From contig NZ_JNBA01000032.1 of NCBI RefSeq assembly GCF_000760295.1, positions 1 through 42,407 of the forward strand: 42,407 bases of DNA, read 5' to 3'. A program made the translations under genes and the position numbers. This document shows positions 1 through 42,407 of the stretch, piece by piece; positions within the stretch are counted from its first letter, which is position 1, and each line of letters opens with the position of its first letter. The notes beneath the pieces were generated by a model. It made no database searches, was not told where the DNA came from, and worked only from the letters and a program-made list of their open reading frames with translations. The stretch is from Prochlorococcus sp. MIT 0701. GTDB taxonomy: Bacteria > Cyanobacteriota > Cyanobacteriia > PCC-6307 > Cyanobiaceae.

Positions 1-3
1 GTT

Positions 4-48
4 GCCACCTAGATGAACATCGCACTGAGCCCGTTTGCATCAGGTGGC
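4..48. repeat. REP-like imperfect palindrome upstream of the RAYT gene
   Basis: Bases 4-10 (GCCACCT) pair with 42-48 (AGGTGGC) and bases 12-15 (GATG) pair with 38-41 (CATC), giving an 11-bp stem with one bulged A at 11 and a 22-base loop. It lies about 100 bases before a REP-associated tyrosine transposase-like gene. RAYT proteins are known to act on short palindromes beside their own gene, so a REP role is a reasonable inference. A second small hairpin (ACAGC/GCTGT, about 130-145) sits just before the start codon. Copy number in the genome could not be checked. Confidence 0.4.
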
Positions 49-149
49 TCCAAGTCTCAATCGCGTTACGGATCTTGGTGTGAAGCTGGCTGTGCTCTCA
101 GACGACGCGTGATTTAGTGATCAGTGGAATAACAGCTCTGAGGCTGTAG

Positions 150-629
150 ATGTTCGAGCAAATGGGAGCAAAGGTGAGAGCAAAACGCTTACTGCCATCT
201 GGCTGCAGTTTTCACATCACGCTGCGCTGCAATGGCAGGCAGTTCTTAATCGCCAAAGCCCTTAGGCGTGATGTGTTGTTGGCGGTACTTAAAAAGGCCA
301 AGCAGAAATTTGCCGTGAGGGTGTATGGGCTCTGCCTGATGGCTAACCACCTTCACTTGCTGCTTAAGCCAACCGATGCCAAGGATTTGCCGAGGTTGAT
401 GCACTGGTTCGCTTGGTATTCCGCCATGGCCTTGAACCGCTTGAGCGGTCGTTGTGGGCACTTCTGGGAGGCCAAGTATTTCTCAACGCCGATCCACCCC
501 AAAGATCACCGGCGAATGCTGAATAGCTTGAGGTATATCCATGCCAACCCAAAAGCGGCTGGGGTAAGGAAAGGCTTTTATGACCCCTATTCCAACTTTA
601 TCAATCTGTCCACTAGGTTATGGCTATGA
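150..629 (+). CDS. REP-associated tyrosine transposase (RAYT, Y1/IS200-like), C-terminally shortened
   Basis: This 159-aa protein has the hallmarks of the Y1_Tnp/RAYT family of single-strand HUH nucleases: an HxH metal-binding motif in NHLHLL (H67, H69), HFWEAKY near 104-110, and the RYIHANP motif with the likely nucleophile Tyr129. The family usually runs well past this point. Here the reading frame leaves the family pattern after DPYSN (145-149) and stops ten residues later. The missing C-terminal part (ISEWHP..., QRYRHHSKAAPKC...) is what two remnants at 15.3 and 16.5 kb encode, so this copy is probably truncated. The catalytic core is intact, so activity is not excluded. The start could also be Met5 at base 162. 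The REP-like palindrome at 4-48 precedes it. Confidence 0.75.
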   Translation: MFEQMGAKVRAKRLLPSGCSFHITLRCNGRQFLIAKALRRDVLLAVLKKAKQKFAVRVYGLCLMANHLHLLLKPTDAKDLPRLMHWFAWYSAMALNRLSGRCGHFWEAKYFSTPIHPKDHRRMLNSLRYIHANPKAAGVRKGFYDPYSNFINLSTRLWL

Positions 630-1549
630 CTTGGGTTTGAGGGTGTCTTTAGGGTTGATATGTCAGTGATATGCGCTTGTTTGACAAGTAGATGTGACCT
701 TCCATAACCACCTTCCTCCCCCTTGATCCCATCTATAGATAAGCCCATCTTATTACTATAGCATGATATTGACAAGAAAAGCTAATAGAAACAGATGAAC
801 AGCAAATCCTTCGGCATCCTCGGCCAGGATCTGTCTTCAAGTATATGTCTATCTTATAGAGATATAATGATAATGTGAGTAAATATTAGGGAGAGCAGGA
901 GGAGATGGTTATTCTCGTCTAACCCAAGCGCGTTAGCGGCTGCTTCTATTGACTATGGCTGCGGCGAGAGCGTTCTGCTCTATCCACGCCGTAAATAAGC
1001 CTTAGCGCAGGGATGACTGAGAGGCCCATGCCCACAGCTTTGACCATCAGGCCACGCTGGAAGGCCCTATAAGCGCTCTAATGGCCTTGTTAGAGAGTCC
1101 CCTCAAAGCTTCTTCTGCTCCATGCAGAGGCATGTATAGGGAGTGGCTCCTTCCTTTTTTCAATGAGGGGGTTGGCTATGGGGGAAATTAGTGGCCCTCG
1201 TCTATACGTATACCCTTCAGAAAAAAATGTCATTTTACTCCGAAAATGTTTAACCAGATACATACCTCTAAATGAACGCATAGACATCAACAGGGAACCT
1301 ACCTTCCCTCAATCAAGCATTAAATAAAGACGGCTCATAAGTATCACTCCCAGTCATTAAATCACCATCTGAGGCCTGACCCAAGTGGCTTTGAGCTGCT
1401 TAGGAAGCCTGACTCAGTCTTATGCCAACCTTCAGGGATTTAATTGAGCCGATCATCTCAATTCCAAGCCAATCGTTGTTGGCTGGCAAATAGCCTTCGC
1501 TTGTTGTTTTACTGGCGCCAGTGCAGATGGCTGTTTTAAGCGATGACGC
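630..1549. other. 920-bp gap between the RAYT gene and the giant protease gene
   Basis: I find no convincing gene in either direction. The only open frames are short and lack family features. Close to the 3' end of the giant gene there is a perfect 12-bp palindrome (ACTGGCGCCAGT, about 1511-1522) and a small hairpin GGCT/AGCC (about 1480-1494). Neither is followed by a T-run on the minus strand, so neither is a clear terminator. The stretch looks like decayed accessory DNA. Confidence 0.5.
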
Positions 1550-4500
1550 TTAAGTCGATAGCGGATCCTGGAAATAATCACCAGCAATGTCGTTATCGCT
1601 GCTGTCGCTATTGCCATCTCCTCCGATCACCCCTGTCGTACCTGAGCTTTCCAGGGATTCAACGAAGTCAGTGCCGGCTTCTACAGCGTTTTGATCCTTA
1701 AACGCTTGGTTATCCCAGGTCGTGTCGCCTGTTGTGCCTTGGTTATCCAGTTGCTCCCATGAAATTTCACTCTCGCCAAGGAAGGCATCTGTTGATGTTT
1801 CTGCTACTTGATGCAGGCTTTCGCCCCAGTCGGCATCCAACACAGCTAGATCAGCCATCGAAATCTGCCCATCAAAGTTGGCATCCACTCCTCGCGCCAC
1901 ACTCGCATCAACAAAGCCATCTCCATTTGCATCCACTGAATCGGGATCCTCACTGGCTTGTTGTTGTCTTGCTGCTCCAGCATTGAGATACGCCAGATCT
2001 TTCATCGAGACCCTGCCGTCGTAGTTGAGATCGCCTTGGAAGGTGATTAGGTTTTTGGAGCCCTTTTGATTTTTAAAGATGTCTGAGCCTGTTGCTTGAA
2101 GACTGAGGATGCCTTGGCTTAGATCAACAACATTGCCTGCAGCACCGGTGATCTCGATATCGGCAACCAGTTGCGCTGTTTCTTGGCCTGCTTGCACAAA
2201 TGCGCCATCAACAAAGCTGCCACTCTCGAGGTCTGTTGATGTTTGACTGTCGTCAGGTGAACTGATATAGAAACCAGAGCTCGTTAAACTTGCATTGGCA
2301 TTTGTTAGGCCAGTAATTTGTATGTCTTTTGCCTGAATGTTGCCAACATTGGTCCATTCACTTGTGGCTGTAATCGTATCGCCAGCTCGTACTAAATTTG
2401 TTTGTTTTGAGTTATAAGAGCCAATATCAAGATCACTACTTAAGATCAAGCCATCGCCTTGTTCTTCTAGATTGATTGTTGCCTCATAAAGGGTGACTTT
2501 GGTTCCTTCTACAGCTAAATCACCACCAAGATCGCGCAAGCTCTTGATCTCGCGATTGCTCAATCCTGATGCATCGGTGAGATCCTTAGAAAATACTGTT
2601 TCATCTTGATTGGCACTCAAGCCAAAGAACAGTGGTGTGCTGGGATCAAGGATCTTGCCATTGGAGTTTTGCGTGAGCGTATCGAGGCGAAACTCATTGA
2701 AGTTCAGATCAATCGATGCCAAAACACCACCATCCGCGCCGATGCTCGCTCCAGCATCGGCTAGATGGTTTCCATAAAGATCTCCTGGAACTAGATCACC
2801 AAGACTTGCAGCAGCAATACGGATTGTTCCCACATCATTATCGATGCGAACCGCATTGGCGATGGGTAGTTGGCCGCCAATGGTGATATCCGATGCCTTG
2901 ATCTCGTTAAACAGAAAAGGATCAAAGTTGATCGTGATATCTGCTGTTTCTAAGTCATATCCAGCTGCCAAGCTCTTGGCTGTGATGTCCAGGCGATAGG
3001 TGTCTTGCCAATCAACAGAATCGCCAAGCACTGCCAGTTGCTTGAGATCAGTTTGTGTGTCAGTGCCATTGATTGAGTGAAGGCTATAGCTCAGTTCCAG
3101 ATCGCTATCTGGTGTTAGTGAATAGGCTGGAGCATATTTACTCAGAAAAGCATCTTTACTACCATTATTGATCTGTCCATCAAGGTTGCCAGCTGTGTAG
3201 CCAGCGATATAGATCGAGCCGTCGCTGCCTGTTGTTAGCGCAGTGGCTTCGTCACTTGAAGCTGTACCTAATAGGTGGGTCCATTCTTTATTGCCATCAG
3301 GATCATATTTAGTTAAAAAGGCATCACGACTTCCACTATACGGTTTTTCATCAAGGTTGCCAAGTGTGTAGCCAGCGATATAGATTGACCCGTCGCTGCC
3401 TGTTGTTAGCGCATTGGCTTCGTTATTTGAAACTGTACCTAATAGCTGGGTCCAATCTTTATTACCATCAGGATCATATTTATCTAAAAATGCATATCTT
3501 TTAACACCTATTAAATTGCTGTACGGAGGAATAGTGTAAGCATTGCTATCGTCATAAATAGAACCAGCGATATAGATCGAGCCATCGCTACCTGTCGTTA
3601 AGGCATTGCCCGATGAATTTTTGTTTGGACTTAATGTATCGGTCCAAACCTCCGTGCCATCAGGATTATATTTAGTTAAATAAGGAAGAAAGTCGAGAGT
3701 AGCAGCGACATAGATCGAACCGTCGCTGCCTGTTGTTAGTGCTCGGGCATCGTCATATGAAGTTGACCCTAATAGATTGGTCCAATCCTTCGTGCCATCA
3801 GGATCATATTTTGTTAAAAAGGCATCACCACGTCCACTATGCGGTTTTCCATCAAGGTCTCCACCTGTAATACCAGCGATATAGATCGATCCGTCACTGA
3901 ATGTTGTTACCGCATGGGCATGTTCATATGAAGATGTACCTAATAACTGGGTCCAATCCTTCGTGCCATCAGAATCATATTTAATCAAGAGGGAGTCGGA
4001 GCTACCACTATTCGTCTGTCCATCAAGGTCGACAGTTGAGTAGCCAGCGATATAGATAGAACCGTCGCTGCCTGTTTCTAGCGCATAGGCCTGAATGTCA
4101 CTTGGTCCTAAAAACTGGGTCCAATGCTTCGTTCCATCAGGATCATATTTAGTTAAAAATACATCTTCGCTACCACTATTCGTCTGTCCATCAAGGCTGA
4201 AATTTGCATCGCCAGCGATATAGATCGAGCCATCGCTTCCCGTTGCGAGGTATTGGTCGCTTACATAGGAAGCACCCAATAGCCTCGTCCATTGTTTGGC
4301 TAGAGGAGGTTCCCAACTCTGTGTAATATTCGGATTACTTCTGGCTAGGGATATTTCAGCAATGCCTTGAAGTTCTGCTATACCAGGCCAATTAGGATTT
4401 TCACCATCATCCCAAAGACCTGATTCACCGATGTAGCCGTAATCCTGCCCATTCGGATCGCTGGCTGTTGAATTGTCTGGATTAGTGCCAGACCAGTTTG

Positions 4501-7500
4501 TATAAGTGGAACCACTTCTATCAGCCCACTGCCAATCTCCTTCTACCTTGTAATCACTGAAGCCAATCCACTTTTTAAGACTTAGATTCTCAGTTAGCCA
4601 CTGATTCTTTGCTGCATCATTAATCGTGACCAGATTCCCTCCAATACTTTGAGCGTTAGCTTCTGCTTCTTGCCATGAAGGCCCATCAACAATCACATAA
4701 GCCGAATCACCACGGCGTACGTAGTTGGTTGACATTGATGTGTCTTTGATCTCTACAGTGGCTGTATTGCCAACTTGCTCTGTGCGTAAAGCATCAGTAA
4801 ATAGTTTGACGTCTAAGCTTTCAGGGCCTTCCCTTGTTTGATCATTCCTGAGCGTATGGGAGAAAGAGAACTTACCTTCTGAATCAGTTTGGCTTGAGCC
4901 TGTTAAAGCACCTTCTTCAAAGTCTCCTTGATTGATACCAGTACCAGAAACTGACCAATGCAGTTCAGTTCCTGGTTCTACAAATCCTGTACTGACATTA
5001 GTTGTCAGCACCTGGCCTTCTTCTATTGAGCTGGAGGATGTTGTTAGCTCATAGGTTGGTGGCTGAGATGTATCTCTGATCTGTACATCGGCAACTATTC
5101 CTGCCCAGGTTGTGCCAGCAACAGGCTGGTTATGGGCTGCATCCGTGAATAGCTTGATACCTAGAGTTTCATCTCCTTCTGTCTTTGCATCTTTAGCGAG
5201 GGTATGCGAGAAGATGAACTTGCCTTCTGAATCAACCTGACCTGACCCTTGAATTTGCCCATCAGAGAGATCATCTTGATTGATATTCGCCCCAGTTAAT
5301 GACCAATGCAGTTCTGTGCCTTCTTCTACATATGTCGTACTGACAGTAGTCGTTAAAACATCGCCTTCATCAATTGCCTTGCTAGAGGTTGTGAGTTGAT
5401 AAAGCGGTTCTTTTGAAGTGTCTACCACTTCAATGGCTCTTGGCTCTACAACTTCCTGTGTGCGCTGTGGATCAGAGAATAACCTTATTTGAAAGGTCTC
5501 CAGATCTTCTGTTTTGAGATCCTCTGCAAGTGTGTGAGAGAAGGAAAATTCAGCAGCGAGGTCTGGTGTTTCTATATTGTTAGTCAGCTCTACTGTTCCA
5601 GAACCTGTTAGTTGCCCTGAACTAAAGTCTGATTGATCAATATTGTTGCCTGAGATCTGCCAATACAGTTCAGTACCCGGATCCACATAATTGGTATTAA
5701 CGCGGGTTGTTACAACATCGCCTTCTTCTAGATGAGTAGTCGTAGTGGTAAGACTATAAGCAGGAGACTTGGATGTATCTTGAATGATAATTGAAGCACT
5801 CTGTGCAACTTCATCTGTTCGTTGATAATCGGAAAATATTTTCACTCGTAATCGTTCTGCTCCTTCTGATTCACGATCATTCGCAATCACATGAGAGATC
5901 GTTGCTTGGCCTTGGGAGTCAAGATATTCCGTTCCCTTCAATTGACCTGAATTAACATCAGACTCTGTTATGTCATCTCCTGCTTCACCAACTAATGACC
6001 AATAGATTGGCGTACCTGATGGGAGATTCGTTGTATTGATTGTGCTCGTAAGAAGTTCCCCTTCTTGCAAGGACTCTTTTGAGCTGAAGAGCGAGTAAGT
6101 TGGAGTTAGAGAAGTGTCTATGATTTCAATCTCCAAGGTCTCGCCTACTTGGTTATCTCTTAAAGAGTCAGTAAATAATTTGATCTCTAAGTTTTCGTTT
6201 AGTTCTGTTTTGCGATCATTAGCGAATTCGTGAGTGAAATTCGCTTTTCCGAGTGCTCCGATGAGAATTGAGCCTTCTAAGTTTCCTTCTGAAAGGTCTG
6301 CTTTGGTTATGTTATTGCCATCTAAAGACCAGAACAGCTCTGTTCCTGGATCAATATTGGTCGTGCTGACATGAGTAGTGAGTCGTTTTCCTTCTTCTAT
6401 TATTGTTGATGAAGATGTTAATGCGTAAGTTGGAGTTTTGGATGTATCAACTATTTCTATCGATACTGGGTAAGCAGCTAACTCTGTTCTTTGCTCGTCA
6501 GAAAATAGGTTAAATTTGATTTCTTCGTTGCCTTCTGTCTTTTGATCATTATTTAGAGTATATGAAAGATTTATACTGCTGTTTCCTTGAGCGGTCCAGT
6601 CTCCATCAAGCTCGCCTGCCGCGAAATCATCTATATCAATATTTTCCCCTGAAAGATTCCAGTAGACCTTAGAGTTTGAATTGGCATCTAAGCTTTCTAT
6701 CGAGATGGTAAAAGATTGATCCTCTTCGGTTTGAGTCGTTGATGTCGTTACTTCAAAGCCTGCTTCATAACTGTATTTTGTAAGGTAAAAATCCTGGTTG
6801 CCCGTGTAACCCTTACCATCATCGCTATAAGTTTCACCATTGAAATTACCCTCTGTAGCGCCAATCAAATAGATTGAGCCATCTTCATATATAGCCATAT
6901 CAGCAGTATTCTGAGTTCTGGAAGCAGACATGGCTCCAGAAAATGTATTGCTAGCAGATGTAGAAATATAATTTCCATTAATTAGTTCACTGTTGTAGCT
7001 ATCAAAGTCGCCTGTTCCATCCGATCTAATCTTCGAGATATATACATCCATTCCATCTCCGAAAGACCAACTTGATCCTGCTGAAACGACTGATCCATCC
7101 TTATAGGTATCGATTTGACCCCCATAGTCAGGCGGGCTTCCGCCTAGCAATCTTGTCCATTCTCTATGGCCTTCACTAGTCAATTTAGATATAAAAACAT
7201 CTTCCTTAGAGCTCCATATGCCGCTGTGATTATTTTGCTCACCATACATATCTCCAGCCGTACTTCCAGTAACATATAGTGAATCATCAAACCCTACTGA
7301 TACTGACACGCTCCCATATTCATTTTCAGCACTGCCTATAAGGGTTGTCCAACTTCTATCACCATCTTTCGTGTAAGAACTGATGAATACATCTGCTGCT
7401 ACTCCATGATTATTTTGGCCATCAAGCACAGAACTAGTTGTGGTTCCGGAGACATAAACTTGACCATCACTATCAGTAGCTAGTGAGGAAGTAATATCAT

Positions 7501-10500
7501 AGGCCCAATCATTTCCTATCAGATTGATCCAATCAAAAGCACCATCGCTATCATATTTACTGATAAAGCTATTATTTCCTCCAAGAACGAAAAAATCACC
7601 TGTTACATAAATAGAGTCTTCTCTGTCTACGTGGATATCTTTTGGGGCTGATATATATCCAACTTCACCTGTATTATTGATTAATTTGCTCCATATCAGA
7701 TCTCCATCAGAAGTATGAGTACTAATGAAGCCCAGGCGTACTACATGCTTTACTGTCTCGCCTTCGTATTCTATTTTGTAATCCGTATCATCGCCAGCTC
7801 TTATAGTTCCTGCGATATGAATATTTCCATCTTCGGCAACTGTGACAGCATTCGTTTCTTTTGAAGCGTTTGTAATTTCAAATAAGTTATTCCATTGCTG
7901 CGTACCTTCGCTTGAATATTTGCGTATAAAGGATGATCCATCTACTGTTCCTGTTATGAATACATTCCCGTATCTATCAGTCGCTACTGAACTAAGAGAT
8001 GTTGCTTCATGATCATCTAATAACTTTGTCCAATGATGTTTATAGGTATTCAGTGGAATGCTTGTTGACGTGTCATTAATCAGAATATTTGAACTCTCGG
8101 CTACTTGATTAGATCTTGCTGGATCAGAGAAGACCTTGAGCTTTACGGTTTCGTCGCCCTCCGTCCCGTGGTCTTCTGCAAAAGTCTGCGAAATGATGAT
8201 TTTGCCTTCAGAATCAACCTGAGCAGAACCTTCTAATTCTCCAGCTTCTAAATCATTAGCAGTTATATTTCTCCCGCTAAGCCTCCAGTAAAGAGTCGCA
8301 TCTGGATCTGCATTAGTAGTAATAACTGTAGTTGTTAACTGTTGGCCTTCATTAACCTGGCTAGCGGAGGTTGATAATGTGTATGTGGGGTCAAGCGATG
8401 TATCGTTGATAGCAACTGAAGCAGTATTAGCGACTTGAACTGTTCTGGCAGAATCAGTAAAGATCTTGACTTTTAGATCTTCATTGCCTTCTGTTTTGCG
8501 ATCTTCTGCAAGCGTATGAGAGAAGGTGGCCTTGCCTTGAGAATCAACCTGCGCAGAACCTTCTAATGCGCCGGCTTCTAGATCATCTGCTGTGATGTTA
8601 TTGCCACTCAGTTGCCAGTAAAGCGTGGTGCCAGGGTCTATTTCGGTTGTCGTGATTGTTGTTGTTAGCTGTTGGCCTTCATTAACCTGGCTCGCAGACG
8701 TTGATAACGTGTAAGAGGGATCAAGCGATGTATCGTTGATGGCAACTGATGCTGTATTTCCTACTTGAGAAGATCGTGCGGAATCGGTATAGATCTTGAC
8801 TTGCAAGTTTTCATTGCCTTCTGTTTTTCGATCTAATTTAAGTGTGTTAGTGAAGCTGGCCCTACCTTGATCATTAACCTGCGCAGAACCTTCTAATTCG
8901 CCAGCTTCTAAGTCATCCTCTGTGATGTTATTGCCGCTCAGTTGCCAATAAATCGTGGTTCCAGGGTCAACAAACGATGTACTAATTATGCTTGTGAGAA
9001 CTTGGCCTTCATTGACTTGATCGGCGGAAGTAGAGAGGCTATATGTCTGTTGATCATCAAGATCATTCACCCCAAGAGTGAATGACTTCGCAACGGCTAA
9101 ACCTTCTGTATCTTTTGCTTGTAGCCGTACAGAGTAGCTATCTTTAGTTTCATAATCAGCAGCTTCATTAATGACAAGTTGATTGCCACTGATGCTAAAG
9201 AATGAATTATCTTGGCTGCCAGCTCCTGATAAGAATGAGAAGCTATGGTTGTTGCCTGAATCAGGATCCGTTGCTGATAGCGATACAATCGCAGTTCCAG
9301 CTGCTAGGTTTTCATCAAAGCTTGAGGCTGAAAGCGTTATATCGGTTGGAAAGTCATATGTTGAGCCATTGAAATTAATCCGTTCAATATTGAAGAGTTG
9401 ATCTGTTCCATCTCCCCCTCTCAAGGAGCTGAGGAGTTGATCTGTTCCATCTCCCCCTCTCAAAGAGCTGCTATCAGCAACTTGAAATGCTCCACTACTG
9501 CCATCCAGGCTTAAATTGTATTCACCAATATTTCCACTAAAGGCAGCTGTATCAAATCCTGCCTGGCCATCTATGAGGTCATTGCCTGATTCTCCAAAAA
9601 TAATATCGCTATTGTCTCCCCCTTGAATCGTGTCATGTCCATCTCCCCCTTGAATCGTGTCATATCCAACTCCCCCCTGAATCGCATTATGATAGTCGTT
9701 TCCTACTATCGAATCAGAAAATGATGAACCTTTCGCATTTTCGATAACAGCATTGCCTGTTGAGTTATAAGCAATCGTGTAACCCTTAAGTTCACCATCA
9801 ACTTGAGAAACAAAGCCGCCACCTCCTGGCTCATTCTCTAATGTTGCATTGCGTAGGTCAATTGTGACTGATCCAGTAGCACCTGATGCATCAATGGTGT
9901 CATTGCCTGCAGCATCCCAGATTGACTGAAAGCCATTTAAATTTAAATCTAGTGAGTAAGTGTCATCGCCAGTTTTGTTGGATTGGTTAGGGCCATAGAG
10001 ATACTGGATGGCTGCAATATCAAAAGCACCGATTCCGGTTAAATATCCATTGGTATCTGATAAGGAAGGAGCATATTGATTCGCATCGTTATTGTTGTAG
10101 GTCATCACCGACCAAGGAGTGGCGTTTAAACCGTTATCGCCTCCATCAGTCCATGCTGGTGGCCATTCACCAGATTCAGTTGGCTCATCTGTTGGATTTT
10201 CTATACCGGGGAAAGGCGGGAATGGAGTTCCATAACCGTCTCCGCCAGTGGCATGTGGATGCTTTAAACCAAGTGCATGGCCAAATTCATGAGTATAAGT
10301 TAGGTAATTGTTTCCACCAGGTTCAAGACTTTGGCTTGTTGTCTCGTCGTAGTATGCCCTATTGATTTGTATAAGACCAGACAATAGTGCGTCTGGGTGA
10401 GTTATCCATCCCCAGCCTGGTCCATCGTTCGGATCATCAACTATTGACCACTGAATATTTGCTGGATTATTAAACTGATCAGGATCTGTATTTTCAATAA

Positions 10501-10828
10501 ACCTTAAATTGCCAACATCTGAGTAAGCAGACATTGCGCTTAATGCCGCATCCTTTTCAGCTTGTGTCAAGTCTAAATTGTTTACATTTAAGTCAGGCGC
10601 AAGATCTGTTATATAAACGTCAAAAAGCTCCTTGAATTTATTGTTAACCGCGGCCCACTCTCCAGCCGGAGAAAAATGATACTCAATATCTACTATGACA
10701 TTGTTGTCAGGATCTAGATTCCCCCACTTGCCCCCATCTATCAGCCCTTTTATATATGCATTGCCTCCATTTAGTTCATCCCATGTGTTAACAGAATCTA
10801 ATACAATCTCTGGAGGATTTGGTTGCAT
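1550..10828 (-). CDS. Giant secreted RTX metalloprotease/adhesin with propellers, C-type lectin and dockerin-like loops (3092 aa)
   Basis: The N-terminal 250 residues form a serralysin (M10B) zinc protease: HEFGHALGLKHPH at 180-192 (zinc ligands H180, H184, H190, catalytic E181) and the Met-turn SVMTY at 240-244. RTX calcium nonapeptides follow (about 376-425, GGDGHDTIQGG type). Then come a cadherin-like domain (about 497-590), three Calx-beta-like repeats (about 600-920, each ending in INDTS-like motifs), a seven-bladed propeller of SBBP-type repeats (about 926-1353), six more Calx-beta-like repeats (about 1355-2030), a C-type lectin domain (about 2033-2165, WIGFSD ... YTNW ... DYGYIG ... 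LWDD), and a second seven-bladed propeller (about 2176-2569, DGSIYIAG core). A cohesin-like stretch (about 2570-2930) and two or three dockerin/EF-type calcium loops (about 2931-3004) close the protein. There is no Sec signal, which fits type I secretion as known for serralysins. No transporter genes lie nearby. It probably digests or binds external protein and glycan. The exact partners are unknown. Confidence 0.9.
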   Translation of the reverse strand: MQPNPPEIVLDSVNTWDELNGGNAYIKGLIDGGKWGNLDPDNNVIVDIEYHFSPAGEWAAVNNKFKELFDVYITDLAPDLNVNNLDLTQAEKDAALSAMSAYSDVGNLRFIENTDPDQFNNPANIQWSIVDDPNDGPGWGWITHPDALLSGLIQINRAYYDETTSQSLEPGGNNYLTYTHEFGHALGLKHPHATGGDGYGTPFPPFPGIENPTDEPTESGEWPPAWTDGGDNGLNATPWSVMTYNNNDANQYAPSLSDTNGYLTGIGAFDIAAIQYLYGPNQSNKTGDDTYSLDLNLNGFQSIWDAAGNDTIDASGATGSVTIDLRNATLENEPGGGGFVSQVDGELKGYTIAYNSTGNAVIENAKGSSFSDSIVGNDYHNAIQGGVGYDTIQGGDGHDTIQGGDNSDIIFGESGNDLIDGQAGFDTAAFSGNIGEYNLSLDGSSGAFQVADSSSLRGGDGTDQLLSSLRGGDGTDQLFNIERINFNGSTYDFPTDITLSASSFDENLAAGTAIVSLSATDPDSGNNHSFSFLSGAGSQDNSFFSISGNQLVINEAADYETKDSYSVRLQAKDTEGLAVAKSFTLGVNDLDDQQTYSLSTSADQVNEGQVLTSIISTSFVDPGTTIYWQLSGNNITEDDLEAGELEGSAQVNDQGRASFTNTLKLDRKTEGNENLQVKIYTDSARSSQVGNTASVAINDTSLDPSYTLSTSASQVNEGQQLTTTITTTEIDPGTTLYWQLSGNNITADDLEAGALEGSAQVDSQGKATFSHTLAEDRKTEGNEDLKVKIFTDSARTVQVANTASVAINDTSLDPTYTLSTSASQVNEGQQLTTTVITTNADPDATLYWRLSGRNITANDLEAGELEGSAQVDSEGKIIISQTFAEDHGTEGDETVKLKVFSDPARSNQVAESSNILINDTSTSIPLNTYKHHWTKLLDDHEATSLSSVATDRYGNVFITGTVDGSSFIRKYSSEGTQQWNNLFEITNASKETNAVTVAEDGNIHIAGTIRAGDDTDYKIEYEGETVKHVVRLGFISTHTSDGDLIWSKLINNTGEVGYISAPKDIHVDREDSIYVTGDFFVLGGNNSFISKYDSDGAFDWINLIGNDWAYDITSSLATDSDGQVYVSGTTTSSVLDGQNNHGVAADVFISSYTKDGDRSWTTLIGSAENEYGSVSVSVGFDDSLYVTGSTAGDMYGEQNNHSGIWSSKEDVFISKLTSEGHREWTRLLGGSPPDYGGQIDTYKDGSVVSAGSSWSFGDGMDVYISKIRSDGTGDFDSYNSELINGNYISTSASNTFSGAMSASRTQNTADMAIYEDGSIYLIGATEGNFNGETYSDDGKGYTGNQDFYLTKYSYEAGFEVTTSTTQTEEDQSFTISIESLDANSNSKVYWNLSGENIDIDDFAAGELDGDWTAQGNSSINLSYTLNNDQKTEGNEEIKFNLFSDEQRTELAAYPVSIEIVDTSKTPTYALTSSSTIIEEGKRLTTHVSTTNIDPGTELFWSLDGNNITKADLSEGNLEGSILIGALGKANFTHEFANDRKTELNENLEIKLFTDSLRDNQVGETLEIEIIDTSLTPTYSLFSSKESLQEGELLTSTINTTNLPSGTPIYWSLVGEAGDDITESDVNSGQLKGTEYLDSQGQATISHVIANDRESEGAERLRVKIFSDYQRTDEVAQSASIIIQDTSKSPAYSLTTTTTHLEEGDVVTTRVNTNYVDPGTELYWQISGNNIDQSDFSSGQLTGSGTVELTNNIETPDLAAEFSFSHTLAEDLKTEDLETFQIRLFSDPQRTQEVVEPRAIEVVDTSKEPLYQLTTSSKAIDEGDVLTTTVSTTYVEEGTELHWSLTGANINQDDLSDGQIQGSGQVDSEGKFIFSHTLAKDAKTEGDETLGIKLFTDAAHNQPVAGTTWAGIVADVQIRDTSQPPTYELTTSSSSIEEGQVLTTNVSTGFVEPGTELHWSVSGTGINQGDFEEGALTGSSQTDSEGKFSFSHTLRNDQTREGPESLDVKLFTDALRTEQVGNTATVEIKDTSMSTNYVRRGDSAYVIVDGPSWQEAEANAQSIGGNLVTINDAAKNQWLTENLSLKKWIGFSDYKVEGDWQWADRSGSTYTNWSGTNPDNSTASDPNGQDYGYIGESGLWDDGENPNWPGIAELQGIAEISLARSNPNITQSWEPPLAKQWTRLLGASYVSDQYLATGSDGSIYIAGDANFSLDGQTNSGSEDVFLTKYDPDGTKHWTQFLGPSDIQAYALETGSDGSIYIAGYSTVDLDGQTNSGSSDSLLIKYDSDGTKDWTQLLGTSSYEHAHAVTTFSDGSIYIAGITGGDLDGKPHSGRGDAFLTKYDPDGTKDWTNLLGSTSYDDARALTTGSDGSIYVAATLDFLPYLTKYNPDGTEVWTDTLSPNKNSSGNALTTGSDGSIYIAGSIYDDSNAYTIPPYSNLIGVKRYAFLDKYDPDGNKDWTQLLGTVSNNEANALTTGSDGSIYIAGYTLGNLDEKPYSGSRDAFLTKYDPDGNKEWTHLLGTASSDEATALTTGSDGSIYIAGYTAGNLDGQINNGSKDAFLSKYAPAYSLTPDSDLELSYSLHSINGTDTQTDLKQLAVLGDSVDWQDTYRLDITAKSLAAGYDLETADITINFDPFLFNEIKASDITIGGQLPIANAVRIDNDVGTIRIAAASLGDLVPGDLYGNHLADAGASIGADGGVLASIDLNFNEFRLDTLTQNSNGKILDPSTPLFFGLSANQDETVFSKDLTDASGLSNREIKSLRDLGGDLAVEGTKVTLYEATINLEEQGDGLILSSDLDIGSYNSKQTNLVRAGDTITATSEWTNVGNIQAKDIQITGLTNANASLTSSGFYISSPDDSQTSTDLESGSFVDGAFVQAGQETAQLVADIEITGAAGNVVDLSQGILSLQATGSDIFKNQKGSKNLITFQGDLNYDGRVSMKDLAYLNAGAARQQQASEDPDSVDANGDGFVDASVARGVDANFDGQISMADLAVLDADWGESLHQVAETSTDAFLGESEISWEQLDNQGTTGDTTWDNQAFKDQNAVEAGTDFVESLESSGTTGVIGGDGNSDSSDNDIAGDYFQDPLST
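9395..9472 (-). repeat. Two tandem 39-bp units inside the giant gene
   Basis: Two almost identical 39-bp units (9395-9433 and 9434-9472) encode two adjacent copies of a 13-residue block of SSLRGGDGTDQLL type around residues 454-478, just after the RTX region. They differ by about one base. The length is a multiple of three, so the frame is kept. The near identity suggests a recent duplication by slippage, which adds one RTX-like turn. Confidence 0.85.
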
Positions 10829-10848
10829 TACCTTTTGCCCCCGCTCAT
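10828..10848 (-). promoter_or_regulatory. Possible six-codon leader ORF coupled to the giant gene (TAATG)
   Basis: On the minus strand a tiny ORF reads MSGGKR and ends with TAA at 10830-10828. The last A of this stop is the first base of the giant gene's ATG (TAATG). A purine-rich GAGGGGAG lies just before the leader ATG, while the giant gene's own ATG has only a closely placed AAAAGG. Translation of the leader could therefore deliver ribosomes to the giant gene. This is an inference from layout only. Confidence 0.3.
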
Positions 10849-11470
10849 TAGCTCCCCTCTAGCCACTAGGTAATATCTCTCATCTAATATGCACTTCATT
10901 GCTTGCTGGCGGCGGATGATGTGATCCATACCCTCCAGAGCAACTCTTTATCAAATCACTGTCTGGTGTTTGATGGTGTGTTTCTTTTTAATTCTCTATC
11001 CAAGAAGCCAGACAAGAATCTTGGCAGTAGGTATTTAGCGCAGTCTTCTTGCGTCATATATGCACTAATGCGCCACTGCAGACCTAAAGCCCTCTATCCC
11101 AGGTAAAAACCCTTGGTACATGCTCTAGGTCAACGCAAGACAACCGCAGAGGCAACTAGTTCCACGCTCTTCGTGGATTGATCTTGGTGTTGTGGTTTCA
11201 GCTCTTCTGGCTGTAAGGGCTACCTACCTACAAATAACTAGGCATCTCTAAGCACACACACCTCCTAATGGCATCTCAAGGAATTGAACCTTGACTAGGC
11301 ACCAGCGATGCTTTTTTCTATAGCAAAGGACACAAGCAAGGTGTCACCTACAAAAGAAACTAAACCACTAAAGACTACCTCTGACCACTCGAACCACCAA
11401 GGGATCAACAGGCTCCGATATTTATGCCTCGGTAACGGGCAGTAGTCTACTGGTGGTCATATTGTTGGTC
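10849..11470. other. Gap upstream of the giant gene, hairpin-rich, no clear gene
   Basis: No convincing protein gene is visible. The stretch must hold the promoter of the giant minus-strand gene, but I cannot fix its position. Short perfect hairpins occur: TCCACG/CGTGGA at 11161-11177, a 5-bp stem with a 7-base loop at 11277-11293 that resembles a tRNA T-arm (listed separately), and CAGTA/TACTG near 11440-11456. Confidence 0.4.
11270..11293 (-). other. T-arm-like hairpin, possible tRNA 3'-end remnant (att site)
   Basis: Read on the minus strand the segment gives CAAGG, the loop TTCAATT, CCTTG, then AGATGCC and an A. That is a five-pair stem with a loop that fits the T-loop consensus TTCRANN, followed by seven bases where an acceptor strand would stand. 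No matching 5' acceptor, D-arm or anticodon arm is found at the right distance, so it is not a whole tRNA. Integrases of genomic islands commonly leave tRNA 3' ends at element borders, and a tyrosine recombinase gene lies 2.5 kb away. The call is tentative. Confidence 0.25.
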
Positions 11471-11638
11471 CTAACCTAAGAGGGCTTCAGCCGCACTGAA
11501 GTAGGAATCTCTAATGCTGTGCAATGTCCTACGGGTTTTACCCTTCTTGTAAGTATTTGCGTAGGCGTCAGCTCGTACAGCCTTCTTGATTAGAAAAGCT
11601 GCTACACGCTCTCTGCTTGTCAATTCTTGTGTTGGCAT
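11471..11638 (-). CDS. Small basic protein of 55 aa, function unknown
   Basis: An ATG at 11638 opens a frame of 55 residues that ends with TAG at 11471. The protein starts MPTQELTSRERVAAFLIKKA and goes on with a Lys/Arg-rich middle (YKKGKTRRTLHSIRDSY, about 28-44). It looks helical and strongly basic, which would suit nucleic-acid binding, but I recognise no family. A Shine-Dalgarno site is not evident. It lies on the same strand as the recombinase, ribbon-helix-helix-like and zinc-ribbon genes and may belong to that mobile module. It could also be a chance frame. Confidence 0.4.
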   Translation of the reverse strand: MPTQELTSRERVAAFLIKKAVRADAYANTYKKGKTRRTLHSIRDSYFSAAEALLG

Positions 11639-11750
11639 TGGATTACTGGGGATGATTAGAATGATTCTTTACTGGCTCTTCCAAAACAAATAACTCCTTT
11701 TATTAGGTATTCAAGTTGAGGAAATCCACCTTAAAGAGTAATATATACAG

Positions 11751-11878
11751 GCATACTTCGTATGCAATATATAGCCTTTAAGGCTGTTATACCTTCACTA
11801 GGCATTATAGATGCTAGGGTAAAAACCTTCTATATATATTAATTCGCTTCGCTCATACAAACACTGGGTTTTCCAGTG
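11751..11878. repeat. Cluster of four short hairpins
   Basis: Four inverted repeats follow each other within 128 bases: GCATAC/GTATGC at 11751-11765 (loop TTC), AGCCT/AGGCT at 11773-11785 (loop TTA), CTAG-CAT/ATGCTAG at 11798-11817 with one bulged G (loop TATAG), and CACTGG/CCAGTG at 11862-11878 (loop GTTTT). The surrounding gap (11639-12058) contains no gene that I can support. The cluster lies downstream of the minus-strand 300-aa gene and could be REP-like DNA, transcription terminators or a structured RNA. Confidence 0.6.
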
Positions 11879-12058
11879 CCTTCACTGAGGCGATTATTAG
11901 AGGGGCTATAGAACTCAGGAACCTTCAAAACCTGGAACTACGGGGACTCTTGCTGACTGTGCAGCGTTTTATCCTTCGTATAGGGCCCCCTCCCTTATTT
12001 TTCCCTGAGATTTCTTGTGTTAGAAGGGATCCCAGGGATAGGGGAGAGGGTACAAAAT

Positions 12059-12961
12059 TTAGAGTAGGTATTTATCGAGGATGTCATCCAGCCTTGTGTT
12101 GTGCCTCTTTGGGTGGGTGGTGAGTGTCACCTTGAGTGGTTCTGCGTTTGGTTTTGTTTCCCAGTTAATGACCATCTCTTCGATCTCTTTTTTTTCTTCC
12201 TCAGTCATTGGTTCCTCTAAGTCTTCGTATAGAGATGCGGCTCCCTCCCAGCAGGCCATATTCATCTGGAACTTAGCTAGGTCATAGTCGATACGGCCTG
12301 TGTCTAGATCAATTGCTTCAGCACTGTGCTCAAGCAGCCAATCATCCAACAGTGCATTTTCTCTCTCTTGGCGTTCAACAGCTTCGTCAAAGCTCTTCTC
12401 CTTTGCTGCATGTAGGGCTTTCAGAGTTGAGCCACCTTGTCTGTCTCTTCCCCCTGCATCCAGCCACTCTCTATTGAGTTGTTTCTGGCTGATCTTCTTG
12501 CTTTTTGTCAGGCTTCTGATGTCTCCTCTGCGGATTGATTCAGCCAACTCCAGGTAGTAATACCTCAAAGCTTCAGCTTCAGTGATCCTCCACTGTTCAG
12601 CGCCTTGCCGCAGCAATACACATTCACTTTCAGTAAGCCTGATCTGTAGCTCATGATTCCTTAGACCAGCTTCAATGCCTCTGTTAGCACCCATAAGTGC
12701 AGAGTGTGATCGGTGCCAAAGCACTGCGCTATCTTGCTCATACATGGCTATCCGTATCGCCTCAGAGCTGTTCTTGCATTGAAGAATGTTGGTTAAGCCT
12801 TCCAGGACTTGAAGCTCATTGTGAGTCATCCGGATGGTTTTCTTCTTGGTCTTCTTTTCTTTGTTAGTCCTTATCGGGTGTTTGGTCGTATCGAACCTAT
12901 GCTTATGGATAGGAAAATAAGTACCTAACGTGCCCTTATTGAACTTCTTATTCTTAGCCAT
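12059..12961 (-). CDS. Unknown 300-aa protein with two ribbon-helix-helix-like segments
   Basis: I do not recognise a named family. The N-terminal 42 residues are very basic (KEKKTKKKTIR at about 34-44). Residues about 42-76 (IRMTHNELQVLEGL ... SSEAIRIAM) have the strand-helix-helix pattern of ribbon-helix-helix DNA-binding proteins. A second similar segment occurs at about 105-140 (LQIRLTESECVLLRQG ... TEAEALRYYYLEL). The middle is charged and probably coiled-coil (about 180-215), and the C-terminus is acidic with an EEPMTEEEKKEIEEM stretch. A DNA-binding regulator or relaxosome-like accessory factor of a mobile element is the best guess. It shares strand with the recombinase 0.8 kb upstream. 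No clear ribosome binding site precedes the ATG. Confidence 0.65.
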   Translation of the reverse strand: MAKNKKFNKGTLGTYFPIHKHRFDTTKHPIRTNKEKKTKKKTIRMTHNELQVLEGLTNILQCKNSSEAIRIAMYEQDSAVLWHRSHSALMGANRGIEAGLRNHELQIRLTESECVLLRQGAEQWRITEAEALRYYYLELAESIRRGDIRSLTKSKKISQKQLNREWLDAGGRDRQGGSTLKALHAAKEKSFDEAVERQERENALLDDWLLEHSAEAIDLDTGRIDYDLAKFQMNMACWEGAASLYEDLEEPMTEEEKKEIEEMVINWETKPNAEPLKVTLTTHPKRHNTRLDDILDKYLL

Positions 12962-13130
12962 TTTTGGTTTGGTCGGTTCAGTCCTTTTGCAGGTTTAATG
13001 TCTCGGCAGGACAATACCTTCAGCAATGGATTCGATCCATCAGCTCTAGCTTTTTGTCGAAGATTAAATTGATTGATTTCTGTTTCCCTTCTATTAATAT
13101 TATAGGATACTTTTCAATCTAAAGTCAACC

Positions 13131-13323
13131 TTATTTGAGGATCTCCCTTAGATTATCCATGTAGATGCCAAGCTCAGCCTCTGGTAATCCTTGAGGGATT
13201 TTTCTTACAGCTTCTTTGAATTCAGCTTGTTTGCAGAGATAGCAAGGCTTAGTCAATTCCTTGTCGTTGAGGGCTACGTATGCCTTGCCGCAATTAGGAC
13301 ACTTTGTTTTTATAGATAATCAT
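13131..13323 (-). pseudogene. Zinc-ribbon small protein with a one-base frameshift near its start
   Basis: A strong Shine-Dalgarno (AAGGAG, complement of 13333-13338) stands nine bases before an ATG at 13323. The frame from that ATG reads only MIIYKNKVS and stops. Leaving out one A of the five-A run at about 13307-13311 gives a continuous frame of about 63 residues beginning MIIYKTKCPNCGKAYVALND and continuing with KPCYLCKQ, so two CxxC pairs 14 residues apart form a zinc ribbon. The ORF ends with TAA at 13131. The start overlaps the stop of the upstream 73-aa ORF as ATGA, which points to coupled translation. Either the gene is broken by a homopolymer indel, or slippage at the A-run makes the protein, or the base is a sequencing error. 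Confidence 0.65.
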
Positions 13324-13541
13324 GAGAGATAACTCCTTCCGGTGATAAGCGCAGCTGTATAAGTTTTCTTGGGGGCAAAGGTCTGGGAATTTTTAGAGTT
13401 AATTACTCGCAATTCCCCTCTCTTACGGGCATGACCAAACCGCACCCTCTCAGCAGCACCTAGAAGCGCCTGCAACACACTTGAAAAGCAGCCGCGTCTA
13501 CCAGGCGTAAATCGGGGCTTTTGTTCGCTACAGGCCCTCAT
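13320..13541 (-). CDS. Small basic ORF of 73 aa coupled to the zinc-ribbon gene, function unknown
   Basis: The frame reads MRACSEQKPRFTPGRRGCFSSV at its start and is rich in Arg and Lys. I see no domain. It ends with TGA overlapping the ATG of the zinc-ribbon gene (ATGA), which argues that it is translated. Its own ATG sits in the loop of a perfect AGGCCC/GGGCCT hairpin (13532-13549), and no Shine-Dalgarno is obvious, so translation might be low or controlled. It could be a chance frame. Confidence 0.35.
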   Translation of the reverse strand: MRACSEQKPRFTPGRRGCFSSVLQALLGAAERVRFGHARKRGELRVINSKNSQTFAPKKTYTAALITGRSYLS

Positions 13542-13800
13542 AGGGGCCTCTCAGGATTTGAAATCTTTTGGCTTTTAGATTAGCTGAGCTTATTGATTAT
13601 TGGGTTGTTGTGGTTCCTCTTGTTAACCAGTCCACCCAAATCAATGGGCGTTTCTCCTTAAGCAACAGGGATCAAATCAAGGAGCGTTTTTCTTGTATAC
13701 ATGTCGGACCAAAACTCACCCCTAGAAGCCCCTGCAATAAGCCTCTGCTATCTACACGCTGATTCTACCTATTTAACATTTAGGCGCCTTCTGGCTCCTC
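13542..13800. other. Gap between the 73-aa ORF and the recombinase gene
   Basis: About 260 bases with no gene that I can support. A plus-strand frame starting at 13701 begins with a plausible MSDQNSPLEA but then runs antisense through the 3' end of the recombinase gene, so I do not call it. Confidence 0.4.
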
Positions 13801-14976
13801 CTATACACCTCTCTGTGCCCAGCTGTCTAATACCTTCCACACCTTCTCTGCTTCTCTACGTAATAACTCCTCTGGGTATTGCCCATAAGTCATCGACATC
13901 TGACTACCTGCAAAGTGTCCAAGGATCCGCTCAACTGTAAACTCCTCAGCACCTGCTAATCGTGCTGCTGTTCTGTATCCGTGTCTGAAACTATGGGGGG
14001 TTAATTCATCGTGTGGTCTCAGCTTATTGAAGTGTCTTCTAAACGTCTGAGCATGGACTTCCACAACACCTTTACTTTTAACAAGTATTCCCTTAGTCCG
14101 TTCAGCTAGCTCCTCTGGAATCGGTACCTCCCTAATGCTCGCCTTGTTCTTTGGCTTCCAGTCTAGGGTAGGTCTAATGATTAATTTATTAGTTTCAATT
14201 GTACAGTTAAGCGCTTCTCCGATCCTTACGCCTGAGAATATCAATAATTGAAGGATTGCCCTTTGTCTAGGGGCTAGATTCCCTCTTTGAGCCCACATGT
14301 ATTGATAGTCTTCTGGCTTAGCTTTATACAAATGCCTTGTTGAGGCAGCACTCGTATCAACTCGATCAAAGGGGTTGGTGAACTCATCATCTGTAAACCC
14401 ACCCTTGATGAGAGATGAAATTAGATTCGATAAACCACTGGCTCTACAGGCAATGGTTAGTGGGCTTAATCCCTGAGCTTCCATTCTCTCAACCATCTCC
14501 CTTACATCTGCTGTCTTGACTGATAGTGGGCCAGCCTTAACAGCTCTTGCTGGTAGTGCCCTCAGGCCCGCCTCAACGTTCTCTTTCCAGCTCTTACTTA
14601 CCTCTCCACCCCTCTTCCTTTGATGCCTCTTTGCAGCGATCTCAATAGCCTTATCCCAGTTGATCCCTCCTACTACCTCCTCTACTTCTAGGTCTACTTC
14701 TTCTTCATTGAATAGGTTTATTGCACGTGTGGTCGCAACCCTTTCCTTTCCTGTATCTGGATCTAGCTCTGTATACGTGATGGGTTCAAACCACTTGTAC
14801 TTAGTTGGGTCTGCAATCCTCTCTAGCTCTGCTTGAGCCTCAGGCCATCTTCTTAGTGCCTCTGATCTGATCTTGGTCTTAAGGCTGATGTGATGCCTCT
14901 TCCCTTTGATCATCTTCACTGCATACCAATAGCCGGAACTATCGATACGCCGTGGTCCTGTTGCTGCTCTAGGCAT
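13801..14976 (-). CDS. Tyrosine recombinase/integrase (391 aa)
   Basis: The C-terminal half carries the full tyrosine-recombinase catalytic set: Arg251 in FSGVRIGEAL, a candidate Lys near 276-278, HSFRHG with His328 and Arg331, LGHF with His354, and the nucleophile Tyr364 (or Tyr367) in SMTYGQYP. Residues about 105-215 form a SAM-like core-binding domain, and the N-terminal about 60 residues resemble an arm-type DNA-binding domain (SSGYWYAVKMIKGKRHHI). The length is usual for island or phage integrases. The gene begins three bases after the stop of a 59-aa acidic ORF, so both are probably one transcript. It probably inserts or excises the surrounding element, with a tRNA gene as the likely target. 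The initiator tRNA gene at 17.3 kb is the nearest candidate. Confidence 0.93.
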   Translation of the reverse strand: MPRAATGPRRIDSSGYWYAVKMIKGKRHHISLKTKIRSEALRRWPEAQAELERIADPTKYKWFEPITYTELDPDTGKERVATTRAINLFNEEEVDLEVEEVVGGINWDKAIEIAAKRHQRKRGGEVSKSWKENVEAGLRALPARAVKAGPLSVKTADVREMVERMEAQGLSPLTIACRASGLSNLISSLIKGGFTDDEFTNPFDRVDTSAASTRHLYKAKPEDYQYMWAQRGNLAPRQRAILQLLIFSGVRIGEALNCTIETNKLIIRPTLDWKPKNKASIREVPIPEELAERTKGILVKSKGVVEVHAQTFRRHFNKLRPHDELTPHSFRHGYRTAARLAGAEEFTVERILGHFAGSQMSMTYGQYPEELLRREAEKVWKVLDSWAQRGV

Positions 14977-14979
14977 GAA

Positions 14980-15159
14980 TTAATTATCAGGTTCAACTTC
15001 ATCGGTGTTTTCATATGCTTCCGGGAAGCCTCTGACTGCTTCTTCAAACGTCTTGTAGATCTCAGGCAATGGCATTCCCTTGTCTTCGTATAAAGCAGCT
15101 AAGACCTCAAGGTGTTGGGTGGTGAGGGCTAATAGCTCTAGAGATGCAAGGTCGTCCAT
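14980..15159 (-). CDS. Small acidic protein of 59 aa in operon with the recombinase
   Basis: An ATG at 15159 opens a 59-residue frame ending with TAA at 14980, three bases before the recombinase ATG. The protein begins MDDLASLELLALTTQHLEVL, is predicted mainly helical, and ends in an acidic tail (YENTDEVEPDN). I recognise no family. The tight spacing suggests co-transcription and a role linked to integration, for example a directionality factor or regulator, but excisionases are usually basic, so the acidic character argues against direct DNA binding. No strong Shine-Dalgarno is seen. Confidence 0.55.
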   Translation of the reverse strand: MDDLASLELLALTTQHLEVLAALYEDKGMPLPEIYKTFEEAVRGFPEAYENTDEVEPDN

Positions 15160-15257
15160 AGTCGTGACGTTGATGAGTCAGTGCGTTTGACAAGTTTAGA
15201 CCAGTGACTCTGACAGTGATCTAATGCTGATCTGCCTTTTAGAAGCTCTTAGAGCCT

Positions 15258-15655
15258 AATCCAACTATGGCCACTACAGCAGGCTGCAATCAGACGGGAT
15301 CAGTGAATGGAGCCCTGCCTTTTTAAAGCTATCGGCAACGCTCGATGGATGTGCCAATCGCTATGAGCTTTTCTGCCAGCGCTATCGCCATCACGGCAAA
15401 GCTGCTCCCAAGTGCCACTGGGGCTCACGGATGCTGAAGCGATTTGTTCAGAGCAGCAGGAGCAACAGAAGCAAGAGAAATCGAATATCACCAGGCCAAC
15501 AACGATTGCCATGGGATTGGGATGTTCGCCTCAATCAAATCCCTGAGGATTGGCATCAGGTTGCGGTGAGATTTAGAAAAACAAATGGAATCAGAGATGG
15601 AGATCAAACTCTCAGACTGTGGTGATTAAGTTAGGGATATAAGTAGTTTTAGAGT
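15258..15655 (+). pseudogene. RAYT C-terminal remnant A
   Basis: Translation from about 15260 gives SNYGHYSRLQSDGISEW, then QRYRHHGKAAPKCHWGS, PGQQRLPWDWDVRLNQIP and a stop at 15623-15625. This continues the RAYT pattern exactly where the gene at 150-629 breaks off (DPYSN). An in-frame TAA at 15257-15259 stands where the family has a Tyr, and no catalytic N-terminal half remains, so this is dead. It is a direct repeat of remnant B at 16.5 kb, roughly four-fifths identical by eye, and the similarity runs about 30 bases past the stop. Confidence 0.75.
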
Positions 15656-16036
15656 CAAAGAAGTTGAAGGTAAATTTGTGATGAATGCCAAGAACTATTG
15701 CTGATTGATGCCTGCTGAACAAGACATGAAGGCAACTTGTCGAAAGTCAATGGTGCCAGGCATTGGATAACTTTTTTGTGATTCGAGAGTGATTTAAGAA
15801 ATAAAAAACCCCTGCTAATACAAGGGCTGTGAGTGTGTAGTTCTGTGTTGTTTAACATATCGCGACAGCGACAGCGGTTCCTATTTGATTTCTTCGGATC
15901 TTCTGGGCAGACATTTTCAGATCCGACATTCTTCCGCTATGCAGATCCCTCCTATGATCGAACAGGCAGGTCAGCATGTTGCCTCATTTCTCCCAGCTGT
16001 TCTTAACGGTCCCGAATGGTTGCCAATGGTTGAGTG
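15656..16036. other. Gap downstream of the lanthipeptide precursor gene
   Basis: About 380 bases without a supported gene. It contains a terminator-like hairpin for the minus strand at 15803-15828. I see no second leader peptide, synthetase or transporter fragment. Confidence 0.4.
15803..15828 (-). terminator. Likely rho-independent terminator downstream of the lanthipeptide precursor
   Basis: On the minus strand AGCCCTTG and CAGGGG can pair as a short GC-rich stem and are followed directly by six Ts. It is about 210 bases after the stop of the precursor gene, the only minus-strand gene that reads into it. Confidence 0.5.
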
Positions 16037-16393
16037 TTAAGTGTTCCTGTTCACCCAGAAAGTTCGATCATGATCGGTCTTACATAAGTCACCATCAGTC
16101 CTCTTAGTCACCATCCTGTTCACCTTCCAGTCGAAGTGTTGCAATGATGATCGATTCCAACAGCCCCGGCAACCATCTGTATTGCCAGGATAACCCCCAG
16201 CCACACCTTCCAGTTCACTGTCCGAAAGTTCAGCATTAAACCAGCTCTTAAAATCATCGGCAGAAATCATAAAACCTGCTTCTTTTGCAATCGCAGTCAC
16301 TGCATCAACATCAGCAGCGGCTTTGAGCTGTTCCAGAAGGCTGGTGTCGGCTTTGACTTTTTCAAGGAACGCTTTGAGTTGTTCTTCTGACAT
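16037..16393 (-). CDS. procA: Nif11-leader lanthipeptide precursor (prochlorosin/ProcA-like) with a long core
   Basis: The first 67 residues are a typical Nif11-type leader: MSEEQLKAFLEKVKADTSLL at the start, AIAKEAGF, the SADDF element, and ELSDSELEGVAGG ending in the double-glycine cleavage site at 66-67. Prochlorosin precursors share this leader, and ProcM then dehydrates Ser/Thr in the core and joins them to Cys. The core here is 51 residues (68-118), longer than the roughly 13-32 of most known prochlorosins. It holds three Cys (75, 78, 104) and several Ser/Thr, so up to three lanthionine rings are possible. No LanM or LanT gene is in the window. The gene lies between two direct-repeat RAYT remnants on the opposite strand. 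The gene symbol marks family membership only, and the core may have been lengthened by frameshift. Confidence 0.85.
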   Translation of the reverse strand: MSEEQLKAFLEKVKADTSLLEQLKAAADVDAVTAIAKEAGFMISADDFKSWFNAELSDSELEGVAGGYPGNTDGCRGCWNRSSLQHFDWKVNRMVTKRTDGDLCKTDHDRTFWVNRNT

Positions 16394-16465
16394 TGGTTGT
16401 TGGGTCGATTTTTAATATGTGTAGCCCAACCCAAGCTTGAAGACTGCAAGCATCGATTGAATTGA

Positions 16466-16861
16466 ATGAAATTTCCACATTCCACAAGAGCTGGATAGCA
16501 GAGGGCATCAGTGAATGGCACCCAACCTTTTTAAAGCTCTCGGCAACGCTTGATGGATGCTCCAAGCGCTATGAGCGTTTTTGCCAGCGCTATCGCCATC
16601 ACAGTAAAGCTGCTCCCAAATGCCACTGGGGTAGTCGCAAACTTAAACGGCTGGTGAGCAGTGCAAGAACTAGAAGTAAGAAGAAGAGGGTTTCACCAGG
16701 TCAACAACGATTGCCTTGGGCTTGGGATATTCGCCTCAATCAAATTCCAGAGGAGTGGCATCAACTTGCCATGAAATTTAGAAAGGCAAATGGAATCAGA
16801 GATGGTGATATTCAGTTCACGTTCTGAGAGTGAATTCAGGAGATATAGGTATTGGCTAGAG
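16466..16861 (+). pseudogene. RAYT C-terminal remnant B
   Basis: The frame reads ISEWHPTFLKLSATLDGC, RYERFCQRYRHHSKAAPKC, PGQQRLPWAWDIRLNQIP and stops at 16825-16827. It matches remnant A at 15.3 kb in the same orientation and lacks the HxH and Tyr nuclease half. An open frame does start at 16462, but upstream of ISEW it is shifted relative to remnant A, so the ATG is probably fortuitous. It begins about 70 bases upstream of the lanthipeptide precursor gene, which is transcribed the other way. Confidence 0.75.
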
Positions 16862-17269
16862 GCGAGAAGTTGATGGTTAGCTTTTCAGTAGCGCATGACT
16901 ATGTTCCAGACGGGCTTGTAGTCGAGGACCCCGGATTACATAGTTCCGTTTCTTCCTGACCATCCGGAACCGACACCTAGAGGTAACGAGAGCGTTGGCT
17001 CGGTGTCGAACTCGTCGAGCTTCTTCTGCGTTCCTTTTGGCATTTTTTCGACCCCCGTAGCTGATGTGGCACTAACTTGAGAGGTACACCTCGAAATGTT
17101 CGGCAGTGAACATTTTGAAGGCTGTTTCCCCTCGCTTAAGTGTATCGGGAACGGACGTCACTCTGGTAGTTGCCTACCAGACCTACGGTGAGCATTGGCG
17201 TGTTTTATGTCCTATTAGGAACAGTTTGCTCGCTCCTGTCAGTTTTAGAACTTCCTAGTCCAGGACATT
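16828..17269. other. Gene-free gap with a hairpin-rich, possibly structured RNA region (16931-17181)
   Basis: No protein frame fits here. Several strong inverted repeats follow one another: CCGGAT/ATCCGG (16931-16936 with 16962-16967; alternatively GTTCCG/CGGAAC), CGACACC/GGTGTCG (16971-16977 with 17002-17008), GAGG/CCTC (17081-17092), a ten-pair stem around AAATGTTC/GAACATTT (17092-17117, one G-T pair, loop of six) and a perfect TCTGGTAG/CTACCAGA (17062 region excluded; 17162-17169 with 17174-17181, loop TTGC). I looked for the conserved motifs of RNase P RNA, SRP RNA and tmRNA and did not find them. It could be an unknown ncRNA or a group of REP-like palindromes linked to the neighbouring RAYT remnant. 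Confidence 0.5.
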
Positions 17270-17291
17270 AAAAAACCCCTCAGAGAGGGGC
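17270..17291 (-). terminator. Terminator of the initiator tRNA gene, probably bidirectional
   Basis: CCCCTC (17276-17281) pairs with GAGGGG (17285-17290) around a three-base loop. On the minus strand the stem is followed by six Ts, right after the tRNA 3' end. On the plus strand it is followed by CTTTT, so it could also stop transcription coming from the accessory side. Confidence 0.85.
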
Positions 17292-17298
17292 TTTTAAG

Positions 17299-17375
<77 letters not shown>

Positions 17376-17423
17376 GTGACCCTCAAAAGCATACCTTTTG
17401 AGGCTGTCCAACCTGGTCTTTGT

Positions 17424-18407
17424 TTAGGTTTCCTGGTATCGCAGAGCGCCGGCCACTTCCAGCTGCACACCTGGAGCAATGAGCAACACCTGTTCCTCTA
17501 ATTCTTGCAGTCCGGTTGGGGTGAGCCAATCAAGTTGGCGAAGTAGGTGGAGCGCTACAGCATGTTTTGCTCGTTTGGATCCGTCTTCTACTTTGATCGC
17601 TACACCCATCCCTTCACCAACGCGGCTTAGACATTGGACACCTTCTGCTCCACCCTTGCTCACGATTTGTCCGTGAGCTCGTCGCATGAGCTCAGTGTCA
17701 AATCGGCCTTCCCCTGCTACGAGTTCAGGATGGGCCAGCATTGCCCTAATTACTTGTTCCATTTCTGCCTGACGTGATGCCCCGAGATGGGCATAGAGCA
17801 GAGCTATTTGGTCTAGCCGTAGGCGAAGGGTTGGAGCTCCACAGTCATCCCGGGCAGCTACGAGCTCGTCGGCCGGTAGCCCAAGCAGTTCGGCTATGCG
17901 TCGATTCACTTCGACTTGCAGAGGATGGTTGCCTTGCAGGTATGAATCAAGGGGCCAACCCATTTTCTTGCTCGTCGCAAGAAAGCCAGCATGTTTCCCG
18001 GAGCAGTTGTGCTCTAGCGGGCTCGTGCCTCCTGTTGGAATCGGGCATTGCAGCAGGCTTGGGTCTAGCTCGGCATTCCAAAGCAACCTGAAGGCTTCGC
18101 GGGCATGGGCGGCTGTCCCTGAATGGGACCCACAGCAGATTGCCAATCCTTTTTCCCCACAGTTCATTTGCTCTGCTGCGCCACTACTCAACAATGGCAG
18201 TGCTTGAAAGGGTTTTAGAGCTGAACGGATGAAGGTTTCAAAGTCTGCACAGCCCGCTCGCATCAGGATGCGCCCACGCCCATCGCAAACCACAGCATGG
18301 ACGCGATGGATCGACTCCACGCTGGAGCCACGCTTAAGGCTTACTTCAAGAGGCGTTGTGCTCGAACGCTGTGAGCTTCCGAACCAGGTTGGAAGATTCA
18401 TGCTCAA
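17424..18407 (-). CDS. Asparaginase II family (L-asparaginase, PF06089-type)
   Basis: The 327-aa protein matches the thermolabile rhizobial-type asparaginase family rather than the E. coli enzymes. Family motifs are visible: a FETFIRSALKPFQALPL segment (about 56-72), CCGSHSGTAAH (about 91-101), HNCSGKHAGFL with the Ser-Lys pair (about 132-142), DDCGAPTLRLRL (about 187-198) and SKGGAEGVQC (about 250-259). It would hydrolyse asparagine to aspartate and ammonia in the cytosol. The length is normal. It is followed downstream only by the tRNA gene, and about 150 bases separate it from rsfS on the same strand. Confidence 0.9.
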   Translation of the reverse strand: MSMNLPTWFGSSQRSSTTPLEVSLKRGSSVESIHRVHAVVCDGRGRILMRAGCADFETFIRSALKPFQALPLLSSGAAEQMNCGEKGLAICCGSHSGTAAHAREAFRLLWNAELDPSLLQCPIPTGGTSPLEHNCSGKHAGFLATSKKMGWPLDSYLQGNHPLQVEVNRRIAELLGLPADELVAARDDCGAPTLRLRLDQIALLYAHLGASRQAEMEQVIRAMLAHPELVAGEGRFDTELMRRAHGQIVSKGGAEGVQCLSRVGEGMGVAIKVEDGSKRAKHAVALHLLRQLDWLTPTGLQELEEQVLLIAPGVQLEVAGALRYQET

Positions 18408-18557
18408 GCAGACTTTTAGGCTTCAGAGAGCCTGGCAGAGACGCGCCCCCTTTGATGATGAGGCTTGTGATGAAGTCCATGGTTGGTGCCAAATAACTAA
18501 GCAATGGAACTTCGAGTTGGTGTTAATTGCTACTAATTCAAAGTGGTGTTTTAACTC

Positions 18558-18938
18558 TCAGGATGCTTTAGAGAGATCCGAGCTCATGAAGCCGTGATGC
18601 TTTCCATGACTCCAGAAGGCTTCCAGGTCGTAAAAGCCTCGTTCGCTTGGCTGTAGAACATGCACGATTAATTCGCCGTAATCGAGCAGAGCCCATTTGC
18701 CTTCATTGAGACCTTCGCTTCGCAATGGCAATCGATCGGCTTCTAGCTCAATGCGGTCTTGCACAGATTTGGCAATTGCTCGTACTTGGACTTCAGACAG
18801 TCCTCCGGCAATCACCATCCAGTCCGCCAGGCTGGAAACCTCATCGATACGGATCAGTTGAATGTCTGTAGCTTTGCGATCGTCGCAGGCTTCAGCGGCC
18901 ATTTCTGCTAGCTGTTCACTATCCATAGACGTTCTCAC
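18558..18938 (-). CDS. rsfS: Ribosomal silencing factor RsfS (Iojap family)
   Basis: The 126-aa protein has the RsfS/DUF143 pattern: AAEACDDRKATDIQLIRIDE, SSLADWMVIAGGLSEVQVRAI (about 35-55), KWALLDYGELIVHVL (about 82-96) and YDLEAFW. RsfS binds ribosomal protein uL14 and blocks subunit joining when growth slows. Its start overlaps the end of the upstream DUF3318-like gene: by 20 bases if the first ATG is used, 8 if Met5 (base 18926) is the true start. The two genes are probably co-transcribed. Confidence 0.92.
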   Translation of the reverse strand: MRTSMDSEQLAEMAAEACDDRKATDIQLIRIDEVSSLADWMVIAGGLSEVQVRAIAKSVQDRIELEADRLPLRSEGLNEGKWALLDYGELIVHVLQPSERGFYDLEAFWSHGKHHGFMSSDLSKAS

Positions 18939-19554
18939 TGCTTACGGATTGGCGAGATCCTTCCTGTTCAGCCATCTCTGCTCGAGCTTTGCCAGCACTT
19001 TTTCTAAGGGCTTCCAATCGATCTTCATAGAAGCTGCGCTTCTTCTTTTTGCGGGTTTGTTCCACAAGCTCCTTTAGAGCACCGCCGAGGCTCTTGTAGG
19101 CATTCGGCACGCTGTAATTAAAACGACAGGCCAGATCGATGGCCCTTTCATCGGCAGCGATTGCATCCTGAAGCCGCTTTTCAGAGTTGTTCTTTAAATA
19201 GAGCCGATATCCAGCGAAGCCCGAAAGACCCAGGGCCATTAGTAGCAACAATCCGTCTTGAACCCAGAGTTCACCGATTGCACCGCCAAGGCCGATGGCG
19301 AGAGCAGCCATTTCCCAGCCATCGCGTGGAATGGTGTCGTTCTGGACTCGACCGACTTCATGCCAAAACAGCAAGTTGCGATGGTCGAGCGCGAGGTTGT
19401 CCCATTGTTCGAGATCGATTTGGATCTCGACCTCATCACGTCCTATTTCCTCGAGGGTGATGAGCGGTGGATCTACCGCTGCTGCCGCCTCCACGAACAC
19501 CCAGCTCTGCATCTCTGGCGGCAGCTGCCCCTTAAGGCGCTGGAGTTCGCTCAT
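18919..19554 (-). CDS. Cyanobacterial DUF3318-like membrane-associated protein
   Basis: The 211-aa protein fits the cyanobacteria-specific DUF3318 family. It begins MSELQRLKGQLPPEMQSWVF and has a conserved LDHRNLLFWHEVGRVQNDTIPRDGWE block at about 76-101. A hydrophobic stretch at about 83-117 (MAALAIGLGGAIGELW ... LLLLMALGLSGFAGYRLYL) may form one or two membrane segments. The C-terminal third is a basic helical or coiled-coil region (RKKKKRSFYEDRLEALRKS). HEVGR resembles a metalloprotease HExxH only loosely and lacks the second His. The function is unknown, and it is linked to rsfS by overlap. Confidence 0.75.
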   Translation of the reverse strand: MSELQRLKGQLPPEMQSWVFVEAAAAVDPPLITLEEIGRDEVEIQIDLEQWDNLALDHRNLLFWHEVGRVQNDTIPRDGWEMAALAIGLGGAIGELWVQDGLLLLMALGLSGFAGYRLYLKNNSEKRLQDAIAADERAIDLACRFNYSVPNAYKSLGGALKELVEQTRKKKKRSFYEDRLEALRKSAGKARAEMAEQEGSRQSVSSENVYG

Positions 19555-19674
19555 GGTCTTGATCTCTCTCCGTACTCATCAAGCTAGCGACTACATGGCG
19601 CCTGGGTGTTTTTCCTGAGCTATCTCTGACGTTGCGTGGGAAGCTAGTCGCGTTTGGCCAATACCTGAAATTCC

Positions 19675-22600
19675 ATGCCCCGTAGGTCTGATCTGCGTCG
19701 CATCCTGCTGCTGGGGTCAGGTCCGATCGTGATTGGCCAGGCCTGTGAATTTGATTATTCCGGCACTCAAGCATGCAAGGCCTTGCGTGATGAGGGTTTT
19801 GAGGTGGTGCTGGTGAATTCCAATCCGGCCTCAATCATGACGGATCCGGAGATGGCTGATCGCACCTATATCGAGCCGCTCACACCCGAGGTAGTGGCTC
19901 GTGTCATTGAGTTAGAGCGTCCTGATGCGTTGCTGCCAACCATGGGCGGCCAGACGGCTCTTAATTTGGCGGTGGCATTGGCTGAAAATCACACACTCGA
20001 ACGTTTCGGCGTTGAGTTGATCGGTGCAGATCTAGACGCAATTCGAAAGGCTGAAGATCGTCAGCTGTTTAAGCAGGCGATGGAGCGCATAGGCGTCAAT
20101 GTTTGCCCTTCAGGGATTGCTTCCAGCCTCAAAGAGGCAGAAGACGTTGGTGAAGTGATCAATAGTTTTCCGCGCATTATTCGACCGGCCTTCACTCTTG
20201 GTGGCAGTGGTGGTGGCATTGCTTACAACCCAGAAGAATTTGCAGCGATCTGCAAAAGCGGTCTAGATGCCAGCCCTGTTTCTCAGATCTTGATCGAAAA
20301 GTCTTTGTTGGGTTGGAAGGAGTTCGAGTTAGAGGTAATGCGTGATTTGGCGGATAACGTTGTGATCGTCTGTAGCATTGAAAATGTCGATGCGATGGGT
20401 GTGCATACAGGAGATTCAATCACCGTTGCCCCTGCACAAACTCTTACCGACCGTGAGTATCAGAGGCTTAGGGATCAGTCCATTGCCATTATTCGTGAGA
20501 TAGGTGTTGCTACAGGGGGTAGCAATATTCAGTTCGCTATCAATCCAGATGATGGCGAGGTGGTTGTTATTGAAATGAATCCGCGCGTTAGTCGATCATC
20601 AGCGCTGGCAAGTAAGGCCACGGGTTTTCCAATTGCCAAGATTGCTGCTCGTCTTGCTGTGGGTTATACCCTCGACGAAATCATTAACGACATCACGGGT
20701 AAGACACCAGCCTGTTTTGAACCCACAATTGATTATGTCGTCACTAAGATTCCACGATTTGCGTTTGAGAAGTTTAAGGGCAGTCCTGCTGTCCTCTCTA
20801 CGGCAATGAAGTCTGTGGGAGAGGCTATGGCGATCGGTCGCTGTTTCGAAGAGTCTTTTCAGAAAGCGATGCGTTCTCTGGAAATCGGGCGGGCTGGTTG
20901 GGGTTGTGATCGTCAGGAGCCAGAACTTACTCCTACAGAAATTGAGCGTTTGTTGCGCACACCTTCTCCTGAGCGGATCATGGCAGTGCGAACAGCGATG
21001 TTGGCCGGACGCAGTGACCATGATATTTGCGCTTTGAGTAAGATTGATATTTGGTTTTTAGCCAAATTACGCCATCTGATCAACACTGAGATAACGCATC
21101 TGTATGGGCATAAATTAGATGAATTGGATGAGGAATGTCTTCTCTGCTTAAAGCAGCTTGGCTATTCCGATCGTCAGATTGCTTGGGCGACAGGTTCTGA
21201 GGAGCTCGATGTACGTGCTCGTCGTGAACTGTTAAATATCAAACCTGTTTTTAAGACAGTCGATACTTGCGCTGCTGAATTTTCATCAACTACTCCATAT
21301 CATTATTCAACTTATGAGCGGCCCCTGTACCGCCTTGATTCTGATGACCAATTGTATAAACTTGAACCAGAAAGCGAGGTCGTTACAGACAGTCGCTCAA
21401 AAGTGATGATTCTTGGCGGCGGTCCTAATCGCATCGGCCAAGGAATTGAGTTTGACTATTGCTGCTGCCATGCTTCATATGCAGCTCAGGATCAAGGATT
21501 TGTCACTGTGATGGTTAACAGTAATCCCGAAACTGTCTCTACTGATTATGACACTAGTGACAGACTTTATTTTGAACCTCTTACTCTTGAAGATGTACTG
21601 AATGTTATCGAGGCTGAACGCCCAAATGGTGTCATCGTTCAGTTTGGTGGTCAGACTCCACTCAAGTTGGCAATTCCCTTGCTTCGTTGGCTAGAGAGTT
21701 CGATCGGACAGTCAATAGGCACTCGTATATGGGGTACATCACCAGAATCAATTGATCAGGCTGAAGATCGTGAACAGTTCGAGGCGATCTTGCGGCAACT
21801 TCAGATTCGCCAGCCTCGTAATGGCTTAGCTCGTAGTGAAGAAGATGCTCGAGCCGTAGCAGTTCGCATTGGTTATCCCGTTGTCGTTCGTCCCTCTTAT
21901 GTGCTTGGAGGCCGAGCCATGGAGGTGGTGTTTGATGAACAAGAATTGAATCGCTATATGGCTGAAGCGGTTCAGGTCGAACCCGATCATCCAGTGCTCA
22001 TTGATCAGTATCTGGAAAATGCTGTCGAAGTTGATGTTGATGCTCTCTGTGACTCTGATGGGGTTGTAGTGATTGGCGGTTTGATGGAACACATTGAGCC
22101 TGCTGGAATTCACTCTGGTGATTCCGCTTGCTGCCTTCCCACCATCTCTCTTGGTGAGCAAGCCCTTCGTACGATTCGTCTCTGGAGTGAAGCGTTGGCC
22201 CTTGCTCTCAAAGTTCAGGGGTTGATCAATTTGCAGTTCGCTGTCCAGCGAGATGAAGCGGGTGATGAGCAAGTGTTCATCATCGAGGCCAATCCTCGCG
22301 CTTCTCGTACTGTTCCTTTTGTGGCTAAAGCCACAGGAGTACCCCTGGCCAGGATCGCCACTAGGCTCATGGCAGGTGAGACGTTGGCGTCTGTTGGACT
22401 TAGAGATGAGCCTCAACCAGCTCTTCAGTCTGTCAAAGAAGCTGTATTGCCATTCCGTCGTTTCCCTGGGGCCGATTCGGTACTGGGCCCGGAAATGCGA
22501 TCCACTGGAGAAGTGATGGGTTCAGCCTCGAGTTTTGGCATGGCGTTTGCCAAGGCTGAAATTGCTGCTGGTGAGGCTTTACCAATTCGTGGAACAGTCT

Positions 22601-22983
22601 TTCTTTCAACTCATGATCGGGACAAGCCAGCATTAATACTTGTCGCTGAACGGCTGATTGAACTTGGTTTTGATCTCACGGCCACATCCGGAACTGCTCA
22701 AGCCCTTAATCAGGCTGGATTGAACGTTCAGCCAGTACTCAAGGTTCATGAGGGACGTCCCAATATTGAGGATTTGATTCGCTCTGGTCAGATTCAGTTG
22801 GTGATCAACACACCTATTGGCCGTCAGGCCGCTCATGACGACAAATATCTGCGACGAGCAGCTCTTGATTACTCCGTGCCTACCCTTACGACGATTGCTG
22901 GAGCACGTGCTGCTGTCGAGGGAATCACGGCACTCCAGCAACAGTCACTATCCGTAGCTGCCCTTCAGGACATCCATGTTTGA
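19675..22983 (+). CDS. carB: Carbamoyl-phosphate synthase large subunit
   Basis: The 1102-aa protein is full length for CarB. Two homologous halves are clear: the first opens with [20 protein letters not shown] and the second (about 575) with [19 protein letters not shown]. Each has an ATP-grasp core with EMNPR or EANPR metal-binding motifs (first half [19 protein letters not shown], second half [19 protein letters not shown]). The C-terminal MGS-like domain starts near residue 950. It makes carbamoyl phosphate from bicarbonate, ATP and ammonia from CarA for pyrimidine and arginine synthesis. CarA is not in the window. The ATG at 19675 lies 120 bases from the divergent DUF3318-like gene, so a shared divergent promoter region is likely. 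Confidence 0.98.
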
Positions 22984-23019
22984 CAACCCATTAGGGTTTG
23001 CTCAATTGAAGTTCTTGCC

Positions 23020-23703
23020 GTGATCGCTAACGCTTCTCCTATCGTTTTGGCTCCTGGTAGTGATTGTCGAGAACTATTTCAGGCAGCCTATGAGAATCGC
23101 TACACCTGGGATCCGGTCTTTTCTGGTTATCGGGGTCGATGTCTCTGGGTAAAGGATGATCGCGTCGTGGAAGGGCGGTTTGAATTGGGAGCGGATCTCA
23201 AGGCTCATGTTGACGGTATAGAAGATGAATTGATCTCTAAGGCTGTCTCTTCCCAGCTATGGGAAGTTGCGATTCATCGAGTGCGACGCAGTTTTGAAAA
23301 GACCCATGCTGAAAACACTTTTACCGCAGGGGACAACGATGAAGTTGGTTTGGAAGTGATCGTTGGAGGGAAAAATGTTGGTGATCGTTATCGCATCAAA
23401 AATGATGTGGTGACGATGGTTCATCGCCATATTCACGGAACTGTGGTAACCATTTTTACAAAAAGCACGACGAATACAGGCTATGGCTACCTAAGTCATA
23501 CTTACAGCAGTCAATACCACGATCCGAAAACGAACGAACCTACCAGTGGTATGAGTCAGTTCACTGATACTTTTGTGCCCTTGGCTGATGATGGCTTATG
23601 GGTATTGAGTGAGAGGCTAGTGGAAAAAGATTCTTTTGCTGGAATAGCTGCTGAACGGCAATTATTTCAGTTTGTAGATCTTAAGCTGCTACAAAATGAG
23701 TGA
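23020..23703 (+). CDS. Cyanobacterial DUF3386-like protein
   Basis: The 227-aa soluble protein resembles the DUF3386 family found in oxygenic phototrophs, with the N-terminal AYENRYTWDPVFSGYRG block (about 23-39), NDVVTMVHRHIHGTVV in the middle and a STTNTGYGYLSHTYSSQYHD stretch (about 147-166). It starts at a GTG 36 bases after carB, so read-through from carB is likely. No signal peptide or membrane segment is seen. The function is unknown. Confidence 0.75.
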   Translation: MIANASPIVLAPGSDCRELFQAAYENRYTWDPVFSGYRGRCLWVKDDRVVEGRFELGADLKAHVDGIEDELISKAVSSQLWEVAIHRVRRSFEKTHAENTFTAGDNDEVGLEVIVGGKNVGDRYRIKNDVVTMVHRHIHGTVVTIFTKSTTNTGYGYLSHTYSSQYHDPKTNEPTSGMSQFTDTFVPLADDGLWVLSERLVEKDSFAGIAAERQLFQFVDLKLLQNE

Positions 23704-24227
23704 TAATGGTTGTCAATTGATTTGAGACTAATAATGCAAACTTTGTTTGAACGATAAAACTAAATATGTGCGTTTTGCGATAGGAGGTAATCAATTCTTT
23801 TAAGCTTGTCTATTTTTGGGTACAATTAAGACTATTGATGACTAGGCAAATGTTCGATCTAGGGTTGAGTAATTTTCATCCTTACCTTGTTAACAGCTAA
23901 CTTGATGATGCTAGGAGTGGGCTTTATGTCTTCATTGGAGTGTTGCTATTGCTGTTCCTAGTGCTGGCTCCAGCTTATGAGGCAAGACCTATCTCTCACT
24001 ATCTCGAAAACTTTGCTGAGAATAATTTGTGAACAATCAGAAGCCCAAGTTTATATTGCCTCCATCACTAGCTGAAGGCAATAGGTTTAGATATTCTTTT
24101 CGCCCTCTATTGCTAGTGGTTTTGCCTGAAAGAATTGGCTTGATAAAAGACCCCCATAGGAAACAACCTTTAACTTTGGAGCACAATTAATTAAAAAAGT
24201 GGTAGGCGGTAAGCAGAAAAAATCAGT
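23704..24227. other. 520-bp gap with a possible small membrane-protein remnant
   Basis: AT-rich, no intact gene. It holds an isolated good Shine-Dalgarno (AGGAGGT near 23781) with no start codon at proper distance, a TACAAT -10-like hexamer at 23821, and the interrupted frame described next. The 3' end of the minus-strand DUF6447-like gene lies at its right border. Confidence 0.4.
23838..24032 (+). pseudogene. Interrupted small membrane-protein frame (64 codons, one internal stop)
   Basis: From the ATG at 23838 one frame reads 20 residues (MTRQMFDLGLSNFHPYLVNS), a TAA at 23898-23900, then 43 more residues to a TGA at 24030. The second part contains a clear membrane helix, YVFIGVLLLLFLVLAPAY, followed by a soluble tail. 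Only one stop breaks a compact one-helix protein. It may be a decayed gene, or the second part may start at an internal GTG (about 23936). It could also be chance. Confidence 0.3.
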
Positions 24228-24581
24228 TCAAGATGCCTCTGGTAAAGGGGTGACGTCTTTGAGCTTTTCATTCAATTGCATTGCCAGAGTCTGACGGCCT
24301 ACTGCCAGCACTTTTAGAGTGTCTTCGTGCATGCGTAGTTGGGCATCAGCAACTTGCATGCCACGGATCAGTTCTTTCAATTCATCTGGTAATGAATTCA
24401 GGTCGTAGCGTTTGCCTTCAAAAGTGAGTACAGGATCAGGCTTGTTCGCTGCTGAGTCAGTCATCGGTGGTAAGTTCTGTTCTTGAGTGGCATTTGTGCT
24501 TTCGGACCTTCCGAAGGGCCATTTCGGAGGCATTTGTTTACCAAAAGGGTATCCAACACTTTCTAAAGCATGAAAATGCAA
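24228..24581 (-). CDS. Small DUF6447-like cytosolic protein
   Basis: The conserved part is residues 47-110 of the long frame: DPVLTFEGKRYDLNSLPDEL, then KELIRGMQVADAQLRMHEDTL and VGRQTLAMQLNEKL. This pattern is typical of the small DUF6447 family common in cyanobacteria and their phages. The first 39 residues lack conservation signs, so translation more likely begins at Met40 (base 24464, MTDSAANKPDPV), giving 78 aa. It is predicted helical with no known function. It is downstream of and on the same strand as the ABC transporter gene. Confidence 0.65.
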   Translation of the reverse strand: MHFHALESVGYPFGKQMPPKWPFGRSESTNATQEQNLPPMTDSAANKPDPVLTFEGKRYDLNSLPDELKELIRGMQVADAQLRMHEDTLKVLAVGRQTLAMQLNEKLKDVTPLPEAS

Positions 24582-24639
24582 TTGTCTATAGCTCGCCTAA
24601 AATTATATCCTAGGGATTTGCCATGATGGCTCTTATCCG

Positions 24640-26400
24640 TTATTGGCTCGGAGCGCTTCTTTTTATATCGCGAATGAACTGTCGTTCGCAGAGCTCTCTA
24701 TAGCGACCCGTGCGGGACATTAGTTCGTCATGGCTGCCACGATCACTGATACGCCCTTGTTCCAGCACAACAATCTGATCTGCTTCCTGAACAGTTGCAA
24801 GACGGTGGGCTATCACTAGAACAGTTCGCCCCTGCATAGCTTGTTTAAGACCTAGTTGAACGGCTGCTTCCGCTTCGGCATCCAGCGCACTAGTGGCTTC
24901 ATCTAACAGCAGCACGGCTGGATTGCCGAGCACCGCTCTAGCAATGGCGAGGCGTTGAAGTTGGCCACCAGAAAGATTTGTGCCTCGTTCTTCTAATTGA
25001 GTGGAATATCCTTCCGGTAAGGACATGATGAAGTCATCAGCGTTAGCCAAACTCGCAGCCTGCTTCACTTTTTGCTCATTTGCCTGACGGCCGAAGCGAA
25101 TGGCATCAGCCACACTGCCTGAGAATACCGTTGAGCTTTGCGGAACCAAGGCCACCTGACGTCTTAGCTCCTGGGCTTTGACCTGGCTGAGCTCATGCCC
25201 ATCTAAAAGAATCTTCCCTTGCTGGGCCGTGTTGAAGCGTAAAAGTAATGAGAACAGAGTGCTCTTGCCAGCACCAGATGGACCCACCAATGCCACGACT
25301 TGGCCAGCCTTCACCTCTAGAGATAGATCCTGTAGCACCTGTTGCTCATTGACATAGGCAAAACTGACGTGACTAAGCACCAGATCACCTTTTAAGCGAC
25401 CCAGTGGTTCAGCCTGGTCAATGTCAGGGGGTTCTCGTGGTTCGCGTTCAATTTCTCGCAGGCGTCGTAGTGAGGCCTGTCCTTGCTGGAATTCATTGAA
25501 ATTCGTGGTGAGGTGGCTAATGGGATCGATCAGCATCAGCAAGGCAGCGACATAGCTGCTGAAACTTTGCCCATCCATTCCGCCGGTTTGAATCCGAGCG
25601 GCACCAATCGCCAAGACTGTGAGGATGCCAGCGGCTTCGATGAAGCCCACGACAGGATGTTGTAGAGCGAGCAGACGCAGGGTTTGGTAACGCGCATGAC
25701 GATGAAGATCAACTTCGGCATCAAAGCGTTTCTGAAGCCAGGGTTCTGCAGCAAAGGCTCTGACCAAAGGCAACCCTTGGATTGCTTCACCAAGTAGCGC
25801 TGCAAGATCGCTCACCTGTCGTTGGCTGCGTTCTGCAGCTCTCATGACTCTGGCACCAAACTGGCCTACCAAGATCGCCACTATCGGCGCTAGCAGCAGG
25901 GTGGCTAGTGATAGTTGCCAGTCAAGAAAAACCATATAGCCAAATACCGCTACCAATTGCAGAGCACTTGGTGTGGTGTCTTGAATGGTCTTGTAAATCA
26001 CTTCTCCTACACGATCGGCATCCTCAGTGAGCCGATAGGTGAGATCTCCTGAGGACAGTTTCTCGAGGGCCCCAAGTTCTACTTGTTGCAGCTGTGCAAA
26101 TAAATCACGACGCAGGTCTTGGCTAACGCGCAATGCTGGCCCGGCAAGCATTGTGTCCTGTCCGAATTGAGCCAGTTTTTGAACCAGAAAAACAGTGAGT
26201 GCTATGGCAATCACCTGGACGACCTGGGTCAGCTTGCCTGCCCCGATCGCTGGAATCAGCTGCCCAGCAAGCCATGCCAGCAGCGGCCAGCATCCTACGT
26301 AAATCAGCATGCACACACCTCCCCAGATCAACCTGCGCAGGTGAGGGCGTAAGAGGGGAAGCAGTCTGCGGAAGCCGGCTTCGGAGGAGGAAAACATCAA
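24640..26400 (-). CDS. ABC exporter half-transporter (MsbA/lipid or drug type)
   Basis: The 586-aa protein fuses a six-helix ABC membrane domain (about 1-320) to an ATPase domain (about 340-575). Walker A GPSGAGKST lies near 374-382, the signature LSGGQ near 476, Walker B VLLLDEATSALD near 493-504, and the switch His in IAHR follows. Such half-transporters work as homodimers and export lipids, glycans, peptides or drugs. The substrate cannot be told from sequence. It lacks the C39 peptidase domain of double-glycine peptide exporters, so it is not the processing transporter for the lanthipeptide. It diverges from the S4-domain gene with a very short shared promoter region. Confidence 0.92.
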   Translation of the reverse strand: MMFSSSEAGFRRLLPLLRPHLRRLIWGGVCMLIYVGCWPLLAWLAGQLIPAIGAGKLTQVVQVIAIALTVFLVQKLAQFGQDTMLAGPALRVSQDLRRDLFAQLQQVELGALEKLSSGDLTYRLTEDADRVGEVIYKTIQDTTPSALQLVAVFGYMVFLDWQLSLATLLLAPIVAILVGQFGARVMRAAERSQRQVSDLAALLGEAIQGLPLVRAFAAEPWLQKRFDAEVDLHRHARYQTLRLLALQHPVVGFIEAAGILTVLAIGAARIQTGGMDGQSFSSYVAALLMLIDPISHLTTNFNEFQQGQASLRRLREIEREPREPPDIDQAEPLGRLKGDLVLSHVSFAYVNEQQVLQDLSLEVKAGQVVALVGPSGAGKSTLFSLLLRFNTAQQGKILLDGHELSQVKAQELRRQVALVPQSSTVFSGSVADAIRFGRQANEQKVKQAASLANADDFIMSLPEGYSTQLEERGTNLSGGQLQRLAIARAVLGNPAVLLLDEATSALDAEAEAAVQLGLKQAMQGRTVLVIAHRLATVQEADQIVVLEQGRISDRGSHDELMSRTGRYRELCERQFIRDIKRSAPSQ

Positions 26401-26434
26401 GTCACACTAGTTGCGTGAACCCTCTGCTTATTCA

Positions 26435-26632
26435 ATGAAGTTGGATCAATTTCTTAAATGGCAGGGCTGGGTAGCCACTGGAGGCGAGGCGAAACAGCTG
26501 ATCCAGTCAGGGCAGGTGTTTGTCAATGGAACCGTTGAAACAAGGCGTGGCCGCCATTTGAGTTCAGGCAATCGGGTTCGATTGGGCACAGATGAGGCGG
26601 TCTTTGTCGGCAATGCTTCGACAGGGCCGTAA
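26435..26632 (+). CDS. S4-domain RNA-binding protein (YbcJ/RqcP-like)
   Basis: From the ATG at 26435 the protein is 65 aa and almost entirely one S4 domain: MKLDQFLKWQGWVATGGEAK, then LIQSGQVFVNGTVETRRGRHL and NRVRLGTDEAVFVG. Small stand-alone S4 proteins bind structured RNA, and some act on ribosomes. A longer frame from a TTG at 26411 would add eight residues, but the ATG fits the domain start better. The gene ends 34 bases before tpiA, so the two may be co-transcribed. Confidence 0.8.
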   Translation: MKLDQFLKWQGWVATGGEAKQLIQSGQVFVNGTVETRRGRHLSSGNRVRLGTDEAVFVGNASTGP

Positions 26633-26665
26633 GTTAGCCCCTGCGGAACTTCAGAGGACCCGAGC

Positions 26666-27397
26666 GTGCGTAAACCCGTGATCGCTGGCAACTGGAAGAT
26701 GCACATGACCTGTGCTCAGGCACGGGAGTACACGGCCATGTTCCTGCCATTAATCGAAGCCACTCCCAATGACCGTCATGTGGTGATTGCTCCACCATTC
26801 ACTGCCATCTCCTCAATGGCAGAGTCTGTTGGCGGCACTCGTCTGGAATTGTCAAGCCAGAATGTGCATTGGGAGGATGATGGTGCTTATACCGCAGAGG
26901 TTTCGCCAACGATGCTTCTGGAGCATCAAGTGCGATACGCGATTGTTGGTCATAGTGAACCGCGCAAATACTTCAGTGAGAGTGATGAACAGATCAACCG
27001 CCGTGCTCGTTCTGCTCAGTCTCACGGTTTGATTCCGATTGTCTGTGTGGGTGAAAGTGATGAGCAGCGTGAACGAGGAGAGGCCGAACGAGTCATACGA
27101 CGTCAGGTGGAACAGGGACTTGAAGACACTGATCCAGAACGACTTGTGGTTGCCTATGAACCCATCTGGGCTATTGGCACTGGGAAGACTTGTGAAGCAA
27201 CGGAAGCCAACCGCATTTGTGGGCTGATTCGTCGCTGGGTTGGTTCTTCGGAACTAATTGTTCAGTACGGCGGTTCGGTAAAGCCAGGAAATATCGATGA
27301 ACTGATGGCGATGAGTGATATCGATGGAGTGTTGGTGGGTGGTGCTTCCCTTGATCCAGAGAGTTTTGCTCGCATTGCCAATTATCAAACCAGTTAA
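26666..27397 (+). CDS. tpiA: Triosephosphate isomerase
   Basis: The 243-aa TIM-barrel enzyme has all active-site elements: NWKMH near the start (Asn, Lys), the catalytic His in VGHSEPRK, the catalytic Glu in [12 protein letters not shown] and the phosphate-binding YGGSVKPGN and GVLVGGASL. It interconverts glyceraldehyde-3-phosphate and dihydroxyacetone phosphate in the Calvin cycle and glycolysis. The start is a GTG at 26666 with an AGAGGA Shine-Dalgarno about seven bases upstream. Its 3' end overlaps folP. Confidence 0.98.
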
Positions 27398-28217
27398 ATC
27401 TCCTTGGCCTCAGGGATGGGGACAGCGAACGAATGTGATGGGGGTGATTAATATCACTCCTGATTCATTTAGCGATGGTGGCAATTATCTAGACCCTGCT
27501 AGTGCCCTTGCACAGGCAACTCTTCTTTTACAGCAAGGAGCTGATGTTCTTGATCTTGGTGCCCAGAGCACGAGGCCTAAGGCCGAGGAGGTTGGCTGGC
27601 AAGAGGAGTTGAACAGAATGATGCCTGCTCTTCGTTCAATACGTGCAGCTCACCCGCAGGCGTTGATCTCTGTGGATACATTTTTGGTGCAGGTGGCGGA
27701 GGCAGCTCTGCAAGCAGGTGCAGATTGGATCAATGATGTCAGCGGCGGCAGGCGTGATCCAGAGTTGCTGCGGGTTGTTGCCGAAGCAGGTTGTCCCTAT
27801 GTGTTGATGCATAGCCGTGGCAACAGTCAATCCATGGATCAACTCGCCACTTATAGCGATGTGATTGAAGAGGTCCGTCTTGGATTACTTCGTCGAACGG
27901 ATCAAGTTTTGGCAGCTGGTATTCGATCTGATCAGTTGATTTGGGATCCTGGCTTGGGTTTTGCTAAAACCACTGAACAAAATCTGATGTTGTTGAAGCA
28001 TCTGGAGAGGATTTGCTCTGAAGGGTTCCCTGTTTTGGTTGGACCTTCCCGTAAAAGATTCATTGGAGATGTTTTGCACCAACCGGATCCAGAGGCTCGT
28101 CTATGGGGTACAGCCGCGGTGGCGTGCCGTTGTGTGCAGGCGAAGGCGGCAATGGTGAGAGTGCATGATGTGGGTCCAATCCATCAGACCCTTCAAATGG
28201 CTAGGAGACTGTGGTAA
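27375..28217 (+). CDS. folP: Dihydropteroate synthase
   Basis: All signatures of FolP are present: [43 protein letters not shown] and GPSRKRFIG. The enzyme joins p-aminobenzoate to the pterin diphosphate in folate synthesis. The open frame reaches back to 27315, deep inside tpiA, but the TTG at 27375 (MPIIKPVK) is a more sensible start and gives 280 aa, the usual length. It overlaps tpiA by 23 bases, so translation is probably coupled. An ATG at 27438 is too close to the first signature to be likely. Confidence 0.95.
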
Positions 28218-28240
28218 TAGGGGTTTCAGTTACTTTTTAA

Positions 28241-31200
28241 TCATTCGCCAGACGATTGGTTCTCTGGAGTTGTTACTCCTTCAATTCGATCTTCAATTTC
28301 CTGGTACAGCTCTTGCAATTGCTGGATGTTCTCATCAGATGTTTCCCAATATCCTCTGCCATTGACTTCTAAGAGGGTGCCAACAATACGACGGAAACTA
28401 TGCGGATTAAGTTCCATGAGACGCTTACGCATCTCTGGATCATTGATGAAGGTTTCGTTTGACTCTTCATAGACAAAGTTATCTACCTGTCCGCTAGTTG
28501 CGCTCCAGCCGAGGGTAAAGTTCAGGCGCTTGGCGACTTCGCGAACACCTTCATAGCCTGAGTTGACCATGCCTTCATACCATTTTGGATTGAGTAACTT
28601 TGTACGCGAATCCAATCGAATCGTTTCGCTCAGAGAGCGGACCTGCGCATTTGCTGTTGTCGTATCTGCGATGTAACTCGTTGGAGCTTTGCCATCACCT
28701 CTAAGACCCTTGATTAAATTTGTGGGGTCTGAGTCGAAGTAGTGGCTAACATCAGTAAGCGAAATTTCGGCAGAATCAAGGTTTTGGAATGTGACATCTG
28801 CTGTTTTCATGACAGATTCAAATACTTCTCTGTTTTGGTTCATCTCTCCTGGGTTGTCAGCATTAAAGGCAAATGTCTTGCGTGAAAGATACATCTCTTG
28901 AAGTTCATTCTCCTCTTCCCATGTTGAGTTCTCTACTGCAAGATTTACGTTTGAGCTATAACTTCCACTTGAATTAGAAAATACACGGCAGGCTGCATCC
29001 CTAAGGGTTGTGCCATGTGCCTTTGCTTGTTCAAGGGAGTGTTTGCGTACGAAGTTTTGATCCAGTGGTTCATCGGCCTCAGCTGCCATCTTGACGCCTT
29101 GATCGATTAATGCCATTTGGTTTATAAACAGATCTCGAAATACTCCTGAACAGTTCACAACCACATCAATCCTTGGTCGACCAAGCTCTTCAAGGGGAAT
29201 GAGTTTTAACTTGTTAACACGACCTACAGAGTCTGCTACTGGATTTACACCGATAAACCAGAGAATTTGCGCAAGCGATTCACCGTAAGTTTTGATGTTA
29301 TCTGTACCCCAAAGAACACAGGCAATCGTTTCTGGCCAATTGCCCTGTTCTTGGCGTTGACGTTCAATTAATTTATCGACAACTCCTTTTGCTGCAGCAA
29401 CGGCAGCTCTGGTTGGGATGGCCTGTGGATCGAGAGCATGAATGTTTTTGCCACTTGGCAGAACCCCTGGATTTCTAATTGGGTCTCCACCTGGACCAGG
29501 AAGCACATATTCTCCATCCAGGGCACGAATGAGGCTCTGCATTTCCATGTCTGCGCATATCTTTTCAAGGCAAACGCGCAAATAAGCAAACAGTTTGTCA
29601 AGCTCAATGGAATCAATTTTGCCGAATCCAGCTTTGCTACAGGCTTGCAACCATGCATTGGGGCGTGTTACACCAAAACGCTGAAGGAGATTAAAAAACC
29701 AATCCAAATACCAGTTGGAATTATCTTTCATATTGACGCGTCCGTCTCGTCCCGTGAGAGATTGCACCATCGCCCTAACGGCGACACGAGATGCCTCAGT
29801 GATTGTGCGATTGAGCTCTACATCAGCAAGAATGCCGTCATCATTTCCTTTGTAGATATCTTCTATTTTGCGATCTATCGCTTCTGCTAAGAGCCCAGGA
29901 AGCGAACGAAGACCATCGTCTTCACGTTCAAGGGCGGCGATGCTTACCAGAGTTGCTATCGCTTCTTCTGCCGTGGGTGGTTTGCCGATCGTGTGAAGTC
30001 CACATGGAAGTAGACGACTCTCGATTTCCATTAATTGGCTATACACCGCTCCTACAACTGCATCCCGTTGGTCGAGATCTAGCTCTGCTGCGTCTTGTTC
30101 TGGCAGGTCTACGTCGCGATCAAGATTGCATTGACGTGCGGTTTCAATGATGGTATTCACAATTTGCACACCACGTCCGCCTTCACGCAGTTGCTGGTAG
30201 GACCCCACCAGTTCGCCCAGTTCCTTGAGGCCCTTATAGAGGCCTGCATTTTCTGCTGGAGGAGTGAGGTAGCTGATCGTGGAGGCATAACCTCGTCGCT
30301 TGGCAATCGTTGCTTCGGAGGGATTGTTCGCGGCGTAGTAATAAAGATTTGGCAGCCCTCCGATCAATGAATCTGGATAGCAGGTTTCACTCATGCCCAT
30401 CTGCTTCCCTGGCATGAATTCGAGAGAGCCGTGGGTGCCAAAATGGAGCACAGCATCAGCTTTCCAGATTTTTTCGAGATAGGTGTAGTAAGCAGCAAAG
30501 CCGTGATGAGGACTGGCGCTTCTTGAGTAGAGCAAGCGCATTGGGTCTCCTTCGTAGCCAAAGGTGGGTTGCACGCCTACAAAAATGTTGCCGAAGTGCC
30601 GTCCATAGATCAGTAGGTTTTGACCATCACTATTGAGTTCTCCTGGCGGCTTGCCCCAGTTTTCTTCAAGGCGCTCTGAATAAGGTGTCAGGTGCTCGTA
30701 CTCAGCCACACTCATACGGTGTGCAATGGCCAGTTCTGGTGCTCCTTCTAGTGCTTCAGGATCATTGATCACCGCCTCCATCAGTGCTTTGGAGTCTTTG
30801 GGGAGGTTTTGGATGTCGTAGCCCTGAACCTTCATTTCCTCCAAAACACGATGGATGGAACCAAAAACATCTAGGTAGGCAGCACTCCCAACATTGCCTT
30901 TATCTGGAGGGAAACTAAAAATAGTAATTGCTAATTTTTTCTCAGCTCTTGGCTTGATTCTTAGAGATGACCAACGGATTGCTCGTTCAGCAATCGCATC
31001 AACCCGGTCTTGAAGTGTGTGGGCTTTGCCGGTGGCATCATCCCTACCAGAGAGCACGATTGGCTCGATGGCTCCGTCTAGTTCTGGGATGGCGATTTGT
31101 AGTGCAACCTGTACTGGGTGCAGGCCTAGGTCACTGACTTCCCATTCCTGAGTCGTTTGGAATACAAGCGGTAGCGCCACCATATAAGGGCGGCTGAGGC

Positions 31201-32284
31201 GCTTGAGAGATTCGATAGCCTTGGGGTGATCCTGTCTGGCAGGGCCACCCACAAGGGCAAATCCAGTGAGGGAAACTACCCCATCGACTAGAGGTTGGTC
31301 AGGGTTGATTGGGTCGTAGAAGAAGGCATTGACAGGCTTAGAGAAGTCAAGGCCACCGCAGAAAATAGGGAGGACACGTGCGCCACGGAACTCGAGTTCC
31401 TGAATGATTGCGACGTAATGGGCATCGTCACCAGTGACGATGTGGCTTCGCTGCAGGACAAGGCCGATCATTGGACCTTTGCGGGCGGCGTCTGTGAGGT
31501 CGGTGCGGCTGGCCGTCCAGTTGAGGTACTCCTTAAGGTCTTCAAACATGGACGGAGCCATGGGATGCCAGATGCCCAGGTCTGGGAAGATCTCTGGCTC
31601 CACGATTTCTAGTTTTGGACGTCCTTCTCCTTCTTTCATGGGGAAGACGTATTTATCTGCCAGCATCAACAGCAGGTTGCGCAGGTTGTCTGGCGTACCT
31701 CCTAGCCAGTATTGAAAGCTGAGCACGAAGCTTCTTGCATCTTGTGCTTTATCAACCGGCAGATATTTAAGAACGTTGGGGAGTGTATTTAATAGTTTGA
31801 GCATTGCGTCTTGGAATCCAGCTCCGCTTGATTCCTTTCGCTTTTTCATGAAGTTGGCGATAACACTATCGCTCTGTCCAAGCTGGGCCATGGTGAAGGT
31901 GCCAAGCTTGTTGAGCCGCATCACCTCCGGCATGGAAGGAAAAACAACAATGGCTTTGAGCCGCTCGCGATGGGGTGTGACAGCGTCCACCACTTTCTGA
32001 GCTAGGTCTTCAATGAAAATCAGCGAGGCGATAAAAACATCGGCTTCGGCTACATCTGCTTGGAAGTCTGCAAAGTTGCTTGGATCGCGCAGTTCTTCGA
32101 TGAGGTAACCACTCAGTTCAACGCCAATGGCTCCATTTTGTGCATTGAGGCTGTTTGCGGCCTGGGAAAGCGCACTTTGGTACTGAGGTTCGAGTACCAA
32201 ATACACCGCTTTCATCACAGCTTGATGACTGTGGTTCTCAGCAGGAGCAACTCGGCGATCGGCTGAGCGAACCTGCGTGAACAT
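28241..32284 (-). CDS. chlH: Magnesium chelatase subunit H (porphyrin-binding)
   Basis: The 1347-aa protein is full-length ChlH/BchH, in the CobN/magnesium-chelatase family. Recognisable parts are the N-terminal [20 protein letters not shown] (from about residue 24), [20 protein letters not shown] (about 620-640) with conserved His and Glu, the [20 protein letters not shown] block and the C-terminal [18 protein letters not shown]. Together with ChlI and ChlD it inserts Mg into protoporphyrin IX, the first committed step of chlorophyll synthesis. ChlI and ChlD are not here. It is transcribed away from dapB across a 115-base region that should hold both promoters. The first 23 residues look non-conserved, so Met24 is an alternative start. 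Confidence 0.98.
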
Positions 32285-32399
32285 TGGCGTACTGCAAAGT
32301 AATTTGATGAAGCCTAGGTTGTCTGGCGCTCAGCGTGAAGTTCGCTGCCTGGGTGTTACATGAGTCGACCCATAGGCTTTATTCAGCGATCGCCCTCCC

Positions 32400-33251
32400 A
32401 TGACCTCAGTCCCTCCAGAGTTGATTCCTGTTGTGGTTGCTGGCGCACTGGGCCGCATGGGGGCTGAGGTCATCAAAGCTGTTCATCTCGCTTCGGATTG
32501 TGAGTTGGTTGGTGCAGTGGACACAACTCCAGGCAAGGAAGGCGTGGAGGTTGGGGAGGAGCTTGGAATTGGTGTTCTTGATGTTGCTTTGACGTCCGAC
32601 CTTGAGGCTTGTCTTTGTTCTGTTAGCCAGTCTTTTCATAGGACTGGACCTGGACAAGGTGCTGTGCTTGTTGATTTCACTCATCCTTCAGTGGTTTACG
32701 AGCACACCAGGGCGGCATTTGCCTATGGGGTTCATCCGGTCATAGGCACTACAGGTCTGTCTCCAGATCAGTTGCTTGATCTCAGCAACTTTGCTGAAAA
32801 GGCCTCGATGGGAGGCGCTGTGATTCCAAATTTCTCTGTTGGCATGGTCTTACTGCAGCAGGCAGCAGCAGCGGCTGCACGCTTTTATGACAATGCAGAA
32901 CTGACAGAGCTGCATCACAACCGTAAGGCTGATGCCCCGAGTGGCACATGTATAAAAACCGCAGAGATGATGGAGGAGCTCGGGAAAAGTTTTAATTCGC
33001 CTGAAGTTGATGAGCATGAATCGCTGACTGGTTCCCGTGGTGGCTTACGAGCTAGTGGCTTAAGACTCCATTCGCTTCGTCTTCCTGGATTGGTTGCCCA
33101 TCAGGAAGTGATGTTCGGAGCTCCTGGAGAGAGCTATACACTCCGACACGACACCATTGATCGTTCGGCCTACATGCCAGGTGTGTTGCTAACCGTTCGT
33201 AAGGTGCGACAGCTTCAAGGTCTGGTTTATGGCCTTGAACGCCTCATCTGA
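32400..33251 (+). CDS. dapB: 4-hydroxy-tetrahydrodipicolinate reductase
   Basis: The 283-aa protein has the DapB nucleotide-binding start [25 protein letters not shown], the GTTGLS turn and the substrate-binding [15 protein letters not shown] with the catalytic His pair and Lys. It uses NAD(P)H to make tetrahydrodipicolinate for lysine and peptidoglycan synthesis. The ATG at 32400 is favoured by the spacing to the Rossmann motif. A conserved membrane-protein gene follows after 11 bases and probably shares the transcript. Confidence 0.97.
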
Positions 33252-33262
33252 AATTCATTTGC

Positions 33263-33925
33263 GTGTCGATGTTGGTCCCTTTGCGTCCAGGAGAGCTTCA
33301 GAGGCTTATCCCTGCAGTGGCCACCAGTAATCAATTCGCAGCGGCCCTTGGCAACCCTCGAAAGATTCTGCAGAGGGTCATGATCGCAGCCATTGGAGGT
33401 GTGATCACACTATTGATTAGTCAGAGTCAGCTGGCGAGTCGATGGGGTGCTGTCTGGCTTGTTGCTGGAGTGGCTCTTCTGCTTTATGTGCTTTGGGGCC
33501 CAATTGTTGAAGCGGGTCAGCGTAATGCAGGACTTCGTCGTTATCCGGCGGCGGCCATCTTCGAAGGTGAGGTGGCCAATGTGTTCACCCGTGAACGAGT
33601 GCTGGAACGTCATGAGCAAGCGAACAAGCTCGGAGAATTGGAGCTTGTTGAGAACAGACGTACTTGGATTGTTCTTGAGTTAGAGGATGAAGATGGATAT
33701 TTGGGTCAATTGAGCTTTCCGATGTCCAAGAAGCATCAGTCCATCCGAGCTGGATCTATCATTCGTTGCCTGGTGCTGAGCGATCGCAAGGATTTCAGCC
33801 GTATCGCTGCACTGACTGATGCATGGTTGCCAGGGCAGCGGTTGTGGGTCGGGGAGTATCCCTTTTTGCTAAGGCCTGCATTTGAGGAGCTTTGTCAGTT
33901 GCGTTTTGCTCGCCAGACCAGCTGA
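33263..33925 (+). CDS. Conserved cyanobacterial membrane protein, function unknown
   Basis: The 220-aa protein has an N-terminal PLRPGELQRLIPAVATSNQF segment (about 6-25), two membrane helices at about 40-56 (MIAAIGGVITLLISQS) and 63-81 (AVWLVAGVALLLYVLWGPI), and a soluble C-terminal domain rich in beta strands (RRTWIVLELEDEDGYLGQL ... GSIIRCLVLSDRKDFSRI). This architecture is widespread in cyanobacteria without known role. The start is GTG at 33263, or ATG at 33269. It follows dapB by 11 bases. Confidence 0.7.
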   Translation: MSMLVPLRPGELQRLIPAVATSNQFAAALGNPRKILQRVMIAAIGGVITLLISQSQLASRWGAVWLVAGVALLLYVLWGPIVEAGQRNAGLRRYPAAAIFEGEVANVFTRERVLERHEQANKLGELELVENRRTWIVLELEDEDGYLGQLSFPMSKKHQSIRAGSIIRCLVLSDRKDFSRIAALTDAWLPGQRLWVGEYPFLLRPAFEELCQLRFARQTS

Positions 33926-34295
33926 ATCGAGCTAAGAGATTTTTCTTGCCACTAGCTTGAAGAGTCTTAGGCGTGCAAATGGCATCGTTCGTTTGACTTA
34001 TACGATTACTCGATTCCTCTGTGAGGTTCTCAACAAGAGGATGGTTGATCAATCAATACTTTTAAGATTGAAAACCTTTAGGATTTGCCACTGAAATACA
34101 GAGGGGATGCCAGCCAGTTAACATCTCTGTGGATGCTTCGCCATTCTCAGGGATATTGCATTGCTGTTCACTTTTTGCAGAGATGTTTGGGAAACTGCTT
34201 TTAGGAGCTTTAGAACATGATTGATCAATTCACAGCTATTGGCCAACTTGTAGCAAAATCACTAGTGATCTGTTTCTCATTTTCTGGTTGACCAC
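33926..34295. other. 370-bp gap before the UbiH-like gene
   Basis: No gene of normal size. A 24-codon frame with a good Shine-Dalgarno (AGGAG at 34203-34207, ATG at 34217) ends at 34291, five bases before the TTG of the next gene: MIDQFTAIGQLVAKSLVICF and four more residues. It could be a leader peptide or chance. Its hydrophobicity is modest and I do not match it to any photosystem small subunit. Confidence 0.35.
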
Positions 34296-35486
34296 TTGAA
34301 CCGGTTCTACTCTGCAGCAAAAGGGTCTTTGCCAGTTGACATACGAGTGAAGATCCTTGGCGCTGGTCCCACTGGGTCGCTTTTGGCGCTTGCTCTTGCT
34401 CGGCTAGGTAACAGCGTCACCCTCTGTGACCCCTTAACAGTTGAAGAGTTGCCAGCACGAAGTAGAGCCTATGCCCTTACTCATTCATCAAGGCGATTGC
34501 TTCAATCACTTGATCTATGGGCCTCACTAATTCCTCATCTCGCTCCATTTACAAGATTGCGGCTAGATGATCAGGAGCTGAATCGTCATACCTATTTTGA
34601 GGTTGATGATCTTTCAAGCCAAAATCAGCTTCACGGGGCCGTCGGCTGGATTCTTGACCATCGATTGTTAATGGAATTGCTGATTGATCGTCTTCAGACA
34701 TCTCCAAAGGTGCTTTTAAATTTGGGGAAGTTTGATAACAATCATCTCGATGGTCACGATTTGGTTGTTGCGGCTGATGGTCCGAGATCTCTTACCCGGG
34801 AGGCATGGGGTATCAACACTTGGAACCATCCTTATCAAAATGGGTGTTTAACAGCCAAGGTGCTGCTTCGGGGTGCTGATCCCTTGATGGCATATGAGCT
34901 TTTTCGTGCTGAAGGTCCTCTAGCTGTCTTGCCAATGGGAGGTGAGGTCTTCCAGATGGTTTGGAGTGGTCCTTTGAGACGATGCCAAGAACGTGCTGGT
35001 CTTTCTCCTTCGTGCTTTCTTGATCATCTTGCTGCGGTGTTACCAGATGGCCTTCAGCCAGATGTGCTCTTGGATCGCCCTGCGGCATTCCCTCTCCAAC
35101 TCGCCTTTGCCCTTCGTTTGCAACGAGGTCGTGGCGTCCTTGTGGGTGAATCGGGGCATCGCTGTCATCCTGTCGGAGGACAAGGGTTGAATCTTTGTTG
35201 GCGTGACGTAAGCACCTTGATGAACCTTGTGAAGAATGTCGATGAGGGCCAGTTGCCTGTTGAGAAGTTGCCTCAGCTCTATGCCCGCAAGCGCATTTTT
35301 GATCTCGTGTTGGTTGGTTTATTTACTGATTTGATCGTGCGTTTTTTTTCCAGTCGAAACATCATGTTGCTGATGGTTCGACTCCCGCTGATGTTTCTTC
35401 TGGCGCGCTTCTCTTTGTTGCGTCAGTTGCTTTTGAAGGCCATGACTGATGGACCCATCACAGTCATCAGATTGTTGCCAGAATGA
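34296..35486 (+). CDS. UbiH/VisC-type FAD-dependent monooxygenase
   Basis: The 396-aa flavoprotein has the N-terminal FAD motif ILGAGPTGSLLALALARLG (about 20-38), the middle DG motif VVAADGPRSLTRE (about 153-165) and the C-terminal GESGHRCHPVGGQGLNLCWRD (about 284-304), the order and spacing of aromatic-ring hydroxylases of the UbiH/Coq6 group. In cyanobacteria such enzymes are candidates for ring hydroxylation of quinone or related aromatic substrates. The exact substrate is not visible. The C-terminal 50 residues are hydrophobic and basic, probably membrane-associated. The start is a TTG at 34296, as no ATG fits, and it lies just after a possible 24-codon leader. Confidence 0.85.
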   Translation: MNRFYSAAKGSLPVDIRVKILGAGPTGSLLALALARLGNSVTLCDPLTVEELPARSRAYALTHSSRRLLQSLDLWASLIPHLAPFTRLRLDDQELNRHTYFEVDDLSSQNQLHGAVGWILDHRLLMELLIDRLQTSPKVLLNLGKFDNNHLDGHDLVVAADGPRSLTREAWGINTWNHPYQNGCLTAKVLLRGADPLMAYELFRAEGPLAVLPMGGEVFQMVWSGPLRRCQERAGLSPSCFLDHLAAVLPDGLQPDVLLDRPAAFPLQLAFALRLQRGRGVLVGESGHRCHPVGGQGLNLCWRDVSTLMNLVKNVDEGQLPVEKLPQLYARKRIFDLVLVGLFTDLIVRFFSSRNIMLLMVRLPLMFLLARFSLLRQLLLKAMTDGPITVIRLLPE

Positions 35487-35507
35487 TCGTCTACTGCAGT
35501 TGGTTCA

Positions 35508-35720
35508 ATGGTGATCAGTAGCCATCCGCAGCCCTCATTCTCACCCCAGTTACTGCAGTTTTTGCAACAGAAACTCGGCCTTAGCGAGAACGCTCTGAAC
35601 TTGGGTTTGCGTCAGGCAGAACTGGAGCAAGCACCTCTGCCGGTCGTGCTTTGGAGTTTCGGTTTGCTGAGCTTGACTCAGTATCAGCAGGTTCTCGATT
35701 GGGAAAATGATCAGGAGTAA
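35508..35720 (+). CDS. DUF2949-like small cyanobacterial protein
   Basis: The 70-aa protein matches the DUF2949 pattern: [20 protein letters not shown], then [24 protein letters not shown]. It is helical and soluble, with no known function. It starts 21 bases after the monooxygenase gene. Its 3' end overlaps the 3' end of apt on the other strand by ten bases. Confidence 0.75.
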
Positions 35721-36274
35721 ATGATCAGTGACTTCACTGGTATCTCAACTGGAAGTTGCTGACGCCCGCCGAGATCGGCTAATTCGATCACAAAACCACA
35801 TCCCACCAGATCACCACCAGCCTGCTCGATTAACTCGACTGTGGCTCTTGCAGTTCCTCCAGTCGCCAGAAGGTCGTCCACCATTAAGACACGGGGATGA
35901 CCTTGTAGAGCATCGGCATGAATCTCGAGCCGATCGCTGCCGTACTCCAGTGAATAGTCGATGCCAAGAACATCACCAGGCAATTTGCCAGGCTTCCTAA
36001 CCGGAACAAAGCCGATTTTGCGAGTCGTTGCTAAAGCTGTTCCCACAATGAATCCACGTGATTCGATTCCGACAATTAAATCGGGTTTGAATTCTGTGCA
36101 GAGATCTCCTAGCTGTCGCATCACTTCATCCCAGCCATCGGGATCACGCAGCAGGGGACTGATGTCCCGAAAGAGAATTCCCGGTTTTGGGAAGTCTGGT
36201 ACGTCTTGAATGAGGTGGCGAAGATCCAAAGAGTGGTGACGCAGGGGCCTTAGGCCTGGCATCATCGCAGCCAT
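35711..36274 (-). CDS. apt: Adenine phosphoribosyltransferase
   Basis: The protein (187 aa from the ATG at 36274, [11 protein letters not shown]) has the Apt order of motifs: [23 protein letters not shown] (about 22-44), [25 protein letters not shown] and the PRPP-binding loop [16 protein letters not shown]. It salvages adenine to AMP. The frame extends six codons further upstream, but that start would lie deeper inside the divergent gene. The chosen ATG shares the palindrome CATG with the start codon of the divergent DUF3038-like gene. It converges with the DUF2949-like gene with a ten-base overlap. Confidence 0.95.
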
Positions 36275-36872
36275 GATCAATGCAACAACCACTTCAGATC
36301 CTTCATCAACTGTTCAGCAACAGAAACCCTTTGAGCAAAAGCAGAGTGGCGTGCAGAACAACACCGTTCTTGGTAGGAGAGGACTTGAGCGTCTAGACCT
36401 TCTCTTGCTTGTGGTCGAATCACTTGATCTCAATGGTGGTGAGGCGATGCTTTGGGCAACGAATCAGCTGGGTTTGCAGGAACAGTTCCCCAACCGGGTT
36501 GAGCTTTGGAAGCGACGTTGTCACAATCCACTGAGACGCGCTACCCGTAGAGGTGACCTCAGTTCTATTGATACTGAGGCTTTGCTTCGCCTGCTTTGTT
36601 TCATGGCAAGCCGTCTTTATCCCCTTCTTCATCAGCTGCTTTCTTCACGTGAACCAGAAGAACTCAATTTGCAGCGTTGGACTTTGCTTGATCAGCGATT
36701 GCGTGATCTGATTGAGGAGAGGATGAATCCTCGGCGCGGAGCTGTTCAGCGTCTGTTGAAGCCAGAGCAATCTCAGCCTATTCAGCGTGAGCTGGTGCTT
36801 ACGCTTGCGCTTGCTGCTGGTAATGGAGGAGTCGATCGCCTGCGCGCCAGCTTGCTTGATCCAACACCCTGA
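36273..36872 (+). CDS. DUF3038-like cyanobacterial protein
   Basis: The 199-aa protein fits the DUF3038 family from about residue 35: [42 protein letters not shown] and the [17 protein letters not shown] end. The first 35 residues are Gln/Ser/Thr-rich and variable. It is helical, with no signal peptide. The function is unknown. Its ATG at 36273 overlaps the apt start codon on the other strand, and its TGA shares a base with the ATG of the next gene (TGATG), so the two form a coupled pair. DUF3038 and DUF4335 genes are commonly neighbours in cyanobacteria. Confidence 0.78.
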
Positions 36873-37489
36873 TGCTTAACCTCTCTTTCCGTTATGACCA
36901 AACGGCAGTCCGCCTTCAGGTGGAGGGCCTGCCAGATTTCTCCGCAGGTCATGGGGATGGTGCTCTAGGCATCCTGTCGGGTTGGCGGCTGCAGTTGGTT
37001 GGTTCACCAGAGCTAGAAGGCAAGCGTGAACATTTGCAGGCCTTGATGGCTTCTGTGCTCCCCTATTCACGCCACCGCATTTCTGGTGTGAGTCGAGCTT
37101 TTGGTGACGAAACCAGTGTGGTCGTTATTTCTCCTGTTGGGGATAGACATCAACTGCTTTTGCGAAGTACTCAGCCGAATGTCCCTCCTCTCACTCTTAA
37201 CCTTGACGATGCAGAGCTTGCTGATCTCGTGCGCTGTCTGGATGATCTTCGCCTTGACTCACGTGTGCAGGTTCACTGGGAGTTGCCAATTGATTACCCA
37301 TTGCCGCGTCAGGAACTTGCCGAGCGAGTCCCTCTTGGCCAACGCTTAGGAGCTCCATTGATTGGTGGCGCAGCATTATTCTTGATTGCAGGTCTTGGTC
37401 TGTTGTTGCCTGTTCCACGCTATCCAGATGGAACTCAGCCCCCTGCCACTCCTAATGCGCCAGAGTTGCAATCACGTTCTGATCGTTGA
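36872..37489 (+). CDS. DUF4335-like protein with one C-terminal membrane helix
   Basis: The 205-aa protein begins LNLSFRYDQTAVRLQVEG and has a long N-terminal beta-rich soluble domain, then a Leu/Gly membrane segment at about 160-182 (LIGGAALFLIAGLGLLLPV) and a Pro-rich tail. This is the DUF4335 architecture. It is coupled to the DUF3038-like gene by a one-base stop/start overlap, which suggests that the two proteins work together. The role is unknown. Confidence 0.78.
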   Translation: MLNLSFRYDQTAVRLQVEGLPDFSAGHGDGALGILSGWRLQLVGSPELEGKREHLQALMASVLPYSRHRISGVSRAFGDETSVVVISPVGDRHQLLLRSTQPNVPPLTLNLDDAELADLVRCLDDLRLDSRVQVHWELPIDYPLPRQELAERVPLGQRLGAPLIGGAALFLIAGLGLLLPVPRYPDGTQPPATPNAPELQSRSDR

Positions 37490-37620
37490 CGAACAGATCT
37501 TGCAGGTCAGAATTACGGTCTATTGAAAACACTTTTATACCTCCCATTGGGAGATCTGCAGGCGTGAAGATCGAATTCATCGTGTCCTGTTGAAGCGGAC
37601 CCCCTCTACTGATTTATCCC

Positions 37621-38022
37621 ATGAGCAGTCCTCTTCGAAAATTCAATAACTCAGATCGTCAACGTCAGGTTTTCCGCAGATCTAGACCCAGAAAGGTGCT
37701 TCCTCTTTGGCGTCAGTTTGTTGAATCCCTGCTGATGTTGGTTGGCGGCATCGGGTTATTAGCTTTTTTGAACTGGGTTCCTCAAAGACTCGATGGGGTG
37801 GTGATTGTCAGCGAAGCAATCGCTGATCTGATTCGCGGTATCACTCATCTGCTTGAGGCCCTTTTGGGCCTTGGTTCGGTGATTTTGTTGGCTGGACTCG
37901 TGATCATTGGTCTGAGCCTTCTCCTTGGTGGCAGCTGGCGGATGTTGAGGTTTTTTACACAACTATGGAGTAGGCCGAAGAAGGTTTCCAGGAGGCCAAT
38001 ACGTCGCCAGATCCGTCGTTAG
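37621..38022 (+). CDS. Small membrane protein with two helices, function unknown
   Basis: The 133-aa protein has a very basic N-terminus (QRQVFRRSRPRKV), a membrane helix at about 36-52 (LLMLVGGIGLLAFLNWV), an amphipathic linker, a second helix at about 82-103 (LLGLGSVILLAGLVIIGLSLL) and a strongly basic C-terminus (RRPIRRQIRR). Positive charge at both ends predicts both termini in the cytoplasm. I recognise no family. Its 3' end overlaps that of the convergent EF-hand gene by four bases. Confidence 0.7.
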   Translation: MSSPLRKFNNSDRQRQVFRRSRPRKVLPLWRQFVESLLMLVGGIGLLAFLNWVPQRLDGVVIVSEAIADLIRGITHLLEALLGLGSVILLAGLVIIGLSLLLGGSWRMLRFFTQLWSRPKKVSRRPIRRQIRR

Positions 38023-38540
38023 TGCCTGCGAGGTTGAGGATGAGGATGAGGCGCCAGGGATCTTTGCAACATCCAAAGCTCCTCCATGGTTATATCGCTA
38101 TCGTTGTTGAAATCCAGTCTGTTGAAGTTGTTGGCCAGCCAGGGGATTGACTCAGCTTCATAGCGATTGAGTTTCCCATTGCCGTCGATATCGGCTTGCT
38201 TGAAACGTCGTTGGAGCCTTTTACCGTTTGGATGAGTACCGGGAGGTCGTAAGTCCTCTAAAACTAAATATCCTCGTGAATTCTTTCTATTTAGCCTTCT
38301 TTTCAGGTAAGTCTTTTCTCCTACCTCGCTTGCATCCAGCCGACCATCGCCGTTGAGGTCCAATCGTAAGAACATATCCTCCATGCGCTGTCCGTAGTAC
38401 TCAATGCCATCTGGTACGGCTTCGGCACCGGTTTGGTTCAGCAGAGTTCCAGCGCTGATCAGTCCTGCAGTGATTAACCTGAAAACCTTTGACTCCAATG
38501 ATTTCGGCCAGCAAAGAGGGGGCCTTGGCTGATTTGTCAT
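38019..38540 (-). CDS. Exported EF-hand calcium-binding protein
   Basis: The 173-aa protein has a long N-terminal region ending in a hydrophobic segment at about 20-40 (FRLITAGLISAGTLL) that looks like a signal peptide with cleavage near AEA-VPD. Three EF-hand-like loops follow: D61 to E72 (DLNGDGRLDASE), D117 to E128 (DIDGNGKLNRYE) and D143 to E154 (DFNNDSDITMEE). The third lacks the central Gly, so it may bind weakly. A His/Pro-rich tail (APHPHPQPRRH) ends the protein. It is probably periplasmic and may buffer or sense calcium. Confidence 0.8.
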   Translation of the reverse strand: MTNQPRPPLCWPKSLESKVFRLITAGLISAGTLLNQTGAEAVPDGIEYYGQRMEDMFLRLDLNGDGRLDASEVGEKTYLKRRLNRKNSRGYLVLEDLRPPGTHPNGKRLQRRFKQADIDGNGKLNRYEAESIPWLANNFNRLDFNNDSDITMEELWMLQRSLAPHPHPQPRRH

Positions 38541-38691
38541 GAAATCAGCCTATGGATCGTGACCAGCAATGTCGATGACTGAACTATGACCAAAGCTCTT
38601 TGAGCTGTGACATGGTCCAACCCCTCTAGAAAAAGCGATAGAGATTGTCTATACCATCGAAGAACAGTGGCTTCTAGAGCACCCAATAGTG

Positions 38692-39417
38692 ATGGAACGC
38701 TCCTCGATGATCTGGGTTGTGGACGATGACCCAGAACTGCGTCAGATGGTGGGTACTTATCTGATTGACCAAGGTTATGACGTTCGCTGTCTCAGCGATG
38801 TCAAGCAACTGGAAGCACGTTTGGAATTTCAACGACCTGATCTTGTTGTCCTTGACTTGATGCTGCCGGGTGATGATGGCCTTTCCGCTCTGCGTCGTTT
38901 GCGTGATGCAGGGGATGATTTGCCTGTTGTGATGCTTACCGCGAGGGGGGAAGCTGTCGATCGGATTATCGGTCTCGAGCAAGGTGCAGACGATTACCTT
39001 GGCAAGCCATTCCTTCCACGAGAGCTTTCTGCTCGTATTGAAGCTGTTTTGAGACGACGCAGTGCGCTGCCTGCTGGTACCCCTTTAGCCGAGGGTGGCG
39101 ATGTTGTTTTTGGTGGGAATGAGTTAAATCTTTCGGCTCGTACCCTCACCCAGAACGGTTCTCCAGTTGTGATCACGAGCGGAGAATTCAGCTTGTTGTC
39201 TGCCTTTGTACAACATCCTCATCGCCCTCTCTCTAGGGAAAGATTGATCGAACTCGCGCGTGGGCCAGGTTGTGATACTGATAGTCGAAGCATGGATGTT
39301 CAGGTTTCGAGAGTGAGAAGGTTGGTCGAACCTGATTCCAGTCGACCTCGCTATATCCAGACGGTATGGGGATATGGATATGTCTTTGTTCCTGATGGTG
39401 AGCCCCGGTCTCGCTGA
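38692..39417 (+). CDS. OmpR-family response regulator
   Basis: The 241-aa protein has a receiver domain (about 1-120) with the acid pair DDD near 12, phospho-acceptor Asp in VVLDLMLPGDDG (about 55), Thr in VVMLTARGE (about 83) and Lys in GKPFLPRELSARI (about 105). A winged-helix DNA-binding domain follows (about 150-235, LSRERLIELARG ... RYIQTVWGYGYVF). A GTG one codon earlier (38689) is the alternative start. Its TGA shares one base with the kinase ATG, so the two form an operon. Its target genes are unknown, though the nearby porin gene is a conceivable one. Confidence 0.93.
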   Translation: MERSSMIWVVDDDPELRQMVGTYLIDQGYDVRCLSDVKQLEARLEFQRPDLVVLDLMLPGDDGLSALRRLRDAGDDLPVVMLTARGEAVDRIIGLEQGADDYLGKPFLPRELSARIEAVLRRRSALPAGTPLAEGGDVVFGGNELNLSARTLTQNGSPVVITSGEFSLLSAFVQHPHRPLSRERLIELARGPGCDTDSRSMDVQVSRVRRLVEPDSSRPRYIQTVWGYGYVFVPDGEPRSR

Positions 39418-40739
39418 TGACTCGGACACAACGCAGGCCGGCGATCGTGTTCATCTCTTTGGGCTGGAGTGGCCTTGTTCTTGGCAGTTGGGCACTTTGT
39501 TTATTGGTGTTGCAGGTGCTCTTTGGCCGACAGTTAGAGATGCTTCAGACCATTCAACTTGGTCGTGATCTATCACTCAACGTTCGTCTTACTGAGTTAG
39601 CTCTTGAACGGTATCCCCCTGGTTTGGTTTCTGAACTCACAGGGCTGGATCTAGCAGTGATCGATCGTCCACCAGATCCGCCCCGATTTGATCATTCTCT
39701 TCAGCGGCAAACAGATGCGCTTCAGAAGCAGTTATGCCAACGACTCTCCCATTGTCCAATGGTGGTTCCCTTCCAATCTGAAGGTGCGCAACGTGGAGCT
39801 TTGATTGAACTTATTTCCCCTTTAGAGCCTGTTTGGCTCCGAGTTGGACTGCGTTCCGCTCTTGGTTGGCCACCGGAGCCAATCATGTTTGGACTGGCTT
39901 TGGTTGGTGCCGTGGTGATTTGTGGTGGTCTTTTTCTTCTTTTTCAGGTTGATCGACCATTGAGGGGTCTGGAAAGGGCCCTCGCTCGCGTTGGTGATGG
40001 TATGGATCCGGAAGCAGTCGCAGCAGTGGGCGCTCCTGAAGTCCAACGCCTCACTCAACGTTTCAATGCCATGCTTTTACGCTTATCTGCCAATCGCCGT
40101 GAAAGGGCAACGATGCTTGCAGGCATCGCCCATGATCTGAGAGCCCCGATAACTCGACTCAGTTTTCGGCTGTCTTTGCCATCCCTCAGTGCTAAGGATC
40201 GTGATCAATGTTCAAGGGATTTGGAGTCACTTGAGCGAATCACGGGCCAATTCCTTCTTTTTGCCGGTGGAGGTGATAGCGAAGCCTTGGTGGAATTACC
40301 TCTAGATGCGTGGATGGCAGAGGTCTGTGCGACTCATCCTGCCGATCTGCTGAGGCTTGATCTTGAACCTCTTATCGCCAGAGTGAGGCCTGTTGCCTTG
40401 GGACGAGCAGTTGTGAATCTCATCGACAATGCATTTACCTACGGTTTAGCACCTGTGACGGTGTTGCTGCGTGGCTTTGAACACAGTTATCGCATCGAAG
40501 TTTGGGACCAGGGAAACGGCATGCCAATGGATCAGTGGGAGCGAGCCTTACAACCTTTTCAACGCTTGGATGAATCGCGCCGGGAACAGGGGCATAGCGG
40601 CCTCGGGCTGTCGATTGTTGCTCATGTTGTTAGTCGACATGGAGGGCAACTCAGCTTTGTTGCTTCTGATGGATCCACTGAAGACCAACCTGGTCGCTTT
40701 GCGGTAAGGCTTCAATTGCCTTTTGAGCCTCCTGAATAG
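39417..40739 (+). CDS. EnvZ-like membrane sensor histidine kinase
   Basis: The 440-aa kinase has a first membrane helix at about 12-36, a periplasmic region of about 120 residues with Cys107 and Cys113 (a possible disulfide), a second helix at about 156-178, and a HAMP linker (about 179-230). The HisKA box AGIAHDLRAPITRL carries His239. The ATPase domain shows N-box NLIDNAF (Asn338), G1 DQGNG and G2 SGLGLSIV. Overlap with the response-regulator gene makes them a cognate pair. The EnvZ-like layout (two helices, HAMP, no PAS) suggests that it senses envelope or osmotic conditions. Confidence 0.93.
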   Translation: MTRTQRRPAIVFISLGWSGLVLGSWALCLLVLQVLFGRQLEMLQTIQLGRDLSLNVRLTELALERYPPGLVSELTGLDLAVIDRPPDPPRFDHSLQRQTDALQKQLCQRLSHCPMVVPFQSEGAQRGALIELISPLEPVWLRVGLRSALGWPPEPIMFGLALVGAVVICGGLFLLFQVDRPLRGLERALARVGDGMDPEAVAAVGAPEVQRLTQRFNAMLLRLSANRRERATMLAGIAHDLRAPITRLSFRLSLPSLSAKDRDQCSRDLESLERITGQFLLFAGGGDSEALVELPLDAWMAEVCATHPADLLRLDLEPLIARVRPVALGRAVVNLIDNAFTYGLAPVTVLLRGFEHSYRIEVWDQGNGMPMDQWERALQPFQRLDESRREQGHSGLGLSIVAHVVSRHGGQLSFVASDGSTEDQPGRFAVRLQLPFEPPE

Positions 40740-40751
40740 TCGTCGAAGTAG

Positions 40752-40780
40752 AAAAATATTGTTAATCTAATATTTTTTTT
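40752..40780 (+). terminator. AT-rich terminator after the histidine kinase gene
   Basis: AAAATATT (40753-40760) pairs with AATATTTT (40769-40776) around an eight-base loop and is followed by more Ts. It is 13 bases after the kinase stop codon. The stem has no G-C pair, so its strength is uncertain. Confidence 0.5.
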
Positions 40781-40873
40781 GGCAAAATTGTCCAAGCGCT
40801 GAGGAAAGTTGATTCATGGTTTCTTTTTGTCACTTTAGGAGGCAACACAGGGTAGCTTTGCTAGAAGGTTGTG

Positions 40874-41815
40874 ATGGGCAAAGACAAGAACAAGAAACAG
40901 AAGAAGTTTTCTTCCCCATCAGAAACAAACACTGGGCTCGACTTGGAAAGTCTTGATGGTACCGATAAAGACATTAAACATCCATCATCATTTTCAGATG
41001 GTCCTCATTCAAGTATTCAACGTCTCAACAAGAAGCTATATGAGTCTGAATTGAAGAAGCTTCAGTCCGATTTGGTGAGGATGCAGTACTGGATAAAGGC
41101 CACTGGTTTTCGCATGATTGTGCTGTTTGAAGGTCGTGATGCAGCTGGTAAAGGGGGCACGATCAAACGACTGACAGAACCTTTGAATCCCCGAGGTTGC
41201 CGTGTGGTGGCCTTGGGGACCCCATCAGATCAACAAAAGACTCAGTGGTATTTCCAGCGATACGTTGACCATTTCCCTAGCGCTGGCGAAATTGTCGTGT
41301 TTGATCGCAGTTGGTATAACCGCGCTGGAGTAGAACGGGTGATGGGTTTTTGTACACAAGAGGAGCTAGAGCGCTTCTATCAAGCTTGTCCTCAATTTGA
41401 AAGGATGTTCGTACAAAGTGGCATTCTTTTGCTCAAGTATTGGTTTTCAGTTAGTGATGTGGAACAGGAGGCCAGGTTCCAGTCAAGGATTAACGATTTA
41501 ACGCGTCGTTGGAAGCTTAGCGAGATGGATCTTGAAGCTCGCAATCGTTGGGTTGAATTTTCCAAAGCAAAGGATGTGATGTTTACTCATACAAATATCC
41601 CTGAAGCTCCATGGTTCACCGTAGAGGCTGACGACAAACGTAGAGCTCGTCTGAATTGCATTCGCCATTTGCTCAGCAAGGTGCCCTGGGAAGATATGAC
41701 CCCTCCTGCAATTGAACTTCCAGCACGGCCTGAACAGGGTGAATATATGCGCCCACCAAAGAATGAGCAGTTTTTTGTACCTAATACCTATCCCTATAAC
41801 ATGACCAATGATTGA
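40874..41815 (+). CDS. ppk2: Polyphosphate kinase 2 family
   Basis: The 313-aa protein has the PPK2 fold: Walker A FEGRDAAGKGGTIKR (about 85-99), YFQRYVDHFPSAGEIVVFDRSWYNRAGVERVMGF with the Walker B Asp and Tyr-Asn-Arg (about 126-159) and the lid RFQSRINDLTRRWKLSEMD. It moves phosphate between polyphosphate and nucleotides. A single domain of this type most often phosphorylates NDP or NMP, but the class I or II assignment is not certain. The first 45 residues are a Lys/Ser-rich extension outside the domain. A GTG one codon earlier (40871) is the alternative start. A strong AGGAGG at about 40838 is too far away to serve. Confidence 0.93.
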   Translation: MGKDKNKKQKKFSSPSETNTGLDLESLDGTDKDIKHPSSFSDGPHSSIQRLNKKLYESELKKLQSDLVRMQYWIKATGFRMIVLFEGRDAAGKGGTIKRLTEPLNPRGCRVVALGTPSDQQKTQWYFQRYVDHFPSAGEIVVFDRSWYNRAGVERVMGFCTQEELERFYQACPQFERMFVQSGILLLKYWFSVSDVEQEARFQSRINDLTRRWKLSEMDLEARNRWVEFSKAKDVMFTHTNIPEAPWFTVEADDKRRARLNCIRHLLSKVPWEDMTPPAIELPARPEQGEYMRPPKNEQFFVPNTYPYNMTND

Positions 41816-42160
41816 TTAATCATGCTCGATCTGATTGAGCTCTGTTACTTAATAATTTTCATCATATTAATAAGGCGTCCTGTATCTCAATACTACCTTT
41901 TCAATAAGGCCGGGATTGTTGATGCATTCATTTTCTCTAAGGTCAGCTTTAACTTGGCTGATATTAAAGCTAGACTTTTATAGAGTCTAAATTGATCAGA
42001 CCGTCTTGAATTGCGTATCAAATGGTACGTTCAAATTCAGGCACTGTGGCTTGATGACGTAGAAATTGCTTTAATTGAATGAATTAATAGTATTGGCACG
42101 GTTAACGCTAGTAATAGATAATTATCACGCGGTATTGCCGTTTTTCGTGTGAGGAACCAA
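41816..42160. promoter_or_regulatory. 345-bp upstream region of the porin gene
   Basis: No gene is visible. The region is AT-rich, as expected for a strong promoter with a long 5' untranslated leader. A weak hairpin (GCTCG/TGAGC, about 41824-41840) follows ppk2 and may end its transcript. A good Shine-Dalgarno (TGAGGAA, 42150-42156) stands just before the porin ATG. I cannot fix the -10 and -35 boxes. Confidence 0.45.
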
Positions 42161-42407
42161 ATGAAACTCTTCCAGCAATTGCTGGTGGCACCTGCTGCCT
42201 TGGGCCTGATGGCCCCTATGGCTGCTAATGCCGCAGACCTAGATATCAAAGGTGTGTCCGATTATTCGGCCTCCAGCGAGCAGGTCACCAGCATCTCCCA
42301 ATTCCAAGATGTTTACCCAACCGATTGGGCTTATCAGGCTCTTAGCAACCTGATTGAGCGCTACGGCTGTGTAGCTGGCTATCCAAGCGGTAGCTACCTC
42401 GGCAACA
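42161..42407 (+). CDS. SLH-domain porin (Som/iron-uptake porin type), 5' end only
   Basis: The frame runs off the window after 82 codons. It begins MKLFQQLLVAPAALGLMAPM with a clear signal peptide cleaved near ANA-ADL. Residues about 50-80 (QFQDVYPTDWAYQALSNLIE, then RYGCVAGYPSGSYLGN) are the start of an SLH domain, the periplasmic peptidoglycan-binding part of cyanobacterial outer-membrane porins. Such porins are the most abundant outer-membrane proteins of marine picocyanobacteria, in line with the strong Shine-Dalgarno. Confidence 0.9.
   Translation, partial: MKLFQQLLVAPAALGLMAPMAANAADLDIKGVSDYSASSEQVTSISQFQDVYPTDWAYQALSNLIERYGCVAGYPSGSYLGN

Follow-up and report, generated by a model that had tools for sequence, protein, structure and literature searches.

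Dozens of procA genes can depend on one synthetase, which raises the question of how they arise. Direct repeats, IS copies included, are known to cause duplications and deletions through unequal crossing over, and Cubillos-Ruiz et al. reportedly found in 2017 that procA cores diversify by indels. An association of procA with TnpAREP has already been the subject of a preprint, cited by title in PMC10783134, and the pairing of procA with RAYT genes is therefore not new; as far as this title tells, the preprint deals with the same gene pair in the same organism group as here. In PMC6006769, a Y---NP signature and an HUH motif define class 2, RAYT / TnpAREP. Tycheposons are presented in PMC10872708 as tRNA-linked elements with tyrosine recombinases.

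The locus described here lies in a window of 42,407 nucleotides (the whole stretch of DNA that was analysed) from Prochlorococcus sp. MIT 0701. I compared it with the rest of its host genome (G000) and with a sister genome (G001, a single contig of 2,410,873 bp), within a comparison set of one genome per species; the RAYT screen covered 121 genomes of the family. The locus itself and its border comprise the following features.

15255–15625, plus strand: RAYT 'remnant A', the C-terminal half (codons about 140–260) of a split RAYT, 79% identical (467/588, 3' region included) to a G001 RAYT
15744–15840, minus strand: 3' terminator block of procA, a hairpin then a T run, which alignment also places behind many other procA coding regions; it is also the far end of the RAYT A homology
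16037–16393, minus strand: procA-like lanthipeptide precursor of 118 aa, an open reading frame matching TIGR03798 (2.6e-23) and PF07862 (6.8e-17)
16394–16498, no strand: spacer from the procA start to RAYT B, with homologous spacers in seven procA units of G001
16499–16827, plus strand: RAYT 'remnant B', a C-terminal part (codons about 150–255) truncated at a junction common to other procA units, within the 93.5% block orthologous to G001
17299–17375, minus strand: tRNA-Met at the island border, whose 3' part recurs between G001 units

With a probability of roughly 70%, I read this locus as one unit of a repeat array, in which recombination between RAYT pieces adds or removes procA and indels in the core then rewrite the peptide. 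In such an array, RAYT-like C-terminal pieces would alternate with an oppositely oriented cargo gene, in this case procA, and would provide the direct repeats. When a B-type piece underwent homologous recombination with an A-type one, the intervening procA would be gained or lost as a unit of ~1 kb, and after a duplication, core indels, including a frameshift that extends the frame into the counterpart of the other copy's 3' UTR, would yield a new peptide fast, with the leader unchanged. In the window, the A copy would in addition have been split by a 14.7-kb stretch carrying a tyrosine recombinase.

The cargo gene has the expected layout of a ProcA precursor. In the profile search it scored 82.1 bits against TIGR03798 (cut-off 32.3), and its translation reads as a Nif11 leader of residues 1–67, terminating in the double glycine of VAGG, followed by a 51-aa core with Cys, Ser and Thr. 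A LanM-type synthetase is encoded in both genomes, with one PF13575 match in G000 (contig C7) and one in G001. From leader, core residues and genomic LanM, the gene is predicted to be a Nif11-leader lanthipeptide precursor (procA). Its terminator motif, allowing up to 3 mismatches, is found at 21 places in G001 and 13 in G000, compared to 2 and 1 for reversed-pattern controls, with some of the 2- and 3-mismatch places not next to any procA. The leader class of the window gene differs from that of its G001 ortholog, procA1; the region upstream is orthologous, and the switch lies in the first bases of the gene, suggesting that recombination also occurs inside the cargo, using the leader.

The identity of the flanking pieces was established through their relatives. 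A search of G000 with the B protein returned 36 rows, one of which is A, at 77% identity (E 5.5e-58), and 33 RAYT rows were obtained in G001; the copies in both genomes are mostly fragments. Two open full-length relatives in G000, of 260 and 261 aa, match PF01797 (Y1_Tnp) at E 1.4e-13 and 1.1e-13, and it is the alignment to the 260-aa protein that places A at codons 140–260 and B at codons 150–255. Both pieces are without the Y1_Tnp/HUH catalytic half, and on their own they matched no Pfam or NCBIfam model at E ≤ 0.1, so that the name 'RAYT C-terminus' depends on the full-length alignments. The family shares with RAYT / TnpAREP (class 2 HUH Y1 transposases) the Y1_Tnp domain, found as PF01797 in four full or N-terminal copies, the HUH motif (NHLH) and the Y---NP signature (YIHANP). 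Two full-length copies scored 61.7 and 55 bits with the NCBIfam RAYT equivalog NF047646, below its cut-off of 80, and a PDB sequence search with one full RAYT gave no match at 0.01. Unlike RAYT / TnpAREP genes, which have low copy number, the copies here are many and mostly truncated.

The earlier note on this DNA had described procA as bracketed by same-strand RAYT-like C-terminal pieces, with the precursor on the other strand. This geometry is confirmed, and the coding coordinates agree within about 35 bases. The open frame of B runs from 16462 to 16827, but RAYT homology begins only near 16499, the preceding part being the spacer common to other procA genes. A repeat search returned two ungapped direct-repeat blocks, 15291–15423 / 16499–16631 at 88% and 15451–15604 / 16656–16809 at 81%, so that A and B are 81–88% identical over 287 nt at an offset of 1205–1208 bp. 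Their longest common exact run is 21 bp. With identity of this order and no longer exact run, the pair makes a poor substrate today, on which recombination would probably still be possible. The spacer junction aligns in eight units (the window and seven in G001), and one old junction copied together with procA is therefore preferred over eight separate landings. Three breaks fall close together near RAYT codons 140–155, namely those of window A, of contig C23 and of the shared spacer junction; codons about 140–155 were considered as an insertion hot spot and rejected, since the match ends, judged from the list, are spread along the gene. In G000 C23 (40088–42719), a RAYT is interrupted by about 1.6 kb with a ~168-aa frame, containing two tandem Nif11 leader matches, and a 202-aa ORF.

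Both pieces had been called remnants. B is a truncated piece; A corresponds to the 3' half of a RAYT that another element seems to have interrupted, and the 5' half lies near the start of the window.

84–597, plus strand: 5' half of RAYT A plus upstream region (ORF 150–629, the HUH/Y1_Tnp part), 92% identical over 514 nt to the contiguous G001 RAYT; PF01797 1.6e-14
586–597, plus strand: left copy of a 12-bp core at the split-RAYT junction; these 12 bases of the intact RAYT are present in each half
598–15254, no strand: the 14.7-kb stretch between the RAYT halves, a putative integrated element; the RAYT is contiguous in G001 and split in the window
13801–14976, minus strand: tyrosine recombinase of 391 aa in the 14.7-kb stretch, PF00589 1.2e-7, about 280 bp from the right junction
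15255–15266, plus strand: right copy of the 12-bp core, with one mismatch to the left copy

The homology of A starts at 15255, passes the coding end at 15625 and continues to 15840 through the procA terminator; over this whole interval, it is 79% identical to the 3' part of the contiguous G001 RAYT. The shared 12-bp core and the contiguous RAYT ortholog in G001 point to integration of the 14.7-kb stretch as the event that split A, the formal alternative being two separately truncated RAYT copies instead of one. Relatives of its integrase at E ≤ 1e-30 are found in its own genome and in two others among the 121. With Tycheposons, as PMC10872708 presents them, the region shares a tRNA-Met border and a nearby tyrosine recombinase. 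The recombinase is present, but the junctions of the 14.7-kb stretch fall in, and interrupt, a RAYT, whereas Tycheposons are integrated at tRNA genes. The stretch also encodes a 3092-aa protein (1550–10828, minus strand) with propeller, C-type lectin, RTX, cadherin and dockerin matches, and contains a weak RAYT C-terminal fragment in the opposite orientation, at window 1398–1517 (minus strand, E 8.1e-5).

To see how general the association is, procA and RAYT rows were counted in both genomes. For these counts, the 36 Nif11 rows of G001 were reduced to 30 by removing six weak or partial ones, and its 33 RAYT rows to 30 pieces by joining; in G000, 20 Nif11 rows became 13, with six weak ones removed and two C23 rows joined. 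Enrichment of RAYT fragments at procA loci over random loci, which the earlier note had predicted, is found in G001: seven of nine procA loci have a RAYT piece at 1 kb or less, for a random mean of 0.42 and a random maximum of 4 in 5000 placements, a placement blind to islands. More than half of the G001 RAYT pieces (16/30) are near procA. Of the procA-RAYT pairs no more than 1 kb apart, 28 of 28 in G001 and 7 of 7 in G000 have their members on opposite strands, and the same holds for a second cargo, a beta-barrel family (7/7 in G001, 15/15 in G000).

That procA and RAYT debris merely occupy the same islands would be suggested by the concentration of both in islands, by G000, where only 5 of 13 procA rows are near a RAYT, and by the G001 procA at 277831, whose nearest RAYT is on the same strand, 1.8 kb away. 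Such a coincidence is nevertheless very improbable, given the opposite strands in all 57 pairs within 1 kb (procA and barrel, G000 and G001; the pairs are not independent), the spacing of 77–79 bp in four loci, the common junction sequence, and the same alternating array in another genus (G050, contig C143).

G001 carries what looks like the trace of one clear recombination event. Window 16347–23733 is collinear with G001 905499–898120 at 93.5%, a match that begins in the flanking genes and extends across tRNA-Met and RAYT B to the first procA bases. From there on, the window continues with procA and RAYT A, and G001 with procA1, a RAYT piece (c2), procA2 and a full RAYT. Piece c2 is a mosaic, passing from B-type to A-type. 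Read from the procA2 side, it equals c1, the ortholog of B, at 315 of 319 positions, over the spacer and about two thirds of the RAYT piece itself; further on it equals window A, with exact runs of 62 and 85 bp, and then the 3' flank of the next full RAYT, with an exact run of 184 bp. The switch falls in a 23-bp stretch identical in both parents, which corresponds to one feature of the window.

15488–15510, plus strand: 23-bp stretch matching, by sequence, the exchange interval of the G001 mosaic RAYT

With c1 and window A as parents, the exact run statistic for the c2 mosaic gives p 9.4e-28, non-coding flanks included. I extended the mosaic test to 25 RAYT copies from three genomes, chosen for covering the C-half, shorter pieces such as c4 and c7 being left out. 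Using C-half coding columns only, 18 of the 25 copies are mosaic at Bonferroni level, among them c2, window A and window B, in a count that omits triplets with at least 130 informative sites and for which weak triplets were prefiltered; 19 of the 25 had a triplet below 1/20000. When evolution without recombination was simulated four times, the number of mosaic copies was 0 of 25 in every run. For c4, a neighbouring RAYT piece, the single triplet tried showed no mosaic signal (p 0.27).

The leaders of the two G001 precursors are identical at 197 of 198 positions and their 3' ends nearly so, while core plus 3' end, aligned over 211 columns, show 44 gap columns and 9 mismatches. Indels and a frameshift set the cores apart, with one core reading through what is the 3' UTR in the other. 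Both this pattern and that of c2 would be expected from a single unequal exchange, B-type with A-type, if the core indels came afterwards. Unequal crossing over produces an additional unit whose joint carries a mosaic repeat; this is seen in G001 and not in the window, and the G001 event was probably an unequal crossing over of the RecA type. It was also probably a gain in G001, not a loss in G000, since c1 and c2 are more alike than the orthologs are, which makes gain the simpler reading. With one genome per species compared, neither a deletion product nor a polymorphism within a population was seen. The tract beside the c2 switch matches window A and not the present full RAYT of G001, and a later exchange or conversion must therefore be assumed.

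This last point also fits a different account, gene conversion without change in copy number, in which both G001 units were already present and were merely homogenised: mosaic tracts are expected from conversion too, and the full RAYT beside c2 looks converted afterwards. I consider it rather unlikely, because the similarity is unbroken through RAYT, spacer and leader and resumes in the 3' UTR and terminator, and because the flanks are exchanged as unequal crossing over predicts. As in duplications between IS or other direct repeats, a mosaic repeat marks the joint and one unit has probably been gained. Unlike in those cases, the repeat is a truncated transposase gene running into the terminator of the cargo, and the core of the cargo differs by indels. 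If dead transposase fragments supply the homology, and cores change by indels soon after copying, both steps are directly testable in cultured strains.

The earlier note had proposed that recombination between the RAYT copies removes or duplicates procA as a unit. The G001 duplication, with its mosaic joint, supports this for one case, but as a general route the proposal is not supported: 11 of 17 close procA pairs in G001 have no RAYT between them, at periods of 336–503 bp, and the growth of such compact arrays must depend on homology of another kind, for instance in the leader or terminator. RAYT pieces lie directly on both sides, within 1 kb, for only 6 of the 30 G001 procA genes, and on neither side for 14. 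Nor does exchange between local repeats explain the long-distance scattering of procA that had been attributed to it. The mechanism is supported by one clear event and by common mosaicism, and is not the sole route of procA expansion. Beyond the reported association, it may be new that the joint is a mosaic, that the A copy is split, that most of the tested RAYT copies are mosaics and that a collinear slot holds another cargo (described below), and the preprint may hold part of this; the available portions of PMC10783134, PMC2817692, PMC6006769 and PMC10872708 contain no argument from a mosaic joint.

At the island border, an asparaginase-like gene is followed by tRNA-Met in all 42 related loci that continue for at least 200 bp past it, out of 45 loci examined from 80 retrieved. 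None of these 45, 41 of which have at least 2.4 kb beyond the gene, contains RAYT or procA at E ≤ 1e-4, and Rfam at the gathering threshold gave nothing besides tRNA for window 10000–20000. In G001, five further tRNA-Met 3' fragments recur between larger units (908292, 911022, 912278, 916306 and 918009), indicating a further influence on the array, through integration or larger duplications at this tRNA. One could therefore suppose that integrase-driven accretion, that is repeated site-specific integration at tRNA-Met leaving tRNA 3' fragments, added the units, and the recurring fragments, the tyrosine recombinase gene in the window and the related loci devoid of RAYT and procA would all agree with this. 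Yet the joint of the ~1-kb procA1/procA2 repeat lies inside a RAYT, with no tRNA fragment there, and no recombinase was seen, by eye, among the G001 array ORFs of at least 75 aa; as the source of these units, accretion is quite unlikely.

The RAYT family itself may have been mobile. It was found at E ≤ 1e-15 in 13 of the 121 family genomes, and G077 has nine full-length copies, of which the four in the stretches translated have convergent barrel-like partners. Open full-length RAYTs with HUH and Y---NP motifs in G000 and G001, and RAYT pieces at 18 loci in G001, are likewise what would be expected if an intact RAYT moved itself, perhaps together with a convergent procA or barrel gene, the C-terminal pieces being decayed landing products. 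RAYT / TnpAREP genes are flanked by inverted GT[AG]G REPs. Here the flanks were viewed by eye, and seven of ten aligned G077 copies share a left flank of about 80 bp starting with a hairpin, as an element end might have. The other three, however, share a different flank, six aligned G000/G001 copies show at least three further ones, and there is hence no single left end but several; in six RAYT copies, homology to the reference begins only at about codon 6 or later. Several procA-linked pieces also share the old truncation junction and spacer, which argues for copying of whole segments and not for repeated landing, the catalytic half is missing from A and B, and mosaicism is common. RAYT-catalysed mobilisation is for these reasons an unlikely explanation of the locus. 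Part of the family may nonetheless move, or have moved, as an element, and transposition is a serious rival for the dispersal of the pieces, though not for the c2 joint, for which I retain recombination between RAYT pieces. The hairpin in the common G077 flank resembles one found after two G000 procA genes (C1, C36). Two N-terminal RAYT pieces of G001 (1038522–1039031 and 1040916–1041425), 2.4 kb apart, have equal score, identity and break.

The beta-barrel family has equal geometry, and 14 of the 36 G000 RAYT rows are near a barrel gene compared to 6 near procA. RAYT pieces are thus neither specific to procA nor required for procA arrays. The profile matches of the barrel family are uneven, with IAT_beta below its cut-off in several members, OMP_b-brl just above the cut-off in one, and one member without a match. 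In the genome G002, contig C81 has 1480 nt at 89% to G001 907391–908864 and then a barrel gene (1558–2535) where G001 has procA, the break from collinearity falling inside the RAYT; with the contig ending at 3358, exchange and an inserted unit look alike here. In three translated stretches of G077, where a LanM match was not found, four full-length RAYTs and one truncated RAYT each have a convergent gene 64–75% identical to a G000 barrel, and RAYT-barrel may be an older pair than RAYT-procA.

It is tempting, if still tentative and short of even odds, to extend the recombination reading to the whole genome. RAYT C-terminal pieces and the terminator would then form homology brackets, integrase-free slots in which genes for secreted peptides (procA) and for surface barrels are duplicated, deleted or, from one collinear slot to another, swapped by homologous recombination, with procA cores subsequently rewritten by indels. 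Because these brackets also hold the barrel family, two classes of exported product may be shaped in this way.

In G001, at 1004681, 1009501 and 2180376, three procA genes have a piece of the barrel N-terminus (within codons 2–49) 77–82 bp upstream on the same strand; these procA genes look as if they had taken over barrel promoters. In G077, at 2434500–2444500, a tandem duplication of ~4.9 kb comprises a sulfotransferase-like ORF (named by the look of its sequence), a 195-aa ORF, a full RAYT and a barrel gene.

Follow-up and report, generated by a model that had tools for sequence, protein, structure and literature searches.

A ProcA-type lanthipeptide precursor with a 51-residue core in Prochlorococcus sp. 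MIT 0701, a genome of long prochlorosin cores

The ProcA precursors of strain MIT9313 provide the closest point of comparison for the gene described here. In both, a Nif11 leader with a double-Gly end precedes a hypervariable core of Cys, Ser and Thr. The leader–core junction of ProcA is of the (D/E)ELExxxGG type (PMC10783134). The likeness extends to the surroundings of the genes: promoter-side and terminator sequences are conserved, the same tRNA-Met locus is occupied and the cassette is flanked by transposase sequences. The pairing of procA cassettes with TnpA-REP transposases is known already from Laurenceau et al., the work cited as reference 39 in PMC10783134, and the cassette studied here resembles that association in being accompanied by Y1/REP transposase sequences. 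The synechococsin (SyncA) precursors are a further related group. These share the leader family and a ProcM-type enzyme, and long cores have been noted among them in strains EAC657 and A18-25c (PMC10783134). The locus lies on a contig of Prochlorococcus sp. MIT 0701 (NZ_JNBA01000032.1), the whole 42,407 nucleotides of which are referred to as the window.

The original prediction placed a prochlorosin-like precursor gene at 16037–16393 and left its strand unstated. The coordinates are correct, and the gene is read from the minus strand (table 1). The Nif11-type leader ending in GVAGG was recognized accurately: residues 1–67 match TIGR03798 (leader_Nif11) at 2.6e-23 and 82.1 bits, against a cut-off of 32.3 bits, and PF07862 (Nif11) at 6.8e-17. 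The junction reads SELEGVAGG (residues 59–67), so that a Ser replaces the first acidic residue of the ProcA motif. The 67-residue leader is followed by a core of 51 aa, YPGNTDGCRGCWNRSSLQHFDWKVNRMVTKRTDGDLCKTDHDRTFWVNRNT. Its length and Cys spacing are as predicted, with Cys at positions 8 and 11 (CRGC) and again 26 residues later, at position 37. The description of the core as rich in Ser and Thr needs correction: these residues are present, at an ordinary abundance (8 of 51, or 15.7%, versus 18.2% across MIT9313 cores). The leader has a dN/dS of about 0.13–0.27 against eight homologues, a range that indicates purifying selection. DNA homology to other procA genes ends where the leader ends. 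No homologue of the core was found, and it is common to no relative.

Judged by its sequence, the gene is an authentic ProcA-type precursor (Nif11 leader, class II lanthipeptide), and every testable defining feature of that family is present. It has a Nif11-type leader within the usual size of about 60–70 residues, a double-Gly-type junction motif and a hypervariable core that is able, with three Cys and eight Ser/Thr, to form (methyl)lanthionine. A ProcM-type LanM with a CCG zinc motif is encoded in the same genome. At 51 residues the core lies outside the usual length (13–31 in MIT9313), which is a habit of the family and not a defining requirement. A ProcM-linked LanT exporter with a C39 peptidase is absent from the genome; this is a property of the pathway and not of the precursor.

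Table 1. Coordinates of the precursor gene, its parts and its flanks within the window.
Feature	Position	Strand	Basis
procA-like precursor gene	16037..16393	-	118 aa, ATG at 16393, TAA at 16039-16037; TIGR03798 and PF07862 matches
Leader of Nif11/ProcA type (residues 1-67) with a double-Gly cleavage motif, ELEGVAGG, at its end	16193..16393	-	profile match
51-residue core, Cys at 8, 11, 37	16040..16192	-	no homologue found
First copy of putative degenerate in-frame partial duplication (TDGCRGCWNRSSLQHFDWKVNR)	16114..16180	-	core self-alignment
Second copy of putative degenerate partial duplication (TDGDLCKTDHDRTFWVNR)	16045..16099	-	core self-alignment
Promoter-side region CTTCAAGCTTGGGTTGGGCTACACATA	16394..16473	-	conserved with MIT9313 procA genes; within 92% syntenic block
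Intrinsic-terminator-like hairpin	15807..15828	-	common to many procA genes
Unique DNA, stop codon to shared downstream repeat	15841..16036	-	repeat and terminator comparisons
tRNA-Met bordering island with procA cassette	17299..17375	-	same place in MIT9313
REP-type Y1 (TnpA-REP) transposase remnant, C-terminal part	16504..16809	+	upstream flank of cassette; 31 matches in genome
Second remnant of same REP-type Y1 transposase	15296..15604	+	downstream flank of cassette

The gene sits between intact flanks that are conserved across the family. The 80 nt upstream have CTTCAAGCTTGGGTTGGGCTACA-ATA in common with MIT9313 procA genes. Downstream, the stretch 15840–15640, which holds the terminator hairpin, is repeated behind many procA genes of this genome, MIT9313 and AG-412-I05. 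The distance from stop codon to terminator is 208 nt, exceeding that of most relatives. On the promoter side, positions 18500–16347 of the window, tRNA-Met included, are 92% identical to MIT9313 903354–905500. This synteny includes the promoter and extends 47 nt into the gene; it is then lost inside the leader and picks up again at 15840, by the terminator. At the same locus MIT9313 carries a procA gene whose core has 23 residues and is unrelated to the present one. From their shared position, the two genes are taken to be positional counterparts that differ in leader subtype and core. Full-length copies of the flanking transposase carry PF01797 (Y1_Tnp, 9.6e-15). A search of six picocyanobacterial genomes and a phage collection gave no convincing match to the 353-nt unique stretch, and a match to the protein was likewise absent from phages and viral contigs.

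Other features of the island were recorded. A tyrosine recombinase (13801–14976, minus strand) bounds the procA-cassette island together with the tRNA-Met. Interspersed with the procA cassettes of MIT9313 are four more partial copies of the 3' region of tRNA-Met (L106 8293–8424, 11023–11115, 12279–12408 and 16307–16465), the pattern expected if integration at the tRNA had occurred repeatedly; the window itself yielded no second tRNA-Met copy. A 300-aa protein without a Pfam family (12059–12961, minus strand) aligns over 174 residues, at 35% identity, with a 347-aa protein (L116 1436–2479) located beside another integrase upstream of procM; genes of this sort may recur in these integrating elements. 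A 3092-aa ORF (1550–10828, minus strand) resembles by eye a repetitive extracellular protein, with a metalloprotease-like start and with Ca-binding-type and repeated domains.

Long cores are a property of the whole genome. Leader matches in the genome number 19; ten leader-bearing genes are intact, and their cores measure 14, 30, 45, 49, 51, 52, 54, 56, 61 and 67 residues. Cores of 45–67 residues are thus found in eight of ten genes here, versus 13–31 residues in 29 MIT9313 genes (Mann–Whitney p = 2e-4); the latter measurement bears out the expectation that prochlorosin cores are short. In other picocyanobacterial genomes, 30 genes gave core lengths of 12–35 residues. Broken leader copies are also present: one has lost its start (C7:8606), one has an in-frame stop (C26) and one is truncated (C2:15677). 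When the downstream DNA undergoes dinucleotide shuffling, 4.9% of the shuffles give a frame as long as that of the window gene, so the length of this gene alone is only mildly surprising. Genome-wide, however, the long-core frames are longer than such shuffles give (combined p = 4e-4), and the long cores as a whole are not due to chance. A terminator was located behind four of them. In three the stop codon lies 18–34 nt before it, within the MIT9313 range; only the window gene departs from this. Loss of a stop followed by read-through therefore does not explain the set and was rejected as a general cause, and the suggestion that a frameshift had carried translation past an original stop is not supported for the long cores collectively. 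The composition of the long cores changes along their length. Within the first 30 residues 20 Cys were seen against 10.4 expected (p = 0.005). Beyond residue 30 the figures are 7 and 7.1. With Cys enriched only in the first part, the core starts look like prochlorosin cores and the tails do not. The new ring topology originally proposed for the window peptide is accordingly possible but unsupported.

Two further frames deserve mention. AG-412-I05 has one core of 51 residues, NLFRLRRGGVASTGANCTCGSTGCHTSVGDFKSYWGFNKQSRNTNPGMHRG (L123 6305, G002:C32), though that genome keeps the exporter. In the MIT 0701 genome, a 168-residue frame (G000:C23:41183–40680, minus strand; L012/L014) carries two tandem Nif11 leader-like domains, then one double-Gly motif and a Gly-rich core without Cys.

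The modifying enzyme and the exporter have fared differently in this lineage. ProcM (G000:C7 4336–7584) is 1082 aa long, matches TIGR03897 at 1e-243, has all domains with conserved WCHG and LCCG zinc-ligand motifs, and is by these features intact. In AG-412-I05 the neighbours of procM are a LanT-type C39 exporter, with a frame of 746 codons, and a second gene of ABC type. Both of these occur in MIT9313, 92–95% identical to those of AG-412-I05 (92% for LanT itself), and there the operon adjoins a 53-codon remnant of the procM 3' end (L155 7494–7652), which shows that procM and the operon were linked ancestrally. In the present genome, rated 99.98% complete, no orthologue of the ProcM-linked LanT was found. 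The best match is 36% identical and is an orthologue of a different transporter, one also present in G004, a genome where procM was not found. When the MIT9313 operon DNA was searched for here, only a short piece beside procM matched. This piece (G000:C7:7577–7825, L116, minus strand) encodes the last 83 residues of the second (partner) ABC protein, to which it is 73% identical, and is interrupted by an internal stop. Because a LanT orthologue is absent and the sole remnant lies beside procM, the ProcM-linked exporter/leader-peptidase operon has most likely been deleted in this lineage. Other C39 transporters remain, including one at C36:11733 that is 97% identical to MIT9313, and these might export the peptides. 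Elsewhere on C36 (114347–118418; L142, L115), the Nif11 precursor whose core has 67 residues lies side by side with a YcaO gene, a full-length Y1 transposase and an oxidase of ThcOx/SagB-like type. No YcaO was found in MIT9313.

The explanation preferred here, to which an even probability is given, is that the core of an authentic ProcA-type precursor lengthened as constraint on it loosened, the lineage having kept ProcM and lost the dedicated exporter. Loosened constraint is favoured because most sister genes are long, ProcM is kept and the exporter is lost. The gene lies in its transposase-flanked cassette beside tRNA-Met, where the MIT9313 procA has 23 core residues. Its core would have grown to 51 residues, possibly via a degenerate in-frame partial duplication, within a lengthening of procA cores across the genome. 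This would have taken place in a lineage with an intact ProcM from which the linked exporter/leader-peptidase operon had gone. We infer that loosened selection was the cause of the lengthening, which may have been connected in time with loss of the exporter. ProcM is expected to bind the leader, dehydrate Ser and Thr, and close thioether rings for the most part on the N-terminal cysteines. Predicted rings join Thr5 to Cys8, and Cys11 to Ser15 or Ser16; a third may join Cys37 to Thr32 or Thr39. Selection probably does not maintain the C-terminal tail, which would simply be tolerated; relaxed constraint is a likelier source of it than a ring of a new type. Three observations run counter to this explanation. 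The long-core frames stay open beyond the shuffle expectation, unlike the outcome of pure neglect; AG-412-I05 retains the exporter yet has its own 51-residue core; and the C39 transporters still present might carry these peptides out.

The open frames and conserved leaders leave room for a functional long lanthipeptide. In that case the lineage would have moved to cores of 45–67 residues, ProcM would make multi-ring products and another C39 transporter would export them. This is a doubtful but serious possibility. Besides the excess frame length, it is consistent with the purifying selection on the leader, the intact ProcM, the normal terminator spacing of several long cores, the C39 transporter at C36:11733 and the 'long SyncA core' of Synechococcus EAC657 and A18-25c (PMC10783134). 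Against it count the lack of Cys enrichment beyond residue 30, the loss of the dedicated exporter operon, the breakage of several sister genes and the lack of any core in common with a relative. A related proposal is quite improbable: the lineage would have exchanged exported short prochlorosins for ProcM-modified lanthipeptides of 45–67 residues that the original exporter does not secrete, which act inside the cell or leave it by another exit, the window gene being a two-module example. It is highly improbable that the YcaO/SagB-like pair acts on the long cores, instead of or besides ProcM. The YcaO at C36:114347, with its oxidase, adjoins the 67-residue-core precursor, and MIT9313 has short cores and lacks YcaO; but AG-412-I05 and G050 carry YcaO too and have mostly short cores, and the window gene is unlinked to YcaO and has a leader of the ordinary ProcA kind.

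Two accounts address the growth of the window core itself. A core of some 22–27 codons may have been doubled in frame, after which the copies diverged; the result would be two TDG..C...W-VNR modules, each of which could serve as a ring unit. When the core DNA is aligned with itself, nt 13–79 match nt 94–148, both ends in frame, with a score of 42, which was reached by none of 500 dinucleotide shuffles and by 17 of 3000 real 156-nt windows (top 0.6%). The corresponding protein units match at p = 0.02, and an exact 11-mer, TCCTGTTCACC, recurs in frame at 16045–16055 and 16114–16124, a spacing of 69 nt. Since eight long cores were tested, significance becomes marginal and the signal is suggestive only. 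The other long cores lack the pattern, except weakly C1:53944 (p = 0.017), and the best self-match over the full 353-nt unique stretch is not significant (equalled in 48 of 300 shuffles). Such a duplication is unlikely; it is compatible with loosened constraint, for which it would supply the route of core growth. The other account is a private frameshift, in which an indel took translation of an ancestral core of about 24 residues beyond its stop. The +1 frame does read ...CRGCW-IDHHCNTSTGR-stop; it ends after about 24 residues, which is typical for a core, and supplies one more Cys as well as Ser/Thr. Out-of-frame stops are so frequent, though, that one at such a distance is expected by chance. 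For this reason neither this end nor one in the third frame (AVAVAIC-stop, 24 nt before the terminator) was counted as evidence. A frameshift would also leave the seven other long cores unexplained, and an orthologue carrying the supposed short ancestral core was not found. It is decidedly improbable.

Taken alone, the window gene is one more hypervariable prochlorosin precursor, and its genomic context is the more useful. Here a natural strain combines an intact ProcM and long cores throughout its genome with the absence of the ProcM-linked exporter, and it would offer a direct test of whether export keeps cores short. The same strain bears on whether prochlorosins need secretion and hence on their function. 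For EAC657 and A18-25c, the long SyncA cores are described in a section on YcaO-associated clusters (PMC10783134), and they are likened to the present ones by description only. In the TnpA-REP association, the window gene differs in being flanked by transposase remnants only. From the ProcA system of MIT9313 it is set apart by a core of 51 residues in place of 13–31, and by a genome in which the ProcM-linked exporter operon has most likely been lost.
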